Shown here piece by piece: positions 1-59,909 of a DNA stretch of 59,909 bases. The stretch comes from Gloeophyllum trabeum ATCC 11539 (lineage: Eukaryota; Basidiomycota; Agaricomycetes; Gloeophyllales; Gloeophyllaceae). The notes under the pieces were generated by a model. That model made no database searches, was not told the origin of the DNA, and worked only from the letters and a program-made list of their open reading frames with translations. The position numbers and the translations under genes are program-made. Within the stretch, counting starts at the first letter, position 1, and each line of letters starts with the position of its first letter. The stretch lies in assembly GCF_000344685.1 (NCBI RefSeq), contig NW_006920410.1, positions 467,421-527,329 of the forward strand, in the 5' to 3' direction.

Positions 1-706
1 CGTGAAGGTAAGTCTACAGTCCCAACCGCCGCTTTACAGTCCTATTGGTGAGCTCTGCGGCATAGACCGGGGCTTCGAATTCTCGTCTTCGAATTGAAAT
101 ATTGTCTTCGAAATTCTCAGCGCTCAGCGGCTCTATCAGGACGGCGGCGTCTATTACTACGTTCTCGTTATTCTATTATGCTGCCTTGTATCACCCTTCG
201 GAGGGTGAGGGGAACGATACCTTGAGGAACGCATTAACACTATATTTTGCACGTACACCTATGTACACGCTTGCATTCCCTCGCATGCAGAATGTAAGGA
301 TTAGATATTCGTGAAAATGACGAAAGGGGCTCAGAGATTCATGAAAGCAACTGAGCCCGGGGTCTTTCACGCGTGCGAAGTGGTGGCAAGGATGGCTATG
401 CATCACTGATGTTACGTTGCATGGGACCGTACTGTCGTACTGTAAACTTATCGGTCGTAAGATTTACTTCCCATGTCCCAGTTTTGTAGATAGGCCATTC
501 TCTATCCCCCTCCCCCATGTTTCTTGACCTTGACGTATCCGTATTCACTGCATACCATCTTTATTATTCTTCGCAACTACGTGTATAACTACACATGTAC
601 ACACTACCAGCCACCAGGGCGAGACACTACGTTATTTAGTGCAAACATCTTTCAGAGCAATGGCGAGAATCTTTTAATCTTGGCCTTTTGGGAACTTCCA
701 GGAGGA
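1..706. other. intergenic, left edge
   Basis: I see no supportable gene here. Short open frames exist on both strands but lack codon structure or splice signals. The right part is the 3' flank of the Sec14-like gene that ends at 707 on the minus strand. Confidence 0.5.
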
Positions 707-2081
707 TCATGAGATGGGCGCAGCTTGCTCGGCTGGCGGCGCGTTCACGACGGCTTCCACCTCCTTAGAGAGCCCTTCGGGAGATTGGTCCTGGTTGTCA
801 ACTAATGTTGCGGGAGTCGAATCACCTGATTCGCTGCTCAACCGTTAGTACGGGTAGTTTGGCCAGGACTAAAAGGGAACGTACTGTTCGCTCGTCGCCG
901 TAGCAGGTGAGTCTTCAATTCGTGTGCCATCAGGGGCGATCTTACAAGCTCTGTGATAGGCATAGTTTAGAGTTTGACTTGCAAGGAAGTATGAACGGCG
1001 TCAGCGGGGACTCACGAGCAGATCTGCTCCCAGTACGAGTCAAAGTCGAACTCGTAGTCGAACTCGCCGCCGAACTCTTTGTAAAGGTGCTCTTTCGGGA
1101 TGAGGTCGAACAAGTTGGGGTTGAATCTGATCTACCGAGCAAGCCGTTTGAATTAGCGATCAGTAGAGGTGCCACAGTGGGGGCATACCTTATCGCGGGT
1201 GACGGGATCTAAGAACGGCGAGATGCCTTTGTAGAAGAAGCTGAGCAGGGTGGGGAGGTTCACTACGACGCCTCGTCCGAGGGTTTCTACGTAGTGATTT
1301 TGGAGAATGTGCAGGACCTTGCGGGCTACGGATATAGACGGGTTTGTCCGTAGAGTCGTCTTGCTGTAGTCAATGAGGATGACGCATGACTCGACGCCGG
1401 GTGGCATAAGATCCTTCGTGCGTTCTCTGATTCCTGGGGTATCATTACTCGTAAGACCAGCAAGCAGGGATGGACGTACAAACACCAGACAAGGTGCCGA
1501 AGCTGCCGAGGCGTATGTTCTGTGTTCTCTCGGTCTGGTCGCATGTGGATTATTGGCCGCCCATCTCTATCGAAGCCGTTGATAATACTAGAGGCGACTC
1601 AGCACAGAGCGCTGACAGGACTGAATTGACTGAATCGTACATCTTCCCAGTCTCTGCCTCTATCTTGACCTGTGAATGACGTCGGCATCTCGGAGTGAAA
1701 CAAAGTTAATTTAGGCAAACTGACCTCGTCGGGTGGGATCAGGTCCGGCTTGTACTCCCTCCGCCATTCCAGCGTACCCTTGATGCGCTTCTTGCCGTCC
1801 TCGAGCTTCCATTTCGCAGCCCTCATGTACCGCGGAATCGTATCGGGCTTCGTAAGCCACCGCAGCTCCCACTTATGATACGGGTCGCTCTCCGGCAAGA
1901 GCAATGTATGCGCGTACTGCATAGAACGAGTCAAATACTGAATTCCTGTCGGTGCGAGCACGATCGGACGCCATACCTCTCTCAATGCCGTGATCTGCGC
2001 CTGCTGCTCCTCGGTGTACTTCCACGGCTTGATCTCGGTGCCCGGGGCGGGCGTCGTCAATATTTTGTGCGTCGGGGCCAT
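707..2081 (-). CDS. Sec14-like CRAL-TRIO lipid-transfer protein
   Basis: Phosphatidylinositol/phospholipid transfer protein of the Sec14 family, expected in the cytosol and on Golgi or endosomal membranes. Seven exons join in frame: 1725-2081, 1641-1669 (29 nt), 1480-1587, 1189-1426, 1016-1131, 885-950 and 707-833, giving 346 residues. The N-terminal half is a CRAL-TRIO-N helical region. The lipid-binding fold follows, recognised from ETGK, GFDRDGRPIIHMRP, ENTE, ILIDYS and the C-terminal segment FNPNLFDLIPKEHL. The tail is acidic and Pro/Ala-rich. I chose the start at MAPTHK, with an alternative ATG eight codons upstream. The last intron has a perfect TACTAAC branch sequence; without it the frame would stop earlier, at 869. 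The gene is divergent from NOP10, sharing about 270 bp of promoter space. The family is certain; the particular Sec14 paralogue is not. Confidence 0.9.
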
Positions 2082-2355
2082 CGTCGGTCGTCGTAGAGCG
2101 TGCAAACAAGGTGCTGAGAAATGGCCGAGCGTCTATGATTTGACATGTCTGGCGTCCTCGGCGGCTTGACTCGATGGTAATCGCCAATGACAAAGACCCA
2201 CCCGATCAATGCCGTGATGATCGTGACATGCTGCGTTACACTGTAACATCACGTGCGCGTTGCTTAGTCAGCAAATTTGTGCTGCACTTTCGACTCGGAC
2301 TCCGTTTTGCCAAGAACCTGCAGGCTTTCATTTTGCTGCTCTCTGACCTGTCACC

Positions 2356-2667
2356 ATGCATCTCATGTATACGTTAGACGAGAACGGGAACAGGATCTAC
2401 ACGTTGAAAGTGAGTGTTCTTTGCAAACATGCCTGTCTTGTGCTCAATGGAGAACGTCTTACCAGAAAGTCACGGAGAGCGGTAAAATCACCAAGTCTGC
2501 TCATCCTGGTGCGTGGCCTTGCGAACGTGCGTTAGGGCCTCTCAATTGAACGCGGACATTGCTTTCCAGCTCGTTTTTCTCCGGACGACAAGTTTTCACG
2601 CCACCGGGTGACCATCAAAAAGCGCTATGGTGTCCTCTTGACCCAGCTCCCTGCGAAGCCGATGTAG
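2356..2667 (+). CDS. NOP10: H/ACA snoRNP protein Nop10
   Basis: Small core protein of H/ACA ribonucleoproteins, which guide rRNA pseudouridylation and are part of the telomerase RNP; it acts in the nucleolus with Cbf5, Nhp2 and Gar1. Exons 2356-2409, 2466-2508 and 2570-2667 join to 64 residues, the usual eukaryotic length (human 64, yeast 58). The whole family pattern is visible: MHLMY at the start, [21 protein letters not shown], then RVTIKKRYG near the end. All splice sites are GT-AG. Each exon is too short to stand out as an open frame, so the gene is easily missed. It lies head-to-head with the Sec14-like gene and upstream of the chitin synthase on the same strand. Confidence 0.95.
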
Positions 2668-3319
2668 GCGAGCTGCGGCTTGGAGGTTCGCTGTTCACGG
2701 ACCCTCGGATGCAGAAGAGAAATCAGCAACGATGGCGCAGCCTCTCCGACACCAATAACGCCCATGCGTGATGGGTGGCAGTGGGAGACTGCCCGTGGTT
2801 TTCCCAGCTGTTCCTGAGGAGAGACCGCTCTCACAGGTCCAGTTCCAGGAATAAATGTCAAAAGAGCAGTGTCACTTGCGCAGCTATGTTTACAACTTTC
2901 CGGGACTGTCGCGGCGTGGCTCTCCGATTGCGATTCTTGTATTTGTCTGGAATGTACTCTAGCTTTCCGTATTTGTGTGTACGCGGTAATGGAATTGGGC
3001 AACGTCAGGCGTGCCGGCGTGTAGCCGTTCCTTGCTGACATGCGTCCTGCAAAATTGCAGAGTTGCAAGGCGAAATACCACAGAACAAAGTGACGCACAG
3101 GCGTTTGAGCTTGGAAGGCACTGTAAGTAGAGCCGAAGCCAGGCCGTGGCTTCCAGAATTGGAACGTGTCTCGCAGGCGCCGGTGGCTACCGTTTCTGCA
3201 CTCCTCTTCGCAACCTCCTACATCATCCCCCCGCCGCTTTTCCTCCTTCCCTCGTCCACCGCGAGCCTCCGTCGACCGCACCCACCGCGCAGGCCCGCGA
3301 CGACGACGCACGCGTCGCC
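2668..3319. other. intergenic / chitin synthase 5' region
   Basis: This is the NOP10 3' flank and the promoter and leader of the chitin synthase. The sequence just before 3320 is strongly pyrimidine- and C-rich (3230-3300), as is common before basidiomycete start codons. A long minus-strand open frame across it is treated as spurious. Confidence 0.5.
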
Positions 3320-6300
3320 ATGGATCACCGCGAACAACGCCCCCCACGCTCCCGGCCCCCTCAGTCCCCGCCTTCCTACAAAGACCAGGCCGACTATGGC
3401 CGACCCTCGCTATCCCCGCTGCCCTACAATGCCTCGCGGAATAACATCTCATTCAATGATATGGAGCGAGGCGAGCGGCAGGGCCCTGTGGAACACGACC
3501 GCCGCATGCCCTCGGCTTATTCGAATTCCGTGGATCCCGAAAGCTCATCTGACGGGCGAGTGCTGAGGAAGAAGAGTTTGGTCAGGCCCGACCGTGAAAA
3601 GATCGAGCCTGGACATCGACAGTGGCACTACCGCACTCATGCTGCGCAGTTGGAGGAGGAAGGGCGAGGTCGGGTAGGCGTTATGCCCTCAAGTAAGTTG
3701 TCAGTCCAGATTGCGTTCAGCGCAGAATCTAATATGTTCCAGCGACCGGAAACGCCCCTATGCCGCCCCAGCTGCGACGAGGCAAGTCGCTGCTGGAGAG
3801 AGACCAGGAGGACGTGCCAGAATCGGGTCTCGCTCTGTTCAGGCGTGGTGGGACACTGCGCCGGCGAAAATCACAGAGTGGTGCTGCAGCTGTACCAGGC
3901 CCGAAGAAGCGCTCGGGTTGCTTCGACAACATTGGGCCGGGACCCAAAGATTCGTTCTTCATCTATTCCTATATCATCACCTGCTTCGTTCCTCCTATTT
4001 TCCTCCGTGCTTGTGGTGAGCAGCTTTTCCGATCTCATGATCTTCGCACCTAACCTATCGTGATAGGCATTAAGACGCCAGAACAACAGCGAGCATGGCG
4101 GGAGAAGATGGGTCTCCTCAGTTTCATCATGATTCTTATGGCTGGAGTCGGTTACCTGACTTTCGGCTTTACTGAGACGGTCTGTGGTCGGCCACCTAAT
4201 CGGTACCACGCCGGCCAGATTACGAACGGCTCGGTGATCATCCACGGGTACGACTATGACTTCACCAGGTTCAAGCACCCGAATGCGCCGCCGATGTTCG
4301 ACGGCACGACCAACCCTCTCGAGACGGGCGGCTGGAACCTCGCGGGCAACGACGCGTCGTTTTTGTTCCAGAAGGTCAATCAGAACTGTGCTGGCTTGAT
4401 CAAGAAGGGCAGCGCCTCGAGTATCACCGGCAGCGGGAATAACTTGGACTGGTATTTCCCCTGTAACGTGTACAACCAGTATGGCACGTCTCCGGCGAAC
4501 TTGACTGGGTATGAGGATTCCACGAATTGTCATACATCGTCGACGGCGAGGAGTGGCTTGGCGCAGATGAACCCTATGGGACAAGTGTACTATACGTGGG
4601 ATGATGTCAAGAATTCGTCAAGGAACCTCGCAGTATACGAACAGTAAGCCATTCCATCTCTCATGACGGCAACAAAGTGTTGATCCCTGAATATGCAGAT
4701 CCGTCTTGGACTTGGGCCTCCTACAGTGGTTGAACAGAGCTCAAGTCGACTACCCGGATATCTTCGACCAGATCAAGTATGCTAACGGCTCCTATAACGG
4801 GAGGGACCTTACCGGCTACTTCCTTCGGACAAACCAGAAGCAGGTCGCGAAATGTCTCGAGGACATTGTTACTGTCGGTTTCATCGACACCAACACCATC
4901 GGATGTGTGGCCTCGCAGGTCGTCCTTTACCTCTCTTTGGTGTTCATCATTGGCGTCGTCGCCATCCGGTTCGGCATGGCCGTCGTGTTCGCGTGGTTCT
5001 TCTCGTCGAAACTCGGGACGTTCAAGCATGAGACGTACGAGCAGCGGATGCAGCGCCAGGCTGAGATTGAGAATTGGACGAACGATATCTACCGCCCGGC
5101 TCCGAGCCAGTACAGGCCCAATGTCAACAAGCATGGGCTGGCGCCGAAGAAGATCGGGAAGAAGGGAGGGTTCTTGCCTAGTACCTCTAGGTTTACGCCC
5201 TCGGACAACCTCCTGAAATCGATGGGTGGAAGGCCGGCCACTGCCTATGGCATGTTGGATAACAAGCGCAACACCTATTACGGGTACGCTCTTTGCCTCT
5301 TTCACACGTAGACATTGTGAGGACTAATCATCTGGTGATTGTAGATCTCGTAGCACCACGTCCTTGGATGCTTCTCCGCGCGGGTCTTTTGTGGACAGCG
5401 TTTGTCCCTTCCCTCTGCACAACGTCGTCCCGCAACCTCCGCCAGATTACGAACCCTTCGGCTACCCGTTGGTGCATACAATTTGCCTGGTTACTGCTTA
5501 CTCGGAGTCGGTGGAGGGCCTGAGGACGACGCTGGACTCCCTCGCAACTACGGATTATCCTAACAGTCACAAGATGATTTTGGTTATCGCGGACGGTATG
5601 GTCAAGGGTGCCGGAAACGACATGACTACCCCAGACATCGTGTTGACGATGATGAAGGAATTCGTCATTGCCCCGGACGAAGTCGAGCCCCACTCCTACG
5701 TTGCCATCGCTGACGGTCACAAGCGGCACAACATGGCCAAGGTATATGCTGGGTTCTACGACTACGACGATGCAACTGTGGAGATGTCGAAGCAGCAACG
5801 TGTGCCTATGGTGTTGGTAGCGAAGTGCGGTAACCCTCTCGAGGCGAACGATGCCAAGCCTGGTAACCGTGGCAAGCGTGACAGTCAGATCGTGCTCATG
5901 TCGTTCCTCCAGAAGGTGATGTTCGACGAGCGCATGACGACTATGGAGTACGAGTTCTTCAACTCGATCTGGAGGGTCACCGGTGTCAGCCCAGATCGGT
6001 ACGAGATGGCGCTCTGCGTGGATGCGGATACGAAGGTCTTCCCGGATTCGTTGTCTCGTATGGTTGCTGCTATGGTTCAAGATGAGGAGATTATGGCGCT
6101 CTGCGGTGAGACTAAGATTGCCAACAAGGCGGAGACGTGGGTCACTATGATTCAAGGTGAGTAGTTGAGTTGTGCCTTGTGTGGACTAACCCTGAAGACC
6201 TTCCTAGTCTTCGAGTACTACATCTCTCATCATTTGACCAAGGCATTCGAATCCATGTTCGGTGGTGTTACTTGTTTGCCAGGGTGTTTCAGTATGTATC

Positions 6301-7949
6301 GCATCAAGGCCCCCAAGGGTACCTCTGGCTACTGGGTTCCCATCCTGGCCAACCCGGATATTGTGGAGCACTACTCCGAGAACGTCGTGGATACACTGCA
6401 CAAGAAGAATCTGTTACTCCTTGGAGAGGATCGATACCTCACGACGCTCCTGCTCAAGACGTTCCCCAAGCGCAAGAACATGTTCGTACCTTCGGCCGTT
6501 TGCAAGACTATTGTCCCCGACACGTTCCACGTCCTCTTGTCTCAACGTCGTCGCTGGATCAACTCGACCATCCATAACCTGGCGGAGCTGCTACTCGTCC
6601 GTGATCTCTGTGGAACGTTCTGCTTCTCTATGCAGTTTGTCGTAGGGATGGAGCTCGCCGGAACGCTCGTTTTGCCTGCGGCCATCAGTTTCACTCTTTA
6701 TCTGATTATTATTTCCATCATTCCTGGCGGCACCAACACGACTATCCCTCTTATCTTGCTGGCTATAGTGCTGGGTCTACCGGGTCTACTCATTGTCATC
6801 ACGTCTCGCAAGATCGCCTACCTCGGATGGATGATAGTCTATCTCCTTTCCCTGCCTATCTGGAACGGTATCCTTCCGGCGTATGCATTCTGGCACTTCG
6901 ACGATTTCTCCTGGGGTCAGACTCGACAAGTCGCCGGTGATAAAGGTGGCGACCATGGCGACAAAGAGGGAGAGTTCGACTCTTCCCATATTATGATGAA
7001 GCGGTGGGCTGAGTTCGAGCGCGAGAGGAGATGGAAGAGTGGTACGCAGTCAAGGGATTCTACCTGGAACGACTTGCGGTCTGGCTCGCCGAAGCGGTAT
7101 GTCACGCATCTTTTCGGGGGCATCCTTGTGCTGATTGTTTAAAGGCCCGATAGTAACCGGTACTCCACGGTTTCCACTGCGGAGACTTTCCAGCCCCCTT
7201 CGCAGGCGTATGATTCCAGCACGTATAACGACTCGAACTACAGCGGAGGCCAGCGGCCCAGATATGACAGTAACCAGCTGCTCATGCTGCCGGCGCCGTT
7301 GGCTGTGAATCAGAATAAGCCCATGCCTCCAACCCCCGCCACTACGTCGTCCTCGTTGACAGCGGGGGCGCGGTCAAGTGACGAGACCTACTCAGGGCCG
7401 TCGGATGCTTATGGTTCAAACCAACGACTGACTCCCATCAGTCCTCAATCCGACCAGCAATACGATAACCAAGAGGACCCATATGCACACCTCCCTTCGC
7501 CTATGGCGCGCTACCAGGGCCCAGGGTTTGAGTCTGCTGTTCAGCGGGCAGCTGGCAATAATGGCGTTTTGCGCAGCACGACGGTGTCCAGCCAGCACCC
7601 AGGGGAAACGTTCAACCCTTACTATAACGCCCAGCCCCAGGCTGTTGGGTACGAGGATCAACAGTACCAAGGATACTCTGCCGAGCCCGAGGAGATGCTA
7701 GCAGGGTCGAGTAGTCTCCCTCCACCGCCCCCGCCGAATCCAAGGTCGCGCGGTGTGAGCTTGATGGACCGTGGGCCAGTGTCGGGTCCTGACGGCGTCC
7801 GTCGGGTCTCAAGGCCCCAAGGTCGGCGACCGACATCGCAGGCACCGCCTCAGAACCGCTACTCACGCTCTCAGTATCCCAATAACCTGCCACCGGGTGC
7901 TGCAGCTCCACAACCAAATTACGGTAGCGGATATGATGCATACCGGTGA
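3320..7949 (+). CDS. chitin synthase, class IV type
   Basis: Membrane family-2 glycosyltransferase that polymerises GlcNAc from UDP-GlcNAc into wall chitin at the plasma membrane. Seven exons (3320-3692, 3743-4015, 4067-4643, 4699-5283, 5345-6156, 6208-7096, 7145-7949) join exactly to 1437 residues. Order: a Pro/Ser-rich N-tail, a conserved [13 protein letters not shown] segment, two N-terminal membrane regions around a cytochrome b5-like lumenal stretch (about residues 240-400), then the catalytic domain with VDAD (about 826), GEDRYLT (about 945) and QRRRW (about 984). C-terminal membrane helices and a long Pro/Gln/Tyr-rich tail follow. N-terminal architecture and lack of a myosin motor point to division 2, class IV (Chs3-like). 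The tail makes it longer than most class IV enzymes. Every junction is GT-AG and no break is seen. Confidence 0.95.
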
Positions 7950-8533
7950 GAAAGCGCTGCTTCCCTTTTGGACACAATGACTTTGCCATTTCCTGTTGTT
8001 CATTACTTGAGTGTCTGGACTTGTTTGCCCAAGTGTGTCTACCATTCCGTTTCATGAACATAGCCCTCAAAGTAGTCACTTATCACACTGGACCTTGAGA
8101 TCTTACGATACCTCCTCGACGACGCCTAGGTAGTCTTTTCCCCCTCTCCATATTGTCGTGCCTAATTTCACATTTTCGTCGTCATTACAAGTGGGAGTCC
8201 TCATACCTTGACCATGCAATGACCATCCCCTGCTTTTCCTAAGTTCAGCCACTATGTGTTATTACAAATGCGATGTATATCCCAATACCAAACGTTTAGT
8301 TAATTGTCTCGGACTCTCCCTGTACGATCTGTACGTATATGAACTATGACCGCGGCGATTGCCTCGTAAACCAACTCTAAAATAGCAATAAACGAGCGCA
8401 GTACAAGGCACAGGAGACTTGTCCTTAGCCAATACAGGTCATAAGAAGCCACTGGTACTGTTGGAAGCTCTGGGGTAGTTTCGTCTTGATTGTGTCGCTT
8501 CACCAGCCATCGCAGACAAAATCCATTCTCCGT
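7950..8533. other. intergenic between chitin synthase and Zn2Cys6 gene
   Basis: This is the 3' flank of the chitin synthase and the promoter of the next gene. I see no supportable coding exon; the minus-strand open frames here lie opposite the first exons of the regulator. Confidence 0.5.
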
Positions 8534-11500
8534 ATGACGAACGCGGACCAAGGCCCTCGCAATGGCAAGGTCCATAATGAGAAACGCAAGCGTCCTGGCC
8601 GCGTACCGGTGTCCTGCGCCGAATGCCGTCGGTAGGGATGCACCATATTTTGAAGTATGCAATAGCTCTGAAACCGCTTGCACGAAGGCTGAAGACTCGG
8701 TGCGACCGCAACATTCCTTGTGAAGCTTGCGTCAAGAAGGGTTGTGCTGCCATATGTCCGGAAGGTATTTGCGAGCTCTTCGGAACGCTAGAGCATTTTG
8801 TCACCTGTGATATTTAGGATCGCTGGTGGCAGGTAGAAATAACCGGTAAGTGATGACAATCAATATCCCATGGGTTTACGGTCCTCAAATAGACCGGCGA
8901 CTCCTAGTCTTATCCTTGCAAATACCGAGGAGCTACATGACGAGATCGAGCGCCTCCGCACTCGACTCCGCGAAGTAGAGGATGAATCAAAGAATCTCCG
9001 TCAGCGGTTAGAACAGCAGCAGGGGCACAGCCCTCCCAGTATCGACACAGCGGCTAGTACCCCCGCCCTCAGCTCGGGTAGTTCAAGTAATAATGCACAG
9101 TCCCCGGGCACGGGTAAAACGGAGGAAGAAAATCTTGTCGATGCCTTCGGTGGGTATTGTCTATCCGCTCACTGTGCTCAGACCACGATGATGATCTAGG
9201 CACACTAACTGTGGGCCCGCGCGGCGAGACAAAGTTCTACGGGCCAACCGCCCGATCCGAGGTAAGGGGTCCTTAACCTTTGTCACTCTTCTACCTGACC
9301 ATCATCTTAGTTCTTAGCATATGTAAGCCTGGATGAAATCTCGCATCTTAGGACGACAGCTGACGATTGCTACAGGCGGTTTACCGACGAATACCACCCA
9401 TGGCTTGTTCTTCAAAACTAACCCAGGACTTATTGGACGCGGCATCCGCTACTCCCAGCCGCTTCCCGTCCACAGTGGCCATGAATGACAATATCAAACA
9501 GAAACTTGAAGCCGCCCTTCCCTCCCTAACTGAGGCGTACAAGTTATGCAATTCCTTTTTAGAGGCTGGAAAATACATGTAAGACCAGTGTCCTACTTCT
9601 AGAAAATCCTCTACTGACTTTGACCCGCGCAGGTACTATCCACTTCCCCGCAAGGAGGTATTCGACGAGCTCCTGCCCAATATATACGGAAGTAGGTAAG
9701 TAACACATTGCCTGCTCTTGTGGTATCCAACGAACTAAATTATCCCCACCGATCAACGATGTTTCACTCAGCAACCCAACACAGGATGTCCCCGACTCAT
9801 TGCCTCTCCTTTTCATTATCTTTGCCTTCGGGATACTAGGGGACCTGTCAAAACCACTGGTCTTACATCAAGCCAACGAATTCTACATGCTTGCGCGGGT
9901 GGCTCTGAACCTGAAGTCAACTCTCAGGGATACGACTTTGCTTTGGGTGCAAGCACTGGTGAGCGATGTTGTTGGCTTTCTAGCTCTATCTCAACATCAA
10001 GCTTCGCGGTCGATGAGTAGATCTATATGGTACAGTATGTTGATATAGTAGAGCTGGAAGGAACGAGTATGCCTTGGATAGACATCGGCATTGCTGTGAA
10101 ATACGCTTACAGCGTAAGTGCTCTCGCTCCTCCTGCTCTGGAGACTATATTCACAGTGAACTTCGCTGGCACAGATTGGTCTGAGTCAGTAATTTGGAAG
10201 TACCATTAACTGCCGCATCTTATGTCCCGACAGATCTGAAAGGTTCCCGTTGGGGGCTTGATCCAGACACTGCCATGAGGCGCAACCGCACATTCTGGCA
10301 CCTGTTCAAGCTTGACACATACATTGTCAGTTCCATCTTACTCCAAGCAATGTTCTCTTAGTAACATTGACTACTTACGTAGAGCTTCGGCTTCGGACGA
10401 CCGCCTTCCATCTCCCTCGAGTTTGTAGAATGTGATTTTCCTCCTGACATTCCGGAAGTGACCGATGAAAATGGCACTCAAGAGATAGGCTGTGAGTGAA
10501 ACATAGTAATCAAAGGAGGTACCCTTTCTTGATACATCTCAGATCATACGTGGGCTTTGAAATATGCTCTGTTCCTGCGCAGCACAATCATGCCAGTAGC
10601 CCTCTGCGGGAAGGTACCAACTTATTCCACAATACTAGATCTTGACAGGAGGATCCGCGAGTATCCTGTGCCGGTATACCTGCGGCCTTCATGCGCTTCT
10701 TTCAGGTCAACGGATCCTATGCATTTCTTCATGGCTAGGGGTGCCGTTCTGTACAGAAAAGAAATCAGTGAGCTGTCCTAACCCGTCGTCCACCTTCCCC
10801 GTTTCTCTGTCTGATGTTTCCGTGTCGTCGCGCAGCGCTTCTTTACCTCCATCGAGGCTATTTCGCCCAAGCATTACAGGAGAAACCGGAGGACCCATTG
10901 CGGCATAGATTTGGCACTTCGGTCATGGCTGCATATCGATCCGCTTACAGGCTCATTATTGGGCTACGAGACTTGTTTGATCTCATTCCCGATCCAATGA
11001 CGAGGATTACGATCCCTTGGTCGTATACGGTCTCCGCAACCGTGAGCACACAGCCAATTCACAGCTAGTTGAGACGACCTCACGTCGTATTCTTTATTAG
11101 ATCGTGATGTGTCTTTTGGTGACGAAGGCCAGAGTTGCAAGCTTAACGAAGTCAGCTCTAGAGCACCTGGATATCGCTCACATTCTATTCGGAAGGGTAG
11201 CTGCTTTAAACTCCGCGTTTGATCATATGCGAGTGCGTACAGGCTTGTCTTCCAACATATCGGTGCAACAACTGAACTCTCCCTTTAGGAAATGATGAAT
11301 AAAATGCATCATCTGGCCCATGCCGCGGCGAACAGGATGTACTTCCAGCGCGCTGTGATCGCTGAATTGGATCGCCTAGGGGGAAAGACTCGTTTCTTAT
11401 CCGGAAACGATGTCTTCTGCCATCAGACAATTGTTACTGGCCTTGTCGCAGAGTCTAGCACGCCAGAAGTCCCCCTAGAGCATGTATCGCCCCCCGGGTC

Positions 11501-11837
11501 TGACGTCCCCTCAGACGCGTCGCTCATGCTCAACATTCCCGAGAATGTGCATCCAACGATCACGCAAGATCTTATGAACTTCGAATGCTTGACTGGATCG
11601 ACGCCCTACGAGTTCAGCAGGGAATTATACGACCAGCCTGTGGAGGAAGCTTCGACAGCTCCAATTGGTCCCCCTGCCACAGACTTCGGGGACGGCTGGC
11701 ACTTCGGCACCATTGGAGGCGATAGTCAACCACACCTCGAATTCCACTTGGCCAGCCAACTTCAGCCATCCTCAAATGTGCTGGATTCGACTTGGCAAGA
11801 TTTCGTTCAGCAGCTTGGGACGAATGATCTACTCTGA
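8534..11837 (+). CDS. Zn2Cys6 transcription factor with fungal_trans domain
   Basis: Fungal binuclear-zinc-cluster regulator acting in the nucleus. The first exons are 8534-8631, 8688-8764, 8818-8845 (28 nt) and one starting at 8908. Together they encode a basic lead, then the cysteine cluster C-x2-C-x6-C-x5-C-x2-C-x8-C (CAECRR...RCDRNIPCEAC...). A coiled-coil dimerisation stretch (ELHDEIERLRTRLREVED) and a Ser/Pro linker follow. Later exons carry the helical fungal-specific regulatory domain, for example YYPLPRKEVFDELLPNIYG near 9635-9695 and PLLFIIFAFGILGDLSKPL near 9800. The C-terminus is acidic and Pro-rich, ending at 11837. There are many short exons; the middle exon chain was not closed base by base. 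Target genes cannot be inferred from the sequence. Confidence 0.85.
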
Positions 11838-12102
11838 GCATCAATGCATCGGGAGTCTGTCGCGGAGGTAAGAGAGGATCTGAATGGAGTTTGGAATCAA
11901 GTGTATAATAGGCTCGCGTGGATATTGTATCATAACTCGTTCGTGAGATATTGTAAATGCGTATGTTATCACCGTCTAGAGGTCCTAATCATATCGTTAT
12001 TCGGTACTAAACTTATCTCGCTGCATTTCCTGCTGGCGTATTTATACCGACCGGAGACACGAAATTTTGAGCTAAGGTCGTCGCTGATTCTTCATCGTCG
12101 CC

Positions 12103-13828
12103 TTACATTCTCTTCTCATTGCCCGTCGACTTTCCCCTGCGCCTCCATACGCCTTCCTCGTCCCTTTTCCGGACAGTAAAGCACGCGATCCCGAGGAAGT
12201 TCGTGATTTCGCGTATGACGAGGATACAAAAGCGGGCATATAGGAGGCCGGAGAGGGCCACAGTGGCATAGACGAAACACTGCAGGCTCTTCGGGTCTTT
12301 CTGGATAATGGGTGGCCTAATGGGTGTGCGAAGACAGAACATACATTATATGCCCAGAGGGATAATATAGTTTAGACTGATACTGACCTTCCTAATATCC
12401 TAGGCAAATTGACATCTGCGGCCCCGACAGCGCACCACACCCACATCCAGTCCCACCACGGGAACGGCTGGCTCGTAACGTGCGCTAGTATCATCTTGCC
12501 GACCTGGCGCGCAAACTGCAGGCCCCACGCGCAGAGGAAGGGGACGAACAAGCTTGAGTACACTATGCTGGACTCGTGGATGCTGGGGGTGGAGAGCCAG
12601 AGGAGGTTGAGCGCGACGGAAGTGGGGAAGGGGAGGAGGAAGAGGAGGGGGCGGAAACGCGCCCCCTGGATGGCGGCGCGGGAGCGGTAGACGTTGATGT
12701 ACCTGTTGTTTGACGTGTACGGGAGGCGGACCGGCAATGAAGGGAAGAACTCACGAGGTGAGGATGTTGAATGCCAGGGCGAGGCCACCGAAGATCATGA
12801 ATGCGTCGTTTAGTCCCAAGTTCTTGGGCACGTATTGCAGGAGAGGGGCAATCGGGGGTGCGCGCGTAATGAATCCAGGAAGAACACTGAGGATCGGTGT
12901 GTCCCAAAATGCGGGTCCTAATCATCCGGTAACGTACTCATGAGGAACCATTATTTATCCCTAAGTAGAAAATTAGTCTTACCGTAGACGCCGCTGACCA
13001 TATAAATCACGACAATCATGAGGATGCCTTCCACGGGGCCGGAAAACACGCCGAGGTACAGCTGTCCGGTATGGTATTCCTCCCACGTCGTGAGGTAGAA
13101 GTTAGCCAAGGTGGCGATCTGGGAAGCGACGGTCCACCATGAGCGGCCGAGGTTAAGGGCCCTCGAGGCAAGGATGACTTCGAGCTGATTGCACAATTGG
13201 ATTGAGACTCTTGCTGGGGGATCCATGAAGGGAGAACAGACAGGTGAGGAGACGCACTGTTGTGTTCATCGCATCGCATCCATGGTCGAACATCTCGCCC
13301 AAGGGGCCGGCCATGCCAGTTCGCCTGGCTTGTTTACCGTCGATCGCGTCGAGAGTCTGGTACAGGAACAGACCCACAGCCCACCTTGGTACCAAGGACG
13401 GCATAAAACAGAGCTCCTCCTAGACCTTGCATAGGACTCACGTAAAGTACACCCATTGCGGAGGACCGACGGTGATCGCTCCCGCCCCGTCTTTCTCAGT
13501 CAAGTAGCCAGGGTCGTAATAGAGAAGCGTCGCAAAGTTGCAGAAGACAAGAGAGAGACCCGTGAGGGTTATCTAATGGAATCCATGTTAATGCTGAATT
13601 AACTGAAGAGACCGATGAGACTCACGACGTTGGGTGCAACCCACAGAGGCCATAATGTTACGAACCAATTCCAGAAGGGGTTGAGAATGTATCGGGAGAC
13701 TATTGAGCTTTGTGCATGAATTCGTTAGTCTTGTATCTATGTAGTGGCCTGACAAAAACTCACTGGTCTACGCCCTTATAAGAGTACTTTTTCAAGTTGT
13801 ACAGTGCTTGCTGCGGTATATAGCCCAT
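12103..13828 (-). CDS. sn-1,2-diacylglycerol choline/ethanolaminephosphotransferase
   Basis: Last enzyme of the Kennedy pathway: it transfers phosphocholine or phosphoethanolamine from the CDP-alcohol to diacylglycerol in the ER or Golgi membrane. The diagnostic CDP-alcohol phosphotransferase motif D-G-x2-A-R-x8-G-x3-D-x3-D is perfect (DGKQARRTG...[10 protein letters not shown], about 13260-13350). It is followed by the family segments [15 protein letters not shown], TTWEEYHTG, and [10 protein letters not shown]. Several hydrophobic helices follow in later exons, and the C-terminus has [13 protein letters not shown] and a basic tail. The start is at [15 protein letters not shown] (13828). Introns are GT-AG and I see no disruption. 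The sequence does not separate choline from ethanolamine specificity (Cpt1 versus Ept1). It is divergent from the uL2m gene with about 260 bp between starts. Confidence 0.92.
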
Positions 13829-14090
13829 GGTATACGGCCAAAACGTGAAGGACGTAGTTTCCAGTCGTTCACGTCTTCCTAGAAAGATAATATACAGAGA
13901 TGTAAGGTAGAAATGCGTCGAGCCTCGGAGCGATGTACTGTTAAGGTGCAGCTGCCGACAACTATCGAAACATAGATCGACGGAGATCTAAGTCTCGGCA
14001 ACCGCCGCGTCCTCCCAAGTTCCCTCTTCGCCTCAGAACATATCATCTGCTAATTCCTGAGGCTGCAGGGAACACAGCCCAAAGGCTTTC

Positions 14091-15334
14091 ATGTTTGCTG
14101 CACGCCATGGCGGCAGTCTTCTGCGGACGTGTCTCTCGCTGAGCTCTAGACCGGCCACTGCGCCATCCAAGGTCTCGTTTCTGCAGGGCTCCAGCTCACA
14201 AATTCGCAAATTGGCAACAGAAGTTGCAGCCCCGAACCAAGTCCATGAAGCGTTGACGCGGACGTCGAATCTCTTCAAGACATACAAGCCTATTACTCCT
14301 GGTCGTCGCCACCTACGACGACCCCTCAATGAACACCTTTATGAAGGACGTCCCCTGCGTCTGCTGACGGTGCCGCTAAGGAAGAAAGGCGGACGAAACA
14401 GCACTGGCCGTATTACCGTCCGCCATCGCGGCGGCGGCCACAAGCGGCGTATACGGCTTGTTGACTTTATGCGCACCGAGCCGGGCCCCCACCAGGTCGT
14501 GCGCATTGAGTACGACCCCGGGAGGTCGGCACACATCGCACTACTCTACAATCCGGATCCCAACGTGAGTGGCCGGAAGAAATGGAGCTATATCCTTGCG
14601 CCCGAGAACATCAAGGCCGGAGATGTTGTGGAGAGCTTCAGGAACGGCGTGCCCGACGGGTTAGTGCCGGGGTACGTCGACTCGAAGGACAAGCGCGGCA
14701 AGCTTCTCGACACTGGCGTCGGGAGCGACACGTCCACAACCACCGCCTCACTCGCGCTTGGCTTGCTACGTTCGCGCACGATCAAGCCGGGCAACGTCCT
14801 GCCTTTGCGGCTCATCCCTACCGGCACTATCATCCACTGCATCTCCCTCCACCCCGACAAGCCCGGTATCCTCGTCCGGGCGGCGGGCACATTCGCGCAG
14901 GTCGTGGCGCACGACGACGTGGGAAAGTACACGCTCGTGAGGCTGCAGAGCGGCGAAGTGCGCAAGGTGCTGCAGGACTGCTGCGCGACGGTGGGGAAGG
15001 TCAGCAATCCGCTGTGGAAGAACCGTAGCTTAGGCAAGGCGGGGCGCGCTCGGTGGCTGGGCTGGCGGCCTACCGTGCGCGGTATGGCTATGAATGCGTA
15101 CGTGTCGTGCGATATCTTATCACTGGCCACCTTGCTAACTGTCTTTTTCTTAGATGTGACCATCCCCACGGAGGAGGTCGTGGTAAGTCGAAGGGTAACA
15201 AGCAAGCGCGATCTGTGTGGGGTTGGCTTGCACGTGGCCGGCGCACGAGGAAGCCCGGTCCCAAGGGTCCCAAGAACAGCAATAAGATGGTTGTACGGGA
15301 GAGACCTAGGGGGAAGGAGAAGCGGTCTAACTAG
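14091..15334 (+). CDS. RML2: mitochondrial large-subunit ribosomal protein uL2m
   Basis: Component of the mitochondrial 54S subunit next to the peptidyl-transferase centre. Two exons, 14091-15097 and 15154-15334, give 395 residues. The N-terminal 50 or so residues are basic and Ser/Ala-rich, as expected of a mitochondrial presequence. The two L2 domains follow: [20 protein letters not shown] (oligonucleotide-binding fold), then the translation-protein SH3-like part ending in [16 protein letters not shown], which contains the conserved His of the L2 catalytic-centre loop. The intron falls just before that loop (donor GTACGT, acceptor TTAG). The long overlapping open frames on both strands are shadows of this GC-rich exon. 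Confidence 0.95.
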
Positions 15335-15399
15335 ATCCTGAACTAAGCACCCAGGATCGTGCCGTACTCGTGCTGGATTCTGCTTCGCTATAGGCCCTG

Positions 15400-15753
15400 T
15401 TACCTTCCCATATATGACAGTGTGTCTGCCCCGCTCCTAATTACTATGGATGTGAAGTCTAGACCTGTTAAAAGGCCCAGTAGCGTGCAAGCGAACCCTA
15501 GGTTGATAATATATATGCCACCGCGGTGCGCGAGTCTCGGACCGCGACTATATCCCTTGAACAAGTACGTCGCCCCGAAGGGCTCATTAACTGGAACAAC
15601 CTCTGTTTCCTCCATCCTCGTCATGTATCCCCATCTGCGGATTAATGCATCATTGCGGATAGCGTGGATGAAAAGGGTCTTCCTCTTGCATTCTCGCATG
15701 GGGTTGGATCTGGTTTTGGTACCCATACAGCACCGGGGTGGGGTGAGGAACAT
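15400..15753 (-). CDS. hypothetical small protein with one membrane segment
   Basis: An open frame of 117 codons on the minus strand lies between uL2m and the Gon7-like gene. I do not recognise a family. The N-terminal half is basic. A hydrophobic stretch near residues 84-98 (IYIINLGFACTLLGLL) could be a single transmembrane helix, and there is no signal peptide at the very start. The segment from about residue 40 (WGYMTRMEETEVVPVNEPFG) onward looks more protein-like than the first part, so the true start or an upstream intron may differ. It could be a small mitochondrial membrane protein, or chance coding. Confidence 0.3.
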   Translation of the reverse strand: MFLTPPRCCMGTKTRSNPMRECKRKTLFIHAIRNDALIRRWGYMTRMEETEVVPVNEPFGATYLFKGYSRGPRLAHRGGIYIINLGFACTLLGLLTGLDFTSIVIRSGADTLSYMGR

Positions 15754-15821
15754 GGCTACGTGCTCTGCTTACTCGATATCTGGACGGTCTCTGAACGATT
15801 AGCGTGCTAACCTTGGTAGCA

Positions 15822-16103
15822 TCACACATCTTCCTCGTCTGATTCGTCCTCGTCGTCTTCGCTCTTCATCGGTACTGTCTTTTCCTTTCCTTGCTCTTTG
15901 TTCCCGACTGCATCTCTCCATGCCGTCAATTCCTCTCCCAGTTTGGATTTCGCTTCATTGATCGCGCTTCGCAACGACTCGTAGTATTCCTTCTGATCTC
16001 CGCCTGACACAGGGAACTCCTGCGTCTTCGTGGAAGACAGACCCTCCCCAGCTACACCTTCGGGAGGGTGCAAGTGATATGCGATGGTTATAGAGCGAGA
16101 CAT
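15822..16103 (-). CDS. GON7: Gon7-like EKC/KEOPS subunit
   Basis: Probable small subunit of the EKC/KEOPS complex, which makes the tRNA t6A37 modification and also affects telomeres and transcription. The 93-residue single-exon protein has the Gon7 layout. It starts with a short strand and loop (YHLHPPEGV), then has an amphipathic helix with the family-like YYESLRSAINEAKSKLGEEL (tyrosine, LR, N and LT/LG positions). It ends in a low-complexity acidic tail (SEDDEDESDEEDV). I chose the MSRS start because the upstream in-frame codons do not resemble the family. Similarity is by pattern only; Gon7 is poorly conserved, so this stays tentative. Confidence 0.5.
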   Translation of the reverse strand: MSRSITIAYHLHPPEGVAGEGLSSTKTQEFPVSGGDQKEYYESLRSAINEAKSKLGEELTAWRDAVGNKEQGKEKTVPMKSEDDEDESDEEDV

Positions 16104-16431
16104 CGCGAGAATGCGGCACAGGGCGAACGTGCGCAACTCGAAACCATCCGACATCGCAATCGAATCTTTTATTGGGCACGGCATTTGCCGGCGGTGCAAT
16201 GATTTTGATCGATCCCTCGCATTCCTTGCTCCTCGACCCCTTCCTCGACATGGACGTCCTCATGCAATAACCCTGGCAGCAACCGCTCTACTTTACCTGC
16301 TGCCATAGACAATAGAAGATACCCTCTAGACAACAGAGGCACGCAGTTATAATATTAATATTGGGCTTATAGAGGATTTCCTGGAATTTGCTTTGATTTC
16401 GGATAGACGGCCCTGCATAGAAGTGATAGAC

Positions 16432-17676
16432 ATGGCGCCATACGCAGTGCCGACCCCTCCGACGGCAAGCCTTCCTTCGCTGAAACGGCTGGCAGAGCAC
16501 CCGGTTTCGCATATCAAGCAAGCTCTGCACAACTTGCGCGATATTTATTTCATTCCGATACCGCCTGCACCGACGAAGCTGCGCGTACCAAAGCGGCATC
16601 TGAAGACGCATATACACGATACGTCGGTGCCAGACTCTGGTTATGCATCCGCGGAGGAGGAGGACGATGCAGTTGATGTTGAAGAGGAGCGGGACCTTAC
16701 TCCGGAGTTCGCGGATGAAGTAGATGCTGCCGACCCCGACATCCTTCGTTCCGACCCATTCGAACGTGCCTTTGCTATCAAATGGTTGACGGGATTCATC
16801 TCCCGCTCGGATGAGTGGATCTCGGCAGCTACTGATGAAGTAGAGGCAAACGAGCGGTATGACGTGCTAGACGATGTCACGGCTCTGCTGGCCAAGTTCG
16901 CCAGCGACGACCTCGAGGAGACCGGTTCTCTGACTCGCAAATTCTCATTCCCCACGGCCGAGACAGCAAGCGCGACTTGCATCGAAGTCGAGCTCAACGA
17001 TGCCGCACTTTCGAAGGAAGATCACACCTCAGTCGGGTTGCAAAGCTGGGCGAGCTGCATCATCCTTGCCAGAAGGATGTGTCTAGTACCCTGCAACTAT
17101 GGACTAGACAGGCCTGCGAGAGTGCTGGAGTTAGGGGCAGGCACAGGCCTGCTCAGCATCGTGGCCTCCAAGCTCCTCGGCTCCGCATCCCCCGGACCAG
17201 TAATATCCACTGACTACCACCCGGACGTTCTAGCGAACTTACGAAAGAACGTCGAGACCAACTTTGCGGACTTCCAGCCGGCTCCGGTCGATGTGCACAA
17301 GCTCGACTGGGAGCATCCGGATTACTCTGCACCCCTCGACCGGCCGTTCAACGTTATCCTTGCGGCGGACGTGATCTATCACCCGGAACATGCCAGCTGG
17401 ATCAAGCGCTGCGTGGAGCGGCTGCTCGTCCGCCCCTCCGCCGAGAACGGCGGGAGAGGTGGGATATTTTGGTTGGCGATTCCCATGCGTACTGTCGGGC
17501 GACATGAGGGAATGGGTGATACCGTTGGCGCGGTCTTTCCTGCCGCTTCTGTGGTCTCCTCCGTGACGGAGAGGGCAGTTCTAGCTATCTTGAGCGAGGA
17601 GCGAGTCGAAAGGCAGGAAGGAGTCGGACGAGCGGACGAAGGCGGGTACAGGATCTTTAAGATCGGCTGGATTTAG
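16432..17676 (+). CDS. family-16 (lysine-type) protein methyltransferase
   Basis: Seven-beta-strand S-adenosylmethionine-dependent methyltransferase of the METTL21/EFM type (Methyltransf_16), most of which methylate lysines of translation factors or chaperones. It is a single exon of 414 residues from MAPYAVP; an in-frame ATG lies 13 codons upstream at 16393. An acidic linker (residues 75-105) precedes the catalytic half. Motif I is VLELGAGTGLLSIVASKLL (about residue 230), motif post-I is STDYHPDVLANLRKNV, and the D-x-x-Y motif is ADVIYHPEHASW. An LQSW-type family signature (GLQSWASCIILARR) precedes motif I. The natural substrate cannot be told from the sequence. Confidence 0.88.
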   Translation: MAPYAVPTPPTASLPSLKRLAEHPVSHIKQALHNLRDIYFIPIPPAPTKLRVPKRHLKTHIHDTSVPDSGYASAEEEDDAVDVEEERDLTPEFADEVDAADPDILRSDPFERAFAIKWLTGFISRSDEWISAATDEVEANERYDVLDDVTALLAKFASDDLEETGSLTRKFSFPTAETASATCIEVELNDAALSKEDHTSVGLQSWASCIILARRMCLVPCNYGLDRPARVLELGAGTGLLSIVASKLLGSASPGPVISTDYHPDVLANLRKNVETNFADFQPAPVDVHKLDWEHPDYSAPLDRPFNVILAADVIYHPEHASWIKRCVERLLVRPSAENGGRGGIFWLAIPMRTVGRHEGMGDTVGAVFPAASVVSSVTERAVLAILSEERVERQEGVGRADEGGYRIFKIGWI

Positions 17677-17949
17677 TTGTCGGACCTACTTTGTTTATGA
17701 CTGAAATGACGATCCCAAACGCTGCCGTCTTGCCAAGGTTTGATGCATAGATGGTACTATGCATCTCAGTCGGACCAGTGTCGTCGCAGGATAGGAATGG
17801 TACAACATATGTCCGATTATGTTCGGGTATGGGTTTCTACATGCAAGGCTACATACTTGTAGGCATATATTCGTTACTTCATAATTAGGCATGAGGGGCG
17901 TCCCCGAGAGAGGGGCCCCATTAATTTCAACTTTAACACGTCCCGTATG

Positions 17950-18973
17950 TCACCGGTTCCCGAGTCCGCACAACGCCAACGCAGCCCTCATGGTATCTTC
18001 GTCGACGTTTTGGTCCTTTTGCTGTGCTTGTAAGGTTCCTCGCTTGCTGGTATCTTCCGTGTAGCCAAAGCTGTCGTTGGGAGTGAGGGCTTCGTGCACC
18101 TCCTCGTCGGTATAGTCGTCGTCGTCCATATCCATGTCCCCCGCACTGCTCTTACTGCATTGCGTCTCCGTATCCTCCTCCGGCTCCTCCCTCAACGTCG
18201 CAAATAAACCCCCTTCTGCCAATTGCTGCTTAGTCGATACCCGTGCCACCGCGCACGCCCACTCCAGCGTCTTCCGGTTGCCCGCGTTTTTCGTCTTGCC
18301 GAACTCGATGTAGTGGTATTCGCGCACGGGGGATGATGGGGACTGGATGGGCGACGAGAGCATGCTGTCCCATAGGGTGGCATTGGGCCGCGGGTTCGGG
18401 CGGCGCGTGGGCGTGCTGGGGGGTTGGATGCGGAGCTCGGAGCGCGAGGCGATCTCGTCAAGGGAGAGGATGCGTGATGGGGCCGAGGCACGGGAGTGGG
18501 AGTGGGAATGGACGCGCGATTGTGGGCGCAACATGGCTTTACCTGCCTTGAGGGAGCTGCTGACGGACGCGCTGTTGTCCGAGGACGATAGGGACCGGGT
18601 AGTGTTGGTGCTATTGCGTAGGGCGACTTTGCGTTCCGACTGGCGTTTGTTCTGGAACCAAATAGTTACAGATCGTATTTCCCTGGAGGTGGCATACGTC
18701 AGCGCAAGAGTACCTATACATAGGTGGCAGAGGTGCGTACATCCCAGCTTGGTCGGCCAAGGCCTCTCGTTGCTGACGGGTAGGATGGGAACATTGGTGG
18801 AATAGTTGCTCGAGCATAGCCAACTGCTCGTGTGTGAACCTCTTGCGCGTCCTCCTGGCTGACTCCGAGCTGATAGTGGTGTCGTCCGACGACGTGCTTG
18901 CAATAGATGACATGCGCGATAGGGGTGCCGGTGCTCGACGTTCATGCTGGAGGTCGAAGTGAACAGCGTCCAT
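17950..18973 (-). CDS. homeodomain transcription factor
   Basis: Nuclear DNA-binding protein of 321 residues from two exons, 18741-18973 and 17950-18682, with a GT-AG intron inside the homeodomain. The homeodomain spans about residues 40-97: a basic arm RRTRKRFT, helix 1 EQLAMLEQLF, and recognition helix VTIWFQNKRQSERK, with K in place of the common first R of WFQNRR. A Ser/Pro-rich region and a highly acidic C-terminal stretch (DMDMDDDDYTDEE) follow. The spacing is that of a typical, non-TALE homeobox. Agaricomycetes carry several such genes, some tied to fruiting; I cannot say which one this is. The 3' end faces the methyltransferase gene at 273 bp. Confidence 0.9.
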
Positions 18974-19700
18974 GGCGGTCGAGGTGGTCGAAGGCAAGAA
19001 AGGTCCTGGACGTGTCGGGAGAGCCTGCGTACGCAATTATACGCACCGCGAAGGTTATGTAACGGGACGCGAGCGTGACATGCCAGTCGCGGACGCGTAC
19101 AAACTCAACCTCCCAGGCGCGCCGCGCGTATTGACGCGTAGCACGTGACCGTGCTCGAACCACAGCGCTTGCCTTTTCTGGAGATGGCTATTTGTCTTCT
19201 TTCATTTTGAATATAGTTCCGTAGTGGAGCGCATATTTGCAATTTCAATCATGCGCCGTCTCGGAGGAGAGACATGCGTACGGTGCGTTTCTGCACGACA
19301 TATGAATTGAGGGCTTCCAATATCGTCATATAGAGCATGGGCATGGGACATGTGGTAATGCGAACAATATACGATGAAGATTCACGAAATACACGAGAAC
19401 TTTTACCGTTGCGCGTACAGCTGGAAAGCTCCGTCGGTAATCTGAAAATCAGTGGGATGAGGTCCCACTGGTGATATCCTCGAAAGCAGGACGGTCTGGG
19501 TTCCTCCGCTTACAGAATCATTCCTCCTGGACTTGGATGCGTCCCCTACCCGCATATGTGGCTCATTTGATGGAACAGCATCGGTCCAAGGATGACCAAT
19601 GACCTCATCTGGTTGTTATGTTAGTATTTGTAGACCGGCTACCTCCCGCACGGCGATAGCACAATGGAAAACAAAGAACTGCTGGTACGGTTAGGACGAG
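18974..19700. other. intergenic upstream of homeobox gene
   Basis: This is promoter space of the homeobox gene and the 3' flank of the P450 on the same strand. A 69-codon open stretch on the minus strand (19403-19609), preceded by a good acceptor AACAACCAG and ending in TAA, has coding-like composition. It has no start codon and no recognisable relative. Confidence 0.4.
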
Positions 19701-21990
19701 CTACGGACTTCTCCGCCTTAACTGTAACCTGTACCGTGGCGAAGGCGTAAGCACAGATCACCTTACCACCCTTAAGACAGACTTACTTCACAGATCTGCT
19801 GTGACTGCACATGTATCCAAACCACACGTCTCTCGGTCGCCCGCCGTTACCACCCATCTTCAGGTCATAATTTAATACGATGTGTGCCATAAGTGCCTTC
19901 ATGACGTAGGCTACGATAAAACGACCGGGCTGTTGCAACATTGAATATCGCAACATTCGCGCTAGCAGTGAGATTAGACTTACGCTAGTCAAAAGCAACG
20001 AGCATGATGTCGAATTCTGAAATAGCTGGCGAGAAATAGGACATACCAAGCATGTTTCCCATATCCCCAGGGCAGATAGTGCAGTTTAGGTACCACAAAT
20101 CCATCCTCCCCATTAGCGAGTGAGTTAGAATCATCATAAAACCTCCAGCCATTGAATATTTCTGGATTGGGGTAGTGTCTCTCGTCGAAATGAACGTCCA
20201 AAGCGGCAGAGATATAAGAGCCCTCAGGGACATATGTCCCGTCGGAGAGGCGAATTGGTTTGACTGCCCGACGAGCATGTGTGACTGGTGGAGCAGAGGT
20301 TAGTTTGCAGCATGAGGGTGAGCACCGCAAAATACCTGAACCCAATCCATTCACTCGCATGGACTCCTTAAGGAAGCTGTCCATTTTGACGAGACGATCG
20401 AGAGCAGCTTTGGACCATCCGAACGAATCAATGATGCAGTGCGCTTCTTCTCTCAGCGGCCCTGCATAGTCGGCATGCACAGCCATATTGATGATAGCTT
20501 GCGTGAAGGACTGCGAGCGAAGTGAGACCAAGGTCAGCTGTAGCAAAGTGACCCACCAGCGACGAGGTATGAGTCGAAGCACCGTTTACGGCTAAAAGTC
20601 GTATAGTCAAATCATGCGGATCCGATTGAGTACCTTTTGCTATGTCCATCAGCCAAGAAAGTACGTCGTTCTGAGACCATTCAGTACACACATCCAGAGA
20701 CCGCAGCACAGTACTGACCGGCTTATTCGACCAGTCCTTTCCATATTCCGAAATAGCTGCTTTCCTATCAAGTATCATAGGGAGGTAGTGCTTCATGGAA
20801 GCGGCTACAGTCTTTGGAAGTCGCGTCACGAGTCGCCCAACCAGGCTAATGGAGATTAACATTTTAGCAATGGGACGAATTGGAAAGGTATCAGATGCGT
20901 ACGGTCTCAAGAAGCTCGGGAATGTATTTATGAAAAACCCGATGATGAATCGCTCAAGTGCACTTCGGGAGGCAATTTCGATGTAATTTTCATTCCTACC
21001 TAGACACAAAGATGAAAAGGTCCACAGGGCAGAAGAGAGAGATGACACCTACATAGGGAGGGGCCAACTATGATGCGATTGAATGTCCTGGACATAACCT
21101 TGACTAGGGGTTCCACGACATCCATCTCTTTCCACTCATCTAAGACATCAATATAATCATGCTTCATTCGAGGCCAACCACCTGTACGCACCATCGCAGT
21201 GTCTACCAATCTGCTCCTCAAAGGCTAGAAGTACCTCTTCCGTCGTTTCAGAGACCATGTGTTCGAGATTGCGGCGGAGCTTTGAAGTGAGTTAGTCAGA
21301 GGTCGAGATGTCCTCGCCGCTCGGAATTACTTACTTTAACTTTCAACACGGGGACGTGGTAAGGGTCGAAATGAAGATTCTCTCCCATCGTGTACTTCAT
21401 TTGCAACTCCTGTTGCCACCAAGTCACTTCTCCGAACTCTGGTATGGCTCATTTACGACGTACGTACCTCGTAGGCAGACTCTAGCAGGGATAACGTGTC
21501 ATCTGGCAATGAATGAATCTCCTTCACTGTTCGCGTTGTTAGGATGGGGTCTTCCGTGTTTGAGTTGAAAGTGTTACCTAAAGTATCCCCGGCGACTACG
21601 TAGAGCCAGCTGTTCCAGCGAGGCAGCTTGAATACACCCTGAGACTTGACCTACATTCAGATGAGTAGTGAATTTGAATGCATCTGAAGTCATAGACCTT
21701 GCGGTAGCCCTCAGCTGTCATCTTCCTTGCGTGGAAGAAGAACCGGAAGCCTCCGTAATACGGCCCCAACCAATGAGGATAGCCAATAGGTGGTGCACCC
21801 ATCTGCTTACATGAATTATAATCAGTGTTGCTAGCAGATGACGGGAAATATCAGTAGAGTAGAGCCTGACCTTTGAGAAGAGAATGGATAAAGCATGGAA
21901 CATGATCACAAGATTGACAAAGCAGGATAGAGAGAGAAGTGGATCTCCAGAAAGCCAATGCCACACAGCAAAGACAAGGGGAAGATGCAT
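19701..21990 (-). CDS. cytochrome P450 with a one-nucleotide exon
   Basis: Heme-thiolate monooxygenase, membrane-anchored at the ER. The N-terminal anchor (MHLPLVFAVWHWLSG, start 21990) is followed by YPHWLGPYYGG, LQMKYTMGENLHFDPYH, an I-helix region NGASTHTSSL, ExxR as KESMR, VTHARRAVKPIRLSDG, and the meander. The heme loop is LPWGYGKHAC-PGRF. The heme Cys codon is split: TG ends an exon at 20047, its C is base 19984, and CCC GGT starts the next exon at 19929. Introns 19985-20046 (GTATGT...CTAG, 62 nt) and 19930-19983 (GTAAGT...ACAG, 54 nt) leave an exon of one base. The last intron, 19729-19786, leads to a short exon ending VKLQLRRRSP at 19701, a normal P450 C-terminus. It resembles fungal P450s acting on terpenoid or alkaloid skeletons (KHACPGRF type); the substrate is unknown. 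Confidence 0.85.
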
Positions 21991-22458
21991 TTCAGGTCAC
22001 AATGATACTGTTGAATGGATTCTGCAAGATGGGAGAAAACAGTGAGTAGGAAGCAGCATATCTTATCTGCCTCTAATATATTCTGCCCTTGTAGTGTACA
22101 TGTATCCAGTTCGGATATCAATGCATTGACCTGTGGACATCCGACATCATGATGATGATCGTGAATACAAACCCAGAATCACGGCCACAGCTGGAAGAGG
22201 GATGAAGAGTTGTAACACCTGATCGAGGCTGAGGATTGATGAAAGATTAGAATTTCTCGACCTCTGCCTTCCGCTCACTGAAATTGCGTCTCGCCGTTAT
22301 CGATCGCATGCAAATAAAGAGAAGTATTCAGGACTACAATCATACCCTCTAGAGATCGTGATATCGGCGAAATGGGGAAGTCTCGATATCAGAGGTCAGC
22401 AGTAGTCTTTCCCCCTCATGATGTTCACCGGATGACAGCAGTCACACCAAGGCCCTGT
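21991..22458. other. intergenic, P450 upstream region
   Basis: This is the promoter side of the P450 gene. I see no supportable gene; the one minus-strand open frame (21906-22121) has no recognisable features. Confidence 0.4.
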
Positions 22459-22607
22459 TCACCCGAGAACCTTCATAAGCGCGGCGGTAATTTCAAGTCC
22501 TTGAGGCTCCGTTAGACCAACTGCGCTATTTCATTCTGGAGCCCGGAAGGAGTTGATGAAATGTATGAGCCAACCGGGTGTGAACCAGCAGATAGATGCC
22601 AAGGTTC
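22459..22607 (-). pseudogene. coding-like fragment abutting the fold-back element
   Basis: On the minus strand just inside the left end of the element the sequence reads as plausible peptide (LGIYLLVHTRLAHTFHQLL, and in a neighbouring frame EPQGLEITAALMKVLG followed by TGA at 22459). This could be the 3' remnant of a gene interrupted by the element, with a 5' exon-like piece on the other side at 24953-25063. The same stretch contains a tRNA A-box-like string (22517-22528), but no intact T arm, so I favour decayed coding sequence. I do not recognise the family. Confidence 0.25.
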
Positions 22608-22862
22608 GGCCTGACACGGCGGGCAAAGCAGGTGTCCTTTTTCCGGACGGCAGGAAAAAGGACACTATGTCCTTTCACGGCGACCATCAGTGGGTCAGGA
22701 AGTAAATCTGTCACGATTGCGTCATGGTTGTGACAATGGGTCACGCAGTCTGCATTTATAATATGAAAAACCCTCGGACGCTCAGTTTTACAAAGCGAAG
22801 CATGCCATATGACCCGATAGGTGACTTTCCGTCCATATTCGGACCTTAGGCTCCCACCCGAG
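22608..22862 (+). repeat. left inverted end of the element
   Basis: 255 bp, the reverse complement of 24437-24691. It includes the palindromic pair GGTGTCCTTTTTCCGG and GGAAAAAGGACACTATGTCC. Confidence 0.85.
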
Positions 22863-22928
22863 ACTCCTAGAGTAATGTGACTGTTACAAGCAAGTCACCC
22901 ATTACTGGGTCTGCTTGAGCAACTTCAA

Positions 22929-23336
22929 GTACAAGTCCGTCTCATCATCTGATACTGCAGCAGTGGTGCCATCCGGTTGGAGATATGTGCAAGCCTTCGC
23001 CAGCGGACTATTCATGGCCGATGCATCCTTGATTTTGCCGGTCAAACGACTGCTCCGACATATCTGCCTCAGCATCGTATAGTCGAGATCACCAAAGCAC
23101 GCCTGTATGCGGCTCGCTTATTCGGCTTGCTGTTCCATTGTATTTGAGAACCGTCCGAGACGATTCATGGTGTGCGTCCAGATCGCATAGCAAGCAACTT
23201 CGTAGCTACCAGGTCTCAAATCTCATCTGATATTCACAAACTTCAACTCTGGCAGGCTCTACAGTGTTGAGCATGGAGATATGAGAGTACATTCCACCTT
23301 GCTTGCTGATGGATACAAAAACCATGCAAGTACAGT
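22929..23336 (+). repeat. 408-bp direct copy, left of the N gap
   Basis: Appears identical to 23956-24363. This copy ends exactly at the first N and the other starts exactly at the first base after the gap, which is the pattern of an unmerged contig overlap rather than a biological duplication. Confidence 0.9.
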
Positions 23337-23955
23337 NNNNNNNNNNNNNNNNNNNNNNNNNNNNNNNNNNNNNNNNNNNNNNNNNNNNNNNNNNNNNNNN
23401 NNNNNNNNNNNNNNNNNNNNNNNNNNNNNNNNNNNNNNNNNNNNNNNNNNNNNNNNNNNNNNNNNNNNNNNNNNNNNNNNNNNNNNNNNNNNNNNNNNNN
23501 NNNNNNNNNNNNNNNNNNNNNNNNNNNNNNNNNNNNNNNNNNNNNNNNNNNNNNNNNNNNNNNNNNNNNNNNNNNNNNNNNNNNNNNNNNNNNNNNNNNN
23601 NNNNNNNNNNNNNNNNNNNNNNNNNNNNNNNNNNNNNNNNNNNNNNNNNNNNNNNNNNNNNNNNNNNNNNNNNNNNNNNNNNNNNNNNNNNNNNNNNNNN
23701 NNNNNNNNNNNNNNNNNNNNNNNNNNNNNNNNNNNNNNNNNNNNNNNNNNNNNNNNNNNNNNNNNNNNNNNNNNNNNNNNNNNNNNNNNNNNNNNNNNNN
23801 NNNNNNNNNNNNNNNNNNNNNNNNNNNNNNNNNNNNNNNNNNNNNNNNNNNNNNNNNNNNNNNNNNNNNNNNNNNNNNNNNNNNNNNNNNNNNNNNNNNN
23901 NNNNNNNNNNNNNNNNNNNNNNNNNNNNNNNNNNNNNNNNNNNNNNNNNNNNNNN
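23337..23955. other. assembly gap (619 N)
   Basis: A run of N inside the fold-back element. It is flanked by 408-bp copies that look identical, so its size is probably not real. Open frames reported across it are meaningless. Confidence 0.99.
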
Positions 23956-24363
23956 GTACAAGTCCGTCTCATCATCTGATACTGCAGCAGTGGTGCCATC
24001 CGGTTGGAGATATGTGCAAGCCTTCGCCAGCGGACTATTCATGGCCGATGCATCCTTGATTTTGCCGGTCAAACGACTGCTCCGACATATCTGCCTCAGC
24101 ATCGTATAGTCGAGATCACCAAAGCACGCCTGTATGCGGCTCGCTTATTCGGCTTGCTGTTCCATTGTATTTGAGAACCGTCCGAGACGATTCATGGTGT
24201 GCGTCCAGATCGCATAGCAAGCAACTTCGTAGCTACCAGGTCTCAAATCTCATCTGATATTCACAAACTTCAACTCTGGCAGGCTCTACAGTGTTGAGCA
24301 TGGAGATATGAGAGTACATTCCACCTTGCTTGCTGATGGATACAAAAACCATGCAAGTACAGT
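23956..24363 (+). repeat. 408-bp direct copy, right of the N gap
   Basis: Same sequence as 22929-23336; it starts at the first base after the gap. Confidence 0.9.
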
Positions 24364-24436
24364 ACTCTGCCCAGTGCCACCTAAGTAGATGCTGCTGGAG
24401 GTCCAAGACGGTAGCTGCCGAAGTGTGATGTTACGG

Positions 24437-24691
24437 CTCGGATGGGAGCCTAAGGTCCGAATATGGACGGAAAGTCACCTATCGGGTCATATGGCATGCT
24501 TCGCTTTGTAAAACTGAGCGTCCGAGGGTTTTTCATATTATAAATGCAGACTGCGTGACCCATTGTCACAACCATGACGCAATCGTGACAGATTTACTTC
24601 CTGACCCACTGATGGTCGCCGTGAAAGGACATAGTGTCCTTTTTCCTGCCGTCCGGAAAAAGGACACCTGCTTTGCCCGCCGTGTGAGGCC
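24437..24691 (-). repeat. right inverted end of the element
   Basis: 255 bp, the reverse complement of 22608-22862. Confidence 0.85.
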
Positions 24692-24952
24692 AGTAAATAT
24701 GTAACATGTTAAGAAGCCACGTATCTTGGTTTGAAGGCCTTGAATACTGCGTACCCGATAGAACTGATAAGGAACATACTGGCCCAATGCTGATCGTGAT
24801 AGGAGATAAAGGTGGCTGAAACGAGGGACGAATCGGGCATATTGTGTTGGCCCATCCAAGTCAGATTTCATCAGGTGGTGATACGAGGACGAAGTGCCAA
24901 CCCACAACATAACTTATTGAACGGGAATCTCGGTGCGTCGGATACACGTTAC

Positions 24953-25063
24953 CTGCCGGAGCATTCGAAAGCCCAGCTTCCAGATATCGATCATGCTAGG
25001 AGACTCCAAGGGATAGAGTTTGTACGGCGAAGGGATGACGCCGATGGTATCGAAGGGTTCCAT
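24953..25063 (-). pseudogene. isolated 5' exon-like piece beside the element
   Basis: An ATG at 25063 opens 37 codons (MEPFDTIGVIPSPYKLYPLE... ending FRMLRQ), followed by a good donor GTAACG. Downstream on the same strand (24700-24860) more peptide-like sequence appears in a shifted frame (ATFISYHDQHWASMFLIS), then the element begins at 24691. It looks like the start of a gene whose rest is lost or lies beyond the insertion. I do not recognise the family. Confidence 0.3.
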
Positions 25064-25947
25064 TCGCAAAGCAGTACTTGAGCAGTACTGGTACGCTTCG
25101 ATCCTATAACTGCCGCATGTATCTCAGAAGCGTCAGTTGTATAGCACCATCAGATCAACAAGAGCGGGTTGTGCCACCACATGAGTGAGAGAGTTTTCGG
25201 CTCCGGTTCGGCCCGCACTCTTGTTCTAAGTCACATTGTAGTACTCACGCGCGCATACCCAACACTTGAAACTGCTTTTCTCTCTGTTGACGGAGCTAAG
25301 CAGATGACCAAGTGCTGTATGACAAGAACCTCTGTCCGTCGTGAGGAGTACTAGCCACAGAGTCGGAAGGGAAAGCACTGCCGTTTGAACAGTCTGCTAC
25401 TCAAATTTATTGGTGTCGGTTGTCTCGGGCACGGCGCAGCAGTACTAGTCGCAGATCCAATGGCCTGAGTCGGTAATGACGGACTGAAAGAGCACACGTC
25501 GATAAGGATACCACGCTCAGGTCCACCGTGAATATGGGCTGCTGCCGCGGATCTCGATGGCCCACTCTACCCTCACGCCAAGACCGGTGCAGAGAATTGA
25601 GAGAAGATGTTTGAAAGTTTGAAACAGGTTGGTGCGAGGGTGGCCCTAACTAGTATGATGTACGAACTGATCGGGCGCTTGGCAGTAGACTGTTCACCTT
25701 CCGGAATGAATGCACCACGGGGAGCATTCAACATAGCCGCACCACTGGTAGCCATCCAGGCACTTTCGTGATGTATGTGTATTCACAGCGCGGTCAACAT
25801 TACTCCATCGAACATGTCTTGACATGTATGACAGCACATGTGCACCCCTTATGATCGCATACAACCCTCGGGTTCGGCTCTGAGTCCCAGATAAATCTCC
25901 CTCGCGTGAACCAAGGACGCTGCCCTGTCCGCCTTCTAGCGCTTATT
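25064..25947. other. intergenic
   Basis: No gene I can support. This would be promoter space for the DUF6533 gene at 25948 and for the minus-strand fragment at 25063. Confidence 0.4.
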
Positions 25948-27871
25948 ATGTCGTCCGCTGAGCAACAATTAGCAGGCCTTATCGAGGCTGTCCAGCAAAC
26001 TTACATGGTCAATCTAGCTGCAGGTAGACTGTTTTCACACCTCCATGCTATAGCTAGCAATGACGGCCATCTATTCATTCGCAGCAGCGGCTCTAACATG
26101 GCTTGCATATGAAATCATACACACTATGGTCCTGGAGGCATGATAATCCTGCACCGCAGCTCACACACGATGTTTACCTCTATACCAGATATCGCATGTC
26201 TGGAAGTATGTGCCGAAGCGTTGCTGCGCTGTCAAGGTAGACTCATGTGCATGAAAGGGCGGAATTCACTATCCATAAGGTTCTGTATTACGTTGTCCGG
26301 TACTGGACGTTGTATAGCATGATGTAGGTCACCGTTGGTTCGTCTCTTGTTGCTTTACTTATAATCTACTCGTTAGCTTCACCCTAGCTGGTATAGTCAT
26401 CATCATTAGCTCGAGAACGGGAGCATCTGTTGACCTTTCTCCCAGTTAACACCAACACTAGTGTTCCCCTCCATGTAAGTCTCTTGAATTTTAGAGGCCC
26501 GGAGCTACATGGCTCATGTTGCTGCTACAGTTGTGAGTGAGCATGAGTCGCACATTTTTCACCGGACCGTAGTTCTCATGGTCTGTGATCGTGAACTCAG
26601 CTGCAGGCATTGGTTCTGGTACAGAGCCATGTGAGGAGCACTGTAAGGTATCTTTGGGCGAGTAGCTCATCTTTACCCTTGTGCAGTACTGGACCCCTCG
26701 TAATTACAACTGCTGGAGAGGCTTTGTTCCTGATCCGCATCTATGCAATATATGGTCGAAGCCGGAAAAGTAAGACATGTATTCGTGACCGCTGGGTGTC
26801 ACCAGAGTGATAATTTCTATCAAGTTCTCTGTCTCATCGTACCTTTGTATCTCGGTACGTCTCATCTCATCCCACATTCGTCCAGACTTGATGACATGTA
26901 ATGGACGCAGCTCAATTTGTGGTCCGTGGATTACCCGTTGTTCTACTTATGAACTCCGGCCTTAAACGAAGCTCAATCTGCAGGGCGGGCTGGTCTCGGC
27001 TATCCTCGAGGTTGGCTCAATATCAGCAACTCCCAGATCACCCGGTTTCCCCATACCGGGCTGCTTAGCCACTTTGCCACAGTATGCGCAACTTAATTAT
27101 ATGTCCTGGTATGGTGGTTCTTTTCCGTAGTAGTGCTCTGACAGACCTGTGTATCCTCAGGGGCATATCGATGGTGGCTTCATGTTAGGAGCATCTACTA
27201 TCATTGTCAAGGCGATTGCTAACAGTCTCTCATAGGCGTATATTTTCTCCTTACTCTCTACAAGTTTGTTATCAGCTTGTATCCTCCAGGCTCTCCGGCA
27301 CAGCACCCTAGCATTTTTGAGCTTCGACATCTCGCGCCGATATTTTATCTCTTCATTCGCGATGGTACCTTTTACTTCTTTGTGTAAGAATTCAGCGGTG
27401 TAAGACACGTCTCGAGGCTTATTAGATACTCTCCACTTACAGGGTGTTCGGTATGTGCCCGTGGTTACAAACCCATTCTCTTAATGACAATGTCATGTCA
27501 AGTGTCCAATCTTCTAAACCTCATCTTTACCGGAGTTCTAGCAAATTCAGCACTCGAGCAAATGGGCACCGCGTGAGTCATTCTCAGAAACGTCATTTCT
27601 CTAATTAAGGTGCATTGAACTAGGTGGCTTATGGCAACCTATGGTGTCACGGTAATTAGTCCGTTACTATCTGCTGCGTGCAGGAGTGCTGACTCGCAGT
27701 CTCCGTTTCAAGTCCTGCAGACTCTACCTCAATCTTCGGAACTCTGTGGCAAATGGGGGACAACTCACATCGTGGAACGACATTGAACTTCGTGATAGAT
27801 CGATCAGCCGTGGGATGGTATTCGCTAGGGAGGCCAACAGCACAATGGGCTCGGACACGGTAATGCCTTGA
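25948..27871 (+). CDS. DUF6533-type multi-pass membrane protein
   Basis: Agaricomycete-expanded integral membrane protein of unknown function. The first exon starts MSSAEQQLAGLIEAVQQTYMV and is spliced to AALTWLAYEIIHTM, the DUF6533 signature. It continues with FTIHKVLYYVVRYWTLY, then HWFWYRA joined over a GTGAGG...GTGCAG intron to ITGPLVITTAGEALFLIRIYAIYGR. FLLTLYKFVISLYPPG, RHLAPIFYLFIRDGTFYFF, LLNLIFTGVLANS and the C-terminal RLYLNLRNSVANGGQ follow. The order and membrane pattern are those of the family. Some junctions (near 26170-26260 and 27660-27720) do not close cleanly in my reading, so either exon edges are misjudged or the copy is decaying. Confidence 0.55.
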
Positions 27872-29017
27872 ATTCTTTTCACTGGGCATGCATGGCCTTC
27901 ATAGCTGTCCGTTTGTTCTCAATTGCCCAATGCTGGTCGAATTTTCATCAGTCTCAGCATGCATATATTATTCGATTCCATCATCGAACTCAGTAGTGCT
28001 CTATGTAAGATATTTTTTGGGAGGTTCGCGTCATGTTGGATCGACTGGAATAGCATTAGCACAAGGCCGGATATCCCTCATGGAGGCACATGGAGGCACA
28101 CGGAGGCACACGGAGCCCCGCAGAGGCCCCCCACCGCACTACTGTCAATGGTACTTGTCCCGAAACTGCTGTCTCCTTACTGTACTTAAGTAGATGCGTC
28201 GCGGCCAGAGACGCTATCTCCCTTCCGAACCGGTGCCACAGGCACATTGCATATACTATCATTAGCATGGCTCGATTCTACTGGGGGGTCGACAATGGTC
28301 ATGTACACCGGTACGGCCTAAACCTATCATCTCCCGAGTCATGATCACTGATTTTTCTGAGTTATGAGGCTCAAATCACGAAGTCTCACTCGTAGTTGGC
28401 GCGCGTCACGAGCATCCCACCAAAACGGCAACCGTGGTTCCCAGCCGCTTCGTAGCAGATCTTGCACCGAATACGCTGTGATGTTTGAGTTCCACAATGG
28501 AACACTAACTACAATCTTCGTGGGTTCGTGAACTTGCTTGAAGATCCAGAAGGATATACCGTGATCGATGCAGTAGTGCCGTGCAGTCGAAGGTTTCACA
28601 ACTTCCGAGGACCCCGTATTTTGCGTGCAATTGCAACCTGAACGTTAACTTTACCGACACCGCCTCGAGTCGTCTTCGCAGCATTCATTTGCACGCCGAC
28701 TCATGGCCGAAAGGCGCCCACGATGCATTCCCATCTCGTTCAGGATGTTCTATCAAAGGCCTGATCCCAGGAAGTACATACACACGGCCTAATGGGCATT
28801 GCGGGCTTGACGTGTCATGATCGAATTGCCTCATTCACAAATCGTTTAGGTTCTGCCCTGACGTTCCATCATAATAATACACCGTACTCAACTCTCGGTG
28901 TCATGAAAGCATGAATGGCACCACTACTCGAGGGCATAGGTAAGTGGCTGCTTTGAGTTTAAATACTTAGCAGGTCAGACGCCTGACGTACGCGTACCCT
29001 GCGTCGGGAAAGCTATC
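27872..29017. other. intergenic with a short tandem repeat
   Basis: No supportable gene. It holds a short 10-bp tandem repeat at 28081-28115 and ends in the promoter of the second P450. Confidence 0.45.
28081..28115 (+). repeat. 10-bp tandem repeat
   Basis: Three and a half copies of YGGAGGCACA, the last decaying into CGGAGCCCCG. Confidence 0.8.
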
Positions 29018-31516
29018 ATGTGCCAAGGAGTCATCGCCATCTTACTTCTGGTGCTTCCTCTCCCCCTGCTATATCGCCGATGGAAATATGTGTCGATTGC
29101 CTACATCCAGGGACCCCATGTTGACTCCTTCATTCTGGGTGAATATGGTGTACGCCTTAGCTGAACTGGGCTTACGCCAGCTTCCAGGTAATTTCCCAGA
29201 ATACTTCCAAAATGAAGTCGGTCAATGTGAGTTTGAGTGGCAAGAGCGCTTGGGAGCCGTTTATCGAATCAAGGGACTGTTCGGAGTATGTCCATCATGA
29301 TCACCTTTCGGTATATCCATTGAACCTCGTTTATGTCGTAGGAAGATCGCCTGATGATCGCAGACCCTAAGGTAAATACGTAGTCGTCTTCGAACGAAAT
29401 CCGACGCTCACTCGTGAGCTAGGCTCTTCAGCATGTGTACCAAACCGCATCCACTCAGTGGCTGAAACCTACGATACGACGAGAGATCACTCGTATGTAT
29501 ATAGGGAGAGGTATCGCATGGGCCGAAGGTACGGTCGGTCTCGATGACTCTGAACGTTGCATTGAAATCCCGTGGTAGGGGAAGATCACAGAAGACATCG
29601 TAGAATAATGATGCCTGCGTTCGGTAACATCGAAAGTAGGGGCATGATGCCCTTATTCCGCGAGACTGCTGATCGAGTAAATGCACGCGATATTTGATCT
29701 GTCAAGTCTGCTGACGAAGGCATAGATGTGCGGGCATTGGAAAGACATCATCAGTACCCTCGGGGACGGGAAAAGTGCCAGTATTGACGTGGCTGACTGG
29801 CTTTCGCGTGCCACGCTGGATGCAATTGGAGAAGGTGGGCTTCACAGCATATACTTTGTTTGCAGTTGAGACATATTCTCGGCAGCTGCCTTCGGAATCC
29901 AGGTGAGATAACATATCCTTTCAGAAATGATTGTATACCCACCGTGGGCCGTACATACTAGTTTGGAACCATGGAAAATAAAGACGACAAACTTGCGCGC
30001 AGCTACTATAGTCTGCTGTGGGCTCTCACTCCATAGGTCAATCTTCGCCAGAGTTGACACTTTTTGACATAGGATGCAAGCCTTTGGGCTGCCCACCAGA
30101 GTGAAAATATTTGCGCAACAGATCTCAGCCTACTTTCCGGCATGGGTGTTTCGTCTACTCGAGCGCCTCCCCTCCCGTAGTCTTGAAAGGCTGCGAGAAG
30201 TCGCGTATGAAGGTAACAGGGTCGCGGAAGAGCTCGTTCAGAGGAAAATGGAGGCCCTCAGGATAGGCTCTGAAGCGCTCGACAAAGACGTCATGAGCTT
30301 GCTAGGTACGGCCTTGCTGCGAGTTGTGTTTTTTGTTCCCGCGTGAATATTGAATCGCAGTCGAAGCAAATCTATCCGCAACTCCTGAAAATAAGCTGAA
30401 CAACGAGGAACTCTACGCTCAGATGAGGTACATGAGATAACGCCACTTCAGCTGACTTCTTTAACGCTCACATTTCTTGTCAGGACAATCCTAGTGGCAG
30501 GACGTAAGAGGATTAATCGACTGATCCCAGTAAAAATCCTATGTACTAATGCTACAGCTTAGACGAAACGTCAGGGAACACGTTGGCATTCATTTTATAC
30601 GAACTGTCGAAGAATCCTTCTATACAGACCAGGATTCTGGAAGAAATCCATTCCACCTTGGGTGTATCTCAGGAATATACTATGGCTCAACTTGATCGTA
30701 TGCATTACACGCTGGCCGTAATCAAGGTGAGCAACTCGCGCCAGCCATGGCTGTGGCATCTGTAGATCCCGGACCGCACACAGGAGGTTCTTCGCGTCCA
30801 CCCTGTCGTATATGGACCATTCCTGGTAGCCAAAGAACCGGATGTCATACCGCTATCCAAGCCAATCATCAGCATCGACGGGAAGCCTATCTCGACGATC
30901 CCAGTTTCTGCGGGACAGTATATCCACATTTCATTGGCTGGGTATAATAGGTACTTGTTCTCATCTGTATCCCGAAGTGGTACACTGATTATGCGCTTGG
31001 CGAAGGCTCAAAGATGTCTGGGGAGAGGATGCCCACGAGTTTCTACCGGAAAGATGGCTGGAAATAGAGGAGGGAAGGAGAGAGATTCATAGCCTCTTCG
31101 GTGTCTATTCGAACCTGTATGTCGTCCCGTTTCCCTCAGATACATCTGCATGACTAATGGCGAGCCGCAGAGGAAACTTTGTCAGCGGAGCGATTTCTTG
31201 CTTAGGGTAAGTTATTGCTGGATGTACCCTTACAGGACTAACGGTCTCGCTATCCTCGTCGTATAATGATACCCAGCTGGCGCTTCGCGTATGTCATCCT
31301 GCTTCTCATATTCAATTCCCGAGCTCACCCATCACTTCTCACAGGGTCATAGAAATGCAAGTGTTTTTGGTGGAGATCGTGCGGAATTTCCAGTTTTCTC
31401 TGCCTCCCAACGGGAAAAGGGTTATCAGGGCTACGAGCGGTGTCATGGCGCCAGTGTTGGAAGGAGAGGTCGAGAAGGGGAAACAGTTGCCTCTTGTGAT
31501 GGAGCTTCGTGATTAG
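29018..31516 (+). CDS. cytochrome P450 monooxygenase
   Basis: Membrane-anchored heme monooxygenase with about a dozen exons. The anchor (MCQGVIAILLLVLPLPLLYRR) is followed by NFPEYFQNEVGQCEFEWQ, GEDRLMIADPK, LKPTIRREITRM, HRRHRRIMMPAF (the C-helix region that contacts heme), I-helix AGHETSGNT (split by an intron near 30500-30560), and ExxR EVLR at 30784-30795. PERW follows, then the heme loop FVSGAISCLGWRFA with the Cys codon at 31199-31201. All junctions I followed are GT-AG and in frame, so the gene looks intact. One oddity is that the usual Arg or His two residues before the heme Cys is Ile (GAIS-C). It ends EKGKQLPLVMELRD. It belongs to the large basidiomycete CYP families acting on hydrophobic substrates; the substrate is unknown. 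Confidence 0.88.
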
Positions 31517-32265
31517 TTTGCTTTCTCGGGCTGCAGCTACATAGTACGTGCCGTTCTCCTTGTACTTGCGCGCTTACCCCCTGTGGGTCTTTTTATCGGC
31601 ATTGCTGTCATTCTGCGAGGACTGAAGATACCATATGACTGTTTCTCGATCTTTGTTCACGTCAAGTACTCTAGAAGACGTCATGGCAGGGGATGGCGCC
31701 CTGCTTCTCGATAGTTGAGGCAGGCTCGCGCTCGGCGGTCATCCGCTAGTGAGGTCACCCTATGGTTAGGTATCCATACATCTTTGAGTACTCAGAACAC
31801 CATTCTCAATCTCATCATGACTGGAAGTAGCGTGCTTATCAGATACGGTAACAAATATCCACCATTTAGGCTCTCGGTGAGTCACTGTCTAAGTGTGCTC
31901 TCGAGAACGCTCTCACACGAGCTCGCACGATCACTGATACCAAGCGGGGTTCCTCTGCCATAACAAGGGTCTGGATGATTAAATTAGATTGGTAGCATGA
32001 AATTTTGCCACTACCAGGTTTCTTGGGTTCGTAATTCATTTGCCACAAGATCGGCTTAGATATGACACTACTCGCACCAGGCGCGTGGTGCGAAAATCAA
32101 TTGGAGTAATAAACATACATTTGGATCTAAAAAGACATGAAGGATATCACAAACATCAAGGACGGGCATCGATTTGCTAGGCATCGATTTCCTAGGCATC
32201 GATTTGCTATGCCTTGATGTGGAAGGTCGTCGATTACAAGATACAGACGGGAGAAAGAGATGAAC
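31517..32265. other. intergenic
   Basis: This is the P450 3' flank and the 3' flank of the decayed gene that ends at 32266. It contains three 15-bp tandem units at 32165-32209. Confidence 0.45.
32165..32209 (+). repeat. 15-bp tandem repeat, three units
   Basis: Unit GGCATCGATTTGCTA, three times; the middle copy has one G-to-C change. Each unit contains an ATCGAT palindrome. Confidence 0.85.
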
Positions 32266-34150
32266 CTAGGCAGCAGCCAAAAATGCCGGAATGTCGTCCC
32301 AATGGAGGCTCGCACCTGGGAACTCCTGAAGAACAAGCCCCGAGAGCCATTCAAAGACGGTAGAGTAAGTGACGTCCGACCCCATCGGCTCCTTTGTTAG
32401 TCCCGCTGGTGAGCAACGAAATAAACTCGCCCTTGGGGGAGACGATGATAGAACCAGAATCGCCTTGCTTGGAGAAAGTGCCGGTCGCGTTCTCGTGAGG
32501 ATAATCGGTAACTCGAAAGACTCCAGAGTTCCGGTAGGATATTACTTGCGGACGAAGGACATGAATCTGCTGACAGTGCCCACAGAGGTATTGGTAGCAA
32601 AGCCATGCTTGACAGCACGACGCAGGGGCTCGCCTCCAACATTCTTGTTATGGGGGTTGCTGAGCTGCTGGGCGGTAGGGATGTTTTGGAGAACAAAGAG
32701 GCCGTCAGGGGGGTATTCGAAGGCCGACTCGGCATCGTCTCGTTCATGCAGCAAGGACTTGAGCTTCTTTGAGGTGTACTCGGGGCCTAGACAGAAAAGA
32801 AAAGACAGACAGAGATACACGTCAGACGAGCATATATAATGAGACAGAATGAGCATGCACCAAGACTAAGCACATTCCCGAGCAGACTGGCGAAGCTTTC
32901 CTTATACAATTGGACCACACAAAGGTCGCGAGTGTACTGGTGAGGATGGGCACCAACACCGATCGGGGGAGCCCAGACGACGTGCCCAATGACGCGCCGC
33001 GAGGTCTTGCCCCAGCGCTTTTTCAGTCACAAAGAATTTCTTGAGCCTGTCGTGTAGCTGTTGAGGTCGGTCTGCGACTGTGGGAGGCCCATTCCATTCT
33101 TCACGTCGGATGCGAGTGCCTTGATTTTGACCTGGCAAGCGTCGACAGTGTCCATGGACGTTTCGATTCGTGCCTGGATGGAGGACAGGTAGTTCGTGAA
33201 GGCAGGCTTGCCCATCAAAACTACCTGTATCTTCGGCACAGAGCCTGAAGTGCCAGAGCTTGATTATTATCAAAGGGTAAAAGATGGAAACATGCTGTTG
33301 AATCTGTACTCATGATTACTCCAATCGGCAGGGAAGAGGTTGTGACGAACGGTAGGGCGTAGAGCGAATTTCCCACGTGGAACTAGGGACCCATAGTGCC
33401 CTGCATCGTCGTCTTGCGACCGGCTATGGGGAGACTGAGGGCAACCGACACGGAGTCGATGAATTCCTTGCGATAATCGATGATACCAACTGGAGCGAAG
33501 AGTGCTGGGCTAACCGAGGGCTTCGGGATAGTCTCGCGGAACGCAATATCTATGACGCTGACATTGAACTCAGCGAGATAGGCACGGATGTGTTTGGTCG
33601 CTTCGAATGCAGCGGCAGCGGTGAGAATGTTGGGTGCTACGCCCACCCCGATGGTTGGGTTGCTGTAGTGACGTTCACCGTCCTCGACAGGCTTGATAGG
33701 TGGGATAGAGTCGTAGTCGAGCTCGTCTTCGTCCGAATCATCTTCGTCTACCTTGACCTCACCATTCTTCTTGTTGGGCCACGCGAATCTAACATAGTCG
33801 ACAGCGGTGATCATAATCTTCTTCGCGTCGAGGAGCTCAACAACCTTGAGAAGGAAGACTAATCAGCATATTGTTGCATAACGCGAACAGGGGAGACGCA
33901 CTTTGTCCCGGACCTTTTCCTACATGCCATTCTCTCCAAACGGATGATCGTCCGGGACGGCAAGCAGGCGCATGAGTCGCCTACCTTCTTCAGGGCCAGT
34001 CGGCTCCTCGTAGATATCAGACGAATCCCTGTAGATAAGCTTAGGTCCGCGACCATTTTCACGTATACCAGCATAGTATTAATGGGCTTCGATCTTGCAC
34101 GCATGCATTTGGAAGGCTCGTATGGGGAGCTCTGAGCGCTAGATTCGTCC
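32266..34150 (-). pseudogene. decayed serine-protease-like (GDSGS) protein gene
   Basis: Relic of an agaricomycete protein family with trypsin-like features. In order on the minus strand are YEEPTGPEEGRRLM, LLAVPDDHPFG, AVDYVRFAW, IDIAFRETI and LPIAGRKTTMQGTMG. A catalytic-His-like TVRHNLF and a GDSGS active-serine-like motif (QGDSGSIIVSPKGEF) come later, and the relic ends HWDDIPAFLAAA at 32266. Lesions relative to that order are an in-frame TAG at 33920-33922, a TAG at 33383-33385, a TAA at 32542-32544, a frame change before TVRHN (about 33350), and two frame changes flanking the GDSGS segment (about 32400-32500). Three stops plus three frame changes make a pseudogene much more likely than sequence error. 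The 5' boundary is approximate. Confidence 0.7.
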
Positions 34151-34476
34151 TCACTGCTAGAATCGCTGTATTCATCCGAGGATAAGGTGGACTTGCGTGC
34201 CCTAAGACAGGGAAGGTTGGTTCCAGGTGAAGCAGGACATAATTCGAGGCATGAGTCTTCGGAAGTGAGAGGCAGTTGAAGAAAGTAAACGCGAAACTGC
34301 AAGGGACCTCAGGCCTCAGGGGCTGCAACGCCAGGAATTCCGAATTCCACCATCGACATTGTCGGGCGGCCCCAAGGACAATATCCAACACACCAATATT
34401 ACAGTACGAAGATTAATTGCGAGGATAAAAATACAATGCGATTATGCTTCGACTTCTAGCCTCTGAATCACATCAA
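34151..34476. other. intergenic / degenerate 5' part of the neighbouring pseudogene
   Basis: This may contain the lost start of the decayed gene; an acidic Ser-rich reading (DEYSDSSSEDESS) exists on the minus strand. There is no separate gene I can support. Confidence 0.35.
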
Positions 34477-34952
34477 TTACACATTAGGCCCAAAGCTGCC
34501 CTTGCCCTTCTGCTTGAACGTCTGCTCATCCTCCTGCTGGAGCTCCTTGTCGATCTGCGCACCTCTTGAGGGTTCGTTACCGTGCGCCCGTGCGGGGGCT
34601 TCTGGGTCAATAGTCGTCTTTGCGCGCTGTTTCTCGTCACGGCTGACTTTCTCTGCCTGTGCGAGCTTGTTACCCAGCGTGCGCTCGTCTCTGCGGAGCA
34701 ACGCGTCAGCACGTGCGGAGGTGGGACAAAGGCAGGTCGAATGCGTACTTGGAGTCTAGTTGGTCATGGGCGTTTTTCTGACCAGCCTCGAACTGGGCAG
34801 GGGCATCAGTGTCGCCCTTGGACGTTCTGGGGGGACGCCGCTCTGTCAGTATCGAACAATGTATTCCTCCCGGTATAAACAACATACCTTTGGTCGCCAG
34901 CCTCGTAGACCTGAGAGTTACCAACGTTGGACATCATGGATCCGCTCGACAT
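34477..34952 (-). CDS. small hydrophilic conserved fungal protein, apparent frameshift
   Basis: The start at 34952 encodes MSSGSMMSNVGNSQVYEAGD, an intron (donor GTATGT) follows, and the second exon encodes RTSKGDTDAPAQ and YAFDLPLSHLR. Its frame then stops. The protein evidently continues one base shifted as ADALLRRDERTLGNKL... HGNEPSRGAQIDKELQ, ending SFGPNV at 34477. The protein is highly charged with no hydrophobic core, like hydrophilin or stress-induced proteins of basidiomycetes; the function is unknown. The break at about 34690-34700 is either a one-base insertion or deletion, a sequencing error, or a 22-nt GT-AG segment, which would be too short for a normal intron and would delete conserved residues. 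Confidence 0.6.
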
Positions 34953-36552
34953 GTTGAATTACGGGAGTATTGATTGGTCGTAGATGAAATGAGTTATTGG
35001 TCGTGTGGAGGAATGCAATGCTTGTGGTGATGGATGTCAGGACCTGCGAGTCGCTGAGCGCGGTTATATAGGAGGTCGAAAGTCGGGGGAGACATTGGGA
35101 GTGACGTCATGGGGGAGTAGTGAGATCACTGTGCGCAAGTCAGTTTGGTGGCTCCATGGATGCGATGTGATTATGCGTACGGACGACGACGGCGCCACAA
35201 GAGGACACCACTCAATCGATGGCCGATGTAAAGTTGAAACGTGGCAGAAATGGAGTTCGGGATCTTCGGTTATCGCATCGCTGCCAATGTTGTAGCACAC
35301 TGTGCAATGGGACTCTGGTACGTTCTCGAGCGACGGTCAGAGTCTTGCATTGGTTGGAGAGGTCAGGAAGGAAAAGCATAGGGGATCGGGCTGTATTGGG
35401 AGAGGTATCTATAACAACCAGCTATTCCAGGATGCTATAGAGCGCCTAGTATCAGGCAAATCGACATGCCACGAAGCCTGACAATCGGAAGTCATGATAA
35501 TACACACCAAGCAACCCGCCAGACAAACCCAGAGAACACGTCCACTTGCGATGTGTGAACCACCAGCTCTGCAGGTCCTCCTCAAAAACCAAGGACAAGC
35601 GTGACGAAGAGTCGAGCATTAAGATATCCAACAGTCCATCTCCGCCCTACTTTGGCACAAGCCAGCCTTAGAAAAGTAGAAGGGGCATGGCTTGCAATTT
35701 GACTCGAGGTGCGTTGAAGAGAAACCAACGCACCGCCGGCACACTGACAAAAGGTGAGGGCGTGGGAACACGTCCGGCATCCTCCGTTTTCCGAATTTCG
35801 TGTGCTTCGCACTTGGTTTGGATCAGTCGCGATTGGCTGGGTCCGCCGAGATCCATCCTGCGCTGCAGTCTCTCCCTGCAGCCTGTCATCTGTCCTCGAT
35901 GTCGGCCCACGCACATTACTTTCCGTGCAATTTGGGATCCTGTAATACCATCGAGGTATTTCATATCTCGGGCTGATTTAGCCACAAATATCCGTACACA
36001 AGTCTCGCCATTCGCACAGAGAATGATGTGCGCGACATCCGGCGGTGAGGGTTGGATGGGGGGTGAAGCCTGTCAAAGCTGCGGTAGTCATCCTGGAAAC
36101 ACTGTATATACCGCCCTTCTGTAGTGCCGTACGGCAACGTTTGTATGTCGCCATCGTTATTGTAAGGAATACCAGCGGTCAGACTCAGTTTCTGTACAGT
36201 AAGTCCAGCTTTCAAGTTATCTACGAGGCTTCCAGGAGTATAACCTTCTCGATCCACCTCCCCCGCCTGGGTTGCTGCAGGGCTCTACTTGCACACCGAC
36301 AGCATAGTCTCCTCTCGAGGTGCGAGTAGAGCCCGGCGGCCTATGAGTACCACATCGGTACTCAACCCAGGTGGAGAGAGGGGCGCTACCCACCTCCGTT
36401 CCATCCACATTCCTTTAACCGTCTCTGCTTATCCCGTCTTCGTCTTCACAGCTCCCTTCATACTCAGGATCTAACGAACGTCACGACACACCACGCGGGA
36501 GATTTCACTCTTCCGCTTCCCTACCCGTGCTTAAGCAGATCTCGGAGCCAAA
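34953..36552. other. intergenic, 1.6 kb
   Basis: No supportable gene on either strand. The many short open frames overlap each other and lack splice context. The right end is C/T-rich promoter sequence for the gene starting at 36553. Confidence 0.45.
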
Positions 36553-37636
36553 ATGTTATCTCTGGTCGGCAATGGCGAAGCAAGCACCGTGCGGAAGAGC
36601 AGGCTCTCGTGGCTCCTCTCCATAATAACCCGAAGGCGGCCCGAGCAGGGCATTTTCCCCGCACGGATCGAGTCCGACGACGATGCGTCCTTCGGGTCGC
36701 CCACGCCCACACGGTCGAGTACTTCCTCAAGCCTGTCGTCCTCCTCCTCGGCGTCCAGTACGGCGACACCTCCCAGCTCGTGCCCCGACTCCCCGACGCC
36801 CACTGAGTCGTCAGAGGACGACTCGGAGTTCGCGTCGGCGCCCACCAGCCCGACTGCCGAGCATGCGTTCGCGTTGCCGACCTACGCGCAGGTCGCCTAC
36901 CCCGCCGAGCCGCGGACGTACGCGTTCACGCAGCGCTCGCCGTTCGCGATGGTCATGGCGAGCGAGGGCGCGGGGGACGATGCGCGGTTCACGTACTATA
37001 TTAGCGTAGGCGTGAATGTGTGGATGCCAAGTTGTGTGAATACCTTCGTCAGGAGGGGCGGGGAGGACGGGAGGCTGATTGCACAGCTTGAGTGAGTGCA
37101 TTTCATGTGCCCCTAGGTTTGAGAGGATGATTGACGCGGAGTAGGCTTGGAATCACTGCCGAGACGGCAGTTGTGGTTATGGGCGAGGCGAGGATACCGC
37201 TGAAAGGCCTCTTGACGCGGAAAAATCTTGCGAGCAAGTAAGTGTTAGTAGGCTGATTTCTCGCATGAGAGATCTCACATGATATGAAGGTCACGCTTCT
37301 ACCATCTCGACGACGGCACCACCATTAAATGGGTGATCAACAAGCATCCGTGGCAGGCAAGTACTCACTTCGCATTTCGTCCTTTCTTCTTCCAGCTCAC
37401 ATAGCGTATCCATCCAGGCTACCGTGGGCTCAACCACCCTGGCTACCTTCCAACCCAACTCAGGATCGTCGCGCAAACTGACGGTCTACCCTGCCGGCTA
37501 CCCACTTTTCGACCACCTCGTCATTGGGCTGCTCGTCCTGATGCGCGAGTACCTGACGCCCTCTACCGCCCAGATTGGGGGAGCTGCAGGGTTGTTCAAC
37601 TACCACCCTCACGCGCTGCCCAATGATCCGTTGTAG
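36553..37636 (+). CDS. DUF6593-like protein
   Basis: 305 residues from four exons: 36553-37091, 37145-37237, 37290-37356 and 37418-37636. The N-terminal half is a Ser/Thr/Pro/acidic low-complexity region. The C-terminal half (FTYYISVGVNVW onward) is a compact beta-rich domain with FYHLDDGTTIKWVI and a hydrophobic end HLVIGLLVLMREYL. This resembles the agaricomycete DUF6593 fold, which has no known function. Intron 3 (37357-37417) has a GC donor: the exon ends CAG and the intron starts GCAAGT. Splicing it keeps the frame; not splicing it does not. Confidence 0.6.
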
Positions 37637-38619
37637 CGTGTGAGTGCTTCCGCTATTGACCTGTGGTCTTTCCGGACTGAGCGGTTTCCTCGCAGACCAT
37701 CGTATATCTGCTTTCGTATTTCTTGGATTCCGCATGTTGTACTGCATATTATTATCACCCTAGATCTAAAGACATTTGTATGAATACCAAAGGAAATCAG
37801 GCCAGCAGCTGCCTAGTTGACCATCCCCTCCTTGTGACACTCCCTCTCTTGCAATCGCGGACTGTAGCACTATCATTCATTTTGGGGCTCGTCGGTCTGC
37901 TTTGGGAGGCCGGAGCGGATGGCCATCCTCCAGGCAGCTGGTACATACGACAGAGGCACCCGGACTATCCCCATGCATATCGTCGGACGTTTATTGTGGT
38001 CCAGTGCAGGATCTATAATAAAGCATTCTCTCGTTATTTTGGGTCGGTGTTCGGTAGCAATGAGGCGCGTTACGTACCTAAGGCCGTACAGATATGGAGA
38101 AAGGTTTGCAATAATAGACCGTATACAGTACTCACGACGGAGAAGCACAGATGATTGGCTATCCCTGCAGAAAGCGTACCCTGACTAGGATCAAGCTCTC
38201 TTCGCAGTTGGTAGAGCCTCGAGGAAGGACTTCATCCCGACGCTGTTCCTATCCAAATTCGGGTCACCACTGACGTCGTCCGCGGGCTTTCAGGTCGTGT
38301 TCCTCCAGCCCCAAAGCCTGATCCTCCTGTTTAGCAGCCAGCAGGCGACCAGAGGATGATAGGAGCAACATGCAAGTCGAGCGAGACAGCGGTCAAGTGC
38401 CCGCATCGAAGCTGTTTGCCGGGCCCCGGCAGATCGTTTGCACAATCGCAAGCCGGGTCCACACGTCCGTGTCTCGTCGTTTCCATTCGTTTCCGTCTTG
38501 TTTCGCCTTTATCTATCCCGCGAGCTCGCGCTATCCCGCGAGGCCGCTCTTTTCTTCGCGTCCGTCCCCCCCTCGCTCGCCATTTTGTGGCTATTTATTC
38601 GGCTCAGGCTAAGTGAACG
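37637..38619. other. intergenic
   Basis: No supportable gene. The part just before 38620 is pyrimidine-rich and acts as promoter and leader of the chitin deacetylase. Confidence 0.5.
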
Positions 38620-40556
38620 ATGCTCGGGCGCACGCTTCTAGCTTCGTTATTCGTATCCGCGGTGTTAGCGCAGGATGGGGGGATCTCGGGGCCGACGTCG
38701 AGCAGTGATGCTGCTGGGTACTCTTGCGATACGTCCAAGTGCCAGCTCCCGGACTGCAATTGCGCCAGCACGAGCCCGCCAGGTGGTTTAGACCCTGTAA
38801 GCACGCGCATATAGTCACTAGGACGCCGCTGGGGTCAGGGTAGAGGGAGGTGAGGGAGCATTGGTTTCGTGGCCGAAGCGACTGCTCTCCCCCCCTTTGC
38901 CAGGACTTCGATGGTCGTCAGGTCTTCCACCTATTAATAAGATCTCACTGACTCCTGTGAATAGTCCCAGGTCCCTCAGTTCATCGTCTTCACCGCCGAT
39001 GATGCTATCCAATCGTACACATTGGACTCGGTCAACCAGTTCCTGGCTCAGCGCAAGAACCCTAATGGCTGCACGCCCAAAATGACATATTTCACATCGC
39101 TAAACTACACTAACTACACTCTGGTAACGGATTGGTTTGTGGCTGGGAACGAAATCGCCGATCACACGTACGTCTTTGTACCACACATCCTGGCTACTTC
39201 GACACAGCTTATATGCGCATATACAGTATGACCCACGTCGGTACCCCTCCGGAGGAGGAAATCAACGGCAACTTAATCGCTCTCAATGCCCTCGCTGGCA
39301 TCCCGCTCTCCTCCATCAAAGGATTCCGCGCTCCCTACCTCAACTACAGCGTCGACACCCTCAAGATGCTCGCCAAGGCCCAGTTCCTTTACGACTCCAG
39401 CGCGGCCGCGTCCATCCCGGTCACTGACTCAGGCACTGACGCCTACTGGCCGTACACGCTCGACTACGGCATGGCGAACGACTGCCTTGCCGTTGAGGGC
39501 AGCTGCAAGGGCGAGCCGAAGCTCCCTGGGTTCTGGGAGATCCCGATGTACGCATTCTTCGATAACCGCGGCGTCGCGGGACCGCACTTGATGGACCCGT
39601 GGCTCGACTCCGCCAACGGCGCGAGCGCGGTGAACGACTCGGCGACCCTGGAGTACATGAAGAAGACTTTCACCGACCATTATAACGGGAACCGGCAACC
39701 GATTGGGCTGTACACCCACCCGATCCACTTGTCGCGAACGTACCCCGGCGTGGAAGTGTCAAACTCGACTATCAATATGATCAACGCGTTCCTGGATTGG
39801 GCGCAGGAACAGCAGAACGTGTGGATCGTGTCCAACGAGCAGCTGCTGGACTGGGTGCGGCACCCGGTCCCGGTCTCGCAGCTTGATTCTTTCGATTCGC
39901 TCAAGTGCTCTACGCCGCAAGTAGACTCTGGCAAGAAGATCTGCAATGGCATGCCCCAGAACGAGGCGGGGTTGTTATCGCATTGCGCGTTCCCGGACTT
40001 CCCATTCTATACTTGCGTAAGTGCGACCATTACAAGTACGCATGGTTGCCGCTGATCACCCTACTCCTGCAGTACGGTTGTCCCGAGGAGGAACCCACAC
40101 CTAAGAATCCTAATCCGCCGCAACAAGTGCCGGACGGCCAGCAGGCTCGTTACCGCTGTAAGTAACGACGAATCTGTGGAAAGGGAGAAGGGACTAACGG
40201 CTTTTACAGTGCCCAGCAATTGCTCGACGCCCTTCTGGGACCCCATCGCCGGGCAGTGTATCTGCTCGTCCGACGCATGTGCATTCAGCGACGACTCTCG
40301 TCCAATCGGGGTAAGCCGTACCTTGTATGCAGCTGTGTACTCCTCCTGATCATTGATGATGTGACAGCCTAATGGCGCTAATTTGACTGGCGGGGGCACC
40401 GGCGGGAATTTCACGGACAGCGGTTCCACGCCCACGGCATCATACACCCCGTTCAGCTCCGCGCTGCCCACGCTGCCGCAGGGCTTCTGGTTGGCGCTCG
40501 CCCTTGCCTGCGTCGGAGGCGTCGTAGGCTCCCTCGGTGTCATCGACAAGCTATAG
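38620..40556 (+). CDS. chitin deacetylase (CE4), secreted, probably GPI-anchored
   Basis: Removes acetyl groups from chitin to give chitosan in the cell wall. Six exons (38620-38796, 38965-39167, 39227-40016, 40073-40157, 40210-40310, 40368-40556) join to 514 residues. There is a signal peptide (MLGRTLLASLFVSAVLAQ), then a Cys-rich stretch, then the NodB fold. Motif 1 is FTADDAIQSY, keeping the catalytic and metal Asp pair but lacking the usual TFDDGP. Motif 2 is the metal-binding HTMTH, whose codons are split by an intron. Motif 3 is FRAPYLNY. YTHPIHLS follows toward the C-terminal motifs. A second Cys-rich segment, a Thr/Ser/Gly linker and a hydrophobic tail (FWLALALACVGGVVGSL) suggest GPI anchoring. 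Together with the class IV chitin synthase it covers making and modifying chitin. Confidence 0.9.
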
Positions 40557-41063
40557 GCTTGCCGCGGCAACAAATTCTCGTTCACAACCGGATACCTAAA
40601 TTTCGGATTCGTTGGCATTTCGGACATGGTAATGGAACTTTAGTACCCGCGTAATTTCGCATCTAGCATCGGGACATCATTGATGTATATAGCCACATAT
40701 TTCTGTCTTTACGACCATTTCACGCGTTCCTAGTCCTACCAATTTACCTAATTTGCATTGTTACACATCCGGATATTCAGTAACGCCCCATAGATCAGTG
40801 AGGCCGAGCATAACAGAGGGTAAAGCGCCGAAGCGACATTAATTGGCATGCTTTATATTGGCCCTCTACGCATGAGGACAGTTCGTGGATTCACGAGGAT
40901 GCCAAAGCTCCTTGTTGCCTCGTAGGTGAATGAGGATGCTTCTATTGCGCTACTGGTCCACTCGCTGGGCAGGAAAGAGCGCAGTCCACCCCAGCTCGAA
41001 GCACGTAAAGATGCCTGGTTATTGAAATGAATTACACGGTGTCTCGGCCTGCTAGAATTCGCG
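40557..41063. other. intergenic between converging genes
   Basis: These are the 3' flanks of the chitin deacetylase and of the minus-strand membrane protein. No gene is seen. Confidence 0.5.
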
Positions 41064-42796
41064 TCAGCGCACGCCATTTGGTCCCAGAGTATTCCTTACA
41101 AGACAATCTTGCTCGAGTTTGCTCAGCCCGTCCAGCGTCCGTTCCCTCTGCATGCGCTCCCTCAGCGATTCTCGGGCATTGAGGCTGCGGAGTGGGAGTG
41201 TCTTGAGTGATGGAGTAATATTTCAAGAAGCGATAATGGTCTTACACGACGAGCATGCCATTAATGTGCACTGAGAATCAGCCCGTAAGCGACATAAATC
41301 GGATACCTTTGACTTGGATGTAATGAACTGCCAGATGAGTTAGCTCCCCACGCCCCGAGAACATGAGGTACTGTAGGCCGCCACTTACACTGTCAACCAC
41401 GAGGGCTTGTTGGACTATTTGATAGACGTACGGTGAAAATGTATAGTCCTACCAGGAAGCTAATCACGGCATACGCTGGGTATGCCACATCCAACGGGGC
41501 TTAAAGCACTCTGACGTACCTGTTTGCCAATCCCGTCCCAAGCGCGAGAATGATCAACGACTTTACTGTGTACCTAGCCAGCGGGAAGTCATTATGGATA
41601 TGCGTCGGGCACACACCCGACTCACTTAGCCTGCTGGCCTACGCCGTGCTGTGCCCGGTAGAGGAACCAGAACATGCACAACGCGATCGCTAAGTCCGTG
41701 ATGATGAAGATAAAAGCGCTGATCAGCGCCAATAGCTGGTGATATGTACTTTCAGGCCGTGGTATCTGCAATCTGAATGAGATATTAGCGACGCGTCTCC
41801 GTGGCCACCAGGTAGCGAGATCGAAAATGCTGACCCATTCTTCACAGATACTGCAGTGATTGACTTAGACTTGCTTGATCTTTGTTCCGAAAATGCAACG
41901 TACCCGTGGTGAAAGCCAGGATGATACCCGCAGGAATAAACTGCCGTGTGTCTGAATCAGTATTACGCTTGTGACTGCTTGAGACGTACTAATAGCAACG
42001 ATGATTTCTTCCCGCCGACTGGGCACATAAATGGGTAAGGATGATCTGGTGGACGCTGAATCGGATATGCACATTTAAATAGCCGAATGATGTAGAAACT
42101 AGCAGAGCCATTGGTGAGCTAGATGAGATGATGAGATGAGATGCATGTGCTTGCCTGTGGACGAGGAAGCTACTGATTTGCTGTTACCAGTGCGATAGTT
42201 AGGCTGAGCGTTCAAGGTGCACGAATCTCTGATCTTACCGATACATAACCCTCGGTCTTTGAAAGGGCTCAGCAAAGTGGTAGCAGTTGACCACGATTAT
42301 GTAGCACATACAGTGAATGTCCTGATGAGAGTTAGTCAAAAGGTCTGACCATATATCAATCAGTAGGACTCTCAATGCCTACCAAGGGATAGATCTGATT
42401 TGTTCGAAGGCCTCTGCTTCCTTGGAAAGCAACAAATGCCACAAGGCATGAGATAGGAATATCTGCCACAGTGTGTCTAGCTGCGAGACCGTTTGGTCTG
42501 GTGCGTTCCAGGTTCCACAGAAGTGAAACTGACTATAAATGTGACTGCGACCTATGGGGCGGATCATATCATACAACTGAGATCGAGGGGCGCGGGCAGC
42601 TCACGATAGCCATAAGGACAAGACAGTCTGTACTGCACCTGAGCAAATAGCGGACTACTTGGCCGCAAGTAATCCCATGCAATCTTAGGCCCGGGGGTAG
42701 TTAGACTCTTACACGGGGTAAAACTACTGGCACTTACATGTATGAGACAATGGCGCCCTTTAGTAGGGCTCCATAGGTTGATGAGATCGAGGGCAT
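41064..42796 (-). CDS. DUF6534-type multi-pass membrane protein
   Basis: Agaricomycete-specific membrane protein of unknown function. It starts MPSISSTYGALLKGAIVSYM at 42796 and is spliced to ILHGITCGQVVRYLL. LDTLWQIFLSHALWHLLL follows, then a block with ALISAFIFIITDLAIALCMFWFLYR. After the next splice comes YTVKSLIILALGTGLANR, and it ends LNARESLRERMQRERTLDGL with the stop at 41064. These are the family landmarks in the right order. Several inner exons (42000-42560) are very short and not all junctions were closed, so a decayed copy is possible. It is related in style to, but distinct from, the DUF6533 gene at 25948. Confidence 0.5.
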
Positions 42797-43433
42797 AGTA
42801 AAGAACTCGGTGTCGGGATGAAAGCTCGCGACCGAGCACGCTTTATATCAATCCACGCCTGTTCAAAGGACTGATCACGGCTTGTTGACTATGGTGATAG
42901 ACGCCCTTCAATTCCCGTTAATGTGCACAGCTAGGGAGTACCAAAGCTGACGAAGATTGGGTCGAGACAGAAATATAATTGAAGCGATCCGCGGGAGGCG
43001 GACTCATCTCAATGATAGGCACCAAGTACAATGTAGACCATGGGACTTCAATTGTACAGGGAGTGCGGGTACACGCCTAGTGGTACGAGATCTGCGCAGC
43101 GTCTTGAGCGATGGACGCGGTTTAGAGCAAAGAAACGACAGATTTACTGTACCCCACAAATGCAATCGAATCCTAGGATTACTCGCCTGTCAACTGGATG
43201 TCGAGGAGACGCCGTTCATCAGTCCCATCGGTAACAGTGTGAGCAAGACTCCCTCCGCTAAATTAGGAGAAGCACATTCCGCGCCGCAGGCAATGCCCGT
43301 CTCGATTGGCGCCTCCCTCAGTCGTGCGAGATGTATCAGACCATAACTGACTAGTACTGACTAGTGAACGGAACCGCCGACAAGGCGCTCGAGCAGTGTC
43401 TGCGCAACTAATCACACTTGGAATGTGGCCATC
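42797..43433. other. divergent promoter region
   Basis: Between the DUF6534 gene (-) and the antiporter (+). A plus-strand open frame of 129 codons (42957-43346) has no family resemblance and is not called. Confidence 0.45.
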
Positions 43434-45187
43434 ATGTCGTCCGACGCAGATGCATACAGCTACGCATATACTGAGCCTACCCTATCGGCTCTGCTCTCTG
43501 TCTCGTCTTTCCTGGTCGCATTGAATTTATTTAGAGTGCTAGTTGAGAATGTTATCTCTGGTGCTGGCCTCCTGGGCGAGATATCCGTAGGTGTCATATT
43601 TGGGACGCCTCTAGCCGGCATTTTGGCCCAGGAGTGGATGGCAGCTTTCGAAATACTAGGATACATCGGACTATGTTTAATGGTACTGGAAGGTATGCCT
43701 CTCTGTATCAAGACAGATTCGTTGGACTGACCTATTGCCTCGATATAGGTGGCCTGAATACACCTCTGTCCCATGCTCTGCCTGCACTGCCAATATCACT
43801 TGCGATCGCATGCACGGGAATGATAGCTCCGATAGTGAGCTCTCTTGTCTATTTCAGTCTGATTCTTCGCCCCGGGTATTCTCTCCTGCACGCGTTTGCA
43901 GCGGGTGCTGCGCTGAGCTCTACCAGCCTCGGTACTACGTTCTCCGTGCTGAGTTCGGTCAAAGGCGGTATCGGCGAACAGATAGGCCAGAGTAAACTTG
44001 GAGCTGTCCTTATGAGTGCGGCCATGGCGGACGATGTCGTCGGACTTATCCTACTGAAAGTGGTGGTTGTCCTCGGCTCCTCGTCGTCTACCTCTGTGGG
44101 ATGGACCATCGGCAGGCCACTCTTAGCGTCTTTTGGTATGCTCGCGCTGTCCTGGATACTTGCGAAATGGTTGTTCGCACCTTTGGTGTCCATCCTCCTG
44201 CGCTTGACGCCCGAAAGACTGAAGCATGAAGTCAATCTTGCAGTCATCGTCCTCCTGACTACGGGTTATGTTGCAATCGCAAGCCTGGCAGGCACTTCTC
44301 CCCTGCTCGGGGCGTTCATTGCTGGTATAGTGCTCGCATTTCTTTCCGGCTCTCCCGCCGCTTCTAGCGCATCCGATGCGCTTTCTACTGCAACTGCACC
44401 GAGCTTCCGCTACACATTCGAACAATATATCAACCCAGCGCTATCTTACATCTTACGTCCGATATTCTTTGCCAGCATAGGCTTTGCCATACCCGTGAAG
44501 ACCATGTTCAGAGGACCCGTGGTATGGAAAGGGATGGTATATGCTATCATAATGACTGGTGCCAAGATCCTCTGCGGCGCTTGGCTCCCCGTGGTCGACA
44601 ATCTATCGTCATGGTTGACCAGACGAAAGCGCATGGCAGCCAAATCTACGAAATCCACCGAGAGCGGTCTCAAAATGAAGGACTGCAAAGCAGAGGAATC
44701 GCCAAAGAAGGCGCCTCATCCCCATCCTACTACAATTTCTGATAAAAATGCCAAGGCGGCGACTCCTCCCACTCCCCCAGCCTCACCGACGCCCAAGGGT
44801 AGGTTTGTAGCATCTGGGCCCAATAATGTCGTACAACTAGAGTCTTCACCTTCAGCGGAAAGCAGTCCAGACGGACCCTCCTCGACTGCCGTAAGATCGC
44901 TGGAGCAAGAGGCTACGATCTCGACGTCGTCTTCAGAACCCGCCCCGTCTCCCCCACCGACGTCCTTACTCTTACCAACCTCCTTGCTTGGCCTCGCGAT
45001 GGTCGCTCGTGGCGAAATTGGCCTGCTGATAGCTCAAGTCGCGAAGACCGCCGGGCTCTTGGAAGACGAGCTGTTCCTGGTCTGCATATGGGCGACCGTA
45101 CTCTGCACGATTTTCGGTCCGGTCAGTGTTGGTTGGGTTTGCCGGAGATGGGAGAAGGTTGGTGCTGGTATGGGGAGGTGGGGTTGA
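43434..45187 (+). CDS. CPA2-family cation/proton antiporter
   Basis: Na+(K+)/H+ exchanger of the CPA2 type, a multi-pass protein of the plasma or vacuolar membrane. Two exons, 43434-43692 and 43749-45187, give 565 residues; an alternative ATG is three codons upstream. About twelve hydrophobic helices are visible, with GEISVGVIFGTPLAG, MVLEGGLNTPL and the transport-site Asp pair in MADDVVGLILL (typical of electrogenic CPA2/NapA-like proteins). Later come LAGTSPLLGAFIAGIVLAF and PIFFASIGFAIPV. A long cytosolic Ser/Pro-rich loop (about residues 400-500) interrupts the domain before the last helices (LGLAMVARGEIGLLIAQVA). It is followed at 204 bp by an MFS gene on the same strand. Confidence 0.9.
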
Positions 45188-45391
45188 GCTAAAAAGACTA
45201 TTCACTCGAGCGCCATATGCGCAAGGCGAGTTCCTTTGTGTCTCTTATGACATAGACAAGTTGACATATCGACATCCCGACAAATAGACTAGGCACGTGA
45301 AATGCCATCGCGCTGGGTGAATCCGAACCTGTCCGATGACTTCGCTCCCCGCTGCTCCCTACTAGCGGCTCTGCCCGCGACTACCACCATC

Positions 45392-47075
45392 ATGGACTCG
45401 CGTCTGGACAACTATGCGCTACACGACATATCTAGATCTGTTCCAGACGGCAGCCTCTCGAGGGCGGATACCGCTGAGTCTTCCAGGAATGTCGAGGCCG
45501 CCCTCGAGGAGCCTCTTGTGACTCGTACTTATCAGACGCTCCTCCTCCTGTCCGGCTTCCTCATGATCTTCCAGGTCATTGGCATTAACTCCATATACGG
45601 TATCTTCCAAGTATGTTTAAACTTGTCAATAATGTATATTTTTTTATCAACGCACACGCAGGAAATGTATACCTCTCCCCGGAGCACTGTGAAGGATGCC
45701 ATCGGCCAGGACGCCTTTGTGTCCTTGGTAGGCAGTATCGGCACTGGTCTCACCTGGAGTGGGGGTATTGTCGTAAATCCCCTCATCGCTCGCACGAAGG
45801 ATGTCAGGTGGATCACGGTTTCCGGTGTCGTTATCATGAGCCTTGGTTTGATTCTCGCTAGTTTCAGCACCAGAGTAAGCTCAAGTCCGTTACAAACCGT
45901 GATGATGTTTGGCGAGATACGCGGTGCTACACGTCGTGAAAATACGCTGATGAGCGCCATGTTAGCTTTGGCATTTATTCCTCACTCAGGCCTTGCTCTA
46001 CGGCATCGGCTCCAGTGCATACTACTTCCCCATAATATCGCTCACCCCTCCGTATTTCGACCGACATAGGGGCTTCGCAATGGGCGTTATACTGTCAGGA
46101 AGTGGTATCGGCGGGTTGGTGCTGGCCCCAGTCCTGCGCATCCTCCTGGATCGCTATGGCGTAGGGTGGACGCTTAGGATCCTGGGTCTGTGGAACCTTG
46201 CAGTTGGGCTGCCGACTGCGTGCGTGATTCGCAAGAAGGCCTCGCTGTTCCGCACGGCATCTGGATCAAGGCCTGTTGGCCAAGCTGGATTGAATATGAA
46301 CCTCGTCAAGCGCGGTGCATTCCTGTGGCAGGTTCGTCTTACCCTGATGGAGTCCACGTCGCCTCTGAGATGTTGGGATAGTCGCTCGGAGCGTTCCTGC
46401 AAGCTTCAGGGAACGTGGTTCCCCTGTACTACATGACGACGTACTCAACATCCATATTGTCGTACAGCAGCTCGGCTGGGAGTCTGCTCCTTGCAATGAA
46501 TAATGCGGTCAACAGCGTCTCTCGTGTCTTGATGGGCGTGATTGCGGATCGAGTTGGGCGGCAAAATACCATGATTCTGAGTGTATGCTTGAACTGCCGC
46601 CGCTCAGGACGCCAGCATCTAACCTATGTATGTTATACAGGTCTTCTTATCCGGCTTATCCGTCTTTGCATTTTGGTATGACGCTTCGCGAGTCCGTTTT
46701 CTACTCTTCGTCGTTTCGTACGGCATCTATGCTGGAGGCTACAACGCACTGGTGCCCACGACCATCGCGGAGATATATGGTGTGGAGAACTACTCATCGG
46801 TAAACGGAGTTATCTATTTCATACGAGGACTAGGCGCAATCTTCGGTGCTCCTATTGCAGGTGTCATATTGGGGAGTCATCAGAGGAGCGGAAGCTTGAG
46901 CAGCCAGAATGCCATCTCTCTGAGATACATGATGGCGACGCTAGGCTCTTTGAAGACGAAGTATAACGAGGTAGTGATATATGACGGAGTATTGTTGCTC
47001 AGTGCCGCGTTTTGCGTGCTGTACGTCAGATGGCTCGATGCCAGAGACAAAGGAGGCTGGTCATGGAGAGCGTAG
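45392..47075 (+). CDS. MFS monocarboxylate-type transporter
   Basis: Major facilitator of the fungal monocarboxylate-permease-like (MCT) group, a plasma-membrane secondary transporter. Five exons: 45392 to about 45611 (ends YGIFQ), 45661 to about 45872 (ends SFSTR), about 45967-46331 (starts LWHLFLTQALLYGIG, ends FLWQ), about 46380-46581 (ends NTMILS) and 46642-47075. Hallmarks are YFPIISLTPPYFDRHRGFAMG, GSGIGGLVLAPVLR, SVSRVLMGVIADRVGRQN (the loop 8-9 motif) and GYNALVPTTIAEIYG. Twelve helices are expected and I see no break. An in-frame ATG upstream at 45302 is an alternative start, but MDSRLDN is more typical. The substrate is unknown; relatives carry short-chain acids. Confidence 0.87.
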
Positions 47076-47269
47076 ATGGATATCATGTATATTGCCGGTC
47101 GTTCTATCATACTTACATGAATATTGGAGCGCCAGATAACTCGGTGATATTACGAGAATAAATGTAATGAGGTTAAGGCCGAGCGGGGCGACTGGGCCCT
47201 CGACGGCGGGCGACGCCTGGAAACGGAGCAACCCACACACTCTCGCCATCCAAATGACCGGTGATATCT

Positions 47270-48841
47270 TCAGGCTGTGATCTTAAGCTGGACATTTTCT
47301 CGAAGCCAGGTCAAAGAAGAGGAACAGAACATTGATGAAACGTGGCGGGCAAGGTTGACATGCTCGATAGGGATGTCCTCGGACCTGCGAAACTCGATGA
47401 GGTTGCGTAGCTCACCCTCCAGCTCCAGAGACGGCGCACCGCCACCAAGGCCACGGGTTGTATGATATTGATTGTCAAGAGTGAGTGTTCGCAGACACGA
47501 ACAGAATATACCTTCCACATTAGAAACGCGGTCAACCCTTTTGAGGACCCCCATTACTTCTGTCGCCCAGCACGGACACAATCGTAGTTCCTGCACGGAA
47601 GGGAAACATGCGCAGAACTTGGCAAGCAGCGTATGCGTAGCGTATCTGCGGGGTGCCCGAGACTCGGGAATGGCCCGGGTATGGCACAAGGCGACGTTTG
47701 TAATTTGGTGCGAAAATGCGGGCCTTTTATTCGATACCGTTATGACGCAAGCCACGGCGTACCCGTCGCAGTTGGAAAACCGTAGCTCTCGCATATTCGG
47801 AGCATCTAGACAAGTGAACAGATGAGCAGTGAATTCCTCGCCTCCATCCGATCCCGTCAGCGAGACCTCGAGCGTACGGAGGGCTGGTAAATGAATCGGC
47901 TGTCGATCTTTAGCCCAATCCCAGAAGCAAACTCCGACGGTGACGAATTCCGTCAAAGATATGCAAGTAGCAAGGGCGTCACAAAGTTGCTTTGCAGTCG
48001 GAAGGTAATCCACAGACTCCAGCCTGAGATATGACAACCCAGGAAACAGATGAAGATGAGATTTGAGTGGTGCTCCTGAGACAATGAGCCGAGAAAGATC
48101 CCTAGGCCGCTTCTTGAGGATAGTGAAACTTTCATCACCACGGCACCGCCGGTCATCCTTTATCGACAATTCCCTCAGCCGTGGACAGGACACATCTTGC
48201 AGCTGGAAAGCCAAAGACCTGTTGCTGTCGGTGCAGAACACAGCTAACGGCCCATCGATGGTCACATCCAAGCTCTCCCATCTGTCTGCTGAACTGGTTA
48301 TCAGCAGCTCCACTAAGTCCTGCATTCGCGAGGCAGGTCCGGGGACTGCAGGCTCAAAGGGCTTATCCGCGTGACACCTGAGTTCAACACGGAGTGGATA
48401 GGCCTGTGATCGCTGGAGCTGAAACTCCAGGATCCGACCAGAGGACACGGGCGAGACATCCACGTGGTTCCATAGTTCGGGTGTGCCGATAGCCAATGTC
48501 CTCCAACGTGAGGATACCCAGGAGAGAATAAACGGGTACGGGAGAGACGCAACAATCTCCTTCCCCACGGAAGCTTTACGCTTGCCACGATAGGTGTACG
48601 TCTTGATGAACGGGCGTAGATGCTTCCAGACGATCAGCAGCAGTTCATTCGGGAGGCGTCCGATGACGGACGTATCGTGCTGTAGAGCATGATCTTGCCT
48701 ATCCACGGTCGTCGCTGACTCCGGTATCTGTGTCTCCGAAGCCAGAGACGTTCTTGCGATTTTATTATGACGCGTTGAAGCCGCCGACCCAAATTGCGGC
48801 TCTTTTGAACCTGCAGCTCGAGAAGCGAGTTTCTCGGCCAT
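47270..48841 (-). CDS. F-box protein, single exon
   Basis: 523-residue substrate adaptor for an SCF ubiquitin ligase. The F-box is at about residues 59-110: IGRLPNELLLIVWKHLRP, then the basidiomycete-typical SWVSSRWRTLAIGTPELW. The rest is an irregular leucine-rich-repeat solenoid (LSYLRLESVD, LPALRTLEVSL, NMRELRFSNC, SVQELRLCPCW). Agaricomycetes have hundreds of such genes. No target can be named. The start ATG is followed by a basic Ser-rich leader. The 3' end faces the MFS gene at about 195 bp. Confidence 0.88.
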   Translation of the reverse strand: MAEKLASRAAGSKEPQFGSAASTRHNKIARTSLASETQIPESATTVDRQDHALQHDTSVIGRLPNELLLIVWKHLRPFIKTYTYRGKRKASVGKEIVASLPYPFILSWVSSRWRTLAIGTPELWNHVDVSPVSSGRILEFQLQRSQAYPLRVELRCHADKPFEPAVPGPASRMQDLVELLITSSADRWESLDVTIDGPLAVFCTDSNRSLAFQLQDVSCPRLRELSIKDDRRCRGDESFTILKKRPRDLSRLIVSGAPLKSHLHLFPGLSYLRLESVDYLPTAKQLCDALATCISLTEFVTVGVCFWDWAKDRQPIHLPALRTLEVSLTGSDGGEEFTAHLFTCLDAPNMRELRFSNCDGYAVACVITVSNKRPAFSHQITNVALCHTRAIPESRAPRRYATHTLLAKFCACFPSVQELRLCPCWATEVMGVLKRVDRVSNVEGIFCSCLRTLTLDNQYHTTRGLGGGAPSLELEGELRNLIEFRRSEDIPIEHVNLARHVSSMFCSSSLTWLRENVQLKITA

Positions 48842-49166
48842 AGTGCTGTGGTCTTACTTCGTCATAGCAATCCAATATAAGGCCATTGTATTGGATCATG
48901 ATGAAGGAGCCAAACTACTTACCTAGTAGATTGTTCAATAGCGACGTGAGCGAGTGAGCCACGCCCCAGGCTTGCCGGTCAGTACACTGTTCGCGCGGGA
49001 ATAGTTCCGATTGGCTGTCATCAATTGTCGTCACGGGACGCGCGTTTGTCGCGTTTGTGGCTGTCTTCTACGGAAGGATATGTACTTATTCCGCTGGCTT
49101 TACGCGATTGCGAGACGCATATTATTCCCATGACGGAGCGGCGAGCAATGATTTCGACAATACGCA

Positions 49167-49753
49167 CTAGCTAAGGACGTCCATCTTTAGGACTGCTATA
49201 TGCCACTCGCACTTCGTTCCGGGATTTTCTTGTGAGCTAACCTGTACAGATATATTTGAGTACAGCTCTCTACCTGTTTGTGACTTACGTGTCGATATCT
49301 GGAGCAAAGGGATTTCCAAATCCAAGGTGAGTTCTCTGTTTATATCCGTGTCGGCCTGACAGTTGTTGCTTGCCACTTGGACAGCGGGATGCATTGACCG
49401 AGTCTGTTCTAAAGAGGAACCTCAGGTTCCGTCTTTTCATCTTTGCATTTGTCCCGAGTCAGCCCACTAGTAGATGTTCGAGTACTTCCCGATCCCAACG
49501 GATTAGATGAACACGAAAACTTGCGGTCAGGATTAGCGTAATCAATGTTTAGATAAACGTCTTTCTTGATCGAGACTACTCCCCAAGTCCCGGATATGGA
49601 ATGACTACCCGATGAGTGTACAATCTCTCTCTCTCGGTTTCTAATTTGACTGATCCTCGTGATCACACGCAATTCAGCATCCATTTTGCAGACGACACCC
49701 AAGACATTCGTCCATCCCGGTTCCTGACATCCCTTGAGGCTGAAACTTCTCAA
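49167..49753 (-). CDS. possible unrecognised gene, two exon-like segments
   Basis: Two adjacent minus-strand open segments (114 codons from 49753 and 75 codons from 49394, the last ending TAG at 49167) have peptide-like composition. They alternate beta-strand-like hydrophobic and polar residues. I cannot fix splice sites or a start, and the opposite strand is also partly open. I know no family for it; it is a weak call. Confidence 0.22.
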
Positions 49754-51911
49754 TCGCCATGAGGCAGTCGGGATGATGCCCAGCGTGGAAGCAGGGCTAA
49801 AGCTTCTGCTTTGAGCTCACTACTTTTGTGTCGAAGCATGCACACAGTAGATCGCTGGCGGTTGCCGATGCATGTGCGCGCAAGTTTCCAGGATCATCGT
49901 CCCGCCCAAATCGAGAGGAACTACCAGAAGAAGGTACGCAATCATTACCTATCTTGCCTTCGTCTGAGGCTAACGCACGTATAGTGCTTCAGATGGACGC
50001 GGGATCTAATGACAGTCACTAGGTTAACTCCGGGCGCGCTGATCTCCTGGTACGTTCATTTGTGCCTTATCGTCCTCTGCAATAGCTTGTAAGTCTTCAA
50101 TACTGGCATCTCGCCCCGCGTACCACCCGCACCCGACCGTGTCCGACCCGCGCCATTCAAACGATCGGCGGTCCCGCCCTGAGCCATTTCCTGCGCGCTC
50201 TTCGCAGTCACATTTGGGCACGCCCCTATGCTTCTTATTCTATCTATCGGTGCAACTTGAACCCCAATTCCTAGCAGTCGGTCACCCGTTCCTGGTATCT
50301 GCTGCCGCGAGTTTCTGGACGCTAACTAGATCGTGCATCCCGACCCGACCTACTTTCGATCAATTCAGTCGCGCCTCCGCACCTGTCCCGCACAGGTTTC
50401 CTTTCCATAATTCCCTCCCCGCCTGGGCCCAGCAGGCTGCAACCCAAGCAACTCCGCCTCTTCCCCACGGCATCGGGTCATGTTTCGACCTATTTTGCGA
50501 AGCCATGGCACGCAAAGTATGTACGCCGATCGTGCGATTGATCTACGTAGAGTTCAACTATGTGTATACTATCTTGGGCTCTTGCATCTTGCACCCTGTA
50601 TATGCTGAATCGCATCGAGAACACTGCGTGCTGATACGCCAACGCTGGGCTGAATTCGGACGCACAGGGACAATTGATTCATGGACGGGAAGGGCGACGA
50701 CCAACTCGACGAACAATGGCTTGACAGTCAGAGTTAGACTCGCGCCTTCCCTGCATTTTTTTCGGACAGCGGATTCTCATGCGAGGCTGGCTTGTGCAAA
50801 AATACCCTCACCCCTCCGTCCAGCAAATATCGGGCGTACCTCGCGCGTCCCGCCCTTCACGCTATCTCTCGCAGTCCCAACACAGCTGTTAGCTCATATA
50901 CATACCTGACATGGAACCCATCACCCCAACACCAAGCTCGACCTTCTCTGATTTCCTGGTCAATTAACATCCACGAAGCGGGCTATACCAGCCCCCGTCC
51001 CCTTAAGCTTCCCACACCGGATATCACACCTTCGTTCCCATGTACATACAGTACACGCAGACAGGCGCGCATCACAATAATAGGAATTCGGATGATCGCG
51101 CGCAATTTGGAATGGGTGATGGATTGGTATTGTCGCCGTGGGCTGCGTCGGTCGGGATACGAACACACAATCGCTGGCTCCAATGTCCAACGGACACTCC
51201 TGCAGTGAGAATAACAAGTCAGATACTTACGGTCACCAAGCCTGTACACACAAACCACACACATCTGCTCACGGCCGGCGTTGTATTCCAAGCACCCATG
51301 ATACATAGAATCAATGATACGGCTGTCAGTTCAATTGACCGGTGATTATAATAGTACCGCCACGCACCATATCTCCTCGGAAATGCCAATGATAGCGTCA
51401 ATGTCCGTTCATATCGAGCTCTGATTGACACCGCAAACGCAAGTGCCAAATTCAACACCGTTCCGTTCACCCGACCGCGCAATCCACTTGGCCGCAGCAC
51501 CAAGACATGCCTTTGCAAAAAAAAGAGAACTCCTCGATTGACGGGTACTAATGTTACATTGCAAAAAAAAACAGAAGAAAAACAGAACCGCAAGCCAAAC
51601 CAAAAAAGCGGCAGAGTATGTATGTACGGACGACACAACGAGACAAACACCACCGGCAACACCAGATGCGATCTGGTCCAACTCAGCCGGGAGGAGGGGT
51701 AACGAGGGGGAGGGGGTATGATGATGGGGATGAGTGAGTACGTACGGTTGAGCGCGCAGGCGAGGAGCATACAAAACGGATGGATGGATGGACGGATGAA
51801 CGAGCTAGCATGGAATAAATACGTTGAAGTGGAGTGAAAGGAAATCGGGAGAGCAAGCGTGCTGCGCGCGTGTATGGCATGGCAGCGTTTTATAGTCCGA
51901 GAGGATGGGAT

Positions 51912-51924
51912 GGGGGGGGGGGGG
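51912..51924 (+). repeat. G13 homopolymer
   Basis: Thirteen consecutive G; its length is likely to be unreliable in assembly. Confidence 0.9.
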
Positions 51925-52558
51925 AAGGTGATGAATGGATGGATGCGACGGTGGGTGTCATTAGGGCGTAACCAGGCGTGATGAGCGTAACAGTAGTAGT
52001 TCTTGTAGACATTGCGAGTGCCGAGACCCGAGACGAGATGAGAAAAAGCAAAAAACAGAGAGCCGCCGTCAGATCGGGGAGACGCCAGATATTCCGTTTA
52101 AATGTAGTGATTTTCTTGATGACAGAGAGCGAGCGACTTGAGAGAGAAAAGCGAGACCAGCGAGCAAGCAGCCGCGCTTCTTGACTGTTGAGCAGATAAC
52201 GAATAACTATACCACCTCCGTTTACGTACGACCCCCCGCGCAAGACCCGGCCGGGCACACGTGACGGCGCCCCTTCAGGCAGGAGCGACACCGGGGAGCA
52301 GGCGGGGGGGAGGGCGGGGGCCCCGCATAAGGGAATTCGGGCAGGGGATCCTTCCAAGTGCGAGCGTTCACGTCGTGTTTGATTGATTTATGTTACAGCG
52401 ACTCTATACGCCGGGCGGACCTTGCAGGACCTGCGAGTACAAGTAGTCAGCGTCTGCCGTTTGGCCAGTCGTAAATGTCTGAGACGACGGCGCGCGCCAG
52501 CAACGAAGACCGGAAACTCACCTAACGTCCAAGTCCGCCCCGCCGCCGCGATTCACAC

Positions 52559-54868
52559 TCATGCACTCCCGACACCCATCCCCCCCTCGCCCAGCCTCCT
52601 CCCCATCCCAAACCCAAACCCCACGTCCGTCCCGCCAAACCCAAACCCATACCCCTCCAGCCCGAGCCAGCCGCTGTTGTTCACATTGGTCGGCGTCGGC
52701 GTGCTCGCCGCGCTCGCGGGCCCACCCAGCGGGCTCTGCGCAAAGCAAAACTGGCGCACAAACGCCGCGTACGAGCTGTCCTTCGTGCTCGCGCCCCGCG
52801 GCGTCGTCGCGCCCGACCCCGCCGACTCGGCGGCGTCCTCGCCGTGCACGGGCGTCACGACGCCCGAGTCCGGCGGCGAGCTCTCCGCGGAGCTCATGCT
52901 CGGCGTCGGCGCCTCGTCCTTCTCCTTCTGCACCGGCACGACCGTCGTCACGAACTGCCCGCCCACGATCTCGCCCACCATCTTCACCTCCACCTTCTCG
53001 TGGTGCTCCGGCTCCTCCGCGGCTTCCTTCTTCTCATCCTCGTCCTCGCGCATATACCGCCCGTCCCAATAAAACGCCTCCTTCCACTCCCGCTCGACAT
53101 CCTCAATCCGCTGCTCGCACTCCTGCTCCTGCTCCTTCGGACTGGCCACCTTCGGCGGGCTCCCAAACCCAACCGGGCTGAAGATCCCACTTCCGTTCCC
53201 CCCAATTGGACTGAGCGGGCCCGCGGGCTGCATGCCCACACTGGGCACGCTCGGCGCGGCGTAATTCGTCAGCTTGAGCTTCATCGAACCGCCCCCGCGG
53301 CGCTGGGGCGGCGGCGGCGGCGGCGGCGTGTACGGCAGCATCCCCGGCAGCACCGACGGCGGGCCCGAGTTCGTGCGCACGAGCGCGGCGGGCTTCACCG
53401 CCGGGACGCTGTCCAGCGACACGGACACCCCCCTGGACGCGGGCGGGCTCGGCTTCTCGTCGGTGCGGACCTGGCCCGTGACCGGGGTGGTCCTGAGCGT
53501 GCTCGGCGCGCGGAAGCTGCCCTGCTGGCTCGAGCTGAGCACGGGGCTCTCGGGCGTCTTCACGGCGGGCGCGTCCACGACCTTCCTGAAGCCGACGCGG
53601 TAGTTCTTCCCGTCGTTGTTGTCCCACCACTCGCCGACGCCCGGCGCGGTGTAGCGCCCGACCATGTAGAGCGTGCGCTCGTTCAGGCGGTGCTCGTAGT
53701 CCTCGAGGCGGATCACAAAACTGAAGCGGTCCCACTGCGGGCGGCCGTCCGGGGGCGGCATGTCGTCGCCCGCCTGCGAGGACGCGTGCGCGATGATGCC
53801 GACCGCGTCGCCGACGGTGCGCGTGCGCGGGAAGGGCGGCGGGATGCTCGGGAGCGAGACGACGTGCTTGCAGGTGACCTCGGACGTGGTCTGCCAGTCG
53901 TCGAGCGTGAAGCGCACGGCGACGGCCTTCTCGAAGGAGAGGTTGCGCACGAGGACGGAGCCGCGCAGCGTGTAGGGCCGCGTGCGCGGGAGCGTGACGG
54001 TCTCGAGGTGGATGTTGGCGTAGGGCGAGGGGCTGGGCCGCGGGATGGGTGATGTGACGGCGGGGCTGGCGTCGATTTCCCAGTGCGAGTGGGGTTGAGA
54101 CGTGGACGGTGATGCGGGCGAGAGCGGGGGCATGGTGGGGAAGGGGTATCCGGAGGACTCGGCTTCGGTCTCGGTCTCGGTGTCCTCGCCTGGCTTGAAA
54201 GAGAGGAGACTTGCGGGCTTGCCGGAGGACTTGAAGACGCGGACGTGCTCGATGGGGCGCTTGGCGTCGGCGTTCTCCTCGTCGTCGTCCTCGTCGCCAA
54301 AGTGCACGGACTTGACTGACGGCGTGGAGGGCGCGGACTGGGTGCGTATGTGGAGGGCGGGGATGTTGGGGGAGGAGGTGGACGACTTGAGCGACGATTT
54401 CAGGGGCTTGCCGTTGGATAGGAGGATGACGGGGGAGGAGGGCGTGCGGTGCATTAGCGAGGGCCGCGGGGAGAATGGGCGCGGAGACGGCGGGCCATAC
54501 GGAGAGTTGCGGGGGGAGGAGCGTGGGAAGGGGACGAGGAGCGGCTGGGGTTGCGGGGAGGGTCTGCGCGGGGCGAGGTTCGCGGTGTCGACCGAGAGGC
54601 CAAGCGAGTTGAGAGCGGGCCCGCCCTTGCGCGTGACGGCGTCGAGCGGCGGGGGAATCGCGTCGTCGTCGTCGTCGTCTTCGTCCTCCTCGGACGAGCG
54701 AAAGTGGAACTTTTTGGCGGGGGCGGCCTTGCGGCGGGGGAGGGCGCCGAGCGAGGCAAAGGCGCCGTCGCCGCGCTCGCTGGAGAAGGTGGCGGTGGAG
54801 GAGCGGGTGCGGCGGTGCTGCGGGCGGAAGACGGGGGCGGCGTCGGTGGCCGGCGTCGAGTAGACCAT
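52559..54868 (-). CDS. CBM21 protein phosphatase-1 regulatory subunit
   Basis: Glycogen-targeting subunit of PP1 (Gac1/PPP1R3 type): it would bring PP1 to glycogen particles and promote glycogen synthase activation. A single exon of 769 residues starts MVYSTPATDA. The N-terminal 280 residues are disordered and Pro/Ser-rich, with an RVxF-type PP1 docking motif KSVHF at 186-190 followed by an acidic stretch. The CBM21 domain spans about 283-428: VRNLSFEKAVAVRFTLDDWQ, then DRFSFVIRLEDYE and the signature WWDNNDGKNYRVGF. The C-terminal 340 residues are low complexity with an acidic coiled segment near 600-640. The very high GC leaves long open shadows on the opposite strand. The N-terminal tail and late RVxF position fit fungal members. 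Confidence 0.9.
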   Translation of the reverse strand: MVYSTPATDAAPVFRPQHRRTRSSTATFSSERGDGAFASLGALPRRKAAPAKKFHFRSSEEDEDDDDDDAIPPPLDAVTRKGGPALNSLGLSVDTANLAPRRPSPQPQPLLVPFPRSSPRNSPYGPPSPRPFSPRPSLMHRTPSSPVILLSNGKPLKSSLKSSTSSPNIPALHIRTQSAPSTPSVKSVHFGDEDDDEENADAKRPIEHVRVFKSSGKPASLLSFKPGEDTETETEAESSGYPFPTMPPLSPASPSTSQPHSHWEIDASPAVTSPIPRPSPSPYANIHLETVTLPRTRPYTLRGSVLVRNLSFEKAVAVRFTLDDWQTTSEVTCKHVVSLPSIPPPFPRTRTVGDAVGIIAHASSQAGDDMPPPDGRPQWDRFSFVIRLEDYEHRLNERTLYMVGRYTAPGVGEWWDNNDGKNYRVGFRKVVDAPAVKTPESPVLSSSQQGSFRAPSTLRTTPVTGQVRTDEKPSPPASRGVSVSLDSVPAVKPAALVRTNSGPPSVLPGMLPYTPPPPPPPQRRGGGSMKLKLTNYAAPSVPSVGMQPAGPLSPIGGNGSGIFSPVGFGSPPKVASPKEQEQECEQRIEDVEREWKEAFYWDGRYMREDEDEKKEAAEEPEHHEKVEVKMVGEIVGGQFVTTVVPVQKEKDEAPTPSMSSAESSPPDSGVVTPVHGEDAAESAGSGATTPRGASTKDSSYAAFVRQFCFAQSPLGGPASAASTPTPTNVNNSGWLGLEGYGFGFGGTDVGFGFGMGRRLGEGGMGVGSA

Positions 54869-57800
54869 GGCAGAAATGCGGGCAGGAGAGAAACGGGGTC
54901 GGGGTGTTTGTTAAGAGGCGGGACCTAGGTCGGTGGAGCAGTCAGTGACGTCAAGCGCATCATCGCTGTCGCGCTTACCCACGCAATTTTGCGGGCTGCT
55001 ATGTACAAGTGGTCGAGGGGCACGACGAGGGCGGCGTCGTGGATGCTGCAGCCGGGGCGATGGTCTGAGAGCAGGGAGATAGCGGCGGTTAATAAAGGCT
55101 TGGGCTGGCAATCGCTCCATTCTTCTGCCCCTGCGAAGGATCTGAGACCGCTGGGCTGGCAGTCCTGCAATCCAGAACCAGCACGCTCCACTCGAATAGC
55201 AAATTGCCCGTTCTGGTCATCTCGGTCCGACGCTTCCTATTCCCACACTCATCCCCCGTGCCTTATCTCCCCAGGCCGACGGCGCCACCGTCCAATCAAT
55301 CAACCTCTTTCGATCTTTCCCAGTCCTCGGTCGCCCCCCGATTGAGCCGCCCTCCTCGTCACCCTCGACCGCAGCGCTGCACGCACTCCTATTTCCCCGT
55401 ATACATCATCCTCTACCCCAGACTTTCTCCCCTGTTCGTGTCCTGCCACACCTCCCCTCCAACCGTCCCGACTCCCGCTCCCATCACACGTGGGCCCTAA
55501 ACATATCCACGTAGATCGCGTCCAACATATCTACATACACGTCGACGCCAATCCGCGTCCTGCTTCTTCTTCCTGTTATCTTCGCCCGCCTTCGTTGTGT
55601 ATTCATTTCCCATTCCTCCCGGGCGCGCTCCCGCAAACGTGCGCCTGTCTCCTTCAGTCAGCCTTGGCAGCCCACCCACACCATCACTCGACCATCCATT
55701 ACAGTACCCAGCCCATCCCGCAGCCTCGGACTTACCGGGGCCCATGGCTATCTATCTATAGGACTGCGCACATCCCTCCCACCTCATTCATGAATCAAGG
55801 TTCCGCTCGAGCCCGACATTACCCGCAGCGGCATTCGGGATTCGGGGCCTCGTACCTGCGCCTCGGTAAGTTCGTATCCCACTCTAAATTGGAAGCCAGC
55901 CTGGGCAAATAACACATCCAACATGTCCAAATCAAAGCTGCGGGTGATAAGTACCCGCGTTGCGAACAAGAACATGAACAAGAGCGGTATATTATACCAG
56001 TGCTAGCCATATATACGACTAGGCAACTAGCAGCGACATCGACAAGCCACGACGGGAACCTTCTTTAATCCCGCACTTGCTCTCGCGATAATCGCGAATC
56101 CTCTGCTCGGGCCTCAGGCCCGACCCCACGCTGGCAACACCGCCCCTGCTCGCCCTCAAAACCCTAATCCGATTCGCGAATAACGAAGAAAACGCGGCCA
56201 GCATTATGAACCACGCAGGCGACGACACGATTATCTGCTTCTGATCGTCGACGACGCCACCCGAGTATACCCCGCAGCCGCACGCGCGAAAATCCTGGCT
56301 GCACTCGTCATATCTGGCCCGAATGCTCGTGCCCCTGGTTTGCCCTTCTGCAATTTGCCATGCGACAATCTCGCCCATAAAGACTGTGCGATCTGCGGTC
56401 GATAATTGACGCCACCCGAGTTTGCACCCCGATGCTCGGACTCTGCTTCAAGACTTGCAAGATGCGTCTCCTTAGGTCTCAGGTCTTGCACGAGAGGACT
56501 CTATCGCTCCTTCAACCAACATACTCTTCTGATTCTGCCTTGCTTTGAGAGGGATCCAGCGATCGTGACCACCGTGTCTGTACTTGCTCTGCTCTGTGAG
56601 CTGAGGGAATGCACATCGCAATGTGTTGTGGCGCGGGGAGCGACGTCTTACATTCTGCTACCCCAGTGCGCTCGCACGGGCGTGGCGACGTGTTCCCATA
56701 TCGCACCCAGGCGCATCACCCACGTTTGCACAGTGGACGCCACGTTGAGCACAGCCGTCCCCTCCTCCGAGTCGTACTTGTACGTACAACCCCATCGACA
56801 TCACGCATTCCCGTCCATCGACTTGCCTTCTCTGCCCCCTTCCCTTACCTGCTTCAAAGCAACAGAAGCCCTGTCGCCACCAGCTTGTGCGAATCTGATC
56901 CGCCACGTAGCGCCCGATCCCACTGGCGTCTGCTCGGAAGCCAAAGCATTGACGCCCCGAGGGTTGCCCGGTGCTTCGCGCCCGTCCCGTATCCCGATGT
57001 CACTGTCAATGTCAACGCCAGCGGCGGACTCGGAGATCTTCTGTGGATCGCTATGTAGTCTTCACGGCCCCGATCGTGTTTCCGGTCGCTGTACGTACTC
57101 GCCCACTCGCCGCGCTCGTGCACAGTGCAGGCAATTCAGGCCTCCTGTTTGCCTTCCCCGGCCGCGGTGCCGCCTTCTGCGGTCCATATCCCGAAAGGCG
57201 TCTCCTGACGGATGCCCAGGCCTGTTGTCGCGTTTCTTGCGCGTTCCCGGTGAAAGCGGTCTAGAGCCCCGTACGTACTCCCGCGCGCCTTCTATGTATG
57301 GCTATGTCACCGTCGTCGGGTGCACGGCGCGAGCCTCGTCGTGTGCGGGGTTGCTTCGCTGAGGGTCTCCTTCCCATACTGCGCCTCGAATCTCCCGCGA
57401 TCCCATTTCATCGCAATACGCCTGAGGGGAGAGAAATCTTTTGCTTCCGCGCCGATCGTTCCACTCCACCGTCCGAATGGACCTCATTGCCACGTATGTA
57501 TGTATGTATGTACATGGGTACAAGTGTCAAGTGCGGTTGTTGATGGACAGGCTGTGCGCACAATAACGTACGTCCTGGTGTTATCTGTGCTGCGGTGAGT
57601 CCGATTGACGCGCAACGGTGGGTGGCGCAGAAATTTTTGTGCTCTATCGCCGCAGAGCGGACTGTGTTGTATTTCTCGTTGTGACCGGGACGGCTGTGTC
57701 GGTCAACGATTCCCACATGCACTCGCCCATGTATGTAGCGGCATGGATATTCACCGTCCCTGCGAATGTCAGTGAAGCAGCGGAATCAGCCAACTGCTTG

Positions 57801-58728
57801 GCCGTGATCAATTTGGAATGGTGTTGATAACTGAGCCTGGCGGCGATTAGATTAGATCGAGATCTGGTGCAGTGCACTGGTATCTGACATGGCAGATCTG
57901 ATCCGCTCTGTGTCGGTACCGGCCTGCGCGCGTTGATGCTCTTCTTTACGACGACGACGCGCGAGCTGGACACCGTTCACGCACGCCACGTCGCGAATCC
58001 GAGTCGGCGCGTTGAGCACCCAGCTCGGGAAGAACATAGGCTTGTGCCGGTCTTGGGCTCAGGCTCAGACTATGATTCAAGAGTGACACCACCAGACCGA
58101 CCGCGTGGCTTGGATGCCTCTGCGGCGAGCCCTCTAGAACCATCCGCGGGGCCCACCGAGGCAGGCGCGCCGCGGCTGCGTATCTGTAGCTCTACTCGCC
58201 GACGTCCGGCGCGGCGTGCTGTCCTTGAATCATGCGCCGAGCGGCTCAGCGTTGGGCTCGCGGATAGTACACACGTCTTGCGGCGGTCGTGTTCTCTCTC
58301 GTTGCTGCCGCCCTTCTGTGATACATAATATGCACGGTGCTTGCTTGCTCATGCATGCATGCTGTGTTGTATTTCGGCTTAGCCCCGACGAAATCAAGGT
58401 TCGCTGCTGACAACCCCGTACTCCGAGCCGGTCTCCCAGCATCACGATACTGACAGGGCGTCTTATCCACCGAAGGTGTCTTCGGCCTCCGACTAATTCT
58501 GGCTTATGTTATTTACGGCACCTGCGACTTCTCCGGGATGTCAAACACAGGGGCTCATCGGTCAATACGAGCTCGCGTTTATCAGCTAGAGGACACTGCT
58601 AAGTAAGTTCCTCGGCGGTCATGGAGCGAAGCTGACTATGTACTGCGTCACTCCCGAACCTCGTCTCCGTATTGTCCTCCGGAAACGTCGTGTGTTATAA
58701 CCGACCCCGGCCAGTCACAAAGCCCGAA
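54869..58728. other. gene-poor region upstream of the CBM21 gene
   Basis: Nearly 4 kb without a supportable gene. It is C/T-rich at 55200-55750 and has a (GTAT)n microsatellite at 57494-57513. One minus-strand open frame of 119 codons (56019-56378, MGEIVAWQIAEGQTRGTS...) has peptide-like composition and a hydrophobic patch WFIMLAAFSSLF, but no relative that I recognise. A long 5' UTR, a non-coding transcript or a distal promoter of the CBM21 gene would all be compatible. Confidence 0.4.
57494..57513 (+). repeat. GTAT microsatellite
   Basis: Four perfect GTAT units followed by GTAC. Confidence 0.85.
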
Positions 58729-59015
58729 TCACTGGGTGCAATTCCCATATTGAGCCACTGAGAAAGTGTGAAAGAAACCGGACAAAGGTCAAATTTTGTT
58801 CATAGTGTTGCCTTGCAAAACATATGAAAGCTCAATGAATAGTGCTGAACAAAGAACATATCCTGTGCCACAATCAGGTTTTTGCACACTCAAAAGTAGT
58901 ATTATTCTAGTTCGGTTCACCAATTGTGCAATAGACAATCATGAAAAAAGTTTGACCTTTGACCTGTTAATTTCACAGTTTTCTGCATGCTCAATATGGG
59001 TGATGTACCCAGTGA
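58729..59015. mobile_element. MITE-like inverted repeat, 287 bp
   Basis: Arms 58729-58803 and 58941-59015 are inverted copies of 75 nt with about three quarters identical positions when aligned without gaps. Shared blocks are TCACTGGGT, CCCATATTGAGC, TGTGAAA, CAAAGGTCAAA and TTCAT. The 137-bp loop and the arms are much more A/T-rich than the surroundings and have no open frame. No clear target-site duplication is seen. This fits an old miniature inverted-repeat element or a decayed transposon end pair. Confidence 0.6.
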
Positions 59016-59909
59016 ATGCAGCAATTGTCCCCGGTCACTAAGTAAGCCTGGAGTCCACCCGCTGACATCTGTCCGCGGCGCAGCCCTGGGTGTTCACTGA
59101 TGTCTGAAATAGTACGGGCCACAGAGGTGTCGGGAATATCGGGATTTCGATTGCAAGGCTTCGCAGGGATTGATACCCAGGGATATGTTCTCTTCGTGGT
59201 TGAGGACGTATTCCGAATTCGGAATGCCTATCGTATCCCGACGCGGTGTTGATGCGCTCCCAAGGCGGGATGATGGCTTGATCCTTGCACGCACGCTGTC
59301 CGACGAGAGCTGCCACCAACTGGTCTGCCTGAGCAAGCGCGCGTCTAGCCTGGTGAGCCTAATCATCGTCATCTCGTCGGCTGTCCTGTGTCGGCACACT
59401 TTAGGCCCTGCATTCAGTAGGATCGAGCGGCGGAGGCAGTCCTCGCATCCGTTATGGTCGAGATATCGTAGGTAGTTTAAGGTTGGAGATTGCACAGCGA
59501 CGCTATCGGCCGCGTGTGTTCCTTACCACCTATACAGCTTGACGTCAGGTTCATTCACGCTAGTTGATAGGAGTACACCAGCCTGGATGGAATCCGCGGA
59601 CTTAAGGCGAAGGTAAAGACGGGCTAAGGCTGGTCCACTAGTGCGAGGTTCGTGAAGAGTTCCTGGCGGCAGACGCGAGCTGGGGGTGCTCCACCTACTC
59701 GAAGAGCGCAATGCCCTGCGCTTCGTGAAGGGAGGCTATCGACGAGTCCTGGATAGCCCGAGTCGAGGTGTGCCGTCATACTCTCCTCTTGACTCACTTG
59801 CCTATTCCCGCAGGCAGACAGACGGGTTGACCTCAGTATGTTTGCGAACGTCTATCGATCGGCACACCGGCCTGTTAACGTTGTCATTGACGTCCTAGAT
59901 ACGCCCAAC
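59016..59909. other. right edge, unresolved
   Basis: Overlapping open frames on both strands (for example 59094-59495 on the minus strand) read as possible peptide, but I cannot choose a strand or find a family. A gene continuing beyond the window is possible. Confidence 0.3.

What the first reader, a model, noticed from the sequence alone, without database searches (positions are those of the whole stretch)
19929..20048. A one-nucleotide exon appears to complete the heme-cysteine codon of a cytochrome P450
On the minus strand the heme loop reads GGG AAA CAT GCT TG at an exon end (20047) and CCC GGT CGT TTT at the next clear exon start (19929). Splicing these directly loses the frame and the Cys, giving a stop within a few codons. 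The 116 bases between them parse exactly into GTATGT...GACTAG (62 nt, 19985-20046), one C (19984), and GTAAGT...CAACAG (54 nt, 19930-19983). That gives TG+C+CCC = Cys-Pro and restores KHAC-PGRF. Both introns have consensus donors and typical basidiomycete lengths, and the rest of the gene is intact through its C-terminal exon. A single-base exon is well below the size that exon-definition models handle; isolated 1-nt exons have been described in plants, and I know of no described fungal P450 case. Alternatives are a one-base deletion in a pseudogene, or retention of the second intron, which is open in frame and would insert 18 residues after the heme Cys.
Basis: partly seen in the sequence, partly recalled or inferred. 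Interest (0 to 1): 0.88.

Follow-up and report, generated by a model that had tools for sequence, protein, structure and literature searches.

The report
One-base exon completing P450 heme cysteine
In a wood-rotting fungus, three related cytochrome P450 genes appear to carry an exon only one base long that supplies the last letter of the codon for the heme-binding cysteine, and the same spot is garbled in most public gene models of their nearest relatives in other mushrooms, so the feature is probably real, old and widely missed.

Summary
The parse is real, with corrections. The window lies in the Gloeophyllum trabeum genome. The gap 20046-19930 is 117 nt (62+1+54), not 116; direct splicing keeps Cys-Pro but shifts the frame. 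Of the frame-keeping parses I enumerated, only the one-base exon C (19984) restores H-x-C-x-G-R. Two further P450 genes of this genome (contig C19; 43-46% identical, introns largely diverged) have the same TG|intron|C|intron|CCN layout; a genome-wide pattern finds just these three loci. Six related control loci have one intron there. A spliced aligner barred from tiny exons gives the heme string of the NCBI model, which lacks the cysteine (KHAWYPGRF). In the clade, 17 of 20 NCBI models are broken exactly here, against 2 of 235 database proteins outside; the broken ones span five orders of Agaricomycetes. Two read-assembly proteins of the clade read HACPGRF. Inferred mechanism: intron definition and stepwise removal of two short introns. 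No G. trabeum transcript and no DNA of other species could be examined. One-base exons are known in plants (APC11, VPS55), in mitochondrial genes and, since February 2026, in Fusarium CYP621A P450s; this is an independent nuclear case at another site, in Basidiomycota, probably through gain of a second intron.

The parts
19701..21990 (-). cytochrome P450 gene (conceptual 509 aa, PF00067), 15 exons in my model; the start at 21990 is a guess, the NCBI model P0001 starts at 21802
   Evidence: exon model; Pfam E 4e-30; P0001 100% identical over 91% of the query
20047..20284 (-). exon 12 (238 nt), ends with TG, the first two bases of the heme-Cys codon
19985..20046 (-). intron 12 (62 nt), GTATGT...GACTAG, phase 2
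19984..19984 (-). one-nucleotide exon 13: C, third base of the heme-thiolate Cys codon (TG|C)
19930..19983 (-). intron 13 (54 nt), GTAAGT...CAACAG, phase 0
19787..19929 (-). exon 14 (143 nt), begins CCC GGT CGT TTT (Pro-Gly-Arg-Phe)
20037..20042 (-). cryptic donor GTCCTA four bases into intron 12; joined to 19929 it gives the in-frame string KHA-WY-PGRF of the NCBI model, without the heme Cys
   Evidence: run without tiny exons; P0001 sequence

Best explanation
The heme-ligand cysteine codon of this P450 is split over two exons by a phase-2 intron and closed at once by a second intron: TG at the end of exon 12, C as a one-nucleotide exon 13, then CCN at the start of exon 14. Both flanking introns are short (62 and 54 nt) GT-AG introns that could each be recognised by intron definition. 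Because the acceptor of the first and the donor of the second are one base apart, they cannot well be occupied together, so the two introns are removed one after the other; either order leaves intact sites. The arrangement is shared by two G. trabeum paralogs and probably by most of the clade; it most likely arose when a phase-0 intron was gained one base downstream of an older phase-2 intron (TG|C) that related P450s still have alone. Shown: the sequence, the parse and its sharing by three genes. Inferred: that the spliceosome uses it, the order of removal, conservation in other species, and the origin by intron gain.
For: Spliced alignment of three relatives (P0029, P0041, P0013) picks the one-base C exon at the heme Cys in 9 of 9 runs on the three loci and in 0 of 18 runs on six control paralog loci; score gain 17.5 (19.5 in one run that also had a spurious second one-base exon). 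With very short exons disallowed, the window locus gives KHAWYPGRF, the heme string of NCBI model P0001. Among enumerated frame-keeping parses, 1 of 5 (window), 1 of 20 (C19B) and 1 of 13 (C19A) keep H-x-C-x-G-R, each time the one-base exon. Pattern AGCGTRNGT..YAGCCNGGNMGNTT: 3 hits in the genome, these loci; with T or G as the base: 0 (A, which would give a stop, was not searched). Paralogs C19A/C19B: 377 of 489 aligned residues identical, dN about 0.15, dS 1.5-2.0, so constrained, while corresponding introns align little or no better than shuffles. Four control loci have a single phase-2 intron TG|C CCN at the site. Clade of 15 rows supported 100/100. In the wider clade 17 of 20 NCBI models are broken here against 2 of 235 database proteins outside, Fisher p 1.4e-21 (recount 68). 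The breaks have the expected form: in 7 models Cys is replaced by Trp (TG + G of the first donor), in 3 Cys is followed by Val (TGC + GT of the second donor), and in 5 an upstream piece is joined straight to PGRF.
Against: No transcript of G. trabeum was examined. Three of 20 clade models (P0003, P0122, P0233) read CPGR intact, so some members may lack one intron or were annotated from RNA. Single broken models do not decode simply: P0002 KHAWAGRF, P0228 KYPWPGRF, P0236 HTCPQPGRF. If any GT counts as donor, 1-10% of shuffled gaps give a parse. The first intron of the window gene has no YTNAY branch-point match at usual distance and the second only one 39 nt from its end (11 of 70 control introns also lack it). 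DNA of other species could not be fetched. The origin by intron gain rests on one genome.
Confidence: 0.9

Rival explanations
1. A single intron is spliced from the cryptic donor GTCCTA (20042) to 19929; the mature protein reads KHA-Trp-Tyr-PGRF, as in the NCBI model, and is a P450-like protein without heme thiolate.
For: In frame in all three G. trabeum genes, because donors GTAYGT hold a second GT at +5; it is the string of the annotated model P0001 and, in the chimeric model P0121, of C19A.
Against: Needs weak donors (GTCCTA, GTCCCA, GTTGAC) beside consensus ones, removes the heme Cys in three genes of which the C19 pair is measurably constrained, and leaves the shared AG|C|GTRAGT unexplained in introns that have otherwise diverged.
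Confidence: 0.04
2. Only intron 12 is spliced and intron 13 is retained, inserting 18 residues after the heme Cys.
For: Open in frame in the window gene (18 residues) and in C19A (19 residues).
Against: C19B has an in-frame TGA in the second intron; the two read-assembly proteins of the clade show no insertion; the insertion would break the HACPGRF loop.
Confidence: 0.02
3. The gene is a pseudogene with a one-base deletion, or the assembly lacks a base.
For: In the related single-intron loci the downstream exon starts with one more base, AG|C CCN.
Against: The same offset with a perfect AG|C|GTRNGT occurs in three loci on two contigs; the reading frames are otherwise intact and the C19 pair has dN/dS about 0.1; the gap is about one intron longer (117-144 nt, against 52-67 nt in C1a, C1b, C1c and C19z).
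Confidence: 0.02
4. The double intron is a stwintron (nested intron that splits a splice signal), not two introns around an exon.
For: Stwintrons are known in fungi and also need consecutive splicing (abstracts in the listing).
Against: Here no splice signal is interrupted: both introns are complete and an exonic base remains between them; a stwintron would leave none and the frame would be lost.
Confidence: 0.02

Closest known systems
One-nucleotide exon of Fusarium CYP621A P450 genes (Nelson & Syed 2026, PMC12940212; I read parts 1 and 2 of 3 of the text)
   Same: Fungal P450 genes; one base between two short introns inside a conserved motif; garbled by annotation; conserved over a gene family.
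   Different: There the base is G, the central base of the Gly codon of the PKG motif, in ascomycetes, and RNA reads confirm it. Here the base is C, the third base of the heme-Cys codon, in basidiomycetes, in three paralogs of one genome, and the related genes suggest gain of a second intron rather than the base loss plus cryptic-exon rescue proposed there.
Arabidopsis APC11 single-nucleotide exon (Guo & Liu 2015, PMC4674806; passages read)
   Same: Constitutive one-base exon between two introns; the authors favour intron definition with consecutive (recursive) splicing.
   Different: Plant gene, 422-nt intronic stretch; shown by constructs and cDNA; the kind of base did not matter for splicing there.
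Conserved 1-nt microexons of plant APC11 and VPS55 (PMC8831610; passages read)
   Same: Conserved over deep lineages, missing from reference annotations; the donor after the base is well conserved (GTRAGT) in VPS55, as here in 3 of 3 genes.
   Different: Plants; RNA-seq and RT-PCR proof; gains and losses traced in many genomes.
Mitochondrial one-base exons: adjacent group II introns in fungal rnl (PMC12308204; passages read) and placozoan cox1 (PMC5436844; search listing)
   Same: One exonic base between two introns; in rnl related species carry only one of the two introns, so adjacent insertion looks likely there too.
   Different: Mitochondrial genes; self-splicing-type introns in rnl; not the nuclear spliceosome.
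Fungal stwintrons (PMC12403724: abstract in a search listing; PMC5639578: abstract in that listing, and a term search of its text that hit only its reference list)
   Same: Two adjacent short introns removed consecutively.
   Different: In stwintrons an inner intron interrupts a splice signal of the outer one and no exonic base lies between.

Membership tests
one-nucleotide exon | exactly one exonic base between two introns with their own GT and AG ends | tested here: met
   three loci, at sequence level
one-nucleotide exon | the base is needed to keep the frame and a conserved motif | tested here: met
   the only enumerated frame-keeping parse with H-x-C-x-G-R in each of three loci
one-nucleotide exon | presence of the base in mature mRNA | not testable with these tools
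   no G. trabeum reads; P0029 and P0041 (short read-assembly contigs) read HACPGRF but their genes are unseen
one-nucleotide exon | conservation in relatives | tested here: inconclusive
   DNA: 3 paralogs in one genome. Other species: only the imprint in protein models, 15 of 18 NCBI models from other species broken at the site
cytochrome P450 (PF00067) | profile match and heme motif FxxGxxxCxG | tested here: met
   PF00067 E 4e-30. The conceptual protein reads WGYGKHACPGRF: G, C and G in place, the first F is W
CYP512 family (P450 nomenclature) | about 40% or more identity to named members (rule recalled) | tested here: inconclusive
   P0062 (PHACADRAFT_246674; that protein id is named CYP512E in passages of PMC3899305) is 38% identical
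stwintron | an inner intron interrupts donor, branch point or acceptor of an outer intron | tested here: not met
   both introns complete, one exonic base between

The most novel reading that the evidence does not exclude
A one-base exon arose once, by gain of an intron one base downstream of an existing one, in the ancestor of an agaricomycete P450 clade, and has been kept through five fungal orders in most members. The in-frame choice between the proper donor (Cys) and the donor four bases on (Trp-Tyr, no heme ligand) then acts as a splicing switch that makes active or heme-less P450.
Probability: 0.12. Interest if true: 0.85.

Novelty: new member of a known kind. Interest (0 to 1): 0.62.

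Why it matters
It would be the first one-base exon in Basidiomycota that I could find in the held library (searches; two searches listed only 20 of 731 and 12 of 28 papers), and it splits the codon of the heme-ligand cysteine, the residue that defines a P450. A tiny-exon blind spot would explain a clade-wide annotation error: the heme cysteine is missing or garbled in 17 of 20 NCBI models examined. With three paralogs, single-intron relatives in the same genome and apparent conservation across orders, it gives a tractable system to test how a spliceosome handles an exon of one base and how such exons arise.

Tried and rejected
Pseudogene, intron retention, WY donor and stwintron readings were tested and set aside (see rivals). 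Tandem duplication of the intron as origin: the two introns of each gene align no better than shuffles in C19A and C19B (fractions of shuffles as good 0.43 and 0.34) and weakly in the window gene (0.08). The broad pattern missed C19A, whose first intron is 86 nt; the shorter pattern finds it. Megablast of the gene against plasmids: no match. No PDB chain matched P0001 at E 1e-10. No G. trabeum transcript, and no DNA of other fungi, came from these tools; metagenome scans are capped at 0 and were not tried. dS between the window gene and the C19 pair could not be computed (saturated). My first enumeration for the window gene had a coordinate slip of one base and returned nothing; one search repeats it correctly. 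The enumeration covers GT-AG introns of 38 nt or more within 36 nt either side of the gap. The spliced aligner leaves out one-base exons in one phase (1 to 2) and once called a spurious one-base exon in the divergent N-terminal part of C19A. Limits of the counts: the searches listed the best 120 of 660 and of 387 proteins; of 310 fetched proteins, P0258-P0310 were left out of the tree and counts. The clade was taken as the smallest group holding a chosen core that included broken models; the motif columns were left out of the tree. The 235 outside proteins include read-assembly proteins, P0170 (CLGR) counted as intact, and P0054, whose model lacks the residues before CPGR, likewise.

Full report
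What is there. The window is in the genome of Gloeophyllum trabeum: the database protein P0001 of strain ATCC 11539 is 100% identical to the conceptual protein over 91% of its length, and the contig lengths agree (4,293,775). The gene runs on the minus strand from about 21990 to 19701 with 15 exons in my model, all 14 introns GT-AG and 46-68 nt, no frameshift, 509 codons, PF00067 E 4e-30. The start codon is a guess; the NCBI model starts at 21802.

The observation. The heme-loop parse is as described, with two slips. The gap is 117 nt (62+1+54), and a direct join of 20047 to 19929 keeps Cys-Pro but shifts the frame, KHACPVVLS*. An enumeration of one- and two-intron parses (GT-AG, at least 38 nt) that keep frame and downstream sequence gives 5 for this gene; one keeps H-x-C-x-G-R, and it is the one-base exon.

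Alignment with other proteins. To avoid circularity I aligned three other proteins to genomic DNA with a spliced aligner of my own: P0029 and P0041, from short contigs of read assemblies (sources 'jgi' and 'lgn'; what these labels stand for is recalled), and P0013, another G. trabeum P450. For the window locus each run chose the C exon at 19984. With very short exons disallowed, the best model moved the donor four bases (GTCCTA, 20042) and gave KHA-WY-PGRF, the string in the NCBI model P0001. So the public model is what a program produces when it may not use a one-base exon.

Paralogs. Two tandem genes on contig C19 (modelled from 126877 to 129137, C19B, and from 129645 to 131936, C19A; N-termini incomplete) carry the same arrangement: TG|GTACGT...CAG|C|GTRAGT...CAG|CCT. 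Their two introns are 65 and 69 nt (C19B) and 86 and 57 nt (C19A). Exon lengths match the window gene nearly throughout. C19A and C19B share 377 of 489 aligned residues with dN about 0.15 and dS 1.5-2.0; to the window gene they share 169 of 396 and 182 of 397 aligned residues. Corresponding introns align weakly or not better than shuffles (fractions of shuffles as good 0.02 to 0.27), yet the AG|C|GTRAGT core is kept in all three. The pattern AGCGTRNGT..YAGCCNGGNMGNTT has three hits in 35.5 Mb, these loci; with T or G as the base it has none, and the reversed control has none (A was not searched). In shuffled gaps an equally good parse occurs in 3 (window), 0 (C19A) and 19 (C19B) of 5000; with any GT as donor in 249, 63 and 520. 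None of 70 other introns of the nine modelled loci contains YAG-N-GTRNGT.

Control loci. Six related loci (C1a, C1b, C1c, C6, C15, C19z) gave no one-base exon in 18 of 18 runs. In four of them (C1a, C1b, C1c, C19z) one phase-2 intron splits TG|C CCN; in C6 and C15 one phase-1 intron lies in the preceding Ala codon. The simplest history is gain of a phase-0 intron one base downstream of the old phase-2 intron: the gap grew from 52-67 nt to 117-144 nt. Base loss with rescue by a cryptic exon, as proposed for CYP621A by Nelson & Syed, is not excluded, and the unrooted tree does not fix the direction of change.

Relatives in other species. In a careful tree of 61 proteins with the motif columns left out, the window gene, the C19 pair and 12 others form one side of a branch with 100/100 support. 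In a wider FastTree of 266 rows the group has 25 rows: 3 conceptual, 2 read-assembly proteins and 20 NCBI models. Of the 20 models 17 lack an intact C-P-G-R in place: in 7 the Cys is Trp (P0001, P0002, P0006, P0007, P0049, P0121, P0228), in 3 Cys is followed by Val (P0004, P0005, P0230), one reads CPQPGRF (P0236), and in 6 the upstream piece is cut away (P0010, P0025, P0227, P0229, P0232 join straight to PGRF; P0231 resumes later). Trp is what TG plus the G of the first donor would give; Val after Cys is what the GT of the second donor directly after TGC would give. Intact are P0003, P0122 and P0233. Two of the 17 (P0001, P0121) are from this genome, so 15 of 18 from other species are broken. 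Outside the clade 2 of 235 database proteins are broken (P0240, P0248), Fisher p 1.4e-21. The broken models come from Gloeophyllales, Agaricales, Boletales, Polyporales and Russulales (orders looked up for one species in each of nine genera; Termitomyces is recalled as Agaricales). This is an imprint in protein models, not DNA, and three of the broken strings (P0002, P0228, P0236) do not decode simply.

Transcript-like evidence. P0029 (400 aa on a 1,594-nt contig) and P0041 (471 aa; longest contig 2,392 nt) lie in the clade, are uninterrupted where the G. trabeum genes have about ten introns, and read HACPGRF. They look like cDNA, but their genes are unseen.

How it works. Both introns are of ordinary length for these genes (median of 70 control introns 56.5 nt), which fits intron definition. 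All three second donors are GTRAGT, against 19 of 70 control donors, as if the intron side compensates for a missing exon side; with three genes, two of them found by a pattern that favours such donors, this is weak. The first intron of the window gene has no YTNAY at usual distance and the second only one far from its end; 59 of 70 control introns have a match. With the acceptor and donor one base apart the two introns are most likely removed in turn. The order is unknown.

What is known. Nuclear one-base exons: Arabidopsis APC11 (PMC4674806, passages), plant APC11 and VPS55 (PMC8831610, passages), and Fusarium CYP621A P450s (PMC12940212, with RNA reads). Mitochondrial ones: fungal rnl between two adjacent group II introns (PMC12308204, passages) and placozoan cox1 (PMC5436844, listing). 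Library searches for one-base exons and for basidiomycete microexons and P450 introns (two of the lists were cut) showed no basidiomycete case; Phanerochaete P450 exons were reported down to 6 bp (passages of PMC1184071). So this is an independent member of a known kind, at a more critical codon and with a different probable origin.

Noticed in passing
C19:126877-131936 (locus L039): The NCBI protein P0121 looks like a chimera: identical to C19B up to residue 327 and then reading the C19A sequence, with the KHVWYPGRF string at the heme site. Two tandem P450 genes appear merged in the public annotation.
   Followed up: yes
window 30565-30726 +: Another P450 exon (PF00067 positions 276-329) lies about 10 kb away on the plus strand.
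   Followed up: no
window 18600-19000 -: Downstream neighbour on the same strand reads like a homeodomain protein by eye (TIWFQNKRQSERK; motif recalled). Pfam found nothing in the stop-to-stop frame 17953-19104.
   Followed up: partly
window 23337-23955: A run of 619 N about 1.3 kb upstream of the gene.
   Followed up: no
window 6165-7139 +, 14061-15338 +, 16330-17673 +, 43547-45184 +, 52562-54910 -: Of nine open frames scanned (of 63 listed), five match Pfam: chitin synthase, ribosomal protein L2, a lysine methyltransferase family, a Na/H exchanger and CBM21. Nothing among these suggests a biosynthetic cluster.
   Followed up: partly
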